Both the position numbers and the translations under genes were made by a program. Shown here piece after piece: positions 1 to 62,460 of a stretch of DNA of 62,460 bases. Within the stretch, counting starts at the first letter, position 1. Every line of letters begins with the position of its first letter. Source of the DNA: Acidobacteriota bacterium (GTDB lineage: Bacteria; Acidobacteriota; Terriglobia; Terriglobales; Acidobacteriaceae); assembly GCA_021779935.1 (NCBI GenBank), contig JAJXZT010000064.1, forward strand, positions 1-62,460, in the 5' to 3' direction. The notes under the pieces are model-generated. The model was not told the DNA's origin. It ran no database searches and saw only the letters and a list, made by a program, of their open reading frames with translations.

Positions 1-589
1 CAGCGACAGGTTGAAGCCGCACAGGTGAATCAGCAGCCGCTTCAGGATGTTGTCGTGGCCGCGCAGATGCAGCCGTCGCATGCCGCCGGTTTCATAGGCA
101 TGGGCGAAGCTGCGTTCGACCAGTTCGTCCCGACGCCGCAACAACTCCTTGCCGTGATCACCCTTGATTCGTCGCCGGTTGCCGTACACCGCCTGCTGCG
201 CTTCCGGATCTTGTTTCCAGCGCGATCAACCGGCGCGTGCGCGAGATCGTCGAGTGGTCGGACGGCATCTGTTCCAGGCCCAATCCCAGAAAGTGCCGCA
301 GCGCCAGCGAATCGGCCGCCCGCCAGGCAATCCCGCGCTCGGAATCAATCCCCTCGAAATAGCCGATCAGCAACATGCGGAAGTAAACGCCCGGAGCCAG
401 CGACGGCCGCCCCATGGTCGAGGCATAAAACTGCTCGCATGCCCCTTCCGCGAAACGGTCGAACTCACTCTTGTCCAGCAACCGGTTCACTTGCTCGTAA
501 AACGGATGCACCACCGTACGCGGCAACTCCGTGCGCGCTATCCATAAGGGTTCTTGTTGTCCCGCTCCACTCTTTCGACCCATCGCCAT
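1..589 (-). pseudogene. IS1182/IS5-like transposase, internally deleted, left end off window
   Basis: Remnant of a DDE transposase on the minus strand. Positions 589 down to about 225 encode the N-terminal part, with the DUF772-type stretch around MGRPSLAPGVYFRMLLIGYF and HSTISRTRRLI. From about 220 to 1 a different frame encodes the C-terminal end (DPEAQQAVYGNRRRIKG, then SFAHAYETGGMRRLHLRG, then a HLCGFNLSL-like tail). In intact relatives several hundred bases with most of the catalytic core lie between these two parts. Here they abut near position 220, so an internal deletion plus a frame change has removed the core and the element cannot transpose. The tail continues past the left edge. 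The family call is from recognisable conserved blocks; IS1182 versus IS5 is less certain. It sits directly against a truncated protease gene and probably caused that truncation. Confidence 0.8.
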
Positions 590-660
590 GCCCGCATTCT
601 ACAAACAGAGCCTGTGGATTCTTCAGAAGCTTTTACTCACATCCGCAGACTTGCACCACG

Positions 661-1719
661 GGCTCCTATGACGGATGGCTGCCGTTCGCGACTTCAGGCG
701 ACCTGTGTCCAAACAGCAGGACCGCGACATGGAATAAAATATGGCCGATCAAACCGGACATTGTATTAGAAGGAGGTAATCTCGGAGTCGACCCGGCGGA
801 CACTCTGGGATACGGTGTTCCAAGCCTTCAACTTGTGACAACATCTTCGACTTATCCAACTCCTCCGCTAGAATCGTGCGGGGCAACGAGTGCGGCGACT
901 GCTGCGGCCGCGAGGATTTGTGGGTTGATCCAGGCTGAGTATCCGGACCTTTGGCCTGAGACGGTCCGCGCCTTGGTGGTAGGGTCTGCTGTTTGGAACG
1001 AGCAGATGCTTAGCCATCTCCCGGATGAACCAAGCAAAACAGATCACGCTCTGTTGCTCAAGCGATACGGTTTCGGCACTCCGGACGCGCAACGAGCACT
1101 TCACAGTGCGCGTAATGCACTGACCCTAATAGAGCAGGACTCGATTCGCCCGTACATAAAGTCGGGAAGCACCGCTGCAAGCCGAGAGATGAAAGTATAT
1201 TCGCTCCCATGGCCTGCAGATGTTCTGACCAGTCTGGAGACAGAGGAAGTCGAGATGAGAGTGACTCTGTCATATTTCATTGAACCCAATCCAGCGGAAA
1301 GCGCTCGGAGCCGGAAATCGCGATACGGTTCCCATGGCCTTCGATTTGCGGTTCAACTCCCAGACGAGGACCTGGATGACTTCCGTAAGCGTATCAACAA
1401 GGCGGCAAGGGAGGCAGAGGACCCTACACAATACGTTGGTGACGACGGCTGGGTGCTCGGACCGAATCTTCGAGACAGAGGATCCCTTCATTCGGACATT
1501 TGGCGTGGTGCGGCGTCCGATCTTGCGAGGAGGGCGAACATTGCCGTTTACTCGGTGGGCGGATGGTGGAAAGACAGAACTCGGTTAGAGCGGTACGACA
1601 GCGAGGCGCGTTTTGCATTGGTGGTTAGCATTAGCACTCGAACTGTTGACCTCGACATAGACATTTACACCCCAATCACGAACCAGATCGCTATTGCGAT
1701 TGAGGCAGGCGGTCAGTAA
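661..1719 (+). pseudogene. C-terminal remnant of IetS-like subtilase (S8 family peptidase)
   Basis: The reading frame open to 1719 encodes the C-terminal half of a large S8 peptidase of the kind paired with an AAA ATPase (IetA/IetS defence pair). Recognisable blocks are SRTATWNKIWPIKPDIVLEG, then GATSAATAAAARICGLIQAE with the expected catalytic serine at codon 889-891, then LWPETVRALVVGSA, RVTLSYFIEPNP, SHGLRF, LGPNLRDRGSLHSD and DIYTPI. The catalytic Asp and His, which precede the Ser in subtilases, are missing, as is any start. Sequence upstream of about 661 in this frame is antisense to the transposase and is not protein-coding. No partner ATPase is visible. The remnant is therefore inactive; it is open to its natural stop, which suggests a recent loss. 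The family assignment comes from remembered motifs, not from a search. Confidence 0.7.
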
Positions 1720-1741
1720 ACCAGAGTTTTATGACCGCCCC

Positions 1742-2398
1742 TCAGGCCGCCGTTTCCGGCGGCCTAAGTTCTTTGTTCTCAGTACCGGCGGAAGCGGCCG
1801 GAACGAACCCCTTGGAGACAGCCTGCCGCGCATCCTTTATTACACGGCATACGCTGGCTTTCGAAATTCCGTACGCCTTCGCCAGGTCCTTCAGGCTCAT
1901 GCCGCGCTCCCTGTCGATGAGCAGTGCGGCACGGTTTACCTCGAGAGGGGTACGTCCGATCTGACGGCCTTCGAGACGGGCACGCCGCATGCCGGCACGG
2001 ACTCGCTCGATGATCAGGTTCCGTTCCAGCTCGGCGATTGCGCCGATGATGACGATCATGGCGCGGCCGAGCGGACCACTGGTGTCTATATTTTCACGGA
2101 AGCTGATGAACTCGATCTGCAACTGGTTCAGCTCGTCGAGTACTTCCAGGAAGTGGCGCACCGAGCGGGCGATGCGATCGAAGCTCCAGACCAACACGAC
2201 ATCGAACTTCTTGCGACGAGCGTCGGCGAGGAGCTGATCAAGACCAGGACGCCTCGCTTTCGCCCCGCTGATCTTGTCGGTGTATTCCTGCACGATCTGG
2301 AAGCCACGCTGCGCGGCGAGGCCGCGCAGGTCATGCAGTTGGGTTTCAGGGTGTTGGTCGATGGTCGAGACGCGCATGTACAGGGCCGCACGCTTCAT
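1742..2398 (-). CDS. Serine recombinase (resolvase/invertase family)
   Basis: A 218-aa site-specific recombinase of the Tn3-resolvase/DNA-invertase type. The catalytic serine is Ser11 in LYMRVST, followed by the typical WSFDRIARS and GAIAELERNLIIERVRAGM blocks (long E-helix near residues 120-150). A C-terminal helix-turn-helix lies around MSLKDLAKAYGISKASVCRV (about 165-185). Length matches the small-resolvase class (180-220 aa), not the large serine integrases. Its ATG overlaps the stop of the upstream ribbon-helix-helix gene (TGATG), so the two are translationally coupled. Such enzymes resolve cointegrates or invert segments; the target site is not obvious here. Probably a plasmid- or transposon-derived cargo gene. 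Confidence 0.92.
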   Translation of the reverse strand: MKRAALYMRVSTIDQHPETQLHDLRGLAAQRGFQIVQEYTDKISGAKARRPGLDQLLADARRKKFDVVLVWSFDRIARSVRHFLEVLDELNQLQIEFISFRENIDTSGPLGRAMIVIIGAIAELERNLIIERVRAGMRRARLEGRQIGRTPLEVNRAALLIDRERGMSLKDLAKAYGISKASVCRVIKDARQAVSKGFVPAASAGTENKELRPPETAA

Positions 2399-2658
2399 CA
2401 GCGACGCCCTTTCTTCGGCTGGACTCCGTATTTCTTTACGTACTGCTCGATGTGTTCGAGCAGGATGTCGGTCATGTTCTCGCCCCGCGCCGCGGCGGCG
2501 GCCTTGAAGGCATCGTGGAGGTCTCTCGGAACATTCATGTTCATGCGTTTCACCTCGGGTGTTGTATTCACCGGCTTTCCTCCTTTCGTTGGGGGTCGAA
2601 CGAGGCCGTTCACTGCTTGCGCCAGTCCGGCCTGGGCAGGGCCGGCGGCGCAGGACAT
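2398..2658 (-). CDS. ParG/CopG-like ribbon-helix-helix protein
   Basis: 86 aa at most. The C-terminal half carries a ribbon-helix-helix DNA-binding fold: a short strand around KRMNMNVPRDL, then a helix (HDAFKAAAAARGENM) and a second helix (TDILLEHIEQYVKKYG). The flexible basic N-terminus resembles plasmid ParG partition proteins, although no ParA/ParF ATPase is present nearby. The start is uncertain, because the first 30 residues are low in structure and an internal Met at residue 39 begins the core fold. The stop overlaps the start of the resolvase gene. Likely an autorepressor or a remnant of a partition/regulatory module. Confidence 0.7.
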   Translation of the reverse strand: MSCAAGPAQAGLAQAVNGLVRPPTKGGKPVNTTPEVKRMNMNVPRDLHDAFKAAAAARGENMTDILLEHIEQYVKKYGVQPKKGRR

Positions 2659-2661
2659 CTT

Positions 2662-2955
2662 CTATCTGTACAGCTCTTGCTGAGCACTGTGGGCAAACAG
2701 TGCAAGCAGCTCGAGATCCGGCCAGCCGGTCTCGAGGGTCTCGGCGACGGCGCGGATCACATCGTGATTCTCCGGAACCCAGCCGCTCTCCATCGCGGCC
2801 CAGTCACACAGCTTCATGCCGGACAGCTCGGCGGCTTCCTCGACGGTTAAACCCAGTTGGGCGCGGCGCTTCCGGGTATAGCGGGCCAGGGCGGAGGCCT
2901 GCCAGAGACGGTCGGCGGCGCGGCGGGTAGGAGACGTAATTTGTGACATGATCAT
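2662..2955 (-). CDS. XRE-type helix-turn-helix protein
   Basis: 97 aa. Residues about 24-75 look like a lambda-repressor-type HTH: RYTRKRRAQLGLTVEEAAEL, then SGMKLCDWAAMESGW as recognition and following helices. No toxin partner is evident, so it could be an orphan antitoxin or a repressor of the adjacent recombinase module. The ATG at 2955 has AGGAG nine bases upstream (2965-2969), which decides this start. A perfect 16-bp palindrome overlaps the start codon, suggesting autoregulation. It lies immediately upstream of the ribbon-helix-helix gene on the same strand with only a few bases between them, so the three small genes (XRE, RHH, resolvase) probably form one transcript. Confidence 0.7.
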   Translation of the reverse strand: MIMSQITSPTRRAADRLWQASALARYTRKRRAQLGLTVEEAAELSGMKLCDWAAMESGWVPENHDVIRAVAETLETGWPDLELLALFAHSAQQELYR

Positions 2956-2963
2956 ATGATCAT
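2948..2963. promoter_or_regulatory. Perfect palindrome over XRE start (likely operator)
   Basis: ATGATCATATGATCAT is a perfect 16-bp inverted repeat covering the start codon of the XRE gene. Its position would let a bound dimer block both transcription and translation initiation. Autoregulation is an inference from position and symmetry. Confidence 0.5.
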
Positions 2964-3050
2964 ACTCCTGAACAGCTCCGTGTCAAGCACAGAGCAGGAT
3001 TGGATTACGCTCCCACTTTACTGCTTGACTTGCCGGCACCAAAGCCGGCC

Positions 3051-3386
3051 TACAACAGCTTCGCTGGATCGGACATCAAGGCCATGATTGGCCAGTTCCA
3101 GTTCGCAGAGCTGCAGGCGATCAGCTACGCCATCACTCGTGAGAAGGCTCCCATCTACACCATGGGCTCGGCCGACCCGCGTGCCTACAGCCGTAACAAG
3201 CGCGGCATCGCTGGCAACCTCATCTGGATCAACTTCGACCGTCACGCCCTCCTGAACTTGTTCCACAAGGCCAAGGGCCGCTACGTCGCCGACGTGGACG
3301 AGAACCGTCCGTCGTTCTCGCCCGCATCGCTTGAAGCGAACGCGCCGTTCGCTTCGTCGAGCGTGCTCAACAACGGCCCGTCGATT
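3051..3386 (+). pseudogene. Phage structural protein fragment (tail-tube-like)
   Basis: An open stretch of about 112 codons without a convincing start codon or natural end. It contains blocks recognisable from virion structural (tail-tube-like) proteins of tailed phages: ELQAISYAITREKAPIYTMG, then ADPRAYSRNKRGIAGNLIW and NFDRHALL. Third positions are strongly GC-biased across these blocks, as in a real gene. The frame stays open beyond 3386, but the protein loses resemblance there and becomes arginine-rich shadow sequence, so the gene is truncated at both ends. No capsid, portal or other tail genes lie nearby. It is most simply an isolated relic of a prophage or of a phage-tail-like particle. 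Confidence 0.5.
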
Positions 3387-3801
3387 GGCGATACCAGGTC
3401 TCATCGTCCTGCCGGGCACAACACGCCTCGCGCGCACGCGCGAGCGGGACCGACGACCCGACGGGTATTGCTTCTGGAGTTAACCGGATCGAGCAGGAGG
3501 AGGGATTTTTCAGCCGGTCGGTCTTTTTGCAGGACAAAGAGCCCGGTTTCATATGATTTTCAGTCGAGCACCAGGGGTTATGGGACAAGATCGACGAATA
3601 AGTGGCTATTAATTTTCGCCATAGTATCCCTCCACTGAGACAAGATCGTGAGTATGGACCAAAAGGGTTGATCGATCAGTACTTTTTCAGGATCTATCCG
3701 GCAGGAAGGATATGTTTAAGGAGGACTCGGTTCTCCTTTGACGCCCCGCCCGGGTTCTTCATCAGCTCGAGCGCCTCGCCATGACGGCGAGGCTACGGCC
3801 C
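3387..3801. other. Gene-free stretch inside mobile debris
   Basis: About 400 bases with only short, unsupported open frames. It joins the phage fragment to the ArsR gene. No terminator, RNA or complete coding sequence was recognised. Confidence 0.5.
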
Positions 3802-3817
3802 GTAAGCGGGTGCTTAC
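3802..3817. promoter_or_regulatory. Putative ArsR operator, downstream copy
   Basis: GTAAGC-GGGT-GCTTAC, an inverted repeat with a 4-bp spacer, starting four bases beyond the stop codon of the ArsR gene. It has the same half-sites and spacing as the copy upstream of the gene. It may have controlled a neighbour on the left that is now lost. Confidence 0.5.
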
Positions 3818-3821
3818 CGAT

Positions 3822-4127
3822 CTAGGCGCCAGGTTTCTTATGGCCGTACTTCTCCAGCACGTCTTCGAGTCCGTCGACGAACGTCCGCAGATGTTCGAGG
3901 CCACGTCGATTCAGGCTGTAGAACGCCTGCCGACCGCGGGGCTCCCGTTTCACCAGCCCGGCTTCCAGCAGGATCTTCAACCCCTGCGATACCGCCGGAC
4001 GGCTTACCTTCATCGTCTTCGTGATCTGCTCGACGGATTTAGGGCCCATCCGCAGCCGGTTCACGATCGTGCGCCGCGTCCGGACGGCCAAGGCCGAGAA
4101 GGCATTGATCTCCATGAACAACAGCAT
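3822..4127 (-). CDS. ArsR-family transcriptional repressor
   Basis: 101 aa, the usual ArsR/SmtB size. The winged helix spans most of the protein: RTRRTIVNRLRMGPKSVEQI, then TKTMKVSRPAVSQGLKILLEAGLV as HTH, then wing residues REPRGRQAFYSL. There are no clustered cysteines or histidines, so it is probably not a metal sensor and resembles the subfamily that controls SRPBCC or stress genes. Two Met starts are possible (4127 or 4115); neither has a good ribosome site. Identical GTAAGC/GCTTAC inverted repeats lie 10 bp upstream of the start and 4 bp past the stop, which points to autoregulation. No obvious regulated partner remains in the same orientation. Confidence 0.88.
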   Translation of the reverse strand: MLLFMEINAFSALAVRTRRTIVNRLRMGPKSVEQITKTMKVSRPAVSQGLKILLEAGLVKREPRGRQAFYSLNRRGLEHLRTFVDGLEDVLEKYGHKKPGA

Positions 4128-4136
4128 ACTGCATGC

Positions 4137-4152
4137 GTAAGCAGGAGCTTAC
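4137..4152. promoter_or_regulatory. Putative ArsR operator, upstream copy
   Basis: GTAAGC-AGGA-GCTTAC inverted repeat 10 bp upstream of the ArsR start. It matches the downstream copy at 3802-3817 in both half-sites and spacer length, while the spacer sequence differs. That is what is expected when a protein reads the two half-sites. Confidence 0.6.
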
Positions 4153-4375
4153 GGGTTGTTCGCCTGATTGGGATGTGCAGAACACCAATCGGTTGGCAAC
4201 GTGCACTCATCTGGGTTGAACGACGATCGCGCAGGGAGCGGGCCACCTGCCTACCCAATGGTCCACGCCTGGCGGGAAGACAAGTGAGCCGTAGCGACGA
4301 AGGGGGACTTGAAAACCGAGTGAAATTCAACTTGATGATTTCAAAAGGATAAACAAATATGCACCACTCGACCAA

Positions 4376-5323
4376 TCACGATCGAACAGTCAACACCGGG
4401 CAAGTTGCGCGACAGACGATGTTGTACGCAGTCGACCAGCGCAGATGCGTAGCAACATCCCCGTGTGGTTTGAGTCCGATTGCGATTCCCAACGCGTGAA
4501 GCTCATCTGCAGTTTGCACGATTGCGTCCTCCACTGCACCCGTGCGGACGATCGCGAGAGGCTCCTGCTTCAGTTCTCCTGGAGCTACCAAGGCAAGAAG
4601 CTTTTGGTGTGCGATTTCCTTTGCCTTCTTTGCCATCTCAACAACATCGGCAGCTGTGTACCAGCGGTTCTCGATAACCTCCGGAACGGGCGAGTGAACA
4701 TGCATGAGTATGAGTTGGCAATTCCGGCGATTGACGTAAGAAATCGCGTACGGTAGGGCCGCCATGGACTCGCTACTGAAATCGGTGGCGAACAATAGTG
4801 GACGTGTGGCGTCGGACACGATCGCGTCTTCTCGCCGGGGCGAGTACGGGCCAACCGTGAGCACCGGGCAAGATGCGTGTCGGAAGATCTGCTCGGCAAC
4901 GGAGCCGAGCACAACTTTCGCCAAGCCGCCCCGGCTGTGGGTTCCAACGACCAACAGGTCGATCTTTTCCCGTTCGATCACCGATTGCACTTCTGACCAC
5001 ACTTCGCCGGTCTTCACAATCACCTGGTGCTCACAATGATCAAAGAAGCCAGCAGCCGCCAATTCAGAATCCAGATGGCGAGCGTCGCGTAACGCAAGAT
5101 CCGATGCCAACGTAAGGGATTGAGGACCAACGATGGTGTACCCGAGCGACGAGACCACATTCATCAGGTAGAACTTCGAGCCGTAACGACGAGCGAGCGC
5201 TGCGGCATACCGCACCGCTTTTTCCGATGATGGTGCTAGATCCGTTGCAACGAGCACCTTACGCAGTTGGGGATCTACGTGGACGGATTGTGGATGCGAC
5301 GAGGCGGTTCCGGTGTAGGACAC
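4376..5323 (-). CDS. Tandem universal stress protein (UspA x2)
   Basis: 315 aa with two UspA domains, about residues 20-160 and 170-315. Domain 1 begins KVLVATDLAPSSEKAVRYAA and keeps the nucleotide-binding G-x2-G-x9-G-[ST] block in VVGTHSRGG...LGSVAEQI followed by CPVLTVG. Domain 2 begins LLFATDFSSES but its glycine-rich block is degenerate (IGLKPHGDVATHLRW), so only the first domain probably binds ATP. Cytosolic stress-tolerance protein by family. A GTG start at 5323 is preceded by GGGAGG at good spacing. It is divergent from the DUF4010 gene across a 216-bp gap. Confidence 0.92.
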   Translation of the reverse strand: MSYTGTASSHPQSVHVDPQLRKVLVATDLAPSSEKAVRYAAALARRYGSKFYLMNVVSSLGYTIVGPQSLTLASDLALRDARHLDSELAAAGFFDHCEHQVIVKTGEVWSEVQSVIEREKIDLLVVGTHSRGGLAKVVLGSVAEQIFRHASCPVLTVGPYSPRREDAIVSDATRPLLFATDFSSESMAALPYAISYVNRRNCQLILMHVHSPVPEVIENRWYTAADVVEMAKKAKEIAHQKLLALVAPGELKQEPLAIVRTGAVEDAIVQTADELHALGIAIGLKPHGDVATHLRWSTAYNIVCRATCPVLTVRS

Positions 5324-5539
5324 AACGCACCTCCCTGGTGGAGAGGATATGCCATCTTCGTAAAGAATAGCGAGGCGGATCTTGCGTTGTCGGTGACGTG
5401 GCGCACTTGACTAAGATTCGTGTGAGCAATGCAGATGGTGCTGATGCCCCGGTACGGTCGCGGAAGGCGAATGCACCGGAATCGAAGTTGCTGCTGATGT
5501 TCATCTGGACTACAGTTTCCTTCGTACGTAAGTGTACTC

Positions 5540-6784
5540 ATGCTGGACATAGACAGCCTCGCATTCCGACTGGCCTCGGCTCTTGCAATTGGCTTGCTGA
5601 TTGGCGCCGAACGCGAACGCCGCAAGGGGGAGGGGCCTTCTCGCTCCCCTGCAGGAATCCGAACCTTTGCGATCGCCTCACTGCTCGGTGCGGTGAGCAT
5701 GACGCTTGGAACGCCTTGGCTACTCGCTGCGTGCACTCTGGGAATGGCCGCCCTGAGTGCAATCGCATATCTCCGGTCCAGTGAGGACGATCCTGGCCTG
5801 ACGACTGAAGCAGCGTTGGTGTTAACGGTCCTGCTCGGCGCGTTGGCTACCGTGAGGCCCGGCTTGGCCGCCGGCGTAGCAGTCGCTGTGGTGGTCCTCT
5901 TGGCTGCGAGGGATCGCATACACCGATTTGTAAGAGTGGCGCTGAGCGAAGACGAATTATCCGATGCGCTGGTTTTCGCCGCCGGTGTGTTCGTTATTCT
6001 GCCTCTCGTTCCGAATCGATACCTCGGACCTTTCAACGCCATAAACCCACATACGATATGGGTCATCGTCATCCTGATGATGTCTATCAGCGCTATCGGC
6101 TACATAGCCGTTCGATTGATGGGCCCGCGGTTTGGTCTCCCACTTGCGGGTCTTGCCTCTGGATTTGTATCTAGCATCGCAACGATCGGATCCATGGGTG
6201 CAAGGGCGGTGAAGGAGCCAACGCTTTCACGTCCGGCAGTGGCCGGAGCTGTCCTGTCAACGATTGCCACCGTCATCGAGCTGGCTATCGTGCTTGCGGC
6301 AACCAGTCGCGCGGCGCTTCAAGCTTTGGCGATACCGTTGACGGCATCGGCGGTTGTGGCGGTGGTCTATGGACTCCTTTTCACATTCAGAACCTTGCGA
6401 ACCGAAGTACCTGATCAGACGCAACGAGGGCGCCCATTTAGTCTTCGTACGGCCCTGGGCTTCGCCCTTGCCATAGCAGCAATGTTACTTGTCTCCGCTG
6501 CCCTGAACTCTTGGTATGGAGAACGGGGCGTGATCGCTGCTGCCGCGCTTGCCGGATTTGCCGATGCACACTCAGTTGCCGTTTCCGTTGCGTCTTTGGT
6601 CGCATCTGGGAAGTTAAATCCACAAGATTCTGTCATTCCTGTGTTGGCTGGCCTGACCACAAACACATTCGCCAAGATGGCCGTAGCGTTCGTGAGCGGT
6701 CGCCGCCGGTTCGCAATGCAGGTCATTCCCGGATTGTTATTGTTCTTGGCCTCTGCCTGGTTGTGTCTCTTTGTAACGAGGTGA
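5540..6784 (+). CDS. MgtC/SapB-like DUF4010 membrane protein
   Basis: 414 aa, almost entirely hydrophobic with roughly ten or more membrane segments. The N-terminal part (about 7-140) is MgtC-like, with the signature GLLIGAERERR; the rest (about 170-410) is a DUF4010 region with GLASGFVSSIATIGSMG, GFADAHSVAVSVASL and AGLTTNTFAKM. Members are inner-membrane proteins of uncertain transport role. The ribosome site is weak. No partner gene is visible; the universal stress protein is divergent and may share a promoter region containing GTACGTAAGTGTAC. Confidence 0.88.
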   Translation: MLDIDSLAFRLASALAIGLLIGAERERRKGEGPSRSPAGIRTFAIASLLGAVSMTLGTPWLLAACTLGMAALSAIAYLRSSEDDPGLTTEAALVLTVLLGALATVRPGLAAGVAVAVVVLLAARDRIHRFVRVALSEDELSDALVFAAGVFVILPLVPNRYLGPFNAINPHTIWVIVILMMSISAIGYIAVRLMGPRFGLPLAGLASGFVSSIATIGSMGARAVKEPTLSRPAVAGAVLSTIATVIELAIVLAATSRAALQALAIPLTASAVVAVVYGLLFTFRTLRTEVPDQTQRGRPFSLRTALGFALAIAAMLLVSAALNSWYGERGVIAAAALAGFADAHSVAVSVASLVASGKLNPQDSVIPVLAGLTTNTFAKMAVAFVSGRRRFAMQVIPGLLLFLASAWLCLFVTR

Positions 6785-6960
6785 AAAGGTCAGCAATGCA
6801 CGGCAGCCCTCGTTCAGTATCGGCCGAGACGTCGTCACAGACTAACGGACGTGACTGCTGATAGGCTGGCCGCTAGCTTCGGGTACAACGGGCAGCGCGA
6901 TGCAATAACGCTCTGAGTCCCGCTAATTCTAAGTTTCTAGATTCCGTATCAGGAGAGCGT

Positions 6961-7713
6961 ATGAGACGAAAACTGTATGTGCGGCTCGGGCTCGTTGGAA
7001 TCCTCTGCTGTCTTCTTAGTTTTGGAGTTCACGCGCAGGCTAGTGGCCAGTCAACCCAACCGAAGACCGGAACCGCTGCGGCAAAATCGAAACTGGTAGA
7101 TGTGAACTCCGCAACCAAAGACGAGTTGGCAGCTCTGCCCGGAATCGGCGATGTGTATTCCCAAAAAATAATCGACAATCGCCCTTACAAGGCAAAGACC
7201 GATCTTCTGAAGAAGAAGGTACTGCCGCAAGCCGTTTATAAGAAGATCGCGGCGAAGGTCATTGCGAAACAAGCGCCCCTTGAGCAAAAAGCCGCTCCTG
7301 CAGCAACTAAGGACTCTGCGAAGGCACCGGTAAGGGCTCCGACGGCAAAGACTCCCAGTACATCCACTCAGCAATCACCTCCGACTCCGCAAGCCAAGAA
7401 GGTCGCTCCTCCCGCCAAGCCGATCCTGATCTCGGGCAATCCAATGGGTTCAGTCAAGTTCGAGCACTCGAAGCATCAGGTCGCCTGCGAGACTTGCCAC
7501 CATGCATCCCGCTCGGAAAAGCCGGCCAGTGCAGCGCAGCAGGCCTGTACGAACTGCCACACGAAACCGACTCAAGCGGGGATGAAGACAGGCAAACAGG
7601 CGGCATTTCACAACGCAAGCGCAACTGCGGGCACCTGTATTGACTGCCACAAGAAATCCGGCGGCGCAGCACCGACGAAGTGCACAGAGTGCCATAAGAA
7701 GGAAAACGGTTAA
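6961..7713 (+). CDS. Exported helix-hairpin-helix / multihaem cytochrome c fusion
   Basis: 250 aa. An N-terminal signal peptide (about 1-26, ending VHAQA) is followed by a ComEA-like helix-hairpin-helix segment around residues 41-95 (LVDVNSATKDELAALPGIG...KIIDNRPY). A Lys/Ala/Pro-rich linker comes next, then a cytochrome c7/c3-like end with four CXXCH haem sites: CETCH (176-180), CTNCH (196-200), CIDCH (226-230) and CTECH (241-245). An extra SKH (about 171) and scattered His can supply distal ligands. Such domains carry electrons in the periplasm; the HhH half would bind DNA or act as a structural spacer. ATG with AGGAGAG upstream. No cytochrome maturation genes are nearby. Confidence 0.85.
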   Translation: MRRKLYVRLGLVGILCCLLSFGVHAQASGQSTQPKTGTAAAKSKLVDVNSATKDELAALPGIGDVYSQKIIDNRPYKAKTDLLKKKVLPQAVYKKIAAKVIAKQAPLEQKAAPAATKDSAKAPVRAPTAKTPSTSTQQSPPTPQAKKVAPPAKPILISGNPMGSVKFEHSKHQVACETCHHASRSEKPASAAQQACTNCHTKPTQAGMKTGKQAAFHNASATAGTCIDCHKKSGGAAPTKCTECHKKENG

Positions 7714-7832
7714 GTCCGAATCTGGGATCGCGTCTCATAGCCTTTCATCTATTCACGCGTAATACCCGCGCAATATGGCGGTGGTTTGCTTGCGCGATCG
7801 CGCGAGTGCTGGGGATCTGAGAGGAGAACTCC

Positions 7833-9512
7833 GTGTTCGACGCGCGGTCTTATCTACGTTTCGTGGTGCTCGCCTGCCTTTCGAGCGGATTTCTATGGAG
7901 TCAAGCCGGGAGCGGAGCACCGTCTCTTCAGCAATCAACCGAGACCCCGGGAACGACACGCGCGACGGCGCCAACGTCGCAGACCCCAGAAGACAATCTC
8001 TTGCTCACCGCCGGGCAGGAGATCCTGTTGCGCACGCGGACAAGCACCTCCTCGGCTGAGGCCAAAGTCGGCGACACAATTCAATTCGAAGTCATAAAGC
8101 CCGTCAAAATCGGGGACCTTGTAATTATTGCCAAAGGCGCGATCGCTACAGGAACCGTCACCCTGGTGGAGGCACCGAAGCGCAAAGGGCGCGGGGGCAA
8201 ACTCCAGATCTCCATTGAGCAGGTGACGCTTGTAACGGGACAGTCATGCAAAGTCCATGCAAAAGAGCTGCGGAAAGCGGGCGATCGCTCGAACAGTGAT
8301 GACATCCTGGCGACGATCATGACTACGCCCATCCCCCCACTCGGAATAGCTTTCATTCCATTAGTGCTGTGGGAAAAGGGACAAGATCTCATTCTCACCC
8401 GAGGTATACGCTTCACCGCGGAAGTGGAGGAGTCGGTTGCACTGAGGCGCGACACCGTGGCCAAAGCACAACCGGCAGAAGCTCCTCTGCCGTCCGGCAA
8501 GGCCGAGGTATATATCTACCGAACAGATACGGACTCGCAAGCCGCTGGCGCTCTCGCGATTTTCTGTGGTGAACAGCTAGTCGGCCATCTGGGGCAGCGA
8601 CAATACATCCATCTCATGCTTCCACCCGGCACCTATTGGCTTCAGGACGATGCATCGCGGTGGACAAAGAACCGTAATAGCGACTCTCCAAAGTACTTTG
8701 AGTTGAAACTGGAAACTGGAACTAAGTACTACGTCCGCTACACGGTCAACATCACGACTAAGAAGCCGAAAAACGTAATCGGACAATTCGAGGTTGCTCC
8801 TCAAGATGTCGGGGCGGAACAGCTCACGGAGATGTTATCGCCTACTTTCGCAACGGCGCCGGACCTCGTCGTGGAATCGTACAATCGCATAGGAATGTCG
8901 TATGGCTGCATGGAGTTCATGAATCGCTACCTGTCGCTTCTACTCCAGGCCCAGCCTGGGACAATGGTGGAGCGAGACAAGAAAGCAGAATCTTACTTTA
9001 TAAGTTTGGCCGAAACCGGAAAATGTCTCGAAACGTGGGAGGCTGAGCAGTCTGCTCTTCCGATTTCCGATGCATTACGGCAAGGCTTGGTACTGCCAAG
9101 TGGCACTTCGATTTGGATTAGTACAGCGAAGATCTTCACCGCGGGAGCGCGCGTGGGAGATCAGCTGGAATTTGAAGTTCTCGAAGACGTGACCAATCGA
9201 GGATTCATTCTTGTACCGAAAGGCACAATTGCTAGTGCGTCTATTGCGCGAGTGCGATCGAAGGAAATCATCATCAGTTTCACTCGGCTGCGTTTTGCGA
9301 GCGGATTCCAAGTGGACCTTCAACCTGAGCCTCGGCCCGGCAAGAAGGAGAAACCGAGGGTAATCGTGAAAGGTTGCAAAGATCGCGTAAACCAGTCGGC
9401 GGCGTGCGGGATCTACAACTACCGTTATCTCTCGCAGAGAGACCGAGTTCCTTTCTTTTTGTTGCGCGACGTGCCGATGGGGATCTCACCTTCTTCCGGC
9501 CCGCTGAAATGA
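7833..9512 (+). CDS. Exported protein with DUF2846 domain between two repeats
   Basis: 559 aa. GTG start with GAGGAGA upstream; a signal peptide near residues 1-24. A central section (about 222-310) resembles DUF2846: KAEVYIYRT, AIFCGEQLVG, MLPPGTYWLQD, TGTKYYVRY. On each side lies a similar beta-rich unit: about 60-115 (ILLRTRTST...VGDTIQFEV, IIAKGAIATGTV) and about 418-475 (IWISTAKIF...VGDQLEFEV, LVPKGTIASASI). The two units look like an internal duplication into which the DUF2846 unit was placed. DUF2846 proteins are envelope proteins of unknown activity. Function unknown; probably periplasmic. Confidence 0.7.
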   Translation: MFDARSYLRFVVLACLSSGFLWSQAGSGAPSLQQSTETPGTTRATAPTSQTPEDNLLLTAGQEILLRTRTSTSSAEAKVGDTIQFEVIKPVKIGDLVIIAKGAIATGTVTLVEAPKRKGRGGKLQISIEQVTLVTGQSCKVHAKELRKAGDRSNSDDILATIMTTPIPPLGIAFIPLVLWEKGQDLILTRGIRFTAEVEESVALRRDTVAKAQPAEAPLPSGKAEVYIYRTDTDSQAAGALAIFCGEQLVGHLGQRQYIHLMLPPGTYWLQDDASRWTKNRNSDSPKYFELKLETGTKYYVRYTVNITTKKPKNVIGQFEVAPQDVGAEQLTEMLSPTFATAPDLVVESYNRIGMSYGCMEFMNRYLSLLLQAQPGTMVERDKKAESYFISLAETGKCLETWEAEQSALPISDALRQGLVLPSGTSIWISTAKIFTAGARVGDQLEFEVLEDVTNRGFILVPKGTIASASIARVRSKEIIISFTRLRFASGFQVDLQPEPRPGKKEKPRVIVKGCKDRVNQSAACGIYNYRYLSQRDRVPFFLLRDVPMGISPSSGPLK

Positions 9513-9680
9513 TCAATCGAAGCGATATGAGGACCGTGAACAAACAGCGAAGCGGGGTACCCAAATGGGGGGGGCCAAACAAATGATATCGCCATACGAA
9601 AACCCCGGACGCCTTGTGCCGACACGCAGTGTCGGTCCTCCGCGGCTCTGGCGCTCCTCGGCGACCCAACGAGAGAGAAC
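9513..9680. other. Convergent intergenic gap
   Basis: 168 bases between two genes whose ends face each other. It has a run of eight G around 9566-9573 and no clear terminator hairpin. Confidence 0.4.
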
Positions 9681-10631
9681 TCAATCCGTGAAGGCAACAG
9701 TGGCTATCATTGCGTTGAAGTCGGCAATGTATTGATCGAAAGAACTTTCTGGCGCACCGGCAGCGATGACGTAATGGCGTCCATTGCGCGAAAGCACGAC
9801 GATCCAGCGCCGTACCGGGATGCCCTGCTTGTTCACGGTGCGCAACTCGAGCCGTGTACCTGCAACGCCAGCAACCGTTTGTAGCTGCTCAGATAATTTC
9901 TCATAGGTCTTCGACTGTTCCCTCGTGTTCTTCTCAACCTCGGCGAGGTAGTCCTTAGAGGTACGCGGGTCTTGCTTACTGGAGAGCGAAAGAAGTGCGT
10001 TATCGCGCGTGATCTTCAGGTAGGGGACTCTACTATGCTCACCCATAGAACCGGGTTCCACTGTCCAGGAGGCCGCCACCATCAATTTCATCCCGACGTC
10101 CGTTCGGTCGACGGGGAACGGCTGGGGCTCTTGCCTGGCAATAGCTTCTTTCGGCAGTACCGAGTACAGTATCAGCGTGAGCTCCGGCGCGTAATTAGCA
10201 AGCATGGACTCATGAGCGACGGCGAGCATTACCAGATTGCCACCTTCGACCGGTATCCCAAAAGCGTTCTGCGAATATGTCGAGCCATCTTTGCGACGTA
10301 CGCTGAGAACGACGCGAGTATATTCCTTGCCGTTCCTCTTGAAGATGTCCTTGGAGACGATCTTGACTTTTTTGGCGCGGTCCTGCGCGACGTTGTAGAC
10401 GTAGTCGTCGACGACCTGCCAGGACTCACGGTTGTCGCTGAAGATCATGAGGTAAACGAGCGCCTCGTCTCTTGGCGCGGAGAGAATGACTTTCGAGTCT
10501 TCGGTTTCCAACCTCCATCCGGAGGGAACGGTGAAGGTGCCAGCCGCAGGCGCTTGCTGGGCAACTGCAACCGTAGAAAGTGCGAGAGCGAAGACGAAAG
10601 CGGCAACTAGATGACGAGTGCTGGGCGACAC
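9681..10631 (-). CDS. Exported protein of unknown function
   Basis: 316 aa from a GTG at 10631 that has GGAGGT six bases upstream. The frame is open further upstream, but the chosen start gives a clean signal peptide (HLVAAFVFALALSTVAVAQQ), so the extra N-terminal 92 residues are rejected. The mature part has two similar segments about 150 residues apart, each beginning with an amphipathic strand (FTVPSGWRLET, KLMVAASWTVEPG) and followed by a residue-rich ILSAP/LLSLSSKQ strand, reminiscent of photosystem-PsbP or DUF1795-type folds. No catalytic motif seen. It is divergent from the TetR regulator across 350 bp and could be part of the same response, but nothing in the sequence shows that. Confidence 0.65.
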   Translation of the reverse strand: MSPSTRHLVAAFVFALALSTVAVAQQAPAAGTFTVPSGWRLETEDSKVILSAPRDEALVYLMIFSDNRESWQVVDDYVYNVAQDRAKKVKIVSKDIFKRNGKEYTRVVLSVRRKDGSTYSQNAFGIPVEGGNLVMLAVAHESMLANYAPELTLILYSVLPKEAIARQEPQPFPVDRTDVGMKLMVAASWTVEPGSMGEHSRVPYLKITRDNALLSLSSKQDPRTSKDYLAEVEKNTREQSKTYEKLSEQLQTVAGVAGTRLELRTVNKQGIPVRRWIVVLSRNGRHYVIAAGAPESSFDQYIADFNAMIATVAFTD

Positions 10632-10910
10632 TGGCACCTCCGGTGCGCGGTCAGCATAGCTCGTCCTGGGGCTTCGGGCGATGCCTGCGGTCACCACCCC
10701 GCGTGACACAGTTGCCAGGATTAGGAGGGGCACCACAAATAAACCAGGCCTGTTGCCAGCGTCCAAACTCTGCATCGGTTGTTCGTCATTGTGGATATGT
10801 GTGCTCCTTCTGGCGGGATGCGTCATCGTGCCAGTGAAGACGCCGACAGTCATCAGAAACACCTCGGCAACAGAAAACGCTGCTTTCGGCCAGCATTGAA
10901 TTTCCAATTA

Positions 10911-10959
10911 TACGAATGATTGCTCGTATTTGTAGTATAATACACGAGTAATTACTCGT
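10911..10959. promoter_or_regulatory. Promoter and twin operators of the tetR-RND operon
   Basis: TATAAT at 10936-10941 is a good -10 box for the plus-strand operon. It is flanked by an imperfect inverted repeat on the left (TACGAATGATTGCTCGTA, 10911-10928) and a perfect one on the right (ACGAGTAATTACTCGT, 10944-10959). Both share the half-site ACGA(G/A)/(C/T)TCGT. A repressor at either site would cover the -10/-35 region or the start point, which is the usual TetR layout. Confidence 0.65.
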
Positions 10960-10982
10960 ATAGTGGATCAGTGAAGGCAACT

Positions 10983-11636
10983 ATGGCAAGGACGCTATCT
11001 GACGGGGACAGCTCACCCGGTCGTGCAGTCTCCAACGCACAGCCGAAGCGCCGGGCACGTGGTCTGAAACGGCAGCGCGAAATACTGGCAGCCGCGGAGC
11101 AAGTATTCGCGAAAGTTGGATACCAGGATGCCAATACAAATCTGATCGCCGATCAAGCGAACTGCTCGCCAGGGACGCTCTATCAGTTCTTCCAGAATAA
11201 GGAACAGATCGCCGAGACCATTGCCAACGATTACGCACGCGAACTGCAGGCCATCCAACAGGCGATCACTGAGCCATCGCGCTACAAGACGATTGAAGAT
11301 GCTGTGGATGAAGTGATCGACGGGAATCTGAAGTTTCTGCGCACCGCACCCGCATTCGGCGTGTTGTTGCACGCGACGCATCTTGGTTCGCCCGTGCGGG
11401 GCACCGGCCCGGTTCTTGCGCATACGATCGCCGAACGTATAGCGGCCCTGCTGAAGCGGCATGGTCCCGCGCTGTCCGAAGCCGATGCATACTTCCATGC
11501 GGAGGTCTGCGTTCGAGTATTTGGTGGCATGCTGCCTCTTCTGCAGCACGCGAATGCGCGAATTCGGCGCCGTGTTGCGCACGAAACGAAGGAACTCGCA
11601 AAGAGGTATCTGGGGCCCATCGTTCACGGGAGGTAG
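10983..11636 (+). CDS. TetR-family repressor of the efflux operon
   Basis: 217 aa from ATG 10983, with GAAGG upstream (a GTG at 10971 is also possible). The N-terminal HTH is at about 30-75: QREILAAAEQVFAKVGY, then TNLIADQANCSPGTLYQFFQ with NKEQI. The C-terminal ligand domain is all-helical. It is the first gene of the operon with outer-membrane factor, adaptor and pump, and palindromic half-sites flank its promoter, so it most likely represses the operon and is released by a pump substrate. The TAG at 11636 is one base from the GTG of the next gene. Confidence 0.92.
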   Translation: MARTLSDGDSSPGRAVSNAQPKRRARGLKRQREILAAAEQVFAKVGYQDANTNLIADQANCSPGTLYQFFQNKEQIAETIANDYARELQAIQQAITEPSRYKTIEDAVDEVIDGNLKFLRTAPAFGVLLHATHLGSPVRGTGPVLAHTIAERIAALLKRHGPALSEADAYFHAEVCVRVFGGMLPLLQHANARIRRRVAHETKELAKRYLGPIVHGR

Positions 11637-11637
11637 C

Positions 11638-13002
11638 GTGAAGAACGCAATCCATATCACCGCCCTCGTTTTCGTAGTCATTCTGGTTACTGGTGCTTTG
11701 CTCGCGCAGGATTCCCAGTCCGCTGCTACGTCCGAGGCGACCGCTCCACTACTTACGGTCGATGAAGCAGTAGCGCTCGCTGTTGCGAATAACCGTCTCG
11801 TCAAGAACTCGTCGCTGGAAGCCGAGAAGTTTGACTACCAAATTCACGCGACAGCCACTCGTAGGCGACCGCAGTTCAATGTATCTGTTCTGGGTGGAAT
11901 GCTGTTGAACCCGATTGACTTCACGTTCCCGGCAGGACTGTTCGGAGTCTTCCCGGGCATCGGGCCGTTCCCGCCAACTCAGACCACCATTACTACGCCG
12001 CGACGACCGAGCGTCCTGTCTATGGGCACTATCAACCAGCCAATCACGCAGCAATACAAGATCGGACTCGGCATTCGTGTGCAGGAACTCGGACGCGATA
12101 TCACACGCGAGGACGTGCGACTTGAGCGGCAGAAGGTGGAGGCAAACGTTCGCAAAGCTTACTTCGAACTCATTGCCACTCAGACCGGCGCGGATGCGGC
12201 TCGCCAAGGCGTGACAGCACTTCGGGATGCCAAAACCGTCGCAGAACGATACGCGGCAGAAAGGGCAATATTGTCGGCCGATCTTTTGGAAATCGAGGCG
12301 CGGCTTGCGAAGCAGGAATATCAACTTGCGGTGGCTGAGAATGGGCTTGCGACGCAGCGTGAACACCTGAATCAGCTAATGGGTCGCGAGATTGCCGTGA
12401 AGTTTCGAGTGAGCAGCACTCCGGAGGTCGAACCGATACCTCTTTCTCTAGATTCCGCACGGCAGCGTGCTATTGCGAACCGCCCTGAAATTCAGCAAGC
12501 TAACCTGAAACAACAGCAGGCGGAATACGCGAAGCGGATTGCCAAGGCTGGGGCGATTCCGGACGTCAGCTTCAATGTAAGTTATTTCGGCGTCAACAAT
12601 GTTGACTTTGTGCCCCGTAACTACGCTATCGCAGGCATTTATCTGTCCTGGGAGCCCTTCGACTGGCAACGGCGCCGGGACGAGGTCGCCGAGAGGTCCC
12701 TAACAATCAACCAGGCAAAGAACGCCGTAGCCGAGACGGAGTCGCAGATCGCCGTCGAAGTCGGCATGCGGTTCCGGAAGTGGCGGGAGACGCTGCTTCT
12801 GATGAAGTCTGCAGCGCTGACTCAGCAGGCCCGAGCAGAGCAACTGCGAGTCGCAAACAACAAGTTCAAGGAGAACGCCGCGTTGGTAAAGGACGTTCTC
12901 CAAGTACAGGCCCAGAGCGCCGAGGCCGATTACCAGTACCAGGAATCCTTGTCCCAATACTGGAGTGCTCTCGCAGACCTCCGCAAAGCCATGGGGGAGT
13001 AA
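11638..13002 (+). CDS. TolC-family outer-membrane efflux protein
   Basis: 454 aa from GTG 11638, preceded by GGGAGG and just after the repressor stop; this start gives a signal peptide (ITALVFVVILVTGALLAQ). Two OEP repeats are visible as long alpha-helical stretches with a heptad character, starting LTVDEAVALAVANN and ending QYWSALADLRKAMGE, the typical TolC-like C-terminus. Forms the trimeric outer-membrane channel for the RND pump. The stop overlaps the next start (TAATG). Confidence 0.93.
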   Translation: MKNAIHITALVFVVILVTGALLAQDSQSAATSEATAPLLTVDEAVALAVANNRLVKNSSLEAEKFDYQIHATATRRRPQFNVSVLGGMLLNPIDFTFPAGLFGVFPGIGPFPPTQTTITTPRRPSVLSMGTINQPITQQYKIGLGIRVQELGRDITREDVRLERQKVEANVRKAYFELIATQTGADAARQGVTALRDAKTVAERYAAERAILSADLLEIEARLAKQEYQLAVAENGLATQREHLNQLMGREIAVKFRVSSTPEVEPIPLSLDSARQRAIANRPEIQQANLKQQQAEYAKRIAKAGAIPDVSFNVSYFGVNNVDFVPRNYAIAGIYLSWEPFDWQRRRDEVAERSLTINQAKNAVAETESQIAVEVGMRFRKWRETLLLMKSAALTQQARAEQLRVANNKFKENAALVKDVLQVQAQSAEADYQYQESLSQYWSALADLRKAMGE

Positions 13003-14117
13003 TGAGCATGAGACGAACAGCACTGCTGGTCACTGCCGCATTTCTGATGTGCGGATGTCATTCGAATAAACCGATCCCACAGCCTCCGCAAGCGGTGCAG
13101 GTCGCACAGATAAATGGTTCATCCGATTCTCAATCGAGCGGGCGTTTCTCTGCTGTGGTAATGCCGGATTCACAGGTGCCACTGTCGTTCAGGACGCCGG
13201 GCTATGTCATCTCGCTGCTCCGGGTGCGCGCGGCTGAGGGCCCTGCGCACGAGGTCGGCGAAGGCGACCACGTCGGCCGAGGTGAGGTACTCGCGAGTCT
13301 CCGTCCATCCGAATACAAGGAGAAGGTTCAACAGGCTAGTTCGCAGGCGGAAGCCGCGCATGCAGCGGCGCAAAAAGCGAAGTCCGATTTCGACCGAGCC
13401 AGTCGGCTCTATGAAAGCCAGAGCATTACGAAACCCGAGTTCGACGCTGCGCGGGCACAGTACGATGCCACGCAAGCTCAGTTAAGAGCGGCCCAGGCCG
13501 CAACCGGCGAGGCACGGATCGCGTTATCGGATTCAATGCTCAGGTCACCGCTTGACGGCGATGTAGTCAAGAAACTGGTGGAAGTTGGAAGCTTTGTTGG
13601 TCCCGGGACACCGGCCTTTGTGGTTGCCAACACCGACCGCGTAAAGATTACGGTTGGCGTGCCGGACGTGACGGTACGAACTTTGAAGTTGGGCGTTCCC
13701 GTATCAATTACCACTGATGTCTTCCCCGACCGCGTGTTTGAGAGCCGGGTCTCACGAATTGCAGCGGCAGCCGATCCGAAGAGCCGCAACTTCGACGTTG
13801 AGATCTCAATTCCGAATCACGAGCACGTTCTTAAGGCCGGCATGATCGCGTCTGTTGAATTTGCAACCGGAAACAAACAGCAGACGGCCCCCGCCATTCC
13901 AATCGCGGCGATCGTGCAATCAACGAGTGGTGGATACGCGGTCTTCATTATCGAGAGAGATAAGGCCACCACGATCGCACGCCTGCGTCCGGTGGAGGTT
14001 GGTGATGTCCGCGGCAATGAGATCGAGGTCGTGAAAGGGCTATCCACCGGCGACACGATCGTCAGCACCGGTGCGTCCATTCTTAAGGACGGACAGCCAG
14101 TCGAGGTTGTGAAGTAG
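13002..14117 (+). CDS. RND efflux periplasmic adaptor, lipoprotein
   Basis: 371 aa membrane-fusion protein. N-terminal lipoprotein signal (RRTALLVTAAFLMCGC) with the lipidated Cys near residue 19. Lipoyl half-motifs lie around VGEGDHVGRGEVLASLRPSEY and LRSPLDGDVVKKLVEVGSFV, separated by a coiled-coil hairpin (about 105-165, QQASSQAEAAHAAAQKAKSD). Beta-barrel and proximal domains follow, ending GDTIVSTGASILKDGQPVEV. Couples the inner-membrane pump to the TolC-like channel. Start overlaps the previous stop. Confidence 0.93.
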   Translation: MSMRRTALLVTAAFLMCGCHSNKPIPQPPQAVQVAQINGSSDSQSSGRFSAVVMPDSQVPLSFRTPGYVISLLRVRAAEGPAHEVGEGDHVGRGEVLASLRPSEYKEKVQQASSQAEAAHAAAQKAKSDFDRASRLYESQSITKPEFDAARAQYDATQAQLRAAQAATGEARIALSDSMLRSPLDGDVVKKLVEVGSFVGPGTPAFVVANTDRVKITVGVPDVTVRTLKLGVPVSITTDVFPDRVFESRVSRIAAAADPKSRNFDVEISIPNHEHVLKAGMIASVEFATGNKQQTAPAIPIAAIVQSTSGGYAVFIIERDKATTIARLRPVEVGDVRGNEIEVVKGLSTGDTIVSTGASILKDGQPVEVVK

Positions 14118-14119
14118 CC

Positions 14120-17100
14120 ATGGCTGAACAATCGCAAAAGCGGAATATCGCCCGATTCTTCACCGAGAACCGGCAGATCGCATTCGTCGCCCTTTTTGCC
14201 ACACTATTGTGGGGCGTGTACGGCTACGTCAACATGCCAAAACGTAAGGACCCGCAGACCCCGGTGCGAGTCGCTGTCGCGATCTGCCCATGGCCGGGCA
14301 TCAGCGCCGATAAAGTCGAACAGCTTGTAACTCGCCGTATTGAGCAGACAGTCGCAGGGAATGCGACCATCGACCGGATCGAATCCACCACGCAGGACAA
14401 CGTGTCAGTTGTATTCGTCAGGCTGCAAGATCACATCGCGAACACACAGGAGCAGTTCCAGGACATCGGCCAGCGGCTTGAACAGATCCGGGATCTACCT
14501 CAAGGCGCCGGACCGGTTCAATGGATCAGCGACTTTGGAGACACCGCCGCACTGATGCTAACAGTGGCAAGCCCAATCGTTCCCGATACAGAGATCGAAC
14601 TCCGAGCACGTGGCGTCCGCTCGGCGATTGAGCAGACTCGGGGAGGAGCCCCAGGGCCTCGGGTGACAGTCCTTTATTGTTATCCGCCTGCTATCAACTC
14701 TTCCGCCGTGGAGCGCTCGTTTGCGCTGTTTGCTAGGAAGGCCGCACGCGAAGATGTCGGCAGGGACGTTCGGTCGCTTTCGTCAGGGGGGTGCTCCGGA
14801 CTGGATTTTGCAACCTCGCTTACTGATTCTGCATTGCGCGATTATGGTGAGCGATTTATCCGCGAGAACCTGCGCCCCAATGACTTCCACCCCGACGCCT
14901 GGGGGCCAATCATCATCCGCGATCCGCAGGACACAAAGGCGAGCATCGCCGAAGTCGCAGGTGATCGTTACAGCTATCGCCAACTCGACGACTATACGGA
15001 CCTAATTCAGCGCTATCTGCAGCGGATTCCAAATGTGGCGAAGGTCACTAGGTCAGGCGTTCTTCCGGAGGAAATATTCCTGGAATATTCGCAGAACCGG
15101 CTTGCCGCTTACGACCTGCAGCCCTTCCGGCTTGGCGCGATACTGAACGCCCGAAATACGACCCTTCCCGGCGGCGTGCTCGAGGCGTCTTCGCGCAACG
15201 TGCTTATCGATCCCACGGCGGACTTCAGGTCTGAGCGCGACATCGGTAATGTGCTGGTTACGTCATCAACGACCGGTACTCCCGTGTACTTACGAGACCT
15301 CGTTGAAATCTCGCGTGGGTACCAGTCACCCACCCGCTTCGTAAATTACTTGACGACAAGAAGCCAGGATGGCACCTGGCACCGTGATCGTGCCATCACC
15401 ATCGCGGTACAGATGAGGTCCGGAGAGCAGATTGGCAGTTTTGCATCCGCGGTAGACGCGCAGCTTGCGGAGGTTCGACGTCAACTACCGCCCGATCTCA
15501 TCATCGCACGTACTTCTGACCAACCAAGGCAGGTTCAGGAGAACGTCAGCCTTTTAATGACGAGCCTTTACGAGGCTATCGTGCTCGTCGTTCTGGTCGC
15601 GCTAGTTGGCTTCTGGGATTGGCGAGCGGCGCTGCTGATGGCCGTGTCCATCCCCTTGACACTGGCGATGACCTTCGGGGTCGTGCACCTTCTTGGCGCT
15701 GACATTCAACAAGTCTCGATCGCCACACTCATCATCGCGCTGGGCTTGTTGGTCGATATGCCTGTCGTCGCAGGAGATGCCATTAAGCGCGAGTTGGGAG
15801 CAGGAACGCCGCGCAACCTTGCAGCGTGGATCGGTCCAACCAAGCTAGCGAAAGCGATTATTTTCGCAACCATTACCAACGTTGTTGCCTATCTGCCGTT
15901 TCTGGCACTGAGTGGAGACGTTGGGCGATTCCTATACACCCTTCCAGTAGTGATGACCAGCACCCTGTTTGCGGCGTTGATTGTCTCTTTCACGTTCATC
16001 CCGCTCGTGGCCTACTACTTGATCAAGCCTCCGAAACACGGAGAGGTGCCTCTTGCCGAGCGTCGAACGCATGGTTTCGCAGGTTTTTATTATCGCATTG
16101 GTAATTTTGCACTAGAACATCGCTGGCAGGTCTTGCTGGGTTCGCTGTTGTTGCTCGTCATCGGCGGCGGGCTGATGAACACATTGAAGCCGCAGTTCTT
16201 CCCGAAAGACTTGTCCTATCTCTCTTACGTTGACGTATGGTTGCCGTCCGATGCTCCACTGGGTGCAACCGACAAGGTCGCCAAGGATGCGGAACTGGTC
16301 ATAAGGGACGAAGCCGATCGCTTCGGAAAAGAACACGGCTACCCCGAGGTGCTTAAGAGTTTGACGACCTTCGTTGGGGGAGGCGGCCCGCGCTTCTGGT
16401 TCTCCGTGTCGCCCGAACAGCAGCAATTGAACTACGCGCAGATCATCGTAGAGGTCGCCGACAAACACTACACAAACCAACTGGTCGGTACACTGCAAAC
16501 GGCTCTAAGTAAGCGCATTCCGGGCGCACGGGTCGACGTTCGCCAACTGGAAACCGGGAAGCCCGTTGGCATTCCGGTATCGATCCGGATCTCAGGTGCG
16601 GATCCTGCTGTTCTGCGCCAACTGTCGGCTGAACTGCAGGAGATCCTTCGCAAGGTGCCGACTGCGGCACGAGTGCGGGACGACTGGGGTGAGCCGTCGA
16701 TGAAAGTGCGGCTCACAGTCGATCCCGACCGCGCCAACCTCTCGGGCATAACTAATCTGGATGTGTCCCTCTCATCGGCGGCGGCGATTTCGGGACTGCC
16801 CGTTTCTACCTTGCGGCAAAACGACAAGCAGATTCCCATTGCTGTGCGTCTGCGTATGGAAGAGCGGGCAGATTTGCAGGACATCCAGAACTTATATGTC
16901 TACTCCACGACCAGCACACAACGTGTGCCTTTGCGCCAGGTATCGGAACTGAGGACCGAGTTGGCCAATCCCCGGATACTCCGGAGAAACCAGTTCCGTA
17001 CCATCACGGTGTCTGCATTTCCGGAACCGGGAATCCTCCCTTCTCAGGTGCTATCGGCTGCGGTGAAAGATGTCGACAATTTCCGGAGGAAGTTGCCGCC

Positions 17101-17668
17101 CGGCTATGGCATCGAAATCGGCGGTGAATATGAGGAGCAGCAGAAAGGCTTCAAGGAACTGGGGGTCGTGATGGCGATCTCCGTCATGATGATCTATATC
17201 GCACTCGTCATACAATTTAAGAGCGCGGTGAAGCCTTTGATCGTATTTGCCGCCATTCCTTACGGCATGGTGGGTGCGGTCGCCGCGCTCGCCATTATGG
17301 GGCAGCCCTTCGGATTCATGGCGTTCCTCGGCATTGCCAGTCTGACCGGAGTAATTGTCAGCCACATCATCGTGTTATTCGATTTCATCGAAGATGCGCG
17401 GGAGCGTGGAGAATCTTTGCGAGAAGGGTTGCTGGATGCTGGCATCGTCAGGCTCCGTCCTGTACTCATCACCGTTGGCGCCACCGTACTTGGCCTGGTG
17501 CCATTGGCTATCCACGGCGGTCCGCTTTGGGAGCCATTGTGCTATGGGCAGATCGGTGGGCTGACGATCGCAACCTTCGTAACACTGATCCTGGTACCGG
17601 TACTGTACTCGATTGCGGTTCTGGATCTGAAAGTGATCTCCTGGAATGCCAGGGAGTATAAACTCTGA
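14120..17668 (+). CDS. RND efflux pump, inner-membrane permease
   Basis: 1182 aa, longer than the usual 1030-1070. N-terminal TM1 (IAFVALFATLLWGVYGYVNM) precedes PKRKDPQ. TM bundles begin at about 470 (LYEAIVLVVLVALVGFWDWR) and 1010 (VVMAISVMMIYIALVIQFKS). The TM4 region has LIIALGLLVDMPVVAGDAI, in which the paired acidic residues of AcrB are only partly kept (a single Asp, in VDMPV). The extra length is mainly in the first periplasmic loop (about 190-290, including SSGGCSGLDF and RENLRPNDFHPDAWGP). Substrate class is not clear. Starts two bases after the adaptor stop. Confidence 0.93.
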   Translation: MAEQSQKRNIARFFTENRQIAFVALFATLLWGVYGYVNMPKRKDPQTPVRVAVAICPWPGISADKVEQLVTRRIEQTVAGNATIDRIESTTQDNVSVVFVRLQDHIANTQEQFQDIGQRLEQIRDLPQGAGPVQWISDFGDTAALMLTVASPIVPDTEIELRARGVRSAIEQTRGGAPGPRVTVLYCYPPAINSSAVERSFALFARKAAREDVGRDVRSLSSGGCSGLDFATSLTDSALRDYGERFIRENLRPNDFHPDAWGPIIIRDPQDTKASIAEVAGDRYSYRQLDDYTDLIQRYLQRIPNVAKVTRSGVLPEEIFLEYSQNRLAAYDLQPFRLGAILNARNTTLPGGVLEASSRNVLIDPTADFRSERDIGNVLVTSSTTGTPVYLRDLVEISRGYQSPTRFVNYLTTRSQDGTWHRDRAITIAVQMRSGEQIGSFASAVDAQLAEVRRQLPPDLIIARTSDQPRQVQENVSLLMTSLYEAIVLVVLVALVGFWDWRAALLMAVSIPLTLAMTFGVVHLLGADIQQVSIATLIIALGLLVDMPVVAGDAIKRELGAGTPRNLAAWIGPTKLAKAIIFATITNVVAYLPFLALSGDVGRFLYTLPVVMTSTLFAALIVSFTFIPLVAYYLIKPPKHGEVPLAERRTHGFAGFYYRIGNFALEHRWQVLLGSLLLLVIGGGLMNTLKPQFFPKDLSYLSYVDVWLPSDAPLGATDKVAKDAELVIRDEADRFGKEHGYPEVLKSLTTFVGGGGPRFWFSVSPEQQQLNYAQIIVEVADKHYTNQLVGTLQTALSKRIPGARVDVRQLETGKPVGIPVSIRISGADPAVLRQLSAELQEILRKVPTAARVRDDWGEPSMKVRLTVDPDRANLSGITNLDVSLSSAAAISGLPVSTLRQNDKQIPIAVRLRMEERADLQDIQNLYVYSTTSTQRVPLRQVSELRTELANPRILRRNQFRTITVSAFPEPGILPSQVLSAAVKDVDNFRRKLPPGYGIEIGGEYEEQQKGFKELGVVMAISVMMIYIALVIQFKSAVKPLIVFAAIPYGMVGAVAALAIMGQPFGFMAFLGIASLTGVIVSHIIVLFDFIEDARERGESLREGLLDAGIVRLRPVLITVGATVLGLVPLAIHGGPLWEPLCYGQIGGLTIATFVTLILVPVLYSIAVLDLKVISWNAREYKL

Positions 17669-17943
17669 AACTCTGCACAACAGCGTCACGATGAATGCTG
17701 AAGCTGCGCGGATAGATGTCTTCCATTTGAGTTTGCAGTTAGGTGAAGGCAGGCACTAGATAACTTGGATTTGACAACCTAAACTGCAAAACTCTTATCC
17801 GCGTGATCCGTATGTGGGGGTTCCCAATCAGGGGTGCCCAGGCGATACTTACTGAAACGGTCAGACGAGAATGACAACGACTTACGCGATTGAAGCACCA
17901 CGAATGAAATTTAGAAGTCGTTGATTCTACGTAACTGTTGGAA
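17669..17943. other. Non-coding stretch at the island edge
   Basis: About 275 bases between the pump gene and the tRNA fragment. No ORF, terminator or repeat was recognised. The sequence just left of the fragment does not complete a tRNA. Confidence 0.5.
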
Positions 17944-17988
<45 letters not shown>

Positions 17989-18206
17989 ATCAAAATCGAG
18001 CTTTCACTCCATCCTTTCGCGATCGTTCCCCCATTGCTAGAATCTCGGACGCGCTGCGCGCGGCTTTGTTGGTTTGCACGTATGTCCGCCAAAGAGAGAC
18101 GGGCAGACGGAAGAGTGCTGTGGGCCACAGCCAACTACCCCGCTCAAGCCAACGTCGGGCTTGAACGGGCCACCGTCAGGGGGGGGCGGTAACCTGGGCC
18201 ACCCGC

Positions 18207-18241
18207 CCCACATCTGCCAACTGCTGGCAGATATGGGGCAC
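18207..18241. repeat. 35-bp intergenic repeat with internal hairpin, copy 1
   Basis: Identical to 19325-19359. The core is ATCTGCCA, a five-base loop and TGGCAGAT, flanked by CCCAC on the left and ATGGGGCAC on the right. It resembles the short hairpin repeats scattered between genes in acidobacterial chromosomes. Confidence 0.7.
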
Positions 18242-18377
18242 TCTCAAACAATCGTAGTCGACGAGATGTGAGGCACCCGGCATTCCGGATGCTGTCATCA
18301 ACCTTCTTAATGAGGCAACAGATGGACCCGACTTTCACTGACGGCATCTATACACAGTTCGTCTCGGGAAACTGCTT

Positions 18378-18902
18378 ATGAAGCGCTCGCGAGATTTGTC
18401 CGTGGTTATTGGACTTCTAGTCGTGGTGGCCTTTTCCGTTGTGCGGCTGCGGAACATGGGAGCATCGTGGGGTGACTTCGCAGAGCTCGCGCATGTTTAC
18501 ATCGAATCAGGGCTGTTCATTTTCGAGTATTGTGTCGTACTCCTAGGGATCGTCTGGACGGGATCGTGGTGGTGGAACTGGTATCGGAGAGAGACGACTG
18601 GTGTCGACCACAGAGGACAGCATCATTGGCGACGCATCTCAGGGGTCGCCGTGCTTTCAGTCGTCGCAGGACTGGCGGCGGGCACACTCTCTGAGTTGCG
18701 AACTCCAGGTTGGCAAATCGTAATAGGTCGGGGCTTATGTGCCAGCGCACACGGTGTTCACCCTGACCTCGGATTAGCCATCATGCTCGCAGTTTGCGTG
18801 GACTCGATCCTATGCTTTGCGATCTTCTGGGGAGGATACATACTGTGGCGGCGATTCCATGGTCAGGATGTCCAAAAGGGGTCGAGTAGAACCACACGCT
18901 AA
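18378..18902 (+). CDS. Small integral membrane protein, unknown
   Basis: 174 aa with about four membrane segments: VVIGLLVVVAFSVV, FIFEYCVVLLGIVWTGSWWW, ISGVAVLSVVAGLAAG and LAIMLAVCVDSILCFAIFWG. A charged, His/Arg-rich loop (RRETTGVDHRGQHHWRR) separates segments 2 and 3. No family recognised. It is the first gene right of the tRNA fragment, with no nearby partners on its strand. ATG start; no strong ribosome site. Confidence 0.5.
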   Translation: MKRSRDLSVVIGLLVVVAFSVVRLRNMGASWGDFAELAHVYIESGLFIFEYCVVLLGIVWTGSWWWNWYRRETTGVDHRGQHHWRRISGVAVLSVVAGLAAGTLSELRTPGWQIVIGRGLCASAHGVHPDLGLAIMLAVCVDSILCFAIFWGGYILWRRFHGQDVQKGSSRTTR

Positions 18903-19324
18903 AGTGACATCTTATGTTTCCCATCAGCGAAAATGGGACTGTTGAGAGAGGAAAGCTAAGCTACAGTTTTTGAGTTTGAGTCAGTTGGCCAGCATAACTG
19001 AAGCGGGGGCTGGTGTCGCGGGGTGCGACGGCAGCGCAGCGACTTCGATGCGATCCCACGTCCGCTAACTACGGCAGACATGGTGCACTCGAAAGGAAGT
19101 TAGGTATTAGTGGGGACAAGAAGGATCAACACAGAGGGCGCCGAGGAATTGTCGATTTACGATTGCTGATTGACGATTGGAAGGCGGAGGAGTTCTCACC
19201 ACAGAGACACAGCGGAATGAGATTGGAAAGGCGAAGGAGGGAGGAGAATTCATTCGCGTCTGCGAGAGGAGGGGGCGTAAAGTGATCGGCGCGATTGAGT
19301 ACGTTGCAGGATGGACGTAAAAGA

Positions 19325-19359
19325 CCCACATCTGCCAACTGCTGGCAGATATGGGGCAC
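19325..19359. repeat. 35-bp intergenic repeat with internal hairpin, copy 2
   Basis: Exact second copy of the 18207-18241 element, in the same orientation and 1.1 kb away, with unrelated flanks. The identity stops sharply at both ends, which argues for copying of a defined unit. Confidence 0.7.
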
Positions 19360-19429
19360 CTGTTCGCTCAGTGCGTTCCTGGCAGAGCCGCGGATCACGC
19401 GGATGAAAGAGAGCTTGGAAAAGAACGCT

Positions 19430-19468
19430 CCCCACGTTCTCGGCAAAAAGTAGGCCGCGAACGTGGGG
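19430..19468 (-). terminator. Hairpin after the 121-aa membrane protein gene
   Basis: CCCCACGTTC and GAACGTGGGG form a 10-bp perfect stem around a 19-base loop, 33 bases past the gene's stop. There is no clear T tract after it, so it may be a repeat-type hairpin, not a classic terminator. Confidence 0.35.
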
Positions 19469-19500
19469 CGCTACAGTATGCGGGAGAGATAGTCTTCCCG

Positions 19501-19866
19501 TCACGCGCGGACACGCAGTTCCTTGCGGAAGATCCAGTTGAGCACGAAGAGGGTGCCGATCAGGAAGAGCGGACCGGCGATGGTAACGTACGTGAACAAC
19601 GGGAAGCGTCCGCCGAACCTGTAAAGGTAGAGCAGGCCGAGGGCGAAGTATCCGACGCCACCGATCCACTCCCACTTCCACGCCAGGGCGAGCAGGACGA
19701 ACAGCACCAGCGTCGGCACGAGGTGGATGAGCAACGCCAGGATCAAGCGCCAAAAAGGCAGATGCTCACTGAAGACGTCGAGGGCGAAAATGCTGATAAA
19801 CATGGCGAACAGGATGGTGAGTATGCGGGGAACCCAATAGAGAAGCCGTTGCGATACCGTTTTCAT
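19501..19866 (-). CDS. Small membrane protein (DUF7670-like)
   Basis: 121 aa with four predicted membrane helices: RILTILFAMFISIFALDVF, LILALLIHLVPTLVLFVLLA, a WIGGVGYFALGLLYLYRF segment and YVTIAGPLFLIGTLFVLNWI. The layout and the sequence EHLPFWRLILALLIHL are typical of a small uncharacterised family. The start has GGAGG seven bases upstream (GGAGGTAATCC then ATG). Role unknown. Confidence 0.65.
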   Translation of the reverse strand: MKTVSQRLLYWVPRILTILFAMFISIFALDVFSEHLPFWRLILALLIHLVPTLVLFVLLALAWKWEWIGGVGYFALGLLYLYRFGGRFPLFTYVTIAGPLFLIGTLFVLNWIFRKELRVRA

Positions 19867-20017
19867 GGATTACCTCCTTCGCTGCGACCTGAGATTAGAC
19901 CGGCAAGTGCGCGAAAGGAGCTTCGGAATTGTTTCGTAAAGGCTTACGCGATGTTTCACGTGCTTGCTTTCAAGGCCTTGCGGGAGAAAGATGTCGCGCC
20001 ACTCCAGCGATACGCGG

Positions 20018-20884
20018 TCAGCGTCTTTTAAGGCGGGTGGCAACCTCGCGCGTGATTGCCTGAGCGGCTTCGGTTTCGGCCCGGTCCATATCGGCAGCAG
20101 GATAGTCGTAACTTTCGGCCCAAATGAGTTTGCCGGAGTGAACGTCGGCGAGGCGGGCGGTGATGCGAACCCGGTCATCCAGCTTCTGGACCGTTCCTTC
20201 CAACAAGACTTCGAGTCCGAGCATTCGTCCCATCCACGCGGGAGAAATGCGCGCGCGCTGGTAGCGTTGGACGGTGCTGGGCGAAATGACCTGTACGGAA
20301 TCGAGATGGGAAAGGCCGGCGACGGTGATGTCAGTAAACCCCTTGCTGAACTTGCCGCAGTTGATCTCCGGACTGAGACAGTTGAACGGGATCACGGCGA
20401 TATTCGCGTAACCGCTGCCGCTGGGCACATATCGCGATGGCCGGTAGAACTGCCAATAAATCACAGCTGCCAGAATCCAAAGCGCGACAAGTCCCATGAC
20501 TACGGTTCGCATGGAAATGCGAGAACGTGCTTCGGAGCTGCCCGGGCCGTCGGCAGTGACGACCTCAACGGGGGCGGCAAAACGGTAGCCACGGCGCGGG
20601 ATGGTTTCGATATGGCCGCCGGAGTCGGCATCGTCGCCGAGCGCCTTGCGCAGGATAGAGATGTTACGCGCGAGCCCGATCTCTTCGACTGTGGTGCCGG
20701 GCCATACAAGCCTCATGAGTTCGGATTTCTCGACGACGCGTCCAGAATTTTCAAGCAAAACGTGCAGCGTGTCGAGGGCTTTGGGCACCAGGGGGACAGG
20801 CTTGCCATCGCGGAATAACAGCCGCTGCCGCGCATCGTAGCGGAACGCGCCAAACACATAGACGGGCTTGGTGGCCTCGGCCAT
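20018..20884 (-). CDS. CadC-like winged-helix regulator with TolB/FlgO-like C-domain
   Basis: 288 aa from ATG 20884. Residues about 5-100 form an OmpR/CadC winged helix: FGAFRYDARQRLLFRDGKPV, then LVPKALDTLHVLLEN, VEKSELMRLVWPG, ARNISILRKALGD and IETIPRRGYRF. A single membrane helix follows (about 140-157, MGLVALWILAAVIYWQF). The outer part (about 165-285) resembles FlgO/TolB-N: IAVIPFNCLSPE, VISPSTVQRYQ, LLEGTVQKLDDRVRITARL and GKLIWAESYDY. Such one-component sensors bind DNA directly from the membrane. Terriglobia carry many paralogues; the target here is unknown. Confidence 0.85.
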   Translation of the reverse strand: MAEATKPVYVFGAFRYDARQRLLFRDGKPVPLVPKALDTLHVLLENSGRVVEKSELMRLVWPGTTVEEIGLARNISILRKALGDDADSGGHIETIPRRGYRFAAPVEVVTADGPGSSEARSRISMRTVVMGLVALWILAAVIYWQFYRPSRYVPSGSGYANIAVIPFNCLSPEINCGKFSKGFTDITVAGLSHLDSVQVISPSTVQRYQRARISPAWMGRMLGLEVLLEGTVQKLDDRVRITARLADVHSGKLIWAESYDYPAADMDRAETEAAQAITREVATRLKRR

Positions 20885-20945
20885 TCGACACACATCTTAC
20901 GCCGACTGGTCAAACGGAAGAAGCGACTGCTCCATCACAAGAACA

Positions 20946-20986
20946 AAAAGGGAGCGGCGGGCCTCTGGCAAGTTCCCGCCGCTCCC
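20946..20986 (-). terminator. Rho-independent terminator of the SPFH operon
   Basis: On the minus strand GGGAGCGGCGGG pairs perfectly with CCCGCCGCTCCC (20950-20986), followed directly by CTTTTTG. It is 30 bases after the stop at 21016. Confidence 0.85.
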
Positions 20987-21015
20987 GGCGGCACTTCGTT
21001 AACTCCTTTCCGGCA

Positions 21016-22344
21016 TCAGTGAGATGCCTTGAGTGATTGCATTCCGTTTTCGTCGCCGCCAGCGGGTTGCTGTTGCGGAGCAGCGCCGGAGGCGAATCCG
21101 CGGAAGACGTCGTTGGCGAAGAAATACTTTCCGTCGGAGGGGACGATCATCAACTGGATCTTGTCGGAGAGGCGCTCGGCGATGATCTTGTTGATGAGCA
21201 GCGGATTGTTCTTGAGGACCGCGCCTTCGGTCTTCATGCGCTCGGTGTCGGCGACGGCAGTGAGGCGTATGCGGTTGGCTTCGGCCTGGGAGAGCAGGTC
21301 GCGGCGCTGGAGTTCGGCCTTGGCGTCGATGACCTTGGCCTGAGCCTCGGCGTCGGCATTCTGGATGGTGGCTTCCTTACGGGCCTCGGCTTCGAGGCGC
21401 GACTGCTCGATCTGTTTCTGCTTGAGGGGAAGGGTGTACTGCATGGCGTCGGCCTGTCCCTTGGCGGCGATGACCTGGGACTGCGCCGCGCCTTCGGCCT
21501 GCTTGATCTCCCGGACTTTCTCGGCCTCGGCCTGGAGTTCGGCGATGCGGACGTTCTTCTGCTGGATGTCAGTCTGGATGGTGAGCTGGTCGTCCTCCTG
21601 CTCCTTGAGCAAGAGGCGCTCGAGGCCCTTGGCGTACTCGGGCGGGAGCTGGATGTCGCGGAGCATGACCTCCTTGACGATGATGCCGTCGGCGGCGAGC
21701 TTGCGGGTGATGATGGCGTCGGCCTGGCGTCGGACCTGCTCACGCTGGGTGCTGAAAATTTCACGGACGGTATAGTTGGGCGAGAGTTCGCGCCATGCGC
21801 TGGCGACGACGGGTGGAACAATTTCCGTGGAGACGGGCTGCGGCAGGCGGCTCTGGATGTAGTCGAGACGGTGCGGGTCAAGCTGGTAACGGACGGTGAT
21901 GGCGAGTCCGACGGTGAGCCCCTCCTTGGCCTGGACGTTGAGAGGCTCGCCGACGGACTTGCCGCGGGCGTCGCGAGAGACGCCCGTGGTGAAGAGCTCG
22001 TCGCGCATGTCGAAGGTGTCGACGTGGTCGATGAGCGGGACGATGAGGTGGGAGCCGGGATAGAGCGTGCCGGGAAGCGTCCCGCTGAGCTGGGAGATGC
22101 GGACCCCGGCGCGTCCGCTGGGAACGATGGCAATGCTGAGAGCAATGAGCAGGGGAAGCCAGGCCAGGAGGGCGAGGGCAACCCCGGTGCGCCAGCGGAT
22201 GGGTTCGGGCTCCGAGGGCTGAGCGCCGGCGGCAAGCGCGCGGCGGTAGATGGCTTCAAGCCAGAGATCGTAAACGACGGTGGCTGAGGCGACGGCAAAC
22301 ATCACAATGCTGACAGAGAGCAACAGGTATTTCAGGAAAAACAT
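21016..22344 (-). CDS. SPFH/band-7 (prohibitin-like) membrane protein
   Basis: 442 aa from ATG 22344, which has GGAGAA upstream; an open frame further upstream is only read-through over the preceding small gene. An N-terminal TM (FFLKYLLLSVSIVMFAVASA) and a second TM (about 56-74, LALLAWLPLLIALSIAIVP) anchor it. The band-7 domain (about 80-290) includes GTLPGTLYPGSHLIVPLIDH and VQAKEGLTVGLAITVRYQLD. A long Gln/Ala/Glu/Lys-rich coiled coil (about 270-370) precedes a QLMIVPSDGKYFFANDVF block near the C-terminus. Forms large membrane-associated oligomers; family roles include protease modulation and microdomain scaffolding. Transcribed with the 53-aa peptide, ended by a strong terminator. Confidence 0.9.
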   Translation of the reverse strand: MFFLKYLLLSVSIVMFAVASATVVYDLWLEAIYRRALAAGAQPSEPEPIRWRTGVALALLAWLPLLIALSIAIVPSGRAGVRISQLSGTLPGTLYPGSHLIVPLIDHVDTFDMRDELFTTGVSRDARGKSVGEPLNVQAKEGLTVGLAITVRYQLDPHRLDYIQSRLPQPVSTEIVPPVVASAWRELSPNYTVREIFSTQREQVRRQADAIITRKLAADGIIVKEVMLRDIQLPPEYAKGLERLLLKEQEDDQLTIQTDIQQKNVRIAELQAEAEKVREIKQAEGAAQSQVIAAKGQADAMQYTLPLKQKQIEQSRLEAEARKEATIQNADAEAQAKVIDAKAELQRRDLLSQAEANRIRLTAVADTERMKTEGAVLKNNPLLINKIIAERLSDKIQLMIVPSDGKYFFANDVFRGFASGAAPQQQPAGGDENGMQSLKASH

Positions 22345-22354
22345 GACGTTCTCC

Positions 22355-22516
22355 TCAACGCCGCCCCGGCTGGGTTGTGGGCTCCGGGTGTTGCCGGCGT
22401 GGGGCGAAGAAGAGCCGGAACAGCCCGCCGAAGATGAGTTCTTCGAGTAGTGCCGCACAGGACACGGAAAACAAAAGCGTTCCAGCGAGAGTGATCAGTG
22501 TCAGGGCGGCGGTCAT
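22355..22516 (-). CDS. 53-aa membrane peptide upstream of the SPFH gene
   Basis: ATG at 22516 with AGGAG eight bases upstream, stop at 22355, ten bases before the SPFH start; that gene's GGAGAA follows this stop directly. Residues about 2-33 form one hydrophobic segment (TLITLAGTLLFSVSCAALLE, then LIFGGLFRLFF) and the tail is basic and proline-rich (APRRQHPEPTTQPGRR). The tight spacing and two good ribosome sites support real translation. No family known. A partner or localisation factor for the SPFH protein is a reasonable guess. Confidence 0.6.
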   Translation of the reverse strand: MTAALTLITLAGTLLFSVSCAALLEELIFGGLFRLFFAPRRQHPEPTTQPGRR

Positions 22517-22573
22517 TGGGAAAGCTCCTTGGGGAAAAAGTTTCGAGTTTCAAGTTTCGAGTTTCGAGAAAGA

Positions 22574-22602
22574 CCCCACCCTTCCCGGCGTTCAGGGTGG
22601 GG
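22574..22602. repeat. GGGGTGGG-type intergenic hairpin
   Basis: CCCCACCCT (22574-22582) pairs with AGGGTGGGG (22594-22602). A similar GATGGGG unit occurs at 28521-28547. Just left (22543-22569) is a short tandem of GTTTCGAGTTTCAAG-like units. Confidence 0.5.
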
Positions 22603-22667
22603 GATTTGGTCCCCATGCAAGCAAAGGAAGCTTGCATTGGCCACCCGGGTGTTCGGTGTGCGAATGA

Positions 22668-23228
22668 TCACTGGGCGCCTCCGGTGGTGGTGCTGGAGGC
22701 GGAGGCGAGGATGACGGGTTCGGAGTGCGGCCCGAAGACCTGGGCGGTAAGAGTGTCGCGCTCGCCGACGATCTGGACTTCGTCGCCGATGCGGACAAGG
22801 CTGAAAAGCTGCTCGAGGTCGGCGCGCGCCATGCGGATGCATCCGTGAGAGGCAGCCTTGCCGATGGAGCGGGGTTCGTTGGTGCCGTGGATTCCGTAAC
22901 CCTTCTGGCTGAGACCCATCCAGCGATTGCCGACTGGATTTTCGGGGCCGGGGCCAATCTCTTTGCCGTGGTGGTAGTAGGTGGGGTTGACGACGCGATT
23001 GATGATGGTGAACTTGCCGACCGGGCTGGGAGTGTCGCTCTTGCCGATGGCCACGGGGAAGACCTTGAGGACTTCGCCGTTCTCAATGACCGCGATCTTG
23101 CGGTCGGGAAGGCTGACAAGGATCTGACGAGTGGGAGCAGTCTGAGCGACGGCGGAAGTCGCGATCAGGAAAGAGAGAGTGAGCAGCCAGCTTGCGTTTA
23201 CGTTTGCTTTGCCAGAGGACCGTTTCAT
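22668..23228 (-). CDS. L,D-transpeptidase (YkuD family)
   Basis: 186 aa from ATG 23228 (GAGGTGATGAA upstream). Signal peptide WLLTLSFLIATSAVAQ. The YkuD domain (about 35-165) starts ILVSLPDRKIAVIENGEVLK and has the catalytic block GYGIHGTNEPRSIG followed by SHGCIRMARADLE, with the catalytic Cys in SHGCIRM. Periplasmic enzyme that makes 3-3 peptidoglycan crosslinks or attaches proteins. A short tail after LFSLVRIGDEVQIV carries an extra strand and a low-complexity end. Separate from the SPFH unit by a hairpin-containing gap. Confidence 0.95.
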   Translation of the reverse strand: MKRSSGKANVNASWLLTLSFLIATSAVAQTAPTRQILVSLPDRKIAVIENGEVLKVFPVAIGKSDTPSPVGKFTIINRVVNPTYYHHGKEIGPGPENPVGNRWMGLSQKGYGIHGTNEPRSIGKAASHGCIRMARADLEQLFSLVRIGDEVQIVGERDTLTAQVFGPHSEPVILASASSTTTGGAQ

Positions 23229-23526
23229 TTCATCACCTCGCATCGTGCGTTCGGTGATGGATAGTGCAGGGGATAGACCAATTGGCGCGTATTGAAAAGA
23301 AAGGGGTTAGAGGAAGCAGGAAAGAAGAGAACGTGTCAGGAGATAGACGGGTGTGTCAGGGGAGACACGGAGGAAAGTGAAAAGTGGAAAGGAGAATCGG
23401 AAAAAGTAAGAAGGAAGAACAGTACAAGCGAAAAGGCATGAAGCCAAACTTCCAACGAGAGCGGCTGGGCTCCGGCAAAAGAAAGGCCCCTCTCGCGGGA
23501 GAGGGGCCGGGTGAACGGAGATTCGG
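23229..23526. other. Gap between receptor and transpeptidase genes
   Basis: About 300 bases. Apart from the terminator at 23475-23508 it is purine-rich (GAAAAGGAAGAAG-type) sequence without a coding region. Confidence 0.5.
23475..23508 (-). terminator. Terminator of the Oar-like receptor gene
   Basis: On the minus strand GGCCCCTCTC, a four-base loop and GAGAGGGGCC (23485-23508) is followed by TTTCTTTTG, 18 bases after the receptor stop. Typical rho-independent terminator. Confidence 0.85.
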
Positions 23527-26500
23527 TTAGAACTCGAATTTGGCGCCGAGTTGCAGGATGCGCGGATCGCGCGAACCTGTGACCTGGCCAAAAAGGCTGC
23601 TACCGAAGGTTGTGTTGATGGTGTTGAAGTTCTCATGGTTGAGAACGTTGAAGGTTTCAAGACGAAGCTGCATGCCGAGCTTTTCGGTGAATTTGACATG
23701 CTTGAAGATCGACATGTCAACGCGCCAGTAGCCGGGACCAATGATGGCGCCAGAGCGAGCGGTTCCGACCTGACCCGGAGTTCCGTTGAACGCAAATGCA
23801 CTGGTGTTGAACCACTGCTTGAGTGTCTTCGGACCGTTGTTAGGATCGCCGATCTCGTTCGGACGAATTGGGCAAGCGGTGGCGCCAAGGATGCAACCCT
23901 GACCAGCAGCGTCCTGCGACGAGCCGCCGGTGGGAGCAACGTTGCCGCTCACGTTAAAGGGAACTCCCGTGGCGATGGAAACGATGCCCGAGGTCTGCCA
24001 ACCACCGAGGATATGTCCGGTGAAGCCTTTCTGATCCTTCATGAAGGGCAACTCGTAGACATAGCTGGCGGTAACGACATGACGGCGGTCAAGAGCGCTA
24101 GGACCGTAGTTCTGGCGCAGGTCATAGGTATTGGCAGGAGCGTTGCTGCGATCGCTCATGCTGTCGGTCAAGGAGTGCGACCAGGTGTAGTTGATCTTCA
24201 CGAGTGAAGCGCTGGAGAAGCGCTTTTCGAGACTGGCCTGGAGCGAATTGTAGTTGGCGTCAAACCACGGCACGATCGCATTGATGGGACCGTAACCGAG
24301 GTAAGGACGGATGGCATTGATCCTGGTGACGTTGCTTGACGTCAGGGGCACATTGCTGATGCCGGCAGTTACGTAAGCACCGGGCTGCGGCTGATTGAGA
24401 TCCACGATGCCAAGCAGGTGGGTGTCCTTAGAGCCGTAGTAGCCGATGTCCAGAATAAAGTTCATGGGGAACTGACGCTGGAGGTCAAGGCTCCACTGCT
24501 GCGTGTAAGGAGTGTTACCGCTGGTCTGAACGCCACGAAGCGTCTTGGGAGCGGCAGAGATCGACGGCACGCCCGAGGTTGGTGCGCTGAAGCTGGTGTT
24601 GGGAATGGAAATGGTGGCGGAGTATGGCGGGTTGGTGAACATAGCCTGCTCATAGGTTCCGACCAAGGTTGCCTGGTAGAACATTCCGTAACCAGCGCGG
24701 ATCGAGGTTTTGCCGTCGCCCCAGGGGTCCCAAGCGAGACCGATACGCGGAGCGAAGTTGGTCTTGGCGTTTTCGCCGACGAGATTGCCGTAAGGCGAAT
24801 TCTTGAGCGGACCGGAGGCGTAGATGAGCCCGTTGTAGGGGTTGCCCTGAGTCGGATTACCCTGGGCGTTAACGACGATATTGCCGGTGGCGGCGTTGAT
24901 GAGAGGAGCCTGCGACGCGCTGTAAGTCGCGGGATCAAAGTTGCTGAGCACGTTGTTGTTGTCGTTGTTGGGCTGCGGGAAGTAGGAATAGCGCACGCCG
25001 TAGCTCAAGGTAAGACGATTGGTAACGCGCCACTCGTCCTGTGCATAGGCTTCCCACTGGTTCATGCGAATGTACGGAGTGAGATCGGCCGCTGCCTGGG
25101 TAAATGTGGCCACTTTGCCGGTGAGGAAGTTTGTCCACGCCTGCGCGTTGCGAATATAGCTTGCGACAGTAGTGGAAGTTCCGGTCGGGATAATGGCTCC
25201 GGTGGAGTTGAACGCGAACGAACCAGCATTGGCTCCGGCGTTGTTCTCAGTCTTGCTGTACTTGTGGAAGGTAGCGCCGAACTTGAAGTTGTGCTTTCCC
25301 TTGATCCACGAGAGGTTGCCGAAGATATTGTGATCGCGGTTGTGTTCCTGGTATGGGCCATAACCCGCAATGCTGGTCATGACGCCGGTGACGCTCGGAA
25401 TGCGATCAAGAGTGACTGGATACGCCATGATGTTCTTGGTCGCGGCAGCCACGTCAGGAGAGTTGGCGGGATTGATCGTTCCCTGGTTGGTGCTCAGAAT
25501 CGCGCTCTGGGAGTAGTTGTAGCCGCCATCCAGAAGCATGCTCGGTGTGAGCGATGCGGTAGCGCGGAAGACCCAGCTCTTGCCGGGAGAGTTGGTGGTG
25601 CTGTTAGCGACGCCGGGGATATACGTGTTCGGTCCGAAGAGGCCGAGCGGTTCCTGGGTCGGAATGGAGTCATTGAGAAAACGTCCGAAGATAGCCAACT
25701 TCGGAGAGAAGACATGATCGATGCGAACCAGTTCCTGGCGCGCGTTGAACTGATTGCGGAAGGACAGAGTCGACAAATTGGAGACTGGGTTGTCCGGCGC
25801 TGGAGCCTTGCTCCACACGTCCTTGAGGTATGCAGCCGCTACCGGATTGATGGCCTGCATGTTAGTAATGGGCGTGTTGGCCGGCAATACCTGGGTGCAG
25901 GTGGTTCCGCTGTATGTCAGGCAAGTGTCATAAGGCATCGTGCCGGCCTTCTCGTTGGCGGTAGGAAGCGCGATGCCGGAGAAGGTGGAGTAAGTGATGA
26001 CGCGGCGGAATTCCTGGGAGAAGAAGAAGAACGTCTTGTCCTTTTTCTCGTTATAGACGCCGGGAATGTAAACCGGCCCACCGATGGTGTAGCCGAAGTC
26101 GTGATAACGAAGAGGCGCGGGGTGCGTGGCGTTGAAGACGTTGGTTCCACGCTTGCGCCAGTAATCGTTCGCGTTGAGGGCATCATTGCGCCAGAATTCG
26201 TAACCGCTGCCGTGGAACTGCGAGCCACCGGAGCGGGTGACGACGTTGATCTGGCCGGCGCCGCGTCCGAACTCAGCGCTATAGAGACCGCGCAGAACCT
26301 TGAACTCCGCGATGGCGTCGATGCTGGGATAGTTCATCAGCGTGAGGTTCGAACCACGGTCGACGTTGTCAGCACCGTCCACGGTCCAGTTGTTGGCGCT
26401 GTTGCGAGCACCATTGATGGAGAAGCTCACGACGTTGGCTTGTCCAGCAGGGTTGGTGGTGCCGATATAAAGCTGGTCGGATGCACCGGAAGTAACGCCA

Positions 26501-26976
26501 GGCATCAGAGAGACCATCTGTTCATAATTGCGGTTGTTGAGCGAGAGCTGCCGGATTTCAACGCCAGAGATAAGACCTGACGCGGTCGGCGACTGAAGCT
26601 CAACCTGGGAGGGATTCGCCTCCACCGTGATGGATTGGCCCGTGCTTCCAACTTCCAGCGAGAAATTTTCCGTGAGCCGATCACTAACGTTGAGCTCGAT
26701 CTTGCTGCGAACGGCGCGCTTGAATCCAGCGGCCTCCACCGCAACGGAGTAATGACCGATGGGTAAAAGTGTGGCGACAAAGCTGCCAGACTGATCGGTT
26801 GTGATTGTGCGAACGACGATGTTCTTGTCGGTATTGGTGACCGTGACAGTCGCGTTAGCAACAACAGCACCAGTGGAATCTTTTACGGTGCCGACGATGG
26901 TTCCTGTGATTTCCTGGGCAGCCATACATCCTGCGAGCAGGAGCAGGAGAATGCCCACAACAATCCTATTTCTCAT
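23527..26976 (-). CDS. Oar-like TonB-dependent receptor with CarboxypepD_reg domain
   Basis: 1149 aa from ATG 26976, which has CGGAGG upstream; the longer open frame has no ribosome site. Signal peptide VVGILLLLLAGCMAAQ. Residues about 22-110 form a carboxypeptidase-regulatory-like (CnaB-type) domain: TGTIVGTVKDSTGAVVANA, TTDQSGSFVATLLPIGHYSV. A plug-like part follows (about 130-250, SINGARNSANNWTVDGADN, IAEFKVLRGLYSAEFGRGAG). The rest is a long beta barrel ending in a C-terminal Phe (QLGAKFEF) typical of outer-membrane barrels. Terriglobia have dozens of these; substrates are unknown, often assumed to be polymers. Monocistronic with its own terminator. Confidence 0.92.
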   Translation of the reverse strand: MRNRIVVGILLLLLAGCMAAQEITGTIVGTVKDSTGAVVANATVTVTNTDKNIVVRTITTDQSGSFVATLLPIGHYSVAVEAAGFKRAVRSKIELNVSDRLTENFSLEVGSTGQSITVEANPSQVELQSPTASGLISGVEIRQLSLNNRNYEQMVSLMPGVTSGASDQLYIGTTNPAGQANVVSFSINGARNSANNWTVDGADNVDRGSNLTLMNYPSIDAIAEFKVLRGLYSAEFGRGAGQINVVTRSGGSQFHGSGYEFWRNDALNANDYWRKRGTNVFNATHPAPLRYHDFGYTIGGPVYIPGVYNEKKDKTFFFFSQEFRRVITYSTFSGIALPTANEKAGTMPYDTCLTYSGTTCTQVLPANTPITNMQAINPVAAAYLKDVWSKAPAPDNPVSNLSTLSFRNQFNARQELVRIDHVFSPKLAIFGRFLNDSIPTQEPLGLFGPNTYIPGVANSTTNSPGKSWVFRATASLTPSMLLDGGYNYSQSAILSTNQGTINPANSPDVAAATKNIMAYPVTLDRIPSVTGVMTSIAGYGPYQEHNRDHNIFGNLSWIKGKHNFKFGATFHKYSKTENNAGANAGSFAFNSTGAIIPTGTSTTVASYIRNAQAWTNFLTGKVATFTQAAADLTPYIRMNQWEAYAQDEWRVTNRLTLSYGVRYSYFPQPNNDNNNVLSNFDPATYSASQAPLINAATGNIVVNAQGNPTQGNPYNGLIYASGPLKNSPYGNLVGENAKTNFAPRIGLAWDPWGDGKTSIRAGYGMFYQATLVGTYEQAMFTNPPYSATISIPNTSFSAPTSGVPSISAAPKTLRGVQTSGNTPYTQQWSLDLQRQFPMNFILDIGYYGSKDTHLLGIVDLNQPQPGAYVTAGISNVPLTSSNVTRINAIRPYLGYGPINAIVPWFDANYNSLQASLEKRFSSASLVKINYTWSHSLTDSMSDRSNAPANTYDLRQNYGPSALDRRHVVTASYVYELPFMKDQKGFTGHILGGWQTSGIVSIATGVPFNVSGNVAPTGGSSQDAAGQGCILGATACPIRPNEIGDPNNGPKTLKQWFNTSAFAFNGTPGQVGTARSGAIIGPGYWRVDMSIFKHVKFTEKLGMQLRLETFNVLNHENFNTINTTFGSSLFGQVTGSRDPRILQLGAKFEF

Positions 26977-27794
26977 TCCTAAGCCTCCGGGAAAACAACT
27001 GCATACTTCCATGGAAACAGTGAAGTTACGGCGAATCGTAGGGCCGAGTTGAGAGGCTGTCAAGCAAATGTGAATATATGACGACAGAGAACCGGGCAGC
27101 AGGAATCGTGCGAGTAGCAAGGAGTTTGAGAGATATGAGTTTTGGAAGATTTCCCGTTTCAGGCAGAAGATGTGATCGGCAAGAGATACGAGAAAAGTAT
27201 TCACGTGGCACAAGTCCACGGTCATCGGAAAACCAAATGGACGCGATCCTCTTTGTTCTGTTCCTGCTCGAATTGATCTTATTGCCGTGGATACTGCTGT
27301 TGCGGTCGAGCAGGAAGATAAATGACGAATGGAGCAGCAATGGTGAACCTGTAGTGGCTAATTGAGCGTTAGAACGATCGATAGAGCCAATTCGTAGCAA
27401 ACTGAGAGCTATGATGACCAAGCTGGCGGTCGAAAAAAGGCGGTAGAAACGCCTCCCATCGAAGTGAATCTACAAAAATCCATAGCGAAAGTGACGATCA
27501 AAAAAATCGACGAAACTGTCGTTGCGGAGGAAGCCAGAGGGGGCGCGAAGGGCAATAGGTGATGAGTATCAGGTACTGGGTATTAGGTAAAGACAAAAAC
27601 GAAGGCGAAGGCAAAAGCAAAGACACGAGCAAGAGCAACGACTCTACACAGGCAAAGTTTAGATGAGGCACTCGGCACAAGTCTAAAAATGAGAGATAGA
27701 GTGATGCGGCGCAGACGTGGTGCACCAATTGAGTAGACAGCGGCGGGGCGGAACGGGTTGACCGTGCCGATTACGTTTGCTAAGTTCGTGGATA
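26977..27794. other. 820-bp intergenic region
   Basis: Upstream region of the receptor and of the DUF5715 gene. It holds a possible 41-codon membrane peptide (27239-27364), A/G-rich low-complexity sequence around 27590-27650 (AAGGCAAAAGCAAAG-type), TATTAGG-type repeats, and a GATGAGGCACTCGG element near 27664. No RNA gene recognised. Confidence 0.5.
27239..27364 (+). CDS. Possible 41-aa membrane peptide
   Basis: ATG at 27239 to TGA at 27362-27364. The first 22 residues are one hydrophobic helix (MDAILFVLFLLELILLPWIL), followed by RSSRKINDEW and a short polar tail, with basic residues after the helix. No convincing ribosome site and no conserved neighbour, so it may be chance. Confidence 0.2.
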
Positions 27795-28469
27795 ATGTTT
27801 TGCCGTCGTCTTGCCCTCTGCATTACCGTTGTTTTCCTGGTTTTTCCCGCACTTGCGAGTGGGCGGGTTGACGCGCTCCTGAGAGCAAATTCCTCGTCGC
27901 AGTTGATTCAGAACCAGTATGCCGACAGGATTGGGCTGTCGCGGATGCGCAACGTGAGCATGATCGAGCGCTTCTGCCGCAAGGGTTACCTGGTACGCGT
28001 CCCGAGTTCGACGCGGTATTACTACCTGCATCAAATCTCACCGAAATACCAGTACGTGAGGCCGTGGACCAAGTTGTTCCTGGATCGTCTCAGCCGGCAG
28101 CATTACGCCAAGTTCGGCAGGCGGCTGCGGGTGACGAGCCTGGTGAGGACGGTCGCGCTGCAAGAGTCGCTCGACAAGACGAATGGGAACGCCGCGGCCG
28201 CGCATGGCGAACTCAGTTCGTCGCACCTGACGGGAGCAACCATCGACATCTCGAAACACGGGATGACGGCGGAAGAAGTGGAGTGGATGAGGCGGATCAT
28301 CTATTCACTGCGGGAACAGGGCTATCTCTACGGGATCGAAGAGTTCGAACAGCCGGTGTTCCATGTGATGGTGTATCGGCGATATGCGGATTTTGTGAAA
28401 AGAAACTCGCAAGGAAGAAGTCGCGAGTCACGAGTCATGAGGCGCGAGAAGCAAGGCGTTAGGCATTAG
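27795..28469 (+). CDS. DUF5715 protein, M15-like peptidase fold
   Basis: 224 aa from ATG 27795 with a signal peptide (ALCITVVFLVFPALASG). The C-terminal half has the blocks SSHLTGATIDISKHGM and PVFHVMVYRRYADF, which resemble the His/Asp/His zinc ligands of D-Ala-D-Ala carboxypeptidases (VanY/M15). The N-terminal half (QLIQNQYADRIGLSRMRN, YYLHQISPKYQYVRPWT) is typical of DUF5715. Probably a periplasmic peptidoglycan hydrolase or relative; metal binding is inferred from the motif. The extreme C-terminus is arginine-rich and likely extends into repeat sequence. Confidence 0.7.
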   Translation: MFCRRLALCITVVFLVFPALASGRVDALLRANSSSQLIQNQYADRIGLSRMRNVSMIERFCRKGYLVRVPSSTRYYYLHQISPKYQYVRPWTKLFLDRLSRQHYAKFGRRLRVTSLVRTVALQESLDKTNGNAAAAHGELSSSHLTGATIDISKHGMTAEEVEWMRRIIYSLREQGYLYGIEEFEQPVFHVMVYRRYADFVKRNSQGRSRESRVMRREKQGVRH

Positions 28470-28520
28470 GCGCTGGGTAATAGCGGCAAGTCGAAGAAAG
28501 AACAACACCAAAGGAAACGA

Positions 28521-28547
28521 CCCCACCCAAGCAAAGCTTGGATGGGG
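28521..28547. repeat. Intergenic hairpin repeat of GATGGGGCAC type
   Basis: CCCCACCCAAGC, AAA, GCTTGGATGGGG, followed by CACTCG. The outer part matches the GATGGGGCAC/GATGAGGCAC sequences near 27664, and the ATGGGGCAC end is shared with the 35-bp repeats at 18.2 and 19.3 kb. Confidence 0.6.
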
Positions 28548-28682
28548 CACTCGAAAGTACGCGGGCCATCCTGGAAATACCCTCCCGAAATCTCTAAACT
28601 CCCGTCCCTCATATCCCAGATCGCCACTGGAGGGGGGAACCTTTCAAGAAAATTCTTCGTATGGAAGGAAAGGGCATTAAGA

Positions 28683-29270
28683 ATGTCTAGAATGCCGCGT
28701 CATCTATATGACGGAGTTGAGGGGGAGCGCGTGGCGGTGGCATACCAGCAACGGCCAGCTCCAGTGGACGCACTGGAACAACTGTTTGCCGCGCATCATG
28801 GACGGATCATGCGCGCGGCGTACCGGATCACGGGCAGCATGCAGGATGCCGAAGATGTAACGCAAACGGTGTTTCTGCGGCTGCTGCAAGGCGGCGAGGC
28901 GCCGGTCGCGAACGTGGAGAGCTATCTCTATCGGGCGGCGATCAACGGGGCGCTGGACCTGATGCGGCGGCGAAGGCCGGAGCGAAATGTGTCGCTGGAC
29001 GACGCGCTGGAGGTGGCGGGCGGAGAGGCGCGCAACCAACCCGAGCAGGCGGCGCGGGCGGAAGAGATGCGGAAATGGCTGCGGCAGGCAATCGCCGGGC
29101 TGAGTCCGCGAGCCGCCGAGATGTTCGCACTCCGTTACCTGGAAGAACGGTCGAACCGGGAGATCGCAGCGATGATGGGCACGTCGCAGGCGGTGGTGGC
29201 AGTGATGCTCCACCAGGCACGAGCCCGGCTGAAGAAACAATTCGAAGCAATCATGCGAGGCACGCGATGA
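28683..29270 (+). CDS. ECF sigma factor (RpoE-like)
   Basis: 195 aa from ATG 28683 (AAGGAAAGG upstream; 28692 also possible). Region 2 (about 25-95): LEQLFAAHHGRIMRAAYRIT, then MQDAEDVTQTVFLRLL, ESYLYRAAINGALDLMRRRR. Region 4 (about 135-185): LSPRAAEMFALRYLEERSNR, then AAMMGTSQAVVAVMLHQARAR with LKKQF. First gene of a six-gene coupled operon; the stop overlaps the next ATG (ATGA). It should direct RNA polymerase to its own operon and to targets outside the window. Confidence 0.93.
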   Translation: MSRMPRHLYDGVEGERVAVAYQQRPAPVDALEQLFAAHHGRIMRAAYRITGSMQDAEDVTQTVFLRLLQGGEAPVANVESYLYRAAINGALDLMRRRRPERNVSLDDALEVAGGEARNQPEQAARAEEMRKWLRQAIAGLSPRAAEMFALRYLEERSNREIAAMMGTSQAVVAVMLHQARARLKKQFEAIMRGTR

Positions 29271-31885
29271 CGCAGGACAAGAAAAATCCGAAATTCGAGA
29301 TCGAGGACGCGATCCGCGCGGTGAAGGAAGACACGCCGGCAGAGGCGGAACTTCGCGAGGCGGAAGCGCGCACGTGGAAAAACATGCAGGCGGCAGCTCT
29401 GGCAGAGGCGGCGGAGGTGGCACAGATTCGCGGGTGCGCGGACGTGCAGAAGCTGCTGGCGGGGTATGCGAGCGGAGCGCTGACGGCGGAGCGACGGCTG
29501 CTGGTGGAGGCCCACCTGGGCGAGTGCGTGGTGTGCCGGAGAAAGGCGCATCACCTGACTTCGCCGGAGCGGGTGGACTGGAGCGCACCGAAAGCGAAGG
29601 CTCCGCGAAAGACGTTTGGGCGTCCGGTGTACGCGTTTGCGTCGGTGGCGGCGATAGCCGTGCTGGCGGTGACGAGCTTCTTTGTCTATAGCGCGTACTT
29701 TGCGATTCCGGCGGGCGCGCGGGCGAGAGTGGTGTCGCTGGAAGGGCCGGCGTACATGGTGGCGGGCGATACGGAGCGTCCGCTGGCGGTGGGCGACCAA
29801 CTGATGGATGGCGAGGCGATGCTGACGGGAGGTGGCGGCCATGCGTTCGTCCAATTACAGGATGGCTCGACGGTGGAGGTGAACCAGCGGAGCGAGTTCG
29901 CGGTGAAAGCTCGCGGCAAGAACATGACGGTAGCGCTGGGGCAGGGAGCGGTGATTGTGCAAGCCGCGAAAAGAACCTCGGGGCATCTCTACGTAAAGAC
30001 GCCGGATTGCCGCGTGGCGGTGAAGGGCACGGTGTTCTCAGTGGATTCAGGCATGAAAGGCTCGCGGGTCTCGGTGATCGCGGGCGTGGTGGAGTTCCGC
30101 GCTGGCGGCGTGGAGAAAACGCTAGAGGCCGGGCAACAGGCATCGACAAATGCAAATATGACGCCGGTGCCGGTGGCGCAGGACATTGCATGGAGCCAGA
30201 ACCTGAAGGAACACCTGGCGCTGCTGGCGCAGATGGCGAGTCTGCAAAAGAAGCTGGAAGCGCTGCCGATGCCGGCACCAAGGTATTCAAGCGATCTGCT
30301 GAATCGCGTACCGGCGAACACGGTGCTCTACGTGAGCATTCCGAATCTCGGCGAGGCACTGAGCCAGGCGAACAAGATTTTCCAGGACCAGTTGGCGCAG
30401 AGTCCAGAGCTGCAAGAGTGGTGGAAGAAGGGACACAAGAATAATCAGCCGGAGAAGTTGACCGAGGTGATCGAGAAGCTGCACGCGATGAGCGGATACC
30501 TGGGCGACGAAGTGGTAGTGGCGGGATTAAATGAAGCCGGGCATCCGGGATTTGCGGTGATGGCCGAGGTACGGCGCAGCGGGTTGAAGGACTTCCTGAA
30601 CACGCAGTTTGCGGAGGCAGGGAAGACTCCGATGACGGTGACGGACGAGCACGGGTTGCTGGCGCTGACGAAGGCGAACACGCAAGGGCGTCCGGTGGCG
30701 CTGGTGAGAGACGACCTGGTGGTCTTTGCCAGCGGCATCGATGTGCTGGACCGGATCAACGCACAACTGAATGCGGGGCCGAGCGAATTCGCGTCGACGG
30801 ATTTTGGACAACAGATTCAGAACGCTTATTCGAGGGGCGCGAGTTTCCTGCTGGCAGCGAACCTGCATGAGTTGATGACAGAGAAGAAGAACCTCTCTGC
30901 TGCGGCGCAGAAGAAGCGCGACGAAGGATTGGAGCGGAGCGGCTTCGGCGACATGAAGTACCTGATCGCGGAGCACAGGGAGATCAACGGCATTCCGGAC
31001 AACCGTCTGTCGGTGGACTTTGCGAACGCTCGGCGTGGCGTGGCTTCGTGGCTGGCGGCTCCGGCTCCGATGGGCTCGCTGGAATTTGTCTCGCCAAATG
31101 CGGGCGCAGCAGCGGCGTTCATCCTGAAAGATCCACAGTTGATCCTGAACGACGTGCTGGGAATGGCAGTAGCTTCGGGCAAGGCGAAGGGCCAGCAGGA
31201 CATGGCGGAAGCGGAGAGCAAGCTGCAAATCAGCATCAAGCAGGACCTGGTGGCGCACTTTGGCGGAGACATTGCCGTGGCCCTGGACGGGCCGGTGGCT
31301 CCGACGCCGTCGTGGAAGATGATCGTGGAAGTTCACGATGCGGCGGGATTGCAGGCGACGCTGCAAAAGCTGGTGCAGGTGGTGAATGCAGAGGCGCAGC
31401 AACACGGCAAGCAGGGCGTGCAAATCCAGCAGGACATGGTGGACGGGCAACTGTTCTACACGGTGAAGAAGCTGGACACGGGTGCAGACGTGGCGCAGTA
31501 TACGTTCGCGGCGGGCTACATGATTGTGGCTCCGAGCCGAGCGCTGCTGATGACTGCGCTGCGGACGCAGGCGACGGGAGATTCGCTGGCACGGTCGGCG
31601 GAGTTCCGCAACCTGCTGCCAAAGGACCAGCACGCGAACTACTCGGCGATTGTGTACCAGAACCTGAGTTCGGCACTGCAACCGCTGATGTCGCAACTGA
31701 CCGGAGAGCAGGCGGCACTGGCGCAGCAACTGGCGTCGGATTCGAGGCCGACGGTGGTATGCGCATGGGGCGACAGCGACCGGATCGAGGCGGCGAGCAA
31801 CAGCCGGTTGTTCGGGTTCGACCTACTGACGATGGGCAAATTTCTACATCCGGGAACTTCCCATCGCAAGGCTGCGTACCAGTGA
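29267..31885 (+). CDS. Anti-sigma / FecR fusion with large C-terminal domain
   Basis: 872 aa. The cytoplasmic N-terminus has a zinc-finger anti-sigma motif with LVEAHLGECVVCRR (HxxxCxxC, about 78-90). One membrane helix follows (about 125-145, ASVAAIAVLAVTSFFVYSAY), then a FecR domain (about 150-290: ARVVSLEGPAYMVAGD, VNQRSEFAVKARGKNMTVAL, VKTPDCRVAVKGTVFSVDSG). The remaining ~550 residues (from about 320) form an exported domain resembling DUF3352-type proteins: PANTVLYVSIPNLGEAL, LLALTKANTQ, FGGDIAVALDGPVAPTPSW, YTFAAGYMIVAPSRALL. This should be the sensor that holds the sigma factor until an envelope signal. Overlaps the sigma gene by ATGA. Confidence 0.85.
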   Translation: MTQDKKNPKFEIEDAIRAVKEDTPAEAELREAEARTWKNMQAAALAEAAEVAQIRGCADVQKLLAGYASGALTAERRLLVEAHLGECVVCRRKAHHLTSPERVDWSAPKAKAPRKTFGRPVYAFASVAAIAVLAVTSFFVYSAYFAIPAGARARVVSLEGPAYMVAGDTERPLAVGDQLMDGEAMLTGGGGHAFVQLQDGSTVEVNQRSEFAVKARGKNMTVALGQGAVIVQAAKRTSGHLYVKTPDCRVAVKGTVFSVDSGMKGSRVSVIAGVVEFRAGGVEKTLEAGQQASTNANMTPVPVAQDIAWSQNLKEHLALLAQMASLQKKLEALPMPAPRYSSDLLNRVPANTVLYVSIPNLGEALSQANKIFQDQLAQSPELQEWWKKGHKNNQPEKLTEVIEKLHAMSGYLGDEVVVAGLNEAGHPGFAVMAEVRRSGLKDFLNTQFAEAGKTPMTVTDEHGLLALTKANTQGRPVALVRDDLVVFASGIDVLDRINAQLNAGPSEFASTDFGQQIQNAYSRGASFLLAANLHELMTEKKNLSAAAQKKRDEGLERSGFGDMKYLIAEHREINGIPDNRLSVDFANARRGVASWLAAPAPMGSLEFVSPNAGAAAAFILKDPQLILNDVLGMAVASGKAKGQQDMAEAESKLQISIKQDLVAHFGGDIAVALDGPVAPTPSWKMIVEVHDAAGLQATLQKLVQVVNAEAQQHGKQGVQIQQDMVDGQLFYTVKKLDTGADVAQYTFAAGYMIVAPSRALLMTALRTQATGDSLARSAEFRNLLPKDQHANYSAIVYQNLSSALQPLMSQLTGEQAALAQQLASDSRPTVVCAWGDSDRIEAASNSRLFGFDLLTMGKFLHPGTSHRKAAYQ

Positions 31886-31888
31886 GAG

Positions 31889-32827
31889 ATGAACATCATT
31901 GAGCTAGATGGACTCGAAGTACGCCTCGGGGGCCGAGTGGTCCTGGATCGCCTGACCGGAAAACTAGCCGGAAGGGCGATCGGGCTGCTCGGCCCCAATG
32001 GTTCTGGAAAATCGACATTAATCAATACATTGCTTGGATTCCATGAGCCGTCCCAGGGGACGGCTCGCGTGCTTGGCATGGACACGCGCCGGCAGGGGCG
32101 GGAAGTGCGGGCGAGCGTGGGATACATGCCGGAGAACGACTCCTTCATCGGCAACCTGACGGGAATACGCTTTGTGCGCTACATGGCGGAACTGGCGGGC
32201 GTGCCTTCGGCACACGCGCTGGAACGCGCGCACGAGTCGCTGTTCTACGTGGGATTGGGTGAAGTCCGGTACCGCAAAATCTCCACGTATTCGCTGGGGA
32301 TGAAGCAACTGGTGAAGCTGGCGCAGGCACTGGCGCATGGACCGAAGCTGCTGATCCTGGATGAACCGACGAACGGGCTGGACCCGCTGGCGCGGCAGAG
32401 GATGATTGACCTGGTCCGGGACGTGCGCGACGCGGGCGATATACGGCTGCTGATTTCGTCGCACCTGTTGAGGGACATCGACGATACGTGCGACGAGGTG
32501 CTGATCCTGAAAGCGGGAAGAATCGCGGCGATCAGCAATCTGGAAGAGGAGCGACGGGCGCACCGGAAATTTATCGAGATGGAAACGGCGGGCGCGGGCG
32601 AGGCTTTTGCCAATGCGATTCGCGAACTTGGATGCGAGTGCGCGGTGTTTCCGCACGACCGCTGGAAGCTGGTGATGCCGGAGCAGGTGGAAATCCGCGA
32701 CCTGTATGCAGTGGCGGCGCGGCAGGGCGTACAGATTAGGAAGATGCATCACCGGCGGGATTCGCTGGAAGACATCTTCCTGAAGGCAATGGACAGCGAA
32801 TTGGGGGTGACACGTGTCGGTCTATAA
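31889..32827 (+). CDS. ABC transporter ATPase, first of two
   Basis: 312 aa. Walker [19 protein letters not shown]-loop region near YMPENDSF, signature [15 protein letters not shown] and Walker [20 protein letters not shown], then SSHLLRDID as H-loop. The domain order and C-terminal tail (about 215-312) match ABC-2 exporter ATPases of the CcmA/NatA type. Starts three bases after the anti-sigma stop; overlaps the next gene by 14 bases. Confidence 0.95.
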
Positions 32828-33692
32828 ACGGACATACCACTCCTACATGGGCGAAGTGACGCCGCTGCGGACGCGGTTCCTGGTGCTGACGCGCTACGGG
32901 TTCTCGGACGTGTGGTCGTCGCGGATCACCAACATCCTGTTTGCCATGTGCTTCCTGCCAACAGTGATCGGGCTGGTCATGATCTACGTGATGAACAGCG
33001 ACGTGGCGAAGCTGCTGCTGGGAGCGCAGAACATACGCGGACTGACGATTGATCAGAGATTCTTTTTTGGCGTGATGCAATCGCAGTGCTGGCTTGCACT
33101 GATTCTGACGGCGTGGATCGGGCCACGGTTGATTTCGGCGGACATGTCGGACAACGCGCTGCCGATTCTGTTGAGCCGTCCAATTACGCGCTGGGAATAC
33201 GTACTGGGAAAACTAATTGTGCTTTGGACGATGCTTTCGGCGGTGACATGGGCTCCTCTGCTGCTGCTGTGGGGATTCCAGGCATACAACGCGAAGCAGC
33301 CATGGGCGGCGGCGAACCTGTTTATCGCCGGGGGTATGGTGGCGGGATCGCTGATATGGGTGGCGCTGCTGTCGCTGGTGGCGCTGGCGCTGTCGTCGTG
33401 GGTGAAGTGGCGAGTGGTGGGGACGGGGCTGATCTTTGGAGCAATCTTTATTCCAGCGGGAGTGGGTGGCGTGTTCAACGCAGTGATGCGGACGGACAAA
33501 GGATTCCTGCTGAACATCCCATTCATGATGACAATCCTGTGGCACAGATTGTTGCGGGTACCCGCGCTGTTTTTCGAGCAGCGAGTAAGCCTCTCGCTGC
33601 CGGAGATATCAATTGCACTGGCGCTGATGTGCGCGGCATGCGTGCTGGTGCTGCATCGCCGAATCCGGGCGCGCGAGGTGGTGCGCGGATGA
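32814..33692 (+). CDS. ABC-2 type permease, first of two
   Basis: 292 aa from GTG 32814. About six membrane segments: [95 protein letters not shown] and [16 protein letters not shown]. The block [20 protein letters not shown] between TM2 and TM3 is the usual ABC-2 coupling region. Partner of the ATPase upstream. Stop overlaps the next start (ATGA). Confidence 0.9.
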
Positions 33693-34630
33693 ACGACAGA
33701 ATCATTTTCGACGACGTATCGAAGTTCTACGGTGAAGTGCTGGGCGTGAATCGCGTCTCGCTCTCGTTGCCGCCGGGGATTACAAGCCTGGTTGGACCGA
33801 ACGGTTCAGGCAAGACGACATTGATGAACCTGCTGACGGGACTGGTGCAGCCGACGCGGGGAAGCATCAGCGTGCTGGGAATGACGACGATGGACGCGAC
33901 GGAGTTTTTCCGCGCAGTGGGATATTGCACGCAGTTCGATTCGTTTCCAAAGGGAGTGACGGGCTGGGATTTCGTGTTCGACGGCCTGACACTGCACGGG
34001 ATTGGATACGAAGAGGCAACGCAGCTTACCAAAGAATCGCTGGAGCGCGTGAACCTGGGCGAGGCCGCGATGCGGAAAGTGGCGGGCTACAGCAAAGGCA
34101 TGCGTCAGAAGATTCGGCTGGCGCAGGCGATTGCGCATCGTCCGCGAGTGCTGGTGCTGGACGAACCGCTGAACGGACTGGACCCGATGGCGAGGGCGGA
34201 GTCGCTGGCGCTGTTTGAGGAGCTGGGACGGCAGGGAATGCACGTGCTGATTTCCAGCCACATATTGGAAGAAGTGGACCGGATCAGCGACCGGATTGTG
34301 CTGATGACGGGCGGATACGTGGTGGCGGAAGGGAATATCCACGAGGTTCGGCAGGAAGTCCACGAGAAGCCGATGCAGGTGCTGGTGCGCTGTGACAAGC
34401 CGGAAATGCTGGCGTCGAAGATGTTCGCCATGAACCACTGCGTGGAGGCGAAGCTGCACAAGGACGGCGGCGGAGTGTTTGTGCGGACGCGGGACTTGGA
34501 CGAGTTCTACCGGTTGCTGAACGAAATTGCGGCCGAGGGCGAAGTGAAGATCGACGTGGTGGCTCCGGCGGACGATGACGCGAACGCGATCTACCAGTAC
34601 CTGATTGGATCGGACGGAGGGCTGTCGTAA
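33689..34630 (+). CDS. ABC transporter ATPase, second
   Basis: 313 aa from ATG 33689; longer open frame upstream lies inside the permease and is not real. Walker [21 protein letters not shown], signature [14 protein letters not shown], Walker [21 protein letters not shown], switch region [15 protein letters not shown]. Clearly paralogous to the first ATPase but divergent in the C-terminal tail ([16 protein letters not shown]-like, about 225-313). TAATG overlap with the second permease. Confidence 0.95.
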
Positions 34631-35493
34631 TGCGAGAGCGACTGGAAGAGGCGAAGAAGTGGGCGGCGCGCCAGCCTTATCGACTGTGGTGGGTGCAACT
34701 GCGAGCCGTGGTGCGGCTGGAGGCAAAGCGCAACGTGTTGGCATGGCGCTCGCTGTGGATCTACTTCCTGGGATTCATTCCGGTAGTGATCATCGGATTG
34801 CACACAATCGTCGATCCGGCGAAGGCCAGCGGGATGGGCGAAGACACGATGGTATTGGCCGGAATCTTCCAGCTCTACTACATACGGCTGGGGATTTTCT
34901 TCGGATGCCTAGGGATTTTCTCGCGGCTGATTCGCGGAGAGATGGTGGAACGAAGCCTGCACTACTACCTGCTGGCTCCAGTGCGGCGGGAGATTTTGCT
35001 GCTGGGAAAATTCATTGCCGGATGCATCACGGCGCTGATGATCTTCGAGTCGGCGGTGTTCCTGTCGTTCACGCTGATCTATGCGCATTACGGCGCGGCA
35101 GGGCAGGCGTTCGTGATGGACGGGCCGGGGCTGGGACAACTGGAAGCCTACATGGGAATCACGGCGCTGGCGTGCCTGGGATACGGCTCGATCTTCATGC
35201 TGTTGAGCATGTTGTTCAAGAACCCAACGCCGGCAGCGATGATCTTTATGGGTTGGGAATTCATCAACCCGATATTGCCTTCGCTGTTGCAAAAGATCAG
35301 CATTGCTTCGTACCTGCGGCACCTGATGCCAGTGTCTATGCCGATGCACGGAGTGTTGGCGCTGCTGACGGTAGTGACGGAGCCGGTGCGTCCTTGGGCG
35401 GCGACCATGGGTGTGCTGGTACTGACGGCCGTCGTGGTCGGGATTTCCTGCTACCGGATGCGGAAGCTGGAGATTCGGTATACGACAGAATAA
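34630..35493 (+). CDS. ABC-2 type permease, second
   Basis: 287 aa, about six membrane helices: SLWIYFLGFIPVVIIGLHTI, YYIRLGIFFGCLGIF, ILLLGKFIAGCITALMIFE, AYMGITALACLGYGSIFMLL, and AATMGVLVLTAVVVGISCY near the end. The coupling block GEMVERSLHYYLLAPVRREI follows helix 2. Last gene of the sigma-anti-sigma-ABC operon. Its 3' 83 bases have a decayed near-copy at 36197-36279. Confidence 0.9.
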   Translation: MRERLEEAKKWAARQPYRLWWVQLRAVVRLEAKRNVLAWRSLWIYFLGFIPVVIIGLHTIVDPAKASGMGEDTMVLAGIFQLYYIRLGIFFGCLGIFSRLIRGEMVERSLHYYLLAPVRREILLLGKFIAGCITALMIFESAVFLSFTLIYAHYGAAGQAFVMDGPGLGQLEAYMGITALACLGYGSIFMLLSMLFKNPTPAAMIFMGWEFINPILPSLLQKISIASYLRHLMPVSMPMHGVLALLTVVTEPVRPWAATMGVLVLTAVVVGISCYRMRKLEIRYTTE

Positions 35494-35504
35494 AGAATGT
35501 AATA

Positions 35505-35520
35505 GCTAATAGCTATTAGC
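35505..35520. repeat. 16-bp palindrome after the ABC operon
   Basis: GCTAATAGCTATTAGC, perfectly symmetrical, 11 bases beyond the permease stop and inside an A/T- and AAAAGC-rich stretch. No T tract follows. Not clearly a terminator. Confidence 0.35.
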
Positions 35521-35596
35521 TGTTAGCAAAAGAAAAAGAAAAAGCAAGAGCAAAAGCAAAAGCCCTTAGTCGAGGGGGCACGGGGATGAGCCCGCT

Positions 35597-36100
35597 CTAT
35601 TGAGTTGAGATCGTGTAAGTCCCTTCGATGAGGAATTCCATTTTGCCGGTGGCAGTGGGTTTCGCGCGGTAGGTGCCTTTGCCGCGCAGATGCTGAAGGC
35701 GACCGGTGCCTCCAGTGAAAGTCCACGTACCGTTCAGGCGGACGGGAACATTGCCGTTCATAATCGACCCGCCATCGTAACGCAGAAAATACTTATCTCC
35801 ATTTTCCATGACGCCCACGGCGTAACCATGATCACGGGCGCGATTTCCCTGTACATCATCGACACCGTAAGAAGTATAGACCGCGCCGGAGAGTCCGGCA
35901 ATGGAGACTGGCGTGTTCCATGTGCACTGGCGCTGATCGAGGTTGAGGGAATGCTGGCGACCGTCATCAATAACGACGGTCTGGTGGACCTGGGAGGTGG
36001 CGCATTTGGACGACGAAGAGAGTTTGCCATGCGTCTGCGCCAGCATTGCCACGGGAAAAAGGAACATTGCAAAGAGAGAAACGGCGAGAAGAGATCGCAT
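35597..36100 (-). CDS. Exported protein of unknown function, beta-rich
   Basis: 167 aa from an internal Met (MRSLLAVSLFAMFLFPVAML) which gives a good signal peptide ending LAQT; 36130 is also open. The mature part is beta-rich with repeated Gly-Thr turns: TVVIDDGRQHSLN, YTSYGVDDVQGN, GYAVGVMENGDKYFLRYDGG, TWTFTGGTGRLQHLRGKGTY and MEFLIEGTYTI. The last block is reminiscent of dirigent/allene-oxide-cyclase-like barrels, which is only a resemblance. It lies between the second permease and a decayed permease end. Confidence 0.6.
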   Translation of the reverse strand: MRSLLAVSLFAMFLFPVAMLAQTHGKLSSSSKCATSQVHQTVVIDDGRQHSLNLDQRQCTWNTPVSIAGLSGAVYTSYGVDDVQGNRARDHGYAVGVMENGDKYFLRYDGGSIMNGNVPVRLNGTWTFTGGTGRLQHLRGKGTYRAKPTATGKMEFLIEGTYTISTQ

Positions 36101-36196
36101 TGAGATTGACTCCCCGAGCATAGTGGACATCGCGGAGCAGTGTAACAGGGCGGGCAGGATGGTGCGAGGAGATGGAGCCGTGTCCTTTTCGAGATC

Positions 36197-36279
36197 GGTG
36201 TACTGGTGTTGACGGCAGTGGTCGTAGGGACCTCGGCTACAAGATGAGGAAGCTGGAGATCCGGTATACGAAGAAATAG
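36197..36279 (+). pseudogene. Remnant 3' end of a second ABC-2 permease
   Basis: Roughly 80 percent identical by eye to the last 83 bases of the permease that ends at 35493 (GTGTACTGGTGTTGACGGC against GTGTGCTGGTACTGACGGC, then GGAAGCTGGAGAT and GGTATACGA in both). One base is missing in the middle, so the frame is broken; before the gap it reads VLVLTAVVVG and after it YKMRKLEIRYTK, ending in TAG. Nothing upstream continues the similarity, because the beta-rich gene lies there on the other strand. Confidence 0.7.
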
Positions 36280-36292
36280 AGCATTCGCGGTG

Positions 36293-37084
36293 CTACGCCC
36301 TTACCAGTACTGCACGGGGCCGGAGCAAGAGCACAGCCGTGATTCCCAACGAGACGTTTTGCGTCATGATCTCGACGATGTGGATGTAACGTTGGACCGT
36401 CACCATGAATTCGTTGGGCAGGAGCAGGCCTGCACCACCGCCAACGATCCATACCAGAACGCCCACGGCCAAGGCCGCCGACCAGCGGCGCATCCGCAGC
36501 GTGTAAATGATGGGCAGCACGGCGAGAGTCATGACGACTCCGCGCGCCAACTCAATTGCCCAGAACCACAAGCCCAAACGGGAAGTGATCTCCATCGCAT
36601 GCGGGTAATACTGCCTGGTGAAGAACTGGTAGGTGATGCCGCCGAAGACCAGGTAGTAAACGACGTAAGCGATGCCGCTGACCAGCACCATCGCAAGAAC
36701 CATTCCCCAAGAACGGCGTTCCACGGCAGGAGCCGATGCATCGGTGCGCTTCCACAATTTGGCGAGGAGAGCAAGCGCAGCGGCTGCGATGGCGTATATT
36801 GCGAGGCTTCCGGCGAGATTCCTAAGAAAGATGTGGCTCTTCTCGGGGAAAAAGAGAATGGCTTCCGAGATGGTGCAGACCGAACCGACGACGAACAACG
36901 CCAAGAAGATGGCGCCAAACTGCGCCAGCGGGTTGCGGGGACCGAAGCGCGCCAGAGGCACGAACGATGCCGAGATGAGAGCGCCAGATACCCACCACAA
37001 TGCAAAGTGACCTGCCCCCATGGCCGGTATTGCCAGGCATAGTCCGCCAAGTACGCAATAGAGAGCAATCCGCAGAGATGTCAT
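36293..37084 (-). CDS. Multi-pass membrane protein controlled with PadR
   Basis: 263 aa with about eight membrane helices, starting LRIALYCVLGGLCLAIPAM. Helices include FGAIFLALFVVGSVCTISEA, NLAGSLAIYAIAAAALALLA, MVLAMVLVSGIAYVVYYLVF, AIELARGVVMTLAVLPII, LAVGVLVWIVGGGAGLLL and MTQNVSLGITAVLLLR. No family recognised. The ATG at 37084 overlaps the stop of the PadR gene (ATGA), so the two are translated together and the PadR regulator probably controls this protein. Confidence 0.7.
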   Translation of the reverse strand: MTSLRIALYCVLGGLCLAIPAMGAGHFALWWVSGALISASFVPLARFGPRNPLAQFGAIFLALFVVGSVCTISEAILFFPEKSHIFLRNLAGSLAIYAIAAAALALLAKLWKRTDASAPAVERRSWGMVLAMVLVSGIAYVVYYLVFGGITYQFFTRQYYPHAMEITSRLGLWFWAIELARGVVMTLAVLPIIYTLRMRRWSAALAVGVLVWIVGGGAGLLLPNEFMVTVQRYIHIVEIMTQNVSLGITAVLLLRPRAVLVRA

Positions 37085-37641
37085 GACTTTGTCTCCTTTG
37101 TCTTCCGCCCGTACAACGCGAGCGACTGGCGGGCCCAGCGGAGCCGCGCTTCGTACTCCTGAATGCCGCACTCAAGGGCGAGGCGCCCTGAGCGGGGCAT
37201 CGCGCTGCCGTAGGAGGCGAGATAGTGTTTGAGATCCGGGATGTATGCCGCCAGCTCGGCGGCGAACTCCTGCATGAAACGGGCCACCTGCGCCGCGCCG
37301 AGCGTCTGCTCAGTGAACGCGAAGCGCAACATTAACTCCGCGGTGCGGCGGATTACGTCATCACGCGTCACCGGCTTCTTCAACCATGCCTGCAACGCAG
37401 CCAGGCCCTTGGCCGTGAGGCGGAATTCGCGCCGCTGCCGGAGGCTGGCGGACGCGGAAACCTTTCCGCGAACGAGGCCATCGGTTTCCAGCCGATGCAG
37501 CGCGGGATAGATGGCGCCGGGGCTGTCACTGAAGCTCATCATGGGAGTCGAGGCGAATATCTTGCGCAAATCGTAACCGGACATCGGGTGCTGGTGCAGC
37601 AACCCAAGCAGCGCGTAGTTGAGTAGTGACTGAGTGTTCAT
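37081..37641 (-). CDS. PadR-family transcriptional regulator
   Basis: 186 aa. N-terminal winged helix (about 5-85): LLNYALLGLLHQHPMSGYDL, PGAIYPALHRLETDGLVRG and REFRLTAKGLAALQAWL. A C-terminal helical dimerisation part follows (about 95-180, the Vir_act_alpha_C type). It heads a two-gene unit with a membrane protein. A long inverted repeat covers its start codon, fitting autorepression. Family members usually respond to phenolics or drugs. Confidence 0.93.
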   Translation of the reverse strand: MNTQSLLNYALLGLLHQHPMSGYDLRKIFASTPMMSFSDSPGAIYPALHRLETDGLVRGKVSASASLRQRREFRLTAKGLAALQAWLKKPVTRDDVIRRTAELMLRFAFTEQTLGAAQVARFMQEFAAELAAYIPDLKHYLASYGSAMPRSGRLALECGIQEYEARLRWARQSLALYGRKTKETKS

Positions 37642-37673
37642 AGTACGTCACGTATTATTACGCCACGTACTAT
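37640..37673. promoter_or_regulatory. Inverted repeat at PadR start (likely operator)
   Basis: ATAGTACGT (37640-37648) and ACGTACTAT (37665-37673) are exact inverted repeats; the inner ACGTA/TTACG bases extend the symmetry with mismatches. Overlaps the PadR start codon. Confidence 0.5.
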
Positions 37674-37783
37674 TGCGGTCAAGCGGGAATATTCACACAA
37701 AGGGAAGGGCAGTTCTGATTCGGGCAGTAGAGCGGGGCGGCTCCTTGGCGGAGAGCGCTACGCGCGGCGAGGTTCGCTGCGGA

Positions 37784-38533
37784 TTAGAGGATCTTGCGGC
37801 GAAGAATTCCGGCCAGCGCGGCGAGTCCGGCGCCGAGCAGGACCAGGGTTCCCGGTTCGGGGATGGGCTGTGTTGGCGTGCTGCAGCAATACACCGGCGG
37901 CGACGGAGGTTGAGGCGGCGGTGAATTGGGCGGAGTTGTCGGCGGCGGCGTGCCAGGCGGCACGGTTGGCGGCGGCGTGGGTGGCGGCGGCTGAGGAAGC
38001 GGCGGCGGGACATTCTTTGGCTGCGGGATCATCGGTGGAACAGGTTTTTCGAAAACGATGTCCGGCGGTGGCGGGGCGGGCGGAGTAACGGAGGCGTGCA
38101 AAGGCCGCGGACGTCGCAGCGCGATGCGATTGCCACAACGGCCGCGGATGAGGTTGGTGCCGTCGGTGAGGACGGTTTCTCCCTGGGCGATCTTCACCTT
38201 GTGGTCGGTCCAATAGACAGCGTTGCCCTTGCGGAAGGAAACGTAGGCATACATTGCCTGCGGCAACGTTTCAGGATAGAACTTGGTGGGGTTGAGGCCC
38301 TCGTAGTGTTCGGCGGCGACAGGATCGGTCTTGATGGACTCTTCGAGGTCCGCAGCATCGTTTACGCCGCCGGGAATGACCGAGTAAGGAAAGAATTCAC
38401 GCGCGGCGCGGTAGGTGGGAACGGGGGGCCTGATCTGAACAAGGTCGACGTGATACCAACTCCAGGCTTCGCGCGCCAACAGGGCAAGACCCATCAACAT
38501 GATCCCGGCCATGATTGCCAGTCGGCGCTTCAT
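37784..38533 (-). CDS. Proline-rich PEP-CTERM protein
   Basis: 249 aa. Signal/anchor helix at the N-terminus (LAIMAGIMLMGLALLAREAW). A soluble part follows (about 35-145: LVQIRPPVPTYRAAREFFPY, FYPETLPQAMYAYVSFRKG), then an extended Pro-rich linker (about 150-215, PPAPPPP and PPPTPPPTVPP runs) with a CC pair. The C-terminus is a PEP-CTERM sorting signal: IPEPGTLVLLGAGLAALAGI then LRRK. It should be recognised by the exosortase encoded about 4.7 kb away (42,449-43,330). Function otherwise unknown. Confidence 0.85.
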   Translation of the reverse strand: MKRRLAIMAGIMLMGLALLAREAWSWYHVDLVQIRPPVPTYRAAREFFPYSVIPGGVNDAADLEESIKTDPVAAEHYEGLNPTKFYPETLPQAMYAYVSFRKGNAVYWTDHKVKIAQGETVLTDGTNLIRGRCGNRIALRRPRPLHASVTPPAPPPPDIVFEKPVPPMIPQPKNVPPPLPQPPPPTPPPTVPPGTPPPTTPPNSPPPQPPSPPVYCCSTPTQPIPEPGTLVLLGAGLAALAGILRRKIL

Positions 38534-38630
38534 TTTATTGTCCCCACCTTCGATGACTGGAAAGCCTGAAAATCAATGAGTCAGTGTTCCTCCGGTCACA
38601 GCAACTCGTCAATACGGGTCCGAAGACCGG

Positions 38631-39311
38631 TCATAATCGTCCGTGACGGCTTAGTATCCCCCAAAGCGCCAATAGCCCGGAGCCGAGAAGCAAGATGGAA
38701 GCGGGCTCTGGGACGGGATTGTCGGGCGTGCCTCCGCCGGCATATCCGGTGACACGATTGCTACAAGTGGCGCAACTGGCCATGTCAATGGCGTAAGCAT
38801 TGGTGCCGGAGAATAGATCATTGGCACTTGTAAATGTTCCGCCATCCTTGCGCGTCACGGTAAAAGTGAGCGTCTGGCCATGAGACTGGTTGGTGTGTGA
38901 GCTAATGGCGTATTCGAACGTGCCCATGCCATCCATCTTCTGGCCGCTGCTGGCGTACCAGGGAGAGCTAAGCCCGGAGATATTGAGTTTGCCGGCTCCG
39001 CCAATATAGTTGAACCCGAAGGTTGCGCCCTTTCCCCAGAGAACATAATTGCCGGAAAGAGAGACAGTGACGGTGATGGACTTGGCGTCGCTGCTGAGAA
39101 CGAGATTGACGGTGGCGTAGGGCGGCTGGATGGAGCCGGCCTCGCCAGAACAATCGTATGGCGAACTAGACGCGGTACCGCAGAGACCACCAACATTGCC
39201 GAGATTGAGGGTGTAGGAGGCAGTATCGGCGGCGGCGGGCAATACTCCGGCGATGAACACGAAGTAGAGAGCGAGGCAAGCGAGTACGATGCGATAGCGT
39301 CGAGGGTTCAT
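38631..39311 (-). CDS. PEP-CTERM protein
   Basis: 226 aa. N-terminal signal peptide (IVLACLALYFVFIAGVLPAA). The mature part is beta-rich with YTLNLGNVGGLCGT, TVNLVLSSDAKSITVTVSLS and LTFTVTRKDGGTF, typical of surface PEP-CTERM proteins of unknown role, and has paired Cys (ASCATCSN, about 180-187). Sorting signal: PVPEPASILLLGSGLLALWG and SRHGR. The ribosome site is weak (TATATATG). Located between the Pro-rich PEP-CTERM gene and PrsT. Confidence 0.85.
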   Translation of the reverse strand: MNPRRYRIVLACLALYFVFIAGVLPAAADTASYTLNLGNVGGLCGTASSSPYDCSGEAGSIQPPYATVNLVLSSDAKSITVTVSLSGNYVLWGKGATFGFNYIGGAGKLNISGLSSPWYASSGQKMDGMGTFEYAISSHTNQSHGQTLTFTVTRKDGGTFTSANDLFSGTNAYAIDMASCATCSNRVTGYAGGGTPDNPVPEPASILLLGSGLLALWGILSRHGRL

Positions 39312-39535
39312 ATATATGTTGAGTCCGCTCTACGGCGGTTCCTCCAGTTAGATCACCCCTGGCACGTTGGCGGCCAGATTCCAGAAACTCTTCTATATAC
39401 ATAACATACTGAATTCGTGATTCTTACAAGCCCCCGATGGGTCATGCACGGCCGGGAGTTACCTGATTTCTGAATCTCTCCATACCGGCGGTTCTGGCCC
39501 ACAATTGGTTACAGCGGTTACAAACGATACGACCG

Positions 39536-41809
39536 CTAATCGAGTTTTGCGAGAGCCTGTTGCGCCTGCTTTGCGTCGTCGTCGCTGAGCTTCAAAGCGA
39601 GGGCCTTCTGTAATTCAACCTTGGCAAGCGCCTTGTTGCCGGCGCCAGCGAGCGACATCCCATAATGGAATGCATATGTTGCGTTCTTGGGATTTCGCTG
39701 CGCGATGCCCTTCAATATTGGCACTGCGAGCGAGTAGCTGCCCCGGTTGTACTGAACCCAGCCGAGGGTGTCGGTGATGGGGTCGACGTCGGGGAGCAAC
39801 GCCTTGGCCTTCTGCGCGAGTCCGAGAGCGACGTCGAGGTTGTCCTTCTGCTTGATGTAAATCCAGGCAAGATTGGAGGCGGCGACGGCGAAGTTTCCGT
39901 TCAAGGCGAGAGCCTGTTCGTAATACTTGCGAGCAGTTACCAGGTCACCCTTCTGGAGGTAAAGATTACCGACCAGGGTGAGGAGCGGCGGAGAATCGGG
40001 CTGAAGATTCATGGCCGTCTGATAGGTCTTGATGGCGTCGTCGACCTGATTGGCTTGTTGCTGCAAGGTTCCCAGGACGAGGTAGGCGCGGACGAATTTT
40101 GGATTGAGCTGGATGGCCTTGTCGATTTCGTTGCGAGCGTCCTGCGCCTGGTTGGCCTTGGAGAGGACGTTGGCGAGGAGGTAATGGCCGGCAGCGCTGT
40201 CTGGAACGGAAGCGACGAACTGGCGAGCATAGGTAAGAGCCGCGGGTTGCTGGCCGGCGGTTTCAAGGAACGAAATGTATTGCTCGGCGATGTCGGCGTT
40301 CTTGGGCTGGAGGCCAAGAGCGGTTTCGTATTCCTTCTTAGCGACCGCGTAGTTCTTGTCGGCGACGTAAGTGCTGGCGAGGTGGACGTGAGGCCAGGGA
40401 TTGCCGGGATCGAGGCGCTCGGCTTGAAGGAATTCGTTGCGTCCCTGGTTGATTTCATTGTTCGCAATCTCAGCGAGGCCGAGGGAAATGTGCTCATCGG
40501 CGCCGCCGGGGTCTAACTGGGTGCAGCGCAGAGCGTATTCCTTGGCGAGCTGGGCGTCACCGGTGGTGAGACTGATGGTGGCGAGGTTTCGCCAGGCGGC
40601 AAGCATCTGGGGCGAGTAACGGATGGTGTCGAGGAAGTCATTGCGGGCGAGATCGATCTTGCCCTTCTGCCAATGGGCCATGCCGAGAGTGAAGTGAGCG
40701 ATGCCGAGATCGGGGCTGTCGGCAATCAGGCTCTGGAGCTCGTTGATGGCATTGTCGACCTGATTCTGCGACATCAGGATGCGGGCGTGGAGAACGCGCC
40801 CGAGAGGATTCTTAGGACTCTTCTTGAGGACCTGCGCGTCAAGCGTCTCGGCCTGCTGGATCTGGCCTGTATTGATAAGAACGTCGATGAGGCGGGTGTT
40901 GAGTTCGATATTACCGGGATCGGTGGAGAGGCCCTTCTGGTAGGCGGCGATGGCCTGATCAAATCGCTGGAGATTGTTGTAATAGTCGCCGATGGCGACG
41001 GCGGCATCCGGGGCGGAACCCTTGAGTTGCGCCAACTGCTGAACGGTGGCGTCTGCCTCGCTGGACTTACGCTGGGCGTTGAGAACCTCGGCCAGCAGCA
41101 TGTAAAGCTGGGTGGAGTCAGGATTGGACTTGATGCCGTCCTGCAAAACCTGGGTAGCGGTGTCCATCTGCCCCTGAAGGCGATAGAAATTGGCGAGGTT
41201 GGCGTAGGCGAGCGGGAACTTGGGATTGACGACGATGGCCTTCTTGAGACTCTTTTCGGCATCGGGAAAGCGGCGCAGCGTAATTTCGACGAGGCCAAGG
41301 TTAACGTAGGCGGTGGCATCGTCCGGAGCGAGCGAGACGATCTTCTCAAATGCCGCGTGAGCCTTGTCATTCTGCTGCTCGCCGACATAGGCAGTGCCGA
41401 GCAACTGGTAGGCGGCGACATCATCGGGTTGCTTGGCGAGAATCGTGTTGGCCTCCTCCTCGGCACGCGGGTACTCGCGGGTGGAGAGATAGAGCTGGCC
41501 CATCATGAGGCGGGCATCCATGCGATTGGGGTCGATGGAAACGGCGGCCTGGAGGGCGGAAAAGGCTTCACGCCACTCGAGCAGCGCAAGGTCGGCCTTG
41601 GCGAGACGATAGTATGCTTCGACAAAACGAGGATCGAGCTTGAGAGCGTTGCGGAACTGAATGCGAGCTTCGGAGTACTTTCCCTTGTCCATGTATTGCT
41701 GGCCGCTTTCAAGATAGCGTTTCTTGGCGACCTCGGGATTCCGGTGACAGCCGGTGGCCATAGCCATGGCCAGGGCAATCAGTGCGAACACAAACAGGCG
41801 TCCTCGCAT
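39536..41809 (-). CDS. prsT: TPR lipoprotein of exosortase system (PrsT-like)
   Basis: 757 aa from ATG 41809 (GGAGAGAAACG upstream), with a lipobox (ALIALAMAMATGC). Nearly all of the rest is tetratricopeptide repeats, about twenty, such as QYMDKGKYSEARIQFRNALK, AAYQLLGTAYVGEQQNDKA and VGNLYLQKGDLVTARKYYEQ. Its position after exosortase and EpsI fits the PEP-CTERM/XrtA-associated TPR protein, which is thought to act in exopolysaccharide export. Length is near the usual for this family. Confidence 0.85.
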   Translation of the reverse strand: MRGRLFVFALIALAMAMATGCHRNPEVAKKRYLESGQQYMDKGKYSEARIQFRNALKLDPRFVEAYYRLAKADLALLEWREAFSALQAAVSIDPNRMDARLMMGQLYLSTREYPRAEEEANTILAKQPDDVAAYQLLGTAYVGEQQNDKAHAAFEKIVSLAPDDATAYVNLGLVEITLRRFPDAEKSLKKAIVVNPKFPLAYANLANFYRLQGQMDTATQVLQDGIKSNPDSTQLYMLLAEVLNAQRKSSEADATVQQLAQLKGSAPDAAVAIGDYYNNLQRFDQAIAAYQKGLSTDPGNIELNTRLIDVLINTGQIQQAETLDAQVLKKSPKNPLGRVLHARILMSQNQVDNAINELQSLIADSPDLGIAHFTLGMAHWQKGKIDLARNDFLDTIRYSPQMLAAWRNLATISLTTGDAQLAKEYALRCTQLDPGGADEHISLGLAEIANNEINQGRNEFLQAERLDPGNPWPHVHLASTYVADKNYAVAKKEYETALGLQPKNADIAEQYISFLETAGQQPAALTYARQFVASVPDSAAGHYLLANVLSKANQAQDARNEIDKAIQLNPKFVRAYLVLGTLQQQANQVDDAIKTYQTAMNLQPDSPPLLTLVGNLYLQKGDLVTARKYYEQALALNGNFAVAASNLAWIYIKQKDNLDVALGLAQKAKALLPDVDPITDTLGWVQYNRGSYSLAVPILKGIAQRNPKNATYAFHYGMSLAGAGNKALAKVELQKALALKLSDDDAKQAQQALAKLD

Positions 41810-41819
41810 CGTTTCTCTC

Positions 41820-42452
41820 CTATCGCGGAAGAACCTTGTCGAGCTCCGGCACCAACTGCTGGGCGAAGCGGACGCAATCCTTACGCGCCTGAGTTTCATC
41901 GAGCTGGATGGGCTCGGTAATGCGCACGAGAGCAGCATCGGTCCGATTGCTGCGCAGGGCATTCAAAACCATTTGGATTCTGGCAGTGTACTCGCTGGCG
42001 ACGATTTCGCCATGAGATTGATACCAGTAAATTACTACCTGGCGCTCGGCGCCGTTGGCGACGACATAGTAATTGGCAGTAACGGCCTTGCGATCCGGCG
42101 CGGAAAACGTAATGGTGGAGGCATGGATGGGCAACCATCCTCCGGCGGGCAGGCAGTTTTTGGGAGAATGAATGGAATCGCCGGTGCGCTGGTCTTGATA
42201 GTAGCCGACATAGAGCTGCAAAAGGCGATTGTCCGCATTTCTGTAAGTACGGTTGATGTATGAGCTTACGCCGGCCATGGCGACGATATTGGGCATCAAA
42301 TGAATCTCTTCACCCTGCCAGCCACCTATCCGCAGCGGAATGGCGGTTAACGGTTGTTGAAGAGGAGTTTCCTTGCCGTGCGGAAGGGCACGAACAAGGA
42401 ATGTTGCCACAACCAGAAGAACCACGGAACTCCAGAAACGGTAGCTCTTCAT
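41820..42452 (-). CDS. epsI: EpsI-family exosortase-associated protein
   Basis: 210 aa, N-terminal membrane anchor (WSSVVLLVVATFLVRALPHG) and an EpsI domain with the family hallmark HSPKNCLPAGGW (about 96-107), followed by YYVVANGAERQVVIYWYQSH. EpsI is fused to exosortase in some systems and separate in others; here it directly follows exosortase with an ATGA overlap. Thought to take part in exosortase-linked polysaccharide or protein processing. Ends ten bases before prsT. Confidence 0.92.
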   Translation of the reverse strand: MKSYRFWSSVVLLVVATFLVRALPHGKETPLQQPLTAIPLRIGGWQGEEIHLMPNIVAMAGVSSYINRTYRNADNRLLQLYVGYYQDQRTGDSIHSPKNCLPAGGWLPIHASTITFSAPDRKAVTANYYVVANGAERQVVIYWYQSHGEIVASEYTARIQMVLNALRSNRTDAALVRITEPIQLDETQARKDCVRFAQQLVPELDKVLPR

Positions 42453-43330
42453 TGGGCGCTTCCTTTCGGATGCCAGCGCTTGACGATGGCGACAAGCAGG
42501 GAATGGAAGCCAACCATTCCAAAGAAAGCGGTGAGAAAGAGCACGATGCCGGAGAGGAGATGATCGATGCCGGTGATGGCGATCTTTCCCCAGTACTGGG
42601 CGGCGACAGCGTCAAAGACGACGCGTGCGGCATTGCTGATGACGGCGATGGGAGCCACGGCGGCACAGAGCACGACACGAATCCAGACGCGAGTCTCGCC
42701 AAAGTATCCATAAATGATGGTGAGCGCGAAGAGCGAAAGCAGGGAGCGAATGCCGCTGCAGGCTTCGGCAACTTCAAGACTCACGTTGGGCAGCACAAGG
42801 ATGTTGCCTTCACGAATGACGGGGACAAGATGCGTGATCTGGAGAGTGGCGGTGGCAACCTTGGAGGCGAAGACCTGGAGTGGCAGGACAACCTGGTTGT
42901 AGATGATCGTCGGAATCGGGATCATCAGCAGCAGGGTCGCGACCGGTGCGGCAAGTGCGCGCGCCATGTTCCATCCGCCGAGAAACACGATGAGACCGAA
43001 GATGACGATGAGCAGGGAAACGCGCGCCAGAAACAACTCGGCGCCAACGAGTCCGAGGGCAAGGACGCAGAGACCGAGGAGGAGAATGGGAATTCCCCAC
43101 CAGGAGGGCTTGACGGGGATCTCAAGCAGACGCTTGCGGCGCTCCCAGACGAGAAACGCGGCAAAGAAGGGAATGAGGAATCCGTGAGAGTAATTGGCGT
43201 CGTCCCACCACTGCTCCACGAGCCGCGTAAGAACGGGGATGTACAGGCAGATGACGGCGATGGCAAGTAATGCCAATCGCCACAGATACGATCTGTCTTC
43301 CCGGCGTATTTGTGGAGACGAGGTGGACAT
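42449..43330 (-). CDS. xrtA: Exosortase (EpsH/XrtA-like)
   Basis: 293 aa (a GTG five codons upstream, 43345, is equally possible). About eight membrane helices. The catalytic Cys is in EVAEACSGIRSLLSLFALT, the Arg in ISNAARVVFDAVAAQYW and the His in ITGIDHLLSGIVLFL; these make up the Cys-Arg-His set of the family. It cleaves PEP-CTERM sorting signals, with two likely substrates encoded at 37,784-39,311. The type letter (A) is inferred from the EPS neighbours. Ends with ATGA overlap into epsI. Confidence 0.92.
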   Translation of the reverse strand: MSTSSPQIRREDRSYLWRLALLAIAVICLYIPVLTRLVEQWWDDANYSHGFLIPFFAAFLVWERRKRLLEIPVKPSWWGIPILLLGLCVLALGLVGAELFLARVSLLIVIFGLIVFLGGWNMARALAAPVATLLLMIPIPTIIYNQVVLPLQVFASKVATATLQITHLVPVIREGNILVLPNVSLEVAEACSGIRSLLSLFALTIIYGYFGETRVWIRVVLCAAVAPIAVISNAARVVFDAVAAQYWGKIAITGIDHLLSGIVLFLTAFFGMVGFHSLLVAIVKRWHPKGSAQ

Positions 43331-43345
43331 GCGAACTGGGGTCAC

Positions 43346-43726
43346 ACAACGGACGTGTTATGCAGAGAATTATGGCATGAAGGCCGCGTAGAGCGTTGAG
43401 GAATGTGCAGTTCCCGGGAAGATACGGGGGAGGTTACAAGTGTTGGAATTACTTGGAACCATTCCGGGAGCCGAAGAAGCGTAATGGAAAACGGCACTTT
43501 TGGGAGGAAATTTTGTGTCGGGGAAAGCAGGTGCCAAGAAAGATGACCGACCGGGAAGTTTCGCCAAAAAGATGTGCAAAAGATCAGCGGGTCGAATAGC
43601 CTCTATACAACTCCCGGGTAACCATGAAACCGGATTTGGTGAATGAAGTGGCATGCAAGGCGACGGCCGAGCAGGAGTTTGCATGCCCAAGAAGACCCGA
43701 CATTGCAGGCACTGAATGACCCAGAT
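43346..43726. other. Divergent gap between exosortase and hydrolase gene
   Basis: About 380 bases with promoters for both sides expected but no clear -10/-35 or operator. Longer open frames on the plus strand here lack ribosome sites. Confidence 0.45.
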
Positions 43727-46111
43727 ATGCGGAGTAAAATTGTGCAACTCAGCCGAAGCGAAGTGGCGTTGGATGTTCCGGGATTAACGATGACGATGCA
43801 ATGGCGAAAAGTGTGGAAGCGGGGACTTATGTGTGCCGCGCTGATCCTGGTGCTGGCGGCGGGTTATCGGGTCCGGCATCACATCCGCCCATACATTGAG
43901 CACGTGGAGAACCTCGCCGCATCGTATTCGGCGAAAGCAACGACGCTGCCGGAAGCGACACTGCACCAAAACTATGAGGCCAAACTTCCGGGGAGCGGCG
44001 GATCCGGCGACGGCTGGGTGGTCCGCTCGGGAGTATTGCCCCAAGGAATAATATTGAATCCGGACGGAACCCTGCGCGGGATGCCGGAAGTTCCGGGCCA
44101 ATTCTATTTCAACGTGGCGGAGAAGGCGCCATCGGGCGAAACGGAATCGCTTGGGAAGGCGATGATGCTGCCGGTGAACGGCAGCGGTCTGGCGATTCTT
44201 ACGACTGACTCGAACCTGCCATGGGGACGTGTGGGACTGAAGTACGAGATTAAACTGACGGCGGGCGGAGGCTCGAAATATTCATGGTCGCTGGACGGAA
44301 ATCTGCCAGATGGACTGTCGCTCTTGAAGGACGGCACGATTGGTGGAACTCCGAAGCCTGGTGCGGGCGGTGATTACACGTTCACGGCGCGGGTGAGCAG
44401 CGATGGACAACAGGCAAGCCGGCAATTCTCGCTGCATATTTCTTCCACCGAACTGGATGAGTTCGGCGGCGTGATGGCAATGCCTTCGGCGCAGGGCGCT
44501 ACGGGATACTGGCACACGGAGAAGGTGGGTAACCGGTGGGTGCTGATGACGCCGGACGGCCATGCGTTCTGGATGATTGGAGTATGGGGACTTGATGGTG
44601 ACGTTCATCCAGGACCGCAAGGGAAAAGCTTCAACGATTACTGGGTAGCGAAGTACGGGACGGAAAAGCCGATGACAGCCTGGGCGCAGTCGAACCGGAG
44701 GCTGCAATCGTGGGGGTTCAATGCGCTGGGTCCGTGGACGTATCGCATGGCTCTGCCGACGAATCCAAAAGGAGGAGGATGGGGAGGCGAGCAGAAGATC
44801 AAATTTCCGTTTGTATGCCTGGGACCGAATGCGTCGATTACCGGACGTGAAGATGGAGTGTTCAAGAACCTCTATGCGGGCATGGACCAGAAGCTCTATC
44901 AACTAGGGATAGGGGAGCACTCGAATTTTCCAGATGTGTTTGATCCAGCCTGGGTGAGTAACACCAAGGCTGGATGGGAAAAAGACCAGGACCTGAAGAC
45001 AAAAGAGAAATCGGCGTACTACGTGGGCGCGTTTTCCGACGATACAGATTACACGATGGGATTCGGTCCGGGCCTCGACTTCGAGACGCAGCCGCTCGAC
45101 AAGTACAGTCCCCACCTGGGCTTTGTGGCGCTGGCGACGGCTCCGCAACAGACGGAGAATCCATACGCGAAGAACGGAGTGCCGTACAAGGACACAAAAG
45201 TTTACACGAAGTACGCGCTGCGGGATTTCCTCGAAAAGAAATACAAGACGATCGCGGCCTTGAACGCAGCCTGGGGGTCGGATTACACGACGTTTGATTC
45301 CGACGGCGGATGGCCGAACGGAAGCGGGTTGCTCGACGAAAACGGGCGGCCCTCTCATACATGGCTGGGACACTCGGATGCGGACCTTGGGCCGAAGACG
45401 AAGGCCAATCCCAACGTCGTAAAAGATCTGAACGAATTCCTGTACCTGATGGCGAAGCAGTTTTTCTCGGTGCAGAGAGATGGATTCCGAAGCGTTTCGC
45501 CGCATGGCCTGTTCCTGGGGCCAACGAACCTGGGTGGATGGTGGGCCCCGGCGCGGGCGCCGATTTATCGCGCAGCGCGCGAATATCTCGACGTGATCAG
45601 CATTTCGACGGACCTGAACCAGGCGACGCTGGACTTTGTAACAAGGAATACCGGCGACGTGCCACTGATGATCTGGCAGGGAATCATCGCAAACCAGGAT
45701 TCTGGCCTCTGGCGCGCCCAGAATGAGGAACCGGCGAACTGGAGACTGCCTACCCAGGAAGCCCGCGGCGCGAAATACCAGCATGACATGCAATTCCTGT
45801 TTGACAGCGTATCGTCAAAGACGGGCTCGCATCCCTTCCTGGGCATGCTGTGGTGGACGTGGCAGGACAGCCTGGCCGAGCAGAAAAACTGGGGACTGGT
45901 GTCCGTGATGGACAACGCCTATGACGGTGTGGAAGCGACCATGAATCACGGTTATGACGCATGGGGCTTCCCGATCGGCGGAGAAGAGCGAAACTACGGA
46001 AATTTTATGGGGCCAGCGAGAGCAACGAACTACTGGATCATGGACCAGTTGGCGGCCGAGGGAAGTCAGCAATCCGCGAAACAGGGCGGCATGGCAGCTG
46101 ATAAACATTGA
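43727..46111 (+). CDS. Membrane-anchored glycoside-hydrolase-like protein
   Basis: 794 aa if translated from 43727 (43643 and 43790 are alternatives). A membrane anchor lies near the start (WKRGLMCAALILVLAAGYRV). Two putative-Ig (He_PIG) modules follow: LPQGIILNPDGTLRGMPEVP and LPDGLSLLKDGTIGGTPKPG. The rest (from about 250) resembles a TIM-barrel agarase/glycosidase: FWMIGVWGLDGD, NRRLQSWGFNALGPWTYRMA, AYYVGAFSDDTDYTMGF, LEKKYKTIAALNAAWGSDY, FLGMLWWTWQDSLAEQ. Likely trims or degrades the polysaccharide made by this locus. The family is not certain. Confidence 0.65.
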   Translation: MRSKIVQLSRSEVALDVPGLTMTMQWRKVWKRGLMCAALILVLAAGYRVRHHIRPYIEHVENLAASYSAKATTLPEATLHQNYEAKLPGSGGSGDGWVVRSGVLPQGIILNPDGTLRGMPEVPGQFYFNVAEKAPSGETESLGKAMMLPVNGSGLAILTTDSNLPWGRVGLKYEIKLTAGGGSKYSWSLDGNLPDGLSLLKDGTIGGTPKPGAGGDYTFTARVSSDGQQASRQFSLHISSTELDEFGGVMAMPSAQGATGYWHTEKVGNRWVLMTPDGHAFWMIGVWGLDGDVHPGPQGKSFNDYWVAKYGTEKPMTAWAQSNRRLQSWGFNALGPWTYRMALPTNPKGGGWGGEQKIKFPFVCLGPNASITGREDGVFKNLYAGMDQKLYQLGIGEHSNFPDVFDPAWVSNTKAGWEKDQDLKTKEKSAYYVGAFSDDTDYTMGFGPGLDFETQPLDKYSPHLGFVALATAPQQTENPYAKNGVPYKDTKVYTKYALRDFLEKKYKTIAALNAAWGSDYTTFDSDGGWPNGSGLLDENGRPSHTWLGHSDADLGPKTKANPNVVKDLNEFLYLMAKQFFSVQRDGFRSVSPHGLFLGPTNLGGWWAPARAPIYRAAREYLDVISISTDLNQATLDFVTRNTGDVPLMIWQGIIANQDSGLWRAQNEEPANWRLPTQEARGAKYQHDMQFLFDSVSSKTGSHPFLGMLWWTWQDSLAEQKNWGLVSVMDNAYDGVEATMNHGYDAWGFPIGGEERNYGNFMGPARATNYWIMDQLAAEGSQQSAKQGGMAADKH

Positions 46112-46130
46112 CATCGGAGCACGGAGTTCG

Positions 46131-47066
46131 ATGGCCGACACGCCGAAATCCATAGGCATCATCGTTCCAACGAAGAACCGCATGGCGGACCTGGAAGCCG
46201 CCGTGAAGACTTTGCTCGCGCAGACTGTATTGCCAATAGAAATAATCATCGTCGACCAGAGTCCGGGAATGGAATCGGAGCGGGCGGTGAGGAAGCTCCA
46301 CGGCGAAGCGCCTGCGCATGTGCGCGAGCGTGTGGAGTTGAAGTACCTGCACGATACGGCGATTGCCGGTGCGGCGACGGCGCGGAACGCGGGGATTGAG
46401 ATCGCGACGTCGGACGTGCTGCTGTTCCTCGACGACGACGTGGAACTGGAAAAAGAGTTCGTCGAAAACATTCTGGCGGCCTACGCGGAACAACCCGATG
46501 CGGTGGGAGTATCGGGAGTGATCACCAACTACCGGCGCGCGCCGCTGCCGATGCACCTCTGGCACAAGATATTTTTCCGCGGACCGTTTTACGACGAGCG
46601 GCAGGATATCTACGTGAATGCCGGGCGCCTCGGAAATTCGCCGCCAATCCGGGTAAGCAAGTTTACCGGAGCGCTGATGAGTTTCCGGGCACGGGCGGTG
46701 CGGGAGCACAGGTTTGACGCGACTCTGAAGAGAGGGAGCGAGGGCGAAGACGTCGATTTGTGCCTGCGGATGGGGCGAGACGCCAAGCTGCTGATGACGC
46801 CCAGGGCGCGGTTAGTACACAAGATTTCGACCTCGGCACGGGCGAGAGAACACTGGATCGGAAGCGTGGCCCGAGGAAATAGCTACCTCTATTACAGGCA
46901 CTGGAATCATGGAATCCGGAATCGGCTGTTCTTCCAGTGGATGAAGTTTGGGATGGGATTGATCGCAGGGTACGCCTGCTTACGGCGTGGCTCGATCGAT
47001 CCATGGCGGGACTACCGGGCGGCAGTGGAGTACGGGAAGCGAGCCGCGCAAGGATTGTCCTACTAA
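46131..47066 (+). CDS. GT2-family glycosyltransferase
   Basis: 311 aa from ATG 46131. GT-A fold: start IGIIVPTKNRMADLEAAVKT, then PIEIIIVDQS, a GAATARNAGIEIATSDVLLF block and the metal-binding DDD in LFLDDDVELEKEF. The acceptor part contains SKFTGALMSFRARAVREHRF and GEDVDLCLRM. No membrane helix, so it acts in the cytosol on the lipid-linked chain. Converges on the flippase gene with seven bases between the stops. Confidence 0.93.
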   Translation: MADTPKSIGIIVPTKNRMADLEAAVKTLLAQTVLPIEIIIVDQSPGMESERAVRKLHGEAPAHVRERVELKYLHDTAIAGAATARNAGIEIATSDVLLFLDDDVELEKEFVENILAAYAEQPDAVGVSGVITNYRRAPLPMHLWHKIFFRGPFYDERQDIYVNAGRLGNSPPIRVSKFTGALMSFRARAVREHRFDATLKRGSEGEDVDLCLRMGRDAKLLMTPRARLVHKISTSARAREHWIGSVARGNSYLYYRHWNHGIRNRLFFQWMKFGMGLIAGYACLRRGSIDPWRDYRAAVEYGKRAAQGLSY

Positions 47067-47073
47067 CAACTCC

Positions 47074-48642
47074 TCAGGCGCGCGAGCCAAAGACGATTGA
47101 TGTCAACTTCTGCATTCCGGCCAGGAGGCGCCCTCGCTCCTCGCCCTTCATGGCGAATAGGTACGCCAGCGCTCCAAAGACAACCGACTGCCAGGCGACG
47201 GAGAGGAAGAGTCGCGGGAAACTGACGACAGTTTGCGTTGAGCGGAACAACCAGCACACGGCGAGGAAGATGGCAGCGGCGATGAATGGGCCGAGCATGG
47301 CTTCGCGGAGATATCGTCGCGGGCTAATGCCGGAAGCTCTTAGCGTGTACCAGGGCTGGACGAAGATCTGCACGACGAGCATTGGGATGGTGGTGCCGAG
47401 AGCGATGCCGATAAGTCCGTAGCGACGAGCGAGGATGACGCTGAGGATGAGATTGGCGAGACCTTCGGCAAGCGTCCACCAGCCGCGCGGCTGATGGCTG
47501 TGCTTGGCCATGAGAAGATCGACAGAAGGATGCTGCGCGAGAGTGATGCAGTATCCGACGATGAGGACGACGAGAAGCAGGTAGGATTCGGGATATCCGT
47601 GGCCCACCCAAAGCGTGATGATGTGCCTTCCGTTTACGAGCAGAATCAGTCCCACATAAAAGCTGAGGATCGAAGTGAGGCGCGTGGCATGGAGGAAATA
47701 GCTGCGCAGGTCCTCTTCGTTGCCCTTGCCCTGGAGTTCACTCATGACGCCGGAGAGGGGGCTGGCAAGCGAGAGAAGCAACTGGCGCATGAGCACCATG
47801 AGGCGTCCGGCGATGTTGAATGGCGTGATGAGCGCGATGGCGAGGACGCGGCCGATGACGATGTTATCGACGAAGAAGCGGAGGTGGTCGCCGATGTTGC
47901 CGAGGAAGGCGTAGACGCTGAAGGAGAGCAGCTCCTTGACGCGCGCGCGCTCGGCGAGCGAGGGACGTAATGAGACCTCGGGGTCGGAGCGGTGGACCAG
48001 GTAGAGATTGAGGAGGAAGGAAAGAACAGTAGCTCCGAAAGTGATAGCGCCAACGGCGATAACGCCGTAGTGGAGCCGAAGCACAAGAATGATGAGACCT
48101 GCACGAAGCAGCCCACTGAGGATGACCGTGAAATTGAAGAGGTCGAAACGGCGGCAGGCGCAGAGATAAGTTCCGAGGAACTGCGCGGGAAACGCAAACG
48201 CGACACCGGTGCCGAGCATGGCCACGAGCCAGCGGAAGATATGGCGAGAACTTCCTTCTACATTGAAGAAGCCGGGAAGAAATGCGACAGACACGACGGT
48301 GAGCAGGAATACAATCGCGGCGGTGGTGAGCGCGATGATGAAACCGGAAGCGAGCGTGGCATTGAGTTCGCGGCGCTGGTTGGCGCCTTTATAGACGGCG
48401 ACGAAGCGGAAGAGCGCGTTGCGAACACCGAAGTCGAGCAGGCCGTAGGAGTCGAGAAGGGTGGCGGCGAGCACCCACATGCCGTAATAGAGATCGCCAA
48501 GGCCGTGAATGAGGATGGGGGTGAGGATGAGAGAGATGGAGGCGCTGACGAAGAGCCCGACCCAGTTGGACAGGACGCTGCGCAAGGGTGATGCCTGTTC
48601 CTGAGCGCGCGCCGGATTTGCGGATGCGAGAGAGTCAGGCAT
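47074..48642 (-). CDS. Polysaccharide flippase (Wzx-like)
   Basis: 522 aa from ATG 48642 (just past the preceding GT stop). About 12-14 membrane helices, beginning SNWVGLFVSASISLILTPIL then GLGDLYYGMWVLAATLLDSY and FGVRNALFRFVAVYKGANQR. The Arg- and Gly-rich loops are typical of oligosaccharide exporters. It moves the lipid-linked repeat unit to the periplasm, ready for the Wzy-like polymerase. Last gene of the long minus-strand run. Confidence 0.9.
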   Translation of the reverse strand: MPDSLASANPARAQEQASPLRSVLSNWVGLFVSASISLILTPILIHGLGDLYYGMWVLAATLLDSYGLLDFGVRNALFRFVAVYKGANQRRELNATLASGFIIALTTAAIVFLLTVVSVAFLPGFFNVEGSSRHIFRWLVAMLGTGVAFAFPAQFLGTYLCACRRFDLFNFTVILSGLLRAGLIILVLRLHYGVIAVGAITFGATVLSFLLNLYLVHRSDPEVSLRPSLAERARVKELLSFSVYAFLGNIGDHLRFFVDNIVIGRVLAIALITPFNIAGRLMVLMRQLLLSLASPLSGVMSELQGKGNEEDLRSYFLHATRLTSILSFYVGLILLVNGRHIITLWVGHGYPESYLLLVVLIVGYCITLAQHPSVDLLMAKHSHQPRGWWTLAEGLANLILSVILARRYGLIGIALGTTIPMLVVQIFVQPWYTLRASGISPRRYLREAMLGPFIAAAIFLAVCWLFRSTQTVVSFPRLFLSVAWQSVVFGALAYLFAMKGEERGRLLAGMQKLTSIVFGSRA

Positions 48643-48655
48643 GAAGGTCAGTATT

Positions 48656-49771
48656 CTAAATGTGTTGCGCGCGAGACGGATATTGCGACTGCCGTTCGCG
48701 GACGGCAGCCTCGACGGTATCGTAAACGGTCTGAAAGAAAATTTCGCGCGAAAAACGGGCAGACATGTTTTTCGCATTCGCGGCGAGGCGAGCCGTATAT
48801 TCCGGATCGCGGAAGATGTGGTCGATTGCTTGGCGCAAGGCCTGGCTGTCGCCCGGGGGAACGAGGATTCCATTCACTCCATGATCGATGTAGTGCCGGA
48901 ACTCCTGAGGCGCAGCCACCACCAAGGGTTTGCCCAGAGAGAGAGCATTGGCAATTACAGTATGGCCGGAAGTGTGGATACATTCCGAGAATAGCGACAG
49001 AACAACCACCTTGGCTGCGGCCATGAGTTCGTCGAAGCGCTCGGGCGTCACCTTGGAGACGGAGATGTGAGGCGGCAGTTCCCCGCCTTCGCTGATTTTC
49101 CAGGGCGAACAGATGACCGCGGGATAGGGAGCGTCCATGATGGCACGCAACAAGGTGGGATAGTCGCGGCCTTCAAATCCGCCGGAGAAGAGATAGCCAC
49201 CGTCCTTGACTTCCGGGCGTGGCGTACGGAGATTGTCGTGGTAAATGACGAACTGAAAAAGGTCACGGCGGGTGCGCAGTTCGCGGGCAAAGCGCTCGGC
49301 TTCCTCCGGGCTGGCGTGGGCGAAGATGCGATAGATGGAGCGCGACTCAATCGACATCTGGATGCGCTTCAGGAAGATGGTGAGCTTTCCGGGTGAAGCC
49401 GCCCAGGGAAAGTCGATCATGACGTGAGGGACGCGACGGCGACGGGTACGGAGAAGAGACTGGAGAATCGCGAAGAGGTGGCCTGTGTGTTCGGAGCCGG
49501 TGACAACCGCATCGTAGCGCGGGCTGAGGCGAAAGAGTTGCCACGCCCAGCGAAGGCTGTCCAGAACACCAAAGTCAAAGGGAGCAATCTCCTTGTGGGC
49601 TTCGTACCAGCCGGGAAGCAAAGTGGTGCGCGCGGTCCAGGCTGGATGGAAGTTCTTGTTGTGCGTAGTGAGAATGCGGGGTAATGGGGCGGATGCTCCG
49701 GGAGGTGAGTCGGGCGCACCGGCGCTGACCTTGGCGCCACCTTCGATCGCGGAATGAGTATCTTCCGTCAT
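48656..49771 (-). CDS. Glycosyltransferase, GT-B fold
   Basis: 371 aa. C-terminal GT-B blocks: VSKVTPERFDELMAAAKVVV, SECIHTSGHTVIANALSLGK and AAPQEFRHYIDHGVNGILVP, which cover the acceptor-recognition and NDP-binding segments. N-terminal part has VVTGSEHTGHLFAIL. Family 1/4-type retaining enzyme. Overlaps the polymerase gene by ATGA and precedes the flippase by 13 bases. Confidence 0.88.
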   Translation of the reverse strand: MTEDTHSAIEGGAKVSAGAPDSPPGASAPLPRILTTHNKNFHPAWTARTTLLPGWYEAHKEIAPFDFGVLDSLRWAWQLFRLSPRYDAVVTGSEHTGHLFAILQSLLRTRRRRVPHVMIDFPWAASPGKLTIFLKRIQMSIESRSIYRIFAHASPEEAERFARELRTRRDLFQFVIYHDNLRTPRPEVKDGGYLFSGGFEGRDYPTLLRAIMDAPYPAVICSPWKISEGGELPPHISVSKVTPERFDELMAAAKVVVLSLFSECIHTSGHTVIANALSLGKPLVVAAPQEFRHYIDHGVNGILVPPGDSQALRQAIDHIFRDPEYTARLAANAKNMSARFSREIFFQTVYDTVEAAVRERQSQYPSRAQHI

Positions 49772-51045
49772 GCCACGGACACCGGTTCGACTTCAGGAAC
49801 ACTCTGCGGGAGATCAAGCTCCCGCTCGGCGAGGCTGGGCTCGGGCGGAGCTTCGCCTTCCGTGGCGGGGGGCTTGGGCTTGCGGATCAGGCCGGGCAGA
49901 CATGTAGAGAGGAAGATGGAGAACCAGAATATCTTGGAGTGGAGCGCGGAGATGAACATGATACAGACGAGAAATCCGGGTATTCCGTTGCGCAGGGCCG
50001 AGGCAACGGCATAGGTGAAAACATCGCCGGCTTTTTTCGCCGCACGCCGAGTTTTCTTGAGACTGCGAAAAGTTCCATAGAGCATGGCGAGGAATATGGA
50101 AAGACCAACGAAGCCGAGCTCGACAGCGATCTGAATGTAGGTGTTGTGAGGAACGTAGAAGTTCAGATCCTGACCGGGCGCATAGAGCTCAAGGTAATGA
50201 TGGAATTTGCCGATGCCGGCGCCGAGGACGGGATACTCGTCGATCACGCGTCCGGCGACGCGCCACATCTCAAGCCGCGAATCAGAGGATTCCTTGTCGC
50301 TGTAGTTGGGGTGAAGGAGACGGTCCAGCGGCGAAGCGGGCGAAATCAGCACGGCAAGCACAATGACGGCAGAAAGGCCAATAAAAGCCTTGCGATGAGT
50401 TGAGTCGCGCGCCTGGAGAACGAGAACCGCAATCATTCCCAGCAGACCGCCGCGAGACTGACCGATGAGAATGGCGCCAATGGTAAGCAGCAGGCAACTC
50501 ATACAGAAATAGCGCGGCAGTTTCCGCTTGAGATTGATGATGAAGTAAAGATTTAGCGGCAGGACGACAAGCGCGCCGGCAGTGAAGAAATTAGGATCGC
50601 CCACGACGTACCCGGCGCGGTAATCGATTCCATAACTGCCGATGTTTCCGGCCCACTCGCGGAGAAGATACGCGGCGCCAAAGCCGACGGCGCCGATGTA
50701 CGCCAGGCAGCAGTAATAAAGACGCTTTTGCGAGTCAATGGTGATCTGGCTGACGAAGAAGAAAAAGAATTGCGAGATGAGAATGGAGATCAGGCCCTGG
50801 AAGGCAAGGTCCTTCGCGGTGACAAGATAAGAAGACAGAACGAGGATGACGAAGGCGATAAACATTTTCGCCTGGAAGGTGCGAAGGAAGCGCGGTGTAC
50901 CCTTGCGCGTGGGGAAGTACCAGATGGCATAAAAGATGGCGCCGAAGCCAATCCATTTCTCGACGGTGAACGGACCAAGCTGACGACCGAAGTGAGGATC
51001 GGCCACGAGTGCCATCGAGAAGATGAGGATATAGACGATTATCAT
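49768..51045 (-). CDS. O-antigen polymerase/ligase-like (Wzy) membrane protein
   Basis: 425 aa, about 10-12 helices. The Wzy_C region has IGQSRGGLLGMIAVL and later VPHNTYIQIAVELGFVGLSI, which is the hallmark of O-antigen ligases and polymerases. The large periplasmic loop carries DRLLHPNYSDKESSDSRLEM (about 240-260). Polymerises repeat units after flipping. The C-terminus is cytosolic and Pro/Glu-rich. Upstream gap of 63 bases to the GT gene. Confidence 0.9.
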   Translation of the reverse strand: MIIVYILIFSMALVADPHFGRQLGPFTVEKWIGFGAIFYAIWYFPTRKGTPRFLRTFQAKMFIAFVILVLSSYLVTAKDLAFQGLISILISQFFFFFVSQITIDSQKRLYYCCLAYIGAVGFGAAYLLREWAGNIGSYGIDYRAGYVVGDPNFFTAGALVVLPLNLYFIINLKRKLPRYFCMSCLLLTIGAILIGQSRGGLLGMIAVLVLQARDSTHRKAFIGLSAVIVLAVLISPASPLDRLLHPNYSDKESSDSRLEMWRVAGRVIDEYPVLGAGIGKFHHYLELYAPGQDLNFYVPHNTYIQIAVELGFVGLSIFLAMLYGTFRSLKKTRRAAKKAGDVFTYAVASALRNGIPGFLVCIMFISALHSKIFWFSIFLSTCLPGLIRKPKPPATEGEAPPEPSLAERELDLPQSVPEVEPVSVA

Positions 51046-51108
51046 CTGTCCGCGCCAGTACGGTCCTCTCTAATTTCACCGCAAACAAAATACAAATCCT
51101 AACGACAC

Positions 51109-52347
51109 CTAAGAAACGGCCTGGTGCCGCCGCGAGTCAACAGAATTTCCATTGCCGGATGGGACGAACTCCAAAAGGCAGCGATGCAGCGACCTTCGGA
51201 GCGCCTGAATACTGTATTCCTGCGCGGCTCGAGCACGGGCCGCTTTGCCCATCGACTCCCGACGCCCGGGGCTGGCCAGAAGAGCGGCCGTAACGCGAGC
51301 GAACTCCACGGGAGCATCGGTGATTTCAATGTCGGCGCCATTCACGAAGTTAAGCCCCTCGGCGCCAATGGACGTGGAGACAACGGGCCGCTCCATGGCG
51401 GCTGCCTCCATGATTTTAAGACGAGTGCCGCTGCCAATGCGAAGCGGAACGATGGAGACAGCGGCGGCGGAGATCTGTGTGCGCATGTCCGCGACTTCGC
51501 CGGTAAAGACGACATCGGGCGCCTGGAGTTCACGCTGGAAGTCCGGCGGAAGGGCACGGCCCGCGACGACGAGACGGACACCGGGAGACAGTTTGCGCAG
51601 CTCCGGAAGAATTTCAGCGACGAAGTAACGCACGGCATCGCGATTGGGCAACCAGTCCATGGCGCCGACGTAAAGAACCGTGTGCCCGTCATTTGTCGCA
51701 ACGGGTGAATAAGAATCTACGTCGATGACGTTGGGAACGACGGCAAAACCGGCAGCGGGGCAGAGGCCGCGAAGCAGGTCGAGATCGCGCTGGGAACAGG
51801 CGAGCACGGCGCGGACACGGCGGCAAGCGTCGATCTCCCAGGCGCGTACGTTGCGAGCCTCGAAGGCGATATAGGCGCGCTTGAGCGGATTGGACTCGAA
51901 GCGGGCGTAGCGCTGCATGATCTCAAACGTGAGATCGTGCTTGTTCAGCAGGACGGGGAGACGGCACTCGCGCGGAAGATTGCCGAGCATGTAGACGTCG
52001 TCGCAGAAGATGGCGTCATACGCGTGCGCGGCGAGTTCACTGCGCAAGGCTCGCTGCATGGCGGCGCTTCGGAACTTGAGTACGCCGTAAGGGCGAGCGC
52101 GCAAGGCCGAGACGAGACGCGTCACGAGGGAGCGGACCGGTCCGGGCGAAGGAAGCGGTACGGGGATGACGCTTGGGCAGTATGGCGCGGCAAGCGAGAG
52201 ATGTTGGCGATCGGCGTCCGAGACGAAGGCGACGAGGGTGACGTTGTGGCCCTCCTGGGCGAGTGCGCGCACCAAGCTGCTGTTGCGCATGCGATTCCCG
52301 TTGCTTGCGGGAAACGGGAAGGCGAGAGATGTGAACAGTATGCGCAT
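51109..52347 (-). CDS. Glycosyltransferase, GT4-like
   Basis: 412 aa. GT-B fold with MRILFTSLAFPFPASNGNRM at the N-terminus; the C-terminal half has VLYVGAMDWLPNRDAVRYFV, PGVRLVVAGRALPPDFQREL, FTGEVADMRTQISAAAVSIV and GTRLKIMEAAAMERPVVSTS. Adds a sugar using an activated donor on the cytoplasmic face. 21 bases after the DUF362 gene. Confidence 0.92.
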   Translation of the reverse strand: MRILFTSLAFPFPASNGNRMRNSSLVRALAQEGHNVTLVAFVSDADRQHLSLAAPYCPSVIPVPLPSPGPVRSLVTRLVSALRARPYGVLKFRSAAMQRALRSELAAHAYDAIFCDDVYMLGNLPRECRLPVLLNKHDLTFEIMQRYARFESNPLKRAYIAFEARNVRAWEIDACRRVRAVLACSQRDLDLLRGLCPAAGFAVVPNVIDVDSYSPVATNDGHTVLYVGAMDWLPNRDAVRYFVAEILPELRKLSPGVRLVVAGRALPPDFQRELQAPDVVFTGEVADMRTQISAAAVSIVPLRIGSGTRLKIMEAAAMERPVVSTSIGAEGLNFVNGADIEITDAPVEFARVTAALLASPGRRESMGKAARARAAQEYSIQALRRSLHRCLLEFVPSGNGNSVDSRRHQAVS

Positions 52348-52368
52348 GGCCGGGCGAACAGCGTGGCG

Positions 52369-53361
52369 CTAGTCGCGACCCTCCACGATTCCAATGCGCC
52401 GGGCAACCTGCACGGCGGCGCGGATGGGATAGAAAACGTAATTCTTCTCCAGCATGTACTTCACGAACCAGCGGTAACGGCTCATGTAATCCATGGCGGC
52501 GATGGCCTTATCGAGGATGGCTGGCTTGAACTGGGTGCGATGCTTCTCCCAATCACCATCGACGGTGATGCGCTCGGCTTCCCAGTTGCCAAGGCCGAGC
52601 TGTGCTGTCAACTGGACGTGGCGGCAGAGTTCCGGATTGAGGCCGACGAGACGCATGGCGGTGGTGTCAACGGCGACAGAGTCGCGACCGGCGAGCAAGA
52701 GGTCAATGCGGCGCGGCTTGCCATTGGCAGGGCCACGGCCTTCCATGCCGATGATGCCATCCATGATGGAGATGCAGGGCTTGAAGATGCCGTGCATGGA
52801 GGCGAGCATGGGATCGAGGTAGCGATGATAAAGGATGCGGTCGTATTGCGGCAGACATCCCCACTGGTTCTTGATGGAGCCGGTGAAATAGGTGAGAGCG
52901 TGCGTTTTGAGCACGGGAAGAGTGATGAAGGCATGGCCCTGCATCATGATGTCCGGCAGCTTGACCTGATGAGCGGGGGCGACGTCGACGGCGGTCTGCG
53001 GAGACTCGCTGAGGTTCATCAGTTCGACACCAAGGCGCTTGGCGATGGGAAGGTAACCGGATTCCTCGAAGGCCTGCCACGCGGTCTGGCGAAGACCGTC
53101 AGACTCGACGAGATAGATCTTGCGAGTGCGCGTGAGCAGAACTTCGCAGACTGCTTCCGCGATGCGCGGGTCCGTGTTGGACATTTCGCACTTGCCGGGT
53201 ACGGCGGTGCAGAGGTTTGGCTTGATGACGACGGTGGAGTCGGGCGCGACAAGGCTCTTCCAGTCACAGAACTCCATGCATTCGGCGACGACGCTGCGGA
53301 GCGTATTGTCGGAAACGCCGCGAAGAATTACACGGCTGACGTTGTTTTCAGATTGCTGCAC
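52369..53361 (-). CDS. DUF362 protein
   Basis: 330 aa. Contains DUF362 landmarks: STVVIKPNLCTAVPGKCEMS, IYLVESDGLRQTAWQAFEES, FITLPVLKTHALTYFTGSIK and KNQWGCLP. No ferredoxin domain follows, unlike many family members. The role of DUF362 proteins is unknown; some are linked to polysaccharide or envelope loci. Its start lies 34 bases inside the methyltransferase gene, so translation is coupled. Confidence 0.9.
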   Translation of the reverse strand: MQQSENNVSRVILRGVSDNTLRSVVAECMEFCDWKSLVAPDSTVVIKPNLCTAVPGKCEMSNTDPRIAEAVCEVLLTRTRKIYLVESDGLRQTAWQAFEESGYLPIAKRLGVELMNLSESPQTAVDVAPAHQVKLPDIMMQGHAFITLPVLKTHALTYFTGSIKNQWGCLPQYDRILYHRYLDPMLASMHGIFKPCISIMDGIIGMEGRGPANGKPRRIDLLLAGRDSVAVDTTAMRLVGLNPELCRHVQLTAQLGLGNWEAERITVDGDWEKHRTQFKPAILDKAIAAMDYMSRYRWFVKYMLEKNYVFYPIRAAVQVARRIGIVEGRD

Positions 53362-54221
53362 GGTACACCACCTTCGATCGCACGGGTTGCTACGACGAGT
53401 AAATTTTTCCGGAAAATATCGCCGGCCGGGAGACGCTCAAAACAATCTCCGCCAAGCCGCATGAGAAACAGGAGAACCGTCCAGGCAAGGTGAATGGGCG
53501 GCTTGAACTTGTCGAACGTCGAGCCTTCACGGAACGCCCACGTGGCTTCATAGGTGTGGGCCTGCGCCGGCCGGTTACGCTGACGCGCTCGGCGGAAAAC
53601 GTGAAGCGGCTTCTCATGAAGATAACGGTAGAGCAGGCTGGCCCAGGGGCGCAGCCGCAGGAAGTCTATGCGAATGTCGACAAAGCCAGCGTCGGAGAGA
53701 GCGGAGAAAAGTTCATCACGCGATTGGAAAAACGTAACGCCTGCGCCGGGAACGTTGGGATACTGGAGATACAACTGGCCGCCGGGATAGAGCAGAGCCG
53801 CCATGTTTTGCAACGCGACACGCGGGTTGGGGACGTACTCGAAAACCTCAACGGCTTCGATGGCGTCAAAGCGCATGCCAATATCGTCAACCACGCGCGG
53901 ATCGGAAATGTCTCCGGCAAGCAGACGAATGTTGGCGACAGAAGCAAAGACCGGCCGCAGACGTGCAATATTGGGCTCGGCGACATCGACAGTGGTGAGA
54001 TGGCGGACCAGGCGGGCGAGCTGGATCGTTGGGAAACCGCTTCCAGGGCCGATTTCGAGAAGGTTCATCTCCGTGGAAAACTCGGCGAACTGGTAAAGAA
54101 TTTCGTCGCGGATGGGAAGGTCGGTGAGCGGAGCCCTCCATAGATCAGAGACACGCCAACGGGGACGAGTGCCGGTGCAGCCTCGAATTGCCATCCTCTG
54201 TTCCACGCTGGTCCCCATCAT
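53328..54221 (-). CDS. SAM-dependent methyltransferase, class I
   Basis: 297 aa from ATG 54221 (ATGA overlap with the upstream gene). The SAM site is NLLEIGPGSGFPTIQLARLV (motif I), with VDVAEPNIARLRPVFASV, DISDPRVVDDIG and FDAIEAVEVFEYVPNPRVAL as motifs II-III. The C-terminal third (RRARQRNRPAQAHTYEATWA, then TFDKFKPPIHLAWTVLLFLM) is unusually hydrophobic near the end, which may anchor it at the membrane. Likely methylates a sugar or a lipid-linked intermediate. Confidence 0.85.
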   Translation of the reverse strand: MMGTSVEQRMAIRGCTGTRPRWRVSDLWRAPLTDLPIRDEILYQFAEFSTEMNLLEIGPGSGFPTIQLARLVRHLTTVDVAEPNIARLRPVFASVANIRLLAGDISDPRVVDDIGMRFDAIEAVEVFEYVPNPRVALQNMAALLYPGGQLYLQYPNVPGAGVTFFQSRDELFSALSDAGFVDIRIDFLRLRPWASLLYRYLHEKPLHVFRRARQRNRPAQAHTYEATWAFREGSTFDKFKPPIHLAWTVLLFLMRLGGDCFERLPAGDIFRKNLLVVATRAIEGGVPCSNLKTTSAV

Positions 54222-55408
54222 GCGCGCGTCTCCACCGTGAAGCGCCTGTAGTTCCACACGATATCATCGGCGAGGTCATTCCACGAAGCTTCGTGGATCC
54301 GCGGAGATGAAACCGGCAACAAGTGTTCCACATTTCGAGCGAGTTCCTGTGTGGGTGCGGAGTCCGCGGGTAATTGACAGAACAATAAGTGTGCCGCTTC
54401 ATAGATGCAATAGCGAGGCGTCCCACGGGTAAACAACGTGAGCCAGTGAGTCCAATGCCGCCAGCTCTCATGCCAACCTTCGGCGCGCACAGCGTACATC
54501 CAGCCACGCAAGGTCATGACGGTAGATAACTGGCGGCAGAGATGGCGAAAGAGAACGTCGTCAGCCCCCGAGGCGCCGGTAAGATGACGAAGCTCCCACG
54601 TCCAGAGAAGACGCGCGTGGTCGACGGCGTCGCGGCAAAGAGTAGCGGGGAGGTTGAGACCTTCCGGCGAGAGTTTGAAGGCCGTGCATTGCGCGATGCG
54701 CGCGGCGAACTCGATGGCGGGAAACGGGAGGCGTGAAGGCTCGCGTGCGGCAAGCTGTACAAGACGCGTCGACCGCCCCTGGTACGTGGGCTCGTATTCA
54801 CCGAGGAAGACGAGCAGCGAGGTCGCCATGTCGAGAAACAGCTTTATGGCGCGATACTGCGTCTCCGGTGAGGGAGTGTCACTCCCGATATCGCCAGCAC
54901 TTCCGAGGAATTCCGTCATGCGATTGGCGAGCAGCCGCCACGCATCTTCGCGCGAGAGTTCGGAAACTGCGTATTGCGGGACGGATGCCAGGATTGTCGC
55001 GTCGCCGGCAATCACCAGTCCGTGCGAGCGCAGTTCGTAGGTGAAGATGTGCGGCGGGAGGAGGGCAAGATACCCCGGCTGCACCAGGGCAAGGCTGACA
55101 TGGATGCGGAGCCCAAGGCGCGCAAGAGCGACTTCAACCCGGCCAGTCAACTGTGGCTGCAAGGACTGCGCCGCATGCGAATGGACGACGACGAGGAACT
55201 CCGCATCGCTGAGAAAGCGGAGACCGGAACCATCGTCAAGGATGCTGGCTTCGTCGCGGGCAAGGCTGCCGGTGAGGATGAGAGCGACGAGATCGGAGCC
55301 GAGAAACGCCTGACATTCCTCGCGTACCGCGGCACAGATCGACATGCGCAAATGCATGCGGATTGCGTGGTGTGGCGGTAACGAGTTGTCGATCCCAGTC
55401 ATATTCAT
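54218..55408 (-). CDS. Nucleotidyltransferase-like protein
   Basis: 396 aa. Near the N-terminus is a MNT/polymerase-beta-type site: LVALILTGSLARDEAS, with GSxxRxE, and further on RFLSDAEFLVVVHS with the acidic pair (DAE). A long all-helical remainder (from about 150, REDAWRLLANRMTEFLGSAG) includes a large domain without known motif. No family recognised beyond the fold. It sits between GT4 and methyltransferase, so it may modify a sugar precursor or an assembly protein. 9 bases from the stop of the upstream gene. Confidence 0.6.
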   Translation of the reverse strand: MNMTGIDNSLPPHHAIRMHLRMSICAAVREECQAFLGSDLVALILTGSLARDEASILDDGSGLRFLSDAEFLVVVHSHAAQSLQPQLTGRVEVALARLGLRIHVSLALVQPGYLALLPPHIFTYELRSHGLVIAGDATILASVPQYAVSELSREDAWRLLANRMTEFLGSAGDIGSDTPSPETQYRAIKLFLDMATSLLVFLGEYEPTYQGRSTRLVQLAAREPSRLPFPAIEFAARIAQCTAFKLSPEGLNLPATLCRDAVDHARLLWTWELRHLTGASGADDVLFRHLCRQLSTVMTLRGWMYAVRAEGWHESWRHWTHWLTLFTRGTPRYCIYEAAHLLFCQLPADSAPTQELARNVEHLLPVSSPRIHEASWNDLADDIVWNYRRFTVETRA

Positions 55409-55417
55409 GCGTCCGTG

Positions 55418-56620
55418 TCAGATGCCTTCCGCCATCCGTGGCAGCGGCGCCGCATCGGTTTGCGGGATTGGCGTTCCGGTGCGTGCCTGCCAGAGACGGA
55501 GGTAAAGGGTTTCAATCTGTTCGACCATTCGCTCGATGGAAAAGCTGCGCTCGACCAGTTCACGGCCCTGCCGTGCGAACGTCGCGCGGAGTTCGGGGTC
55601 GTGCAGGAGGCGAGCGATGGCATGGGTGAGCGCGGTCGAATCTCGCGAAGGGACGGTCAGTCCGGTGACGCCATCGACGACGATTTCCGGCGTGCCGTCG
55701 ACGGCGGTGGCAACCATGGGTTTCTCCGACGCGAAAGCTTCAATCGCCGTGATCGGAAGTCCTTCGAAGAGCGATGGAAGGACCACGATGTCGGCAAGGG
55801 CGTACCAGCGGGCCATGTCGCGCTGATAGCCGACGAAACGCACGGCATCCGCAACGCCGAGATCGCGCGCATGATGCTGGAGCTCCGAGATGAGCGAGCC
55901 TTCGCCAACACAGAACAACAGGACACCCGGGAACTCGACGCGAATCGATGGCATCGCGTCGAGAAGGTAACGATGGCCCTTCTGCGGTTCCAGGCGTCCG
56001 GCAACAAGAAGAACGGGTTGCGATGGCGAGATGCCAAGTTCGCGGCGAAGCGCCTGGCCGGCGGACTGCTGCCGCGTGAACGGGCGGAGATCGGCGCCGC
56101 AGGGAATGACGGAAATCTTGTTCGCGGGCAGACGCTTCTCGTCGACGAGATAGCGCTTGTTGGCCTGGGAGACGGCGATATAGCCGGAAACGAAATGCCC
56201 AGCGATTCGATCGACAGCGTAGTTCGCCTTCCAGCCGGCACGCCAGTATTCGCGAATGTGCGGCGTCTCGACCGTGACGGGGATGCCGGACAGGCTGGCA
56301 GTGGGCGAAGCGACGAGGCTGGCGCGGAACTGATGGGAGTGGACGATCTGCACGCGACGGTCGCGGAGGAAATGCGAGAAGCGGCGCAGCTCGCCAAACT
56401 GGGTCGGACGGGCGATGTGGACAGGGAAGACGTTGACATCCGGCGGAATGTCGGGCGTTAATAAATCGATAAGTGACGATGGACAGGCAAGGCTGGGACG
56501 AAAGCGCTGGCGGTCGAGGCGCTGCAATACCCCGAGCATGTATTCCTCGGCGCCGGCACGGGTCGTGGAGTTGGCGAAGTGGCAGACTTCAAGCGGAAAA
56601 GCATTTGACGCAGTTGTCAC
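55418..56620 (-). CDS. Glycosyltransferase, GT4-like
   Basis: 400 aa from GTG 56620, whose GTGA overlaps the upstream stop. GT-B fold: NSTTRAGAEEYMLGVLQRLD, VQIVHSHQFRASLVASPTAS, SVIPCGADLRPFTRQQSAGQ, VLLVAGRLEPQKGHRYLLDA and SLFEGLPITAIEAFASEKPM, VPSRDSTALTHAIARLLHDP. Longer open frame upstream is rejected. Adds a sugar to the lipid-linked chain. Confidence 0.93.
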   Translation of the reverse strand: MTTASNAFPLEVCHFANSTTRAGAEEYMLGVLQRLDRQRFRPSLACPSSLIDLLTPDIPPDVNVFPVHIARPTQFGELRRFSHFLRDRRVQIVHSHQFRASLVASPTASLSGIPVTVETPHIREYWRAGWKANYAVDRIAGHFVSGYIAVSQANKRYLVDEKRLPANKISVIPCGADLRPFTRQQSAGQALRRELGISPSQPVLLVAGRLEPQKGHRYLLDAMPSIRVEFPGVLLFCVGEGSLISELQHHARDLGVADAVRFVGYQRDMARWYALADIVVLPSLFEGLPITAIEAFASEKPMVATAVDGTPEIVVDGVTGLTVPSRDSTALTHAIARLLHDPELRATFARQGRELVERSFSIERMVEQIETLYLRLWQARTGTPIPQTDAAPLPRMAEGI

Positions 56621-57765
56621 GAGATCGCCTCCCGCATGCAACGGTAAATATCTGTGACGATGGTGACGGGCGGCAGAATTTCGCGATTGGTGAGGAAGAC
56701 CCCGTAAGAGTGCTCGTCGTCCGGATGGTAGCCGTGCATGCCAACCGGCATCCAACTGGCGGAGTGGAAAGCGCTGCTGGCGATGAGGCAGCCGGGGTCC
56801 ATGAGAAAAATGATGTCGCCGTAGCGGTTGTCGGAGAACGAGAGCAGGAGTGATTTCAATTCGCCGTGCGAGAGGATGTGTCCGCAGGGAACCTGCTCCA
56901 ACTGGCGCGTGAGCGCGTCGCGAGCCGCGTCGGAGAAGCACCAGAAGCGCGCCATGGTGGAGTCATAAACGGCGAGGAAATCCTTTGGCGTGGAGAGCGA
57001 AGCGCGTTCGACATCGGCGGCGAGATCGTAGTGGCGCGTCACGGGCGTCATGCCGTGATCGGAGAAGAGGTAGAAGCAAGCCTCGGGATCGCGGCGCAGG
57101 GCAGCGTCAAAGACGTGGCGCAGTTGACGGTCATACCAGGCGAGGCGCTCGGCGATGCGCGCCGGATCGCTGCAGTGATCGTGCAGGAATTTGTCGACTT
57201 CGCTGAGATAGACGAAATAGAAATTCTCGTGGCCCTCGTCAATGTGGCGCGGCACGGCCTGGAGAATCTCCTCATCCGTGTTGCGATGGTAGCTGTAGGA
57301 GCGATAGGGAACGCCATCGGCGACGAGCTTGTCAAAGATGGACTGGACGCCAGGAATTCCACCGGGATCGTAGATGTTGCGCCGCTCGGCCCAGTTGAAA
57401 TAGTGGAGGAGGCGCGGGCTGACGCAGCAGTCGAATCCGTGGCCGAGACCGAGAACGCGTCGGCCGAGTTCAGTGAAGGCGCGTCGCGCGTAACGGTTGT
57501 CGAGCAGCGGTCGCGGAACAGATTGGAAGTGACGCATCCAGCGAAAGGGCGAATGCTCGGGATCGTAATAGACGAGATTCCAGACGGCGCTCTCGGCGGG
57601 CGTGAGGCCGGTGAGGATCGACGGAATGACCCCGGAGCTGAAGCCGAGGATGGTTCGCAAGGGCTGGCGATAAGGGAGGACGTCGTCAAGAAACGGCGTC
57701 TGCTGGAGGAACTTCCATCCAAGCGCGTCGATGAGCACGAAGACGTGAAGCCTGTCCGATGTCAT
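56617..57765 (-). CDS. Alkaline-phosphatase-like phosphodiesterase
   Basis: 382 aa from ATG 57765. PF01663-like: LHVFVLIDALGWKFLQQTPF, SSGVIPSILTGLTPAESAVW (nucleophile Ser/Thr region), VYLSEVDKFLHDH and YLFSDHGMTPVTRHYDL as metal-binding blocks. No signal peptide is evident, so it may be cytosolic, in contrast to most secreted members. Embedded between deacetylase and GT4; role in the polysaccharide pathway is unknown. ATGA overlap upstream and GTGA overlap downstream. Confidence 0.8.
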   Translation of the reverse strand: MTSDRLHVFVLIDALGWKFLQQTPFLDDVLPYRQPLRTILGFSSGVIPSILTGLTPAESAVWNLVYYDPEHSPFRWMRHFQSVPRPLLDNRYARRAFTELGRRVLGLGHGFDCCVSPRLLHYFNWAERRNIYDPGGIPGVQSIFDKLVADGVPYRSYSYHRNTDEEILQAVPRHIDEGHENFYFVYLSEVDKFLHDHCSDPARIAERLAWYDRQLRHVFDAALRRDPEACFYLFSDHGMTPVTRHYDLAADVERASLSTPKDFLAVYDSTMARFWCFSDAARDALTRQLEQVPCGHILSHGELKSLLLSFSDNRYGDIIFLMDPGCLIASSAFHSASWMPVGMHGYHPDDEHSYGVFLTNREILPPVTIVTDIYRCMREAIS

Positions 57766-58556
57766 GCGGGCTCCTTGTTCGCGCGTGCTCCAAGCAACGA
57801 CGGCGCAAAACGCAGAACCAATTGCTTGAATGGATAAAGTGAGACGTTGCGAGCCATGTGACGCGAATAGATGAATGGATCGCCATCGAGGATGCGATCG
57901 AATTCGACAAGAGTGGTGTTTTGTCCGACGGCAATGCGATGAATGAGCGGCACTCCCGCGGTGGCCGGCCATGGACGCGAAGTGCAAAAGATTTCGAACC
58001 CGGCTTCGCGGGCGATGTCCAGCGAGAACCGGTTATACGAACCGTAAGGAAACGCGAGACACTTTGCGGGACGGCCAAGGCGATCTTCAAGGATGGTGCG
58101 CGACTGCGTGAGTTCGCTGAGGAGAAGCGCGCGCGGAAGATGCGAGAGGTAGTAGTGGCGATGTCCGTGGGAGTGAAAGGACATGCCGGCGCGCTGCATC
58201 TCCACGACCTGAGCCCATGACAGGTAGCCGGACGTGCCGACCAGCGCAGTGCAGAGAAAGAAATCGGCGGACATACCCGCTGCAAGGAGCCTCGGAAAAG
58301 CCTGCTCATAGACGGAGAGGAGACCATCGTCGAAGGTGATGCCAACGCGTGGAGTACCGGAAGCCTGCGATGCAGCAAATGTCTCGACGGAGACCTGCGC
58401 GAAACCGCGCTGGCGGATGCGGGCGAGGAACGACGAGAACCGATCGGACTCCACTGCGTATCGATCGGATTCCGCACCAACTCCATGAAACATCAGGAAG
58501 GGCGTTCCGCGCAGAGCAAAGCGGCGAGAAGGCTGGGCTAGCTGACGCGTTGCCAT
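57762..58556 (-). CDS. Polysaccharide deacetylase (NodB domain)
   Basis: 264 aa from ATG 58556 with AAGGAGG upstream. NodB blocks: TPFLMFHGVG, VGITFDDGLLSVYEQAFPRL (Asp pair), SFHSHGHRHYYLSHLPRALL (zinc His pair) and CLAFPYGSYNRFSLDIAREA. No signal peptide, so it probably acts on a cytosolic or membrane-linked intermediate. Overlaps the GT2 gene end by 19 bases. Confidence 0.92.
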   Translation of the reverse strand: MATRQLAQPSRRFALRGTPFLMFHGVGAESDRYAVESDRFSSFLARIRQRGFAQVSVETFAASQASGTPRVGITFDDGLLSVYEQAFPRLLAAGMSADFFLCTALVGTSGYLSWAQVVEMQRAGMSFHSHGHRHYYLSHLPRALLLSELTQSRTILEDRLGRPAKCLAFPYGSYNRFSLDIAREAGFEIFCTSRPWPATAGVPLIHRIAVGQNTTLVEFDRILDGDPFIYSRHMARNVSLYPFKQLVLRFAPSLLGARANKEPA

Positions 58557-59716
58557 GTTGCCTCCTTCCCGGAAGTGAGAGCCTGCACGAGTCCGACGAG
58601 GAAAGCGAAGTTCATCGCGACGAGGAAGTATCCAAGAGAAATAAAAGGCACTCCGCGCAGGCGGTCGCGCCAGGCGTAACCTGCGGCGGCCCACAAATAA
58701 AGGACGGCCTGCACGGTGAGCGCAAGGCGATAGTGCGGCTCGGTAAGCAGAGCAATGTTGCTGAGCAGAAGCGCGATGGCAAAGACCGGAACGAACCAGC
58801 GCAGAACCTTGTGGGAAAAGAAGGCGAAGAGTGTTGCGCCGGGAAGCCGTATTTTCGCAAGGCTGCCAAGCGCGCGGAAGCTGCCGGTGGCGATACGGAC
58901 GCGGCGGCGGAATTCGCCGGAGACATCGCTGGCGGCGAAATCAGTGGCGCGAGCCTCGGGATCGTAGAGCACGGCAAGCCCGTGACGGCGAACGTTCATG
59001 GTAGCGACAAAATCATCGATGAGCGTGCCGGGCGGAAACGGATCGAGTGCATCGCGACGGATGGCATAGATGGCGCCGCTGGGCGTGAGCGTGGCACCAA
59101 GCCGTGCTTCCATCAGGCGCAGAATAGTTTCGTATTTCCAATAGACGCCTTCCGTTCGCTGCGATTCGCCGCTGGCTTCAAAACGAAGCGCGCCGCAGAC
59201 CGCTCCAATGTTGGGGTTGCGGAAGTGACGGACGAGCTTGCGGATGGCATCGGGATCGAAGAGCGTGCTGGCGTCGGTGAGAACGATGATGCCGTGACGC
59301 ACCTGCTGCAATCCCAGGTTGAGGGCCGATGTCTTGCCGGAGCGTTGCTCGGGAAAGATGACGCAGACATTCGGATCGGTGACGGAGCGAAGGATTGCGT
59401 TGGTGGCGTCAGTGGAGCCGTCTGAAACGATGACGACCTGGAGCTTGTCCGGCGGATAAGAGAGCGTGCGGGTGTTTTCCAGCTTGCGCTCGATATATCG
59501 CTCTTCATTGTAAGCGGCGAAGAGAAGCGTAACCGGTGGAAGTTCGTCGTCGCTCCGGTCGCCAGTCCGGCGGTCGGCGGGGGAGACGAGATGCTGGAAG
59601 TCGCGGCGAACCTGGGCGAATCCGTAGAGCACAAAGAGGATGACGGGATAACCGAGATAGGTGTAAACGATCGCCGCGAAGGACGCCCAAAAGACGCATT
59701 GCAGCACGGTTATCAT
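58538..59716 (-). CDS. Membrane GT2 glycosyltransferase
   Basis: 392 aa. N-terminal TM (VFWASFAAIVYTYLGYPVIL), GT2 domain: PPVTLLFAAYNEERYIERKL, VVIVSDGSTDATNAIL, GIIVLTDASTLFDPDAIRKL, and the QRTEGVYWKYE block. C-terminal TM helices (about 280-390) include LVPVFAIALLL-like and GYFLVAMNFAFLVGLVQAL. Resembles processive enzymes of the BcsA/IcaA type. Next to a deacetylase, as in poly-GlcNAc loci. ATGA overlap with the sugar-transferase gene. Confidence 0.9.
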   Translation of the reverse strand: MITVLQCVFWASFAAIVYTYLGYPVILFVLYGFAQVRRDFQHLVSPADRRTGDRSDDELPPVTLLFAAYNEERYIERKLENTRTLSYPPDKLQVVIVSDGSTDATNAILRSVTDPNVCVIFPEQRSGKTSALNLGLQQVRHGIIVLTDASTLFDPDAIRKLVRHFRNPNIGAVCGALRFEASGESQRTEGVYWKYETILRLMEARLGATLTPSGAIYAIRRDALDPFPPGTLIDDFVATMNVRRHGLAVLYDPEARATDFAASDVSGEFRRRVRIATGSFRALGSLAKIRLPGATLFAFFSHKVLRWFVPVFAIALLLSNIALLTEPHYRLALTVQAVLYLWAAAGYAWRDRLRGVPFISLGYFLVAMNFAFLVGLVQALTSGKEATWQRVS

Positions 59717-61098
59717 GCAGGGCTCCGGCTCAACAGCATCTTGGCGGTTCGTACCACGACAAGCATGTCGAGACCCAGAGACATGTGCTTGATATAGAAG
59801 AGGTCATAGGCGAGCTTGTCGGCGTTATCGGCAAGCGTTTCGCAATAGCCGCGATTGACCTGGGCCCATCCGGTGAGACCCGGAGGAATGGCCCAGCGCT
59901 GGCGGTAGAAGGGGATGGCGCGGACGCAGTCCTCTTCCTGGTTGGGTACGAACGGGCGGGGACCGACGAGTTCCATGTCACCGCGCAGGACATTCCAGAG
60001 CTGCGGCAGTTCATCGAGACGGCGGGTTCGAATCCAGCGCCCTACACGAGTAATGCGTTCGTCCTGCTGAGAGGCGGGCCGATGAATGGGTGCGTTCTCG
60101 CTGCCCTGGTACATGGAGCGAAACTTGTGAACAGTGAAAATCCTGCCGAGCTTTCCCACCCTGCGCTGATTGAGCAGGATGGGCCCTTCGGAATCGAGGC
60201 GGATGGCGATGGCGACCAGCAGCATGACGGGAAGCGCGATCACCAGGATGGTGAGAGCAACCAGAAAAGACGCAACCCGCTTCATGATGGGGTAAAAACG
60301 CGAGGGCTGGAATTCGGGGGAAAAAAGAATCGCGCTGGGGCGCAGCGTGGAGAGATCAATCTTGCCGGTAAGTGTTTCGTAGAGATCGTGGCCGTTCTGA
60401 ATGAAGATTCCCTGACGCTTGAGCTCGAGGAGCGAATCGAAGGGAAGCTTGCCGCGACGGTCTCCGAGAGCGACGATGACTTTGCGAACGCGCAACTGCT
60501 CAACGATTCGGGCAAGTTCATCGGAGAAGTCCCCGGACTGAAAACTCTTCGGGGATGGATCTCCGGGCTGGGTCTCCGGGATGTGACGGACAACTTCCAG
60601 GTTCAGCTCGGGGTGGTTGCGCATCTCCTGGAGAAGAAACTCCGCCAGAGCGCCGCTGCCGAGGAGGAGAACCCGTTCGCGAAACATCGGCCAGGTGCTG
60701 ACGAAGAGTTCGCGCCAAAGGATTAGAAACAGGCCAGCGGCAAGAGTACCAATAATAAAGACGTAGCGGTTCAGCCGGACGGAAGGGAAGATGGCATAGA
60801 GGGCCGCCACGATGAAACACATGGAGGCAAGAACCTGTACGAGCCGGGTAAAAGTTTCACGACCGCTATGCAGGATGAGCGGGTCATAGAGGTCGAAGTA
60901 GTACATACACACCGCGATGGTGGCGATGACCAGCAGTACCTTGAGCGCACCCTGTTGATAGCTGAGGGCAATGATCGTATTCAGCAGGCCGTGAAAGGCC
61001 ACCATGGCGATGAGGAAAGCCGATGTCGCCAGGAGGATTTCCGAAGCGCCGAGGAAGAGAAGGCGAGCCGGAAGATAGGCGTGCTGGGACCGGATCAC
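59713..61098 (-). CDS. Polyprenyl-phosphate sugar phosphotransferase (EpsB2-like)
   Basis: 461 aa from GTG 61098 (GTGA overlap with cpsD). N-terminal part has about five membrane helices, then a CoA-binding-like region (about 130-240: RERVLLLGSGALAEFLLQEM, RVRKVIVALGDRRGKLPFDS). The bacterial sugar transferase domain (about 270-461) has RVASFLVALTILVIALPVML, DSEGPILLNQRRVGKLGRIF, KFRSM and the GLTGWAQVNRG block. It starts synthesis by moving a sugar phosphate to undecaprenyl phosphate. Length and neighbours fit the XrtA-associated type. Confidence 0.93.
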   Translation of the reverse strand: MIRSQHAYLPARLLFLGASEILLATSAFLIAMVAFHGLLNTIIALSYQQGALKVLLVIATIAVCMYYFDLYDPLILHSGRETFTRLVQVLASMCFIVAALYAIFPSVRLNRYVFIIGTLAAGLFLILWRELFVSTWPMFRERVLLLGSGALAEFLLQEMRNHPELNLEVVRHIPETQPGDPSPKSFQSGDFSDELARIVEQLRVRKVIVALGDRRGKLPFDSLLELKRQGIFIQNGHDLYETLTGKIDLSTLRPSAILFSPEFQPSRFYPIMKRVASFLVALTILVIALPVMLLVAIAIRLDSEGPILLNQRRVGKLGRIFTVHKFRSMYQGSENAPIHRPASQQDERITRVGRWIRTRRLDELPQLWNVLRGDMELVGPRPFVPNQEEDCVRAIPFYRQRWAIPPGLTGWAQVNRGYCETLADNADKLAYDLFYIKHMSLGLDMLVVVRTAKMLLSRSPA

Positions 61099-62240
61099 TT
61101 CCTTTCCTTTCGTGGTTTCTTTTCTGGACCTTTTGCCTTTGCGGCTGGTTCCTTGGGCGGTTCCTTGGGCCTGGTGGAGTAATACTGGTCGTAGTAGTCG
61201 ACACGGTCGAAGTCGTCGGCGTCATTGAGCACGACACCCACAAGTTTGGGAGCGTCCATGCTCTCCATGGCGCGCTGCAGTGCGCGGCGCGGTGCAACTC
61301 CCTCGCGAATGACGAGCAGCGTGCCGTCGACGAGTCGCGCCCAGAGGTTCGAATCCGCCATGGGCAACAGGGGCGGAGTATCGACGATGACCCAGTCGAA
61401 CCAGATGCGGAACTGCGCCATCAGATCGTTCATGCGTCCCGATTGCAGAACGGAGACGGGATGAGGCGTGGTACCGGCCGGCAGCAGACATAGCTGCGTA
61501 TTGTTGATTCGGCGCAGGAAGGGAATGATGGAGGCATCCGCCTGGTTCCACCACTCGCCGATGCCGTTCGTCGATGTCAATCCGAGGACGGGGCAGACGG
61601 CCGGCTTGCGGAGGTCGCCCTCGACCAGCAGGACGGATTGCCCAGAACGGCGGGCCAGTGTAGCCGCGAGATTGGTGGAGACGAGGGTCTTGCCTTCACC
61701 GATGATGCTGCTGGTGATCTGAATGACCTGCAAGCCGGTGTTGCGCCGGATGTTTGCAAGGCGGGTGGCGAGTACGCGAAACTTTTCGGCGCCCAGACCG
61801 TGTTCATCGGTCATCGAGACCAGGTGGCCGTCGTCGGGCGGAAGAGCGTTTACGGAAATCAACTGGTCAAGATCGAATCCGCCTGGGTGCGATGAACCAT
61901 AAACCGGCGAGGGCGCTGCAGCCGGTTTCGAAGTTACATGCGGTGCAGGACTGGTGGCGGCCCGAACGACGGGAGGAGAAGCCGGCGGCGGAGGTTCGGG
62001 AGGAAGTTGCTCGTGGGCGGCGGGTGACGAGAGGGGCACGGGCGGCGGCAGGAAAGACGACGTCGCTGGTTCCATCGGACCAAAGTCGAGGTCCGGGAGC
62101 GGGGGCAATTCGGGTACGACCACATCCTGCGGAGCCGGAGAAGCCGCGTCCTTCGGCGTATCCTTCGGCGCGTCGGGCTTGGTCTTACCCTTGCGAGCGT
62201 CCTCGTCGAACTGACGCAATGCGTCAAAAACCCGGCTCAT
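61095..62240 (-). CDS. CpsD/CapB-like tyrosine kinase (BY-kinase)
   Basis: 381 aa. A disordered Pro/Ala-rich first third (about 15-125) precedes the kinase part. Walker A is SSIIGEGKTLVSTNLA, Walker A' is LLVEGDLRKP (usually VDxD; here the first Asp is Glu) and Walker B is FDWVIVDTPPLLPMADS. The C-terminus has a tyrosine cluster YYDQYY followed by a Lys/Pro-rich tail, the autophosphorylation region of BY-kinases. It controls chain length with a Wzz-type partner, which is not in the window but would be expected beyond the right edge. ATGA overlap with the ATPase gene. Confidence 0.9.
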   Translation of the reverse strand: MSRVFDALRQFDEDARKGKTKPDAPKDTPKDAASPAPQDVVVPELPPLPDLDFGPMEPATSSFLPPPVPLSSPAAHEQLPPEPPPPASPPVVRAATSPAPHVTSKPAAAPSPVYGSSHPGGFDLDQLISVNALPPDDGHLVSMTDEHGLGAEKFRVLATRLANIRRNTGLQVIQITSSIIGEGKTLVSTNLAATLARRSGQSVLLVEGDLRKPAVCPVLGLTSTNGIGEWWNQADASIIPFLRRINNTQLCLLPAGTTPHPVSVLQSGRMNDLMAQFRIWFDWVIVDTPPLLPMADSNLWARLVDGTLLVIREGVAPRRALQRAMESMDAPKLVGVVLNDADDFDRVDYYDQYYSTRPKEPPKEPAAKAKGPEKKPRKERK

Positions 62241-62460
62241 CGAATCGACGCTCCTTCCGTGTTCTTGCGGGGGGCGCCCTGCTGACTCATGGTGGTGACG
62301 TTGAGTCGCAGGTCAGCGGCAATCTCATCGATGATTTCCGGCTTGATGACCGATTCCCTCCGCGCATACCCGGTGAGTAACGCACCGTCACAGAGATGAT
62401 TAATGACTCTGGGCGTGCCCCGCGAATGGAAGAAAATGCGTTCCACCGTCACGCGGGGAA
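62237..62460 (-). CDS. XrtA-type AAA ATPase, C-terminal part (cut by window)
   Basis: Only the last ~74 codons are present, running off the right edge. The ending is recognisable: IFFHSRGTPRVINHLCDGAL, LTGYARRESVIKPEIIDEIA, as in PEP-CTERM/XrtA-associated ExeA-like ATPases. The nucleotide-binding part would be to the right. First gene known of the long minus-strand run. Coupled to the kinase gene by ATGA. Confidence 0.75.
   Translation of the reverse strand, partial: PRVTVERIFFHSRGTPRVINHLCDGALLTGYARRESVIKPEIIDEIAADLRLNVTTMSQQGAPRKNTEGASIR

Follow-up and report, generated by a model that had tools for sequence, protein, structure and literature searches.

Proteins are known to undergo reversible nucleotidylation, and aminoglycosides are known to be nucleotidylated. 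The closest described relatives of the two enzymes treated here are the adenylyltransferases AadA and AAD(9) and the nucleotide pyrophosphatase/phosphodiesterases (NPPs), and the closest described loci are those of the XrtA/PEP-CTERM type. The analyzed locus shares with the latter a polyprenyl glycosylphosphotransferase (PGT), a tyrosine kinase, GT4 glycosyltransferases resembling stp1 and stp2 (below cut-off), an exosortase, EpsI, the TPR protein PrsT and PEP-CTERM proteins, and its sister loci share FemAB and the XrtA deacetylase. It differs from the loci of most exosortase-bearing relatives by an added gene pair for a nucleotidyltransferase (NT) and a phosphodiesterase (PDE). As the most likely, though still tentative, of the readings considered, we propose that the two enzymes act on one common acceptor, probably an intermediate of glycan synthesis, to which NT attaches a nucleotidyl group and from which PDE takes it off again.

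In the window, i.e. the whole analyzed stretch of 62,460 nucleotides, the gene block claimed in the preliminary description was found at 54218-58556 as four coupled minus-strand genes (NT, GT4, PDE and deacetylase). The exopolysaccharide operon is longer than this block, also on the minus strand, with the exosortase downstream. The following features were assigned on gene maps from a mechanical ORF picker, whose called starts are often too long.

61095..62240, minus strand: tyrosine autokinase domain (TIGR01007 above cut-off; TIGR03018 below cut-off)
59713..61098, minus strand: PGT (TIGR03025 above cut-off; TIGR03013 below cut-off)
58538..59716, minus strand: GT2 glycosyltransferase (family scan)
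57762..58556, minus strand: polysaccharide deacetylase without signal peptide (PF01522)
56617..57765, minus strand: PDE, predicted cytosolic NPP-like phosphodiesterase (PF01663 and model)
55418..56620, minus strand: GT4 glycosyltransferase, TIGR03088-like, below cut-off (family scan)
54218..55408, minus strand: NT, AadA/AAD(9)-like nucleotidyltransferase (predicted fold; no Pfam or NCBIfam family)
53328..54218, minus strand: SAM methyltransferase, optional neighbour (family scan and comparison of loci)
52369..53361, minus strand: DUF362 protein, optional neighbour (PF04015, 158 bits)
51109..52347, minus strand: GT4 glycosyltransferase, TIGR03087-like, below cut-off (family scan)
49768..51045, minus strand: Wzy/O-antigen ligase-like membrane protein (from sequence, without family scan)
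47074..48873, minus strand: Wzx-like flippase (from sequence, without family scan)
42449..43345, minus strand: exosortase (TIGR02602 above cut-off; best partial match XrtW)
41820..42452, minus strand: EpsI (TIGR02914 above cut-off)

The start of the Wzx-like reading frame (47074..48873) overlaps the preceding gene, and this stretch is perhaps non-coding.

The coupling by ATGA and GTGA overlaps described earlier holds for deacetylase/PDE (ATGA) and PDE/GT4 (GTGA) and does not extend to GT4 and NT, which are separated by a 9-nt gap. NT and the methyltransferase gene overlap by one base (TGATG). The DUF362 and methyltransferase genes expected after NT were both located there, at 52369-53361 and 53328-54218.

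Near the operon, TIGR02602 and TIGR02914 were found above cut-off, together with two matches to the PEP-CTERM family TIGR02595 (22.7 and 21.2 bits, cut-off 16). The exosortase was not assigned to the XrtA subtype, as TIGR03109 gave 189.3 bits (cut-off 208); its best partial match was XrtW with 215.6 bits (cut-off 425). An exosortase was present in all 14 relatives bearing the NT-PDE pair, and the pair was absent from 44 of the 58 exosortase-bearing relatives. Because of these 44 genomes, the pair is an accessory module. Of the 100 relatives, 96 carry TIGR03025 transferases, for which reason the reading of the pair as a general component of polysaccharide synthesis was rejected.

NT and PDE were carried by the same 14 of 100 relatives, with 19 copies each and an equal number per genome (Fisher 2e-17; shared ancestry is ignored by the p-values). 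Both were also found together in 11 of 250 genomes of the class (14 NT, 13 PDE). A second class, for which its own NT and PDE served as queries, had both in 3 of the 147 genomes searched (4 NT, 3 PDE). The co-occurrence raised in the preliminary description was thus observed in each sample. The cut-offs for relatives, class and second class were 1e-5, 1e-4 and 1e-8 for NT and 1e-10, 1e-10 and 1e-25 for PDE. The samples of relatives and class overlap, the genome of the window being the only pair-bearing one common to both, and many of the named genome records are MAGs. In at least 1 of 296 phylum genomes besides that of the window, NT gave a weak match (E 2.3e-9; 6 candidates scored per genome), and this match beyond the class is a genuine second-class locus (L091).

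For 32 of the 34 assessable NT copies, a PDE gene was located on the same strand at a distance of at most 6 kb. Copies counted as assessable when more than 3 kb of sequence lay upstream of them, and this threshold was chosen after the table was seen. The two copies without PDE are L033, which lies outside a polysaccharide locus, and L104. Free occurrence in unrelated contexts, which would have spoken against the preliminary reading, is not the pattern observed: the two proteins share polysaccharide loci, with 1 of the 34 assessable NT copies clearly outside one. In one MAG (G061, locus L041), both are fused to a PDE::NT protein of 772 aa. PDE and NT are mostly separated by GT4, and in the second class a GT2 gene stands there. 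It is unlikely that GT4 is the sole cause of the linkage, because the link persists with an Acetyltransf_6 protein (L032) or an amidohydrolase (L037) in between. The distance correlation of NT was 0.49 with GT4 and 0.41 with PDE, compared to 0.03-0.27 with five other operon genes. This supports the trio only weakly, since genes outside it correlate too (GT2/second GT4 0.46, PGT/kinase 0.44, PDE/second GT4 0.43). Overall, NT and PDE lie together far more often than chance would predict, by p-values that make no correction for common descent. No description of the pair was found among the matches listed from CC-licensed PMC articles (titles and abstract openings), which is weak evidence.

NT had no Pfam match at E 0.01, and for 13 NT proteins nothing relevant appeared at E up to 5, PF13427 and PF01909 included. 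No NCBIfam family was matched, and the NT profile gave a best E of 0.15 against PDB sequences (an antibody), with a nucleotidyltransferase at 1.1. Its comparison with six PF13427 proteins, a family found in 7 of 250 class genomes, was not significant (E 0.073, probability 0.8%). For PF13427, 31 relatives gave a count of 0, which carries no weight since the controls gave no signal either. The predicted model (pLDDT 90.8) comprises an NTase domain (approximately residues 16-137), a HEPN-like helical domain (approximately 150-280) and an additional helical C-terminus. This confident model resembles the sugar-hydroxyl adenylyltransferases AAD(9) (6xxq; VIA Z 13.3, rmsd 3.5, 214 residues aligned) and AadA, with 5g4a at Z 12.9 (rmsd 4.3, 224 aligned). 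The predicted likeness includes the two-domain fold with an interdomain cleft, the Ser/Gly loop, the Mg-binding acid pair (Asp47 and Asp49 in AadA, D68 and D/E70 in NT) and similarly placed basic residues in the helical domain. NT differs in about 110 additional C-terminal residues, in a likely base position that is not conserved, in its polysaccharide operon setting and in having no significant sequence-family match.

Among 39 NT sequences, two of them cut at contig ends, D68 was found in 39, D/E70 in 38, K189 in 38 and R212 in 39; Thr replaces the acid at position 70 in L037. According to excerpts of two reports, residues of these kinds bind Mg and the ATP phosphates in AadA (PMC6065190, PMC4631478). 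Position 105, the likely counterpart of the catalytic base Glu87 on strand beta 3 of AadA as equated by strand order, was acidic in 13 of 39 sequences and is Ser in the window protein. Position 103 or 105 was acidic in 23 of 39, with neither acid in the window protein. Two other positions, E125 and D155, were acidic in all 39 sequences. Since this likely base position is not conserved, hydroxyl adenylation by NT is uncertain.

The variable position 105, together with Thr70 in L037, would fit a non-catalytic NT that serves as nucleotide-binding partner, with PDE alone acting on a phosphodiester or pyrophosphate intermediate. We regard this as improbable, as D68 (39/39) and D/E70 (38/39) point to retained Mg-NTP chemistry. 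The same position would also fit a phosphate acceptor, for which a general base is unnecessary. Here, NT would convert a sugar phosphate into a nucleotide-activated sugar or alcohol of an unusual kind, and PDE would hydrolyse surplus or wrong product, in agreement with the cleavage of pyrophosphates by NPPs. However, known makers of NDP-sugars have a different fold, and mere salvage would not need a strict one-to-one pairing, so that this route appears rather unlikely.

NT also matched HalB, a Hailong system protein (9dbi; Z 10.6, rmsd 4.8, 200 residues), with the HalB-oligodeoxyadenylate structure 9dbh in the same match list, and ENPP1 with 3'3'-cGAMP was among the Foldseek matches of PDE. 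The pair could thus make and destroy a private nucleotide second messenger controlling polymer synthesis. This is very improbable; no gene for an effector stood out on an unsystematic inspection of the loci, and PADLOC gave a single weak NT hit. A defence system was rejected on this result (PDC-S09, E 0.0026); PADLOC gave no match for PDE, the L091 NT or the PDE::NT fusion. A HEPN/MNT toxin-antitoxin was rejected as well, since the HEPN RNase motif R-x4-6-H is not conserved: it is absent in 20 of 39 NTs and at scattered places in 19, no printed offset being common to more than three rows.

PDE belongs to PF01663 (51.8 bits, Pfam cut-off 23), and its profile matched the Xanthomonas NPP with E 1.3e-7. 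The predicted model (pLDDT 92.6) aligned with this enzyme (2gsn) at VIA Z 27.3 (rmsd 3.1, 317 residues) and is close to the AMP-bound structures of ENPP4 and snake venom phosphodiesterase. ENPP6, which is a glycerophosphodiesterase specific for choline, shared the top VIA rank with ENPP4 and others (Z 28.4, rmsd 2.9, 316 residues for ENPP6). Among 35 PDE sequences (two further copies, G303:C200 and G308:C387, are outside this set), D13, D191, H195, D236, H237 and H344 were kept in all, S43 in 34 (Cys in the L041 fusion) and N63 in 31 (Ser or Thr in the other four). After the Xanthomonas NPP, we take these to be the metal ligands, the nucleophile and the phosphate-binding Asn, respectively, with Ser presumably in place of the Thr nucleophile of NPPs. 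By sequence and predicted model, PDE is a probably cytosolic relative of the NPPs that retains the active-site residues. The likeness to 2gsn, the ENPPs and snake venom phosphodiesterase covers nearly the whole chain; PDE differs from this family in having no visible signal peptide and in its link to one partner gene. The earlier label of a cytosolic alkaline-phosphatase-like protein is retained as to the likely location and refined as to identity, the PF01663 match and the fold indicating an NPP-like phosphodiesterase.

The same pairing and fold data, with ENPP6 as tied top match, would also suit a net phosphorylation, in which a sugar receives NMP from NT and then loses the nucleoside through PDE, so that the polymer would end up with a sugar phosphate. 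NMP is, however, the usual product of NPPs, and a kinase would be the simpler route, which makes this distinctly unlikely.

The highest 19-residue Kyte-Doolittle means, for segments starting in the first 27 residues, were 1.0 (NT), 1.1 (PDE) and 0.35 (deacetylase), i.e. no strongly hydrophobic N-terminus was found in this range. In the PDE model, the first beta strand (7-12) runs straight into the metal ligand D13. For these reasons, a cytosolic location of all three proteins is likely.

What the analysis shows is the gene linkage, the one fusion, the predicted folds and the conserved metal- and NTP-site residues; nucleotide, acceptor, direction and purpose of its step are what we infer. NT and PDE would form one functional unit at a cytosolic stage of exopolysaccharide assembly. 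An Mg-NTP, probably ATP, would be held between the NTase and helical domains as in AadA, and its nucleotidyl group passed on. The acceptor, most likely the hydroxyl of a sugar in the lipid-linked repeat unit, would be made or used beside the adjacent glycosyltransferase step. PDE, as a putative two-metal phosphodiesterase of the NPP type with a Ser nucleophile, would cleave the resulting phosphodiester. Writing and erasing could block or control chain assembly for a time, or could serve in editing. That the pair is a writer and eraser reversibly nucleotidylating (probably adenylylating) the growing polysaccharide precursor is possible, if doubtful. The variable position 105, the lack of a significant profile match to PF13427 proteins, the Cys at the nucleophile position of the fusion and the two NT copies without PDE count against it. 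Given the eraser beside the writer, the modification may be transient or regulatory and absent from the final polymer. The nucleotidylated sugar suggested earlier becomes more concrete, since the predicted NT fold is that of sugar-hydroxyl adenylyltransferases and the PDE class cleaves such bonds; a new group in the polymer is kept as a candidate. If correct, a dedicated pair would mean that glycans can be modified, capped or regulated in a new manner, an undescribed modification or control by enzymes resembling aminoglycoside adenylyltransferases and nucleotide phosphodiesterases.

As a regulatory switch, NT could instead AMPylate one of the assembly-line proteins (kinase, glycosyltransferase or PGT), from which PDE would strip AMP, setting polymer output. 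NT matched enzymes of kinds that act on proteins, namely two GlnE domains (1v4a, Z 9.9, rmsd 5.5, 239 residues; 3k7d, Z 9.2, rmsd 5.9, 247) as well as 8xeo, an MNT antitoxin (Z 10.4, rmsd 2.7, 100 residues), and in L041 writer and eraser are fused. Snake venom phosphodiesterase, a fold relative of PDE, takes AMP off proteins by hydrolysing AMP-O-Tyr phosphodiesters, as stated in excerpts of two reports (PMC3612183, PMC12409994). This activity speaks for the glycan reading of the pair as well. The top matches across most of NT, however, are small-molecule adenylyltransferases, and a protein acceptor is considered unlikely.

In scytonemin producers, a five-gene satellite cluster (NpF5232-5236) includes a 'type I phosphodiesterase' gene; in the excerpt available, no nucleotidyltransferase is named among the five, and the likeness is one of annotation alone (PMC2726228).

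The deacetylase was visible in 25 of 35 PDE loci, some of them shortened, and was rejected as a core part. The preliminary description counted three of the enzymes as lacking a known role in EPS synthesis; for the deacetylase, ordinary precedents exist: XrtA-system deacetylases (TIGR03006) occupy its place in other loci, and NodB-type deacetylases without signal are known. The methyltransferase and DUF362 genes are optional neighbours.

The four genes named in the preliminary description were found at exactly the coordinates reported for them, all on the minus strand:

57762-58556, minus strand, deacetylase
56617-57765, minus strand, NPP-like phosphodiesterase (PDE), earlier described as alkaline-phosphatase-like
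55418-56620, minus strand, GT4 glycosyltransferase
54218-55408, minus strand, AadA/AAD(9)-like nucleotidyltransferase (NT)

The proposed ATGA/GTGA coupling holds for the deacetylase/PDE and PDE/GT4 junctions, whereas NT is preceded by a 9-nt gap. The block lies within an operon-like run extending from a tyrosine kinase gene at 62240 down to a flippase gene at 47074. An exosortase, EpsI, a PrsT-type TPR protein and two PEP-CTERM proteins are encoded downstream on the same strand. The two PEP-CTERM genes (37784-39311) adjoin the exosortase genes, and the product of 37784-38533 contains a long proline-rich stretch. Between the exosortase and polysaccharide genes, the opposite (plus) strand encodes an 822-aa protein (43643-46111), which appears glycoside hydrolase-like by sequence reading and has relatives in a number of sister loci.

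PDE matches PF01663 above the Pfam cut-off, and its predicted model (pLDDT 92.6) aligns to NPPs across nearly its full length in the VIA structure comparison. The Z values were 28.4 for ENPP6 (rmsd 2.9, 316 residues), 28.2 for ENPP4-AMP (2.8, 311 residues), 27.3 for the Xanthomonas NPP (3.1, 317 residues) and 26.7 for snake venom PDE (5gz5; 3.2, 320 residues; same fold), with differences of about 1 or less counting as ties. Six metal-ligand positions are invariant among 35 PDE sequences, of which 34 have Ser at the nucleophile position (a PDE::NT fusion has Cys) and 31 retain Asn63. These residue roles are taken from the Xanthomonas NPP. PDE looks like an enzyme cutting bonds between AMP and a hydroxyl. 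Snake venom PDE is reported to hydrolyse AMP-tyrosine phosphodiesters and was the source of the earliest evidence that glutamine synthetase can be adenylylated (PMC3612183, PMC12409994). One rival explanation is that NT and PDE form a protein switch.

For NT, no family match was obtained in Pfam or NCBIfam. Its predicted model (pLDDT 90.8) has the fold of aminoglycoside adenylyltransferases, with AAD(9) as the top Foldseek match (E 2.5e-4). The VIA Z values of 13.3 for AAD(9) with ATP and spectinomycin (rmsd 3.5, 214 residues) and 12.9 for AadA (4.3, 224 residues) are near the level at which, by VIA's own warning, helical proteins can match by chance, but the match covers both domains, and ribosomal proteins at the foot of the list reach a Z of ~7. 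In AadA, as described in PMC6065190 and PMC4631478, Asp47, Asp49 and Glu87 are Mg ligands, Arg192 and Lys205 bind ATP, and Glu87 is the catalytic base. Among 39 NT sequences, D68 and R212 are invariant, whereas position 70 (D/E) and K189 are kept in 38 each. Position 105 is the likely counterpart of Glu87 in the model, since it sits in strand 104-109; it is acidic in 13 of 39 sequences and Ser in the window. The four sequences from a second class of the phylum carry Asp two columns earlier, at 103; an acid at 103 or 105 occurs in 23 of 39 and at neither position in the window. E125 and D155, acidic in all 39, are candidate bases or ribose binders. The kept and variable positions together indicate that NT probably binds Mg-NTP, while hydroxyl transfer is not certain; they are also where the rival of a non-catalytic NT has to be weighed. 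By its fold, NT looks like an enzyme placing AMP on the hydroxyl of a sugar-like molecule.

The co-occurrence of the two proteins, proposed earlier as a check, was found in all three genome samples (Fisher p values ignore shared ancestry, and the first two samples overlap). NT and PDE were detected in 14 and 13 of 250 genomes of the class, with both in 11 (p 6e-15); among the 100 nearest relatives, both are present in 14 genomes and neither is found alone, at 19 copies of each (2e-17). In 147 second-class genomes, searched with that class's own proteins, the numbers were 4, 3 and 3 (8e-6), and two of the four NT genes are truncated by a contig end. Contigs of two of the three class genomes with NT only (G229, G168) start just upstream of NT, and those of the two with PDE only stop within or just past GT4. 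The third NT-only genome (G164:C46, L092) carries NT at 2109-3449 on a 13-kb contig with no polysaccharide locus, next to FGGY kinase, histidine kinase and STAS genes. Two matches to each protein in G299, G301, G303, G305 and G308 suggest two such polymer loci per genome.

PDE lies within 6 kb of NT on the same strand, mostly one gene away, for 32 of 34 judgeable copies including the window (five of 39 were too close to a contig edge). In one MAG (G061), a single 772-aa ORF (L041:8655-10973) contains the PDE domain followed by the NT domain. An Acetyltransf_6 protein separates the pair in L032, and in L037 an amidohydrolase does so, with NT preceding PDE.

Because of the fusion and the one-to-one pairing, NT and PDE are suggested to act on the same thing. 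Together with the AMP-adding look of NT and the AMP-cutting look of PDE, this favours, at rather low confidence, a writer-eraser pair that works on an intermediate of glycan assembly. The data reach as far as gene linkage, fold predictions and conserved residues, and acceptor, nucleotide and purpose are inferred from there: NT would put AMP onto a hydroxyl of the intermediate and PDE would cut that bond. Three further rivals are net phosphorylation, a nucleotide-sugar maker with its clean-up enzyme, and a nucleotide messenger private to the pair. Loci of this type are already known, as are the NPP and AadA-like folds; no description of NT-PDE pairing in polysaccharide loci was found among the matches listed in one open-access library. 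A new modification of glycans is a realistic prospect here, and the preliminary description had already raised it as a possibility.

The usual gene order was kinase, polyprenyl glycosylphosphotransferase (PGT), GT2, deacetylase, PDE, GT4, NT, (methyltransferase), (DUF362), GT4 and Wzy. Of the 38 loci mapped, among which several are short, 5 have this methyltransferase after NT and 7 contain DUF362. In pairwise distances, NT correlates best with the middle GT4 (0.49) and PDE (0.41), compared to 0.03-0.27 for five other operon genes, and PDE-GT4 reaches 0.62. The measure is a coarse one and its support for a module is weak, since similar values were obtained for GT2-second GT4 (0.46), PGT-kinase (0.44) and PDE-second GT4 (0.43).

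An exosortase gene was found in all 14 pair-bearing relatives compared to 44 of the 86 others (p 3e-4). In nine of these genomes it shares a contig with an NT, at a distance of up to about 12 kb, and it lies on a different contig from the pair in G297, G303, G304, G307 and G308; the G297 pair is well inside a 115-kb contig with no exosortase. The pair is therefore accessory to a subset of polysaccharide loci, which often, but not always, adjoin an exosortase. In all four second-class loci (L091, L104, L105, L106), a GAF/SpoIIE/HATPase regulatory protein of ~716 aa is encoded a few kb from NT, and ManC- or GlmU-like nucleotidyl transferases are found nearby in L104 and L105.
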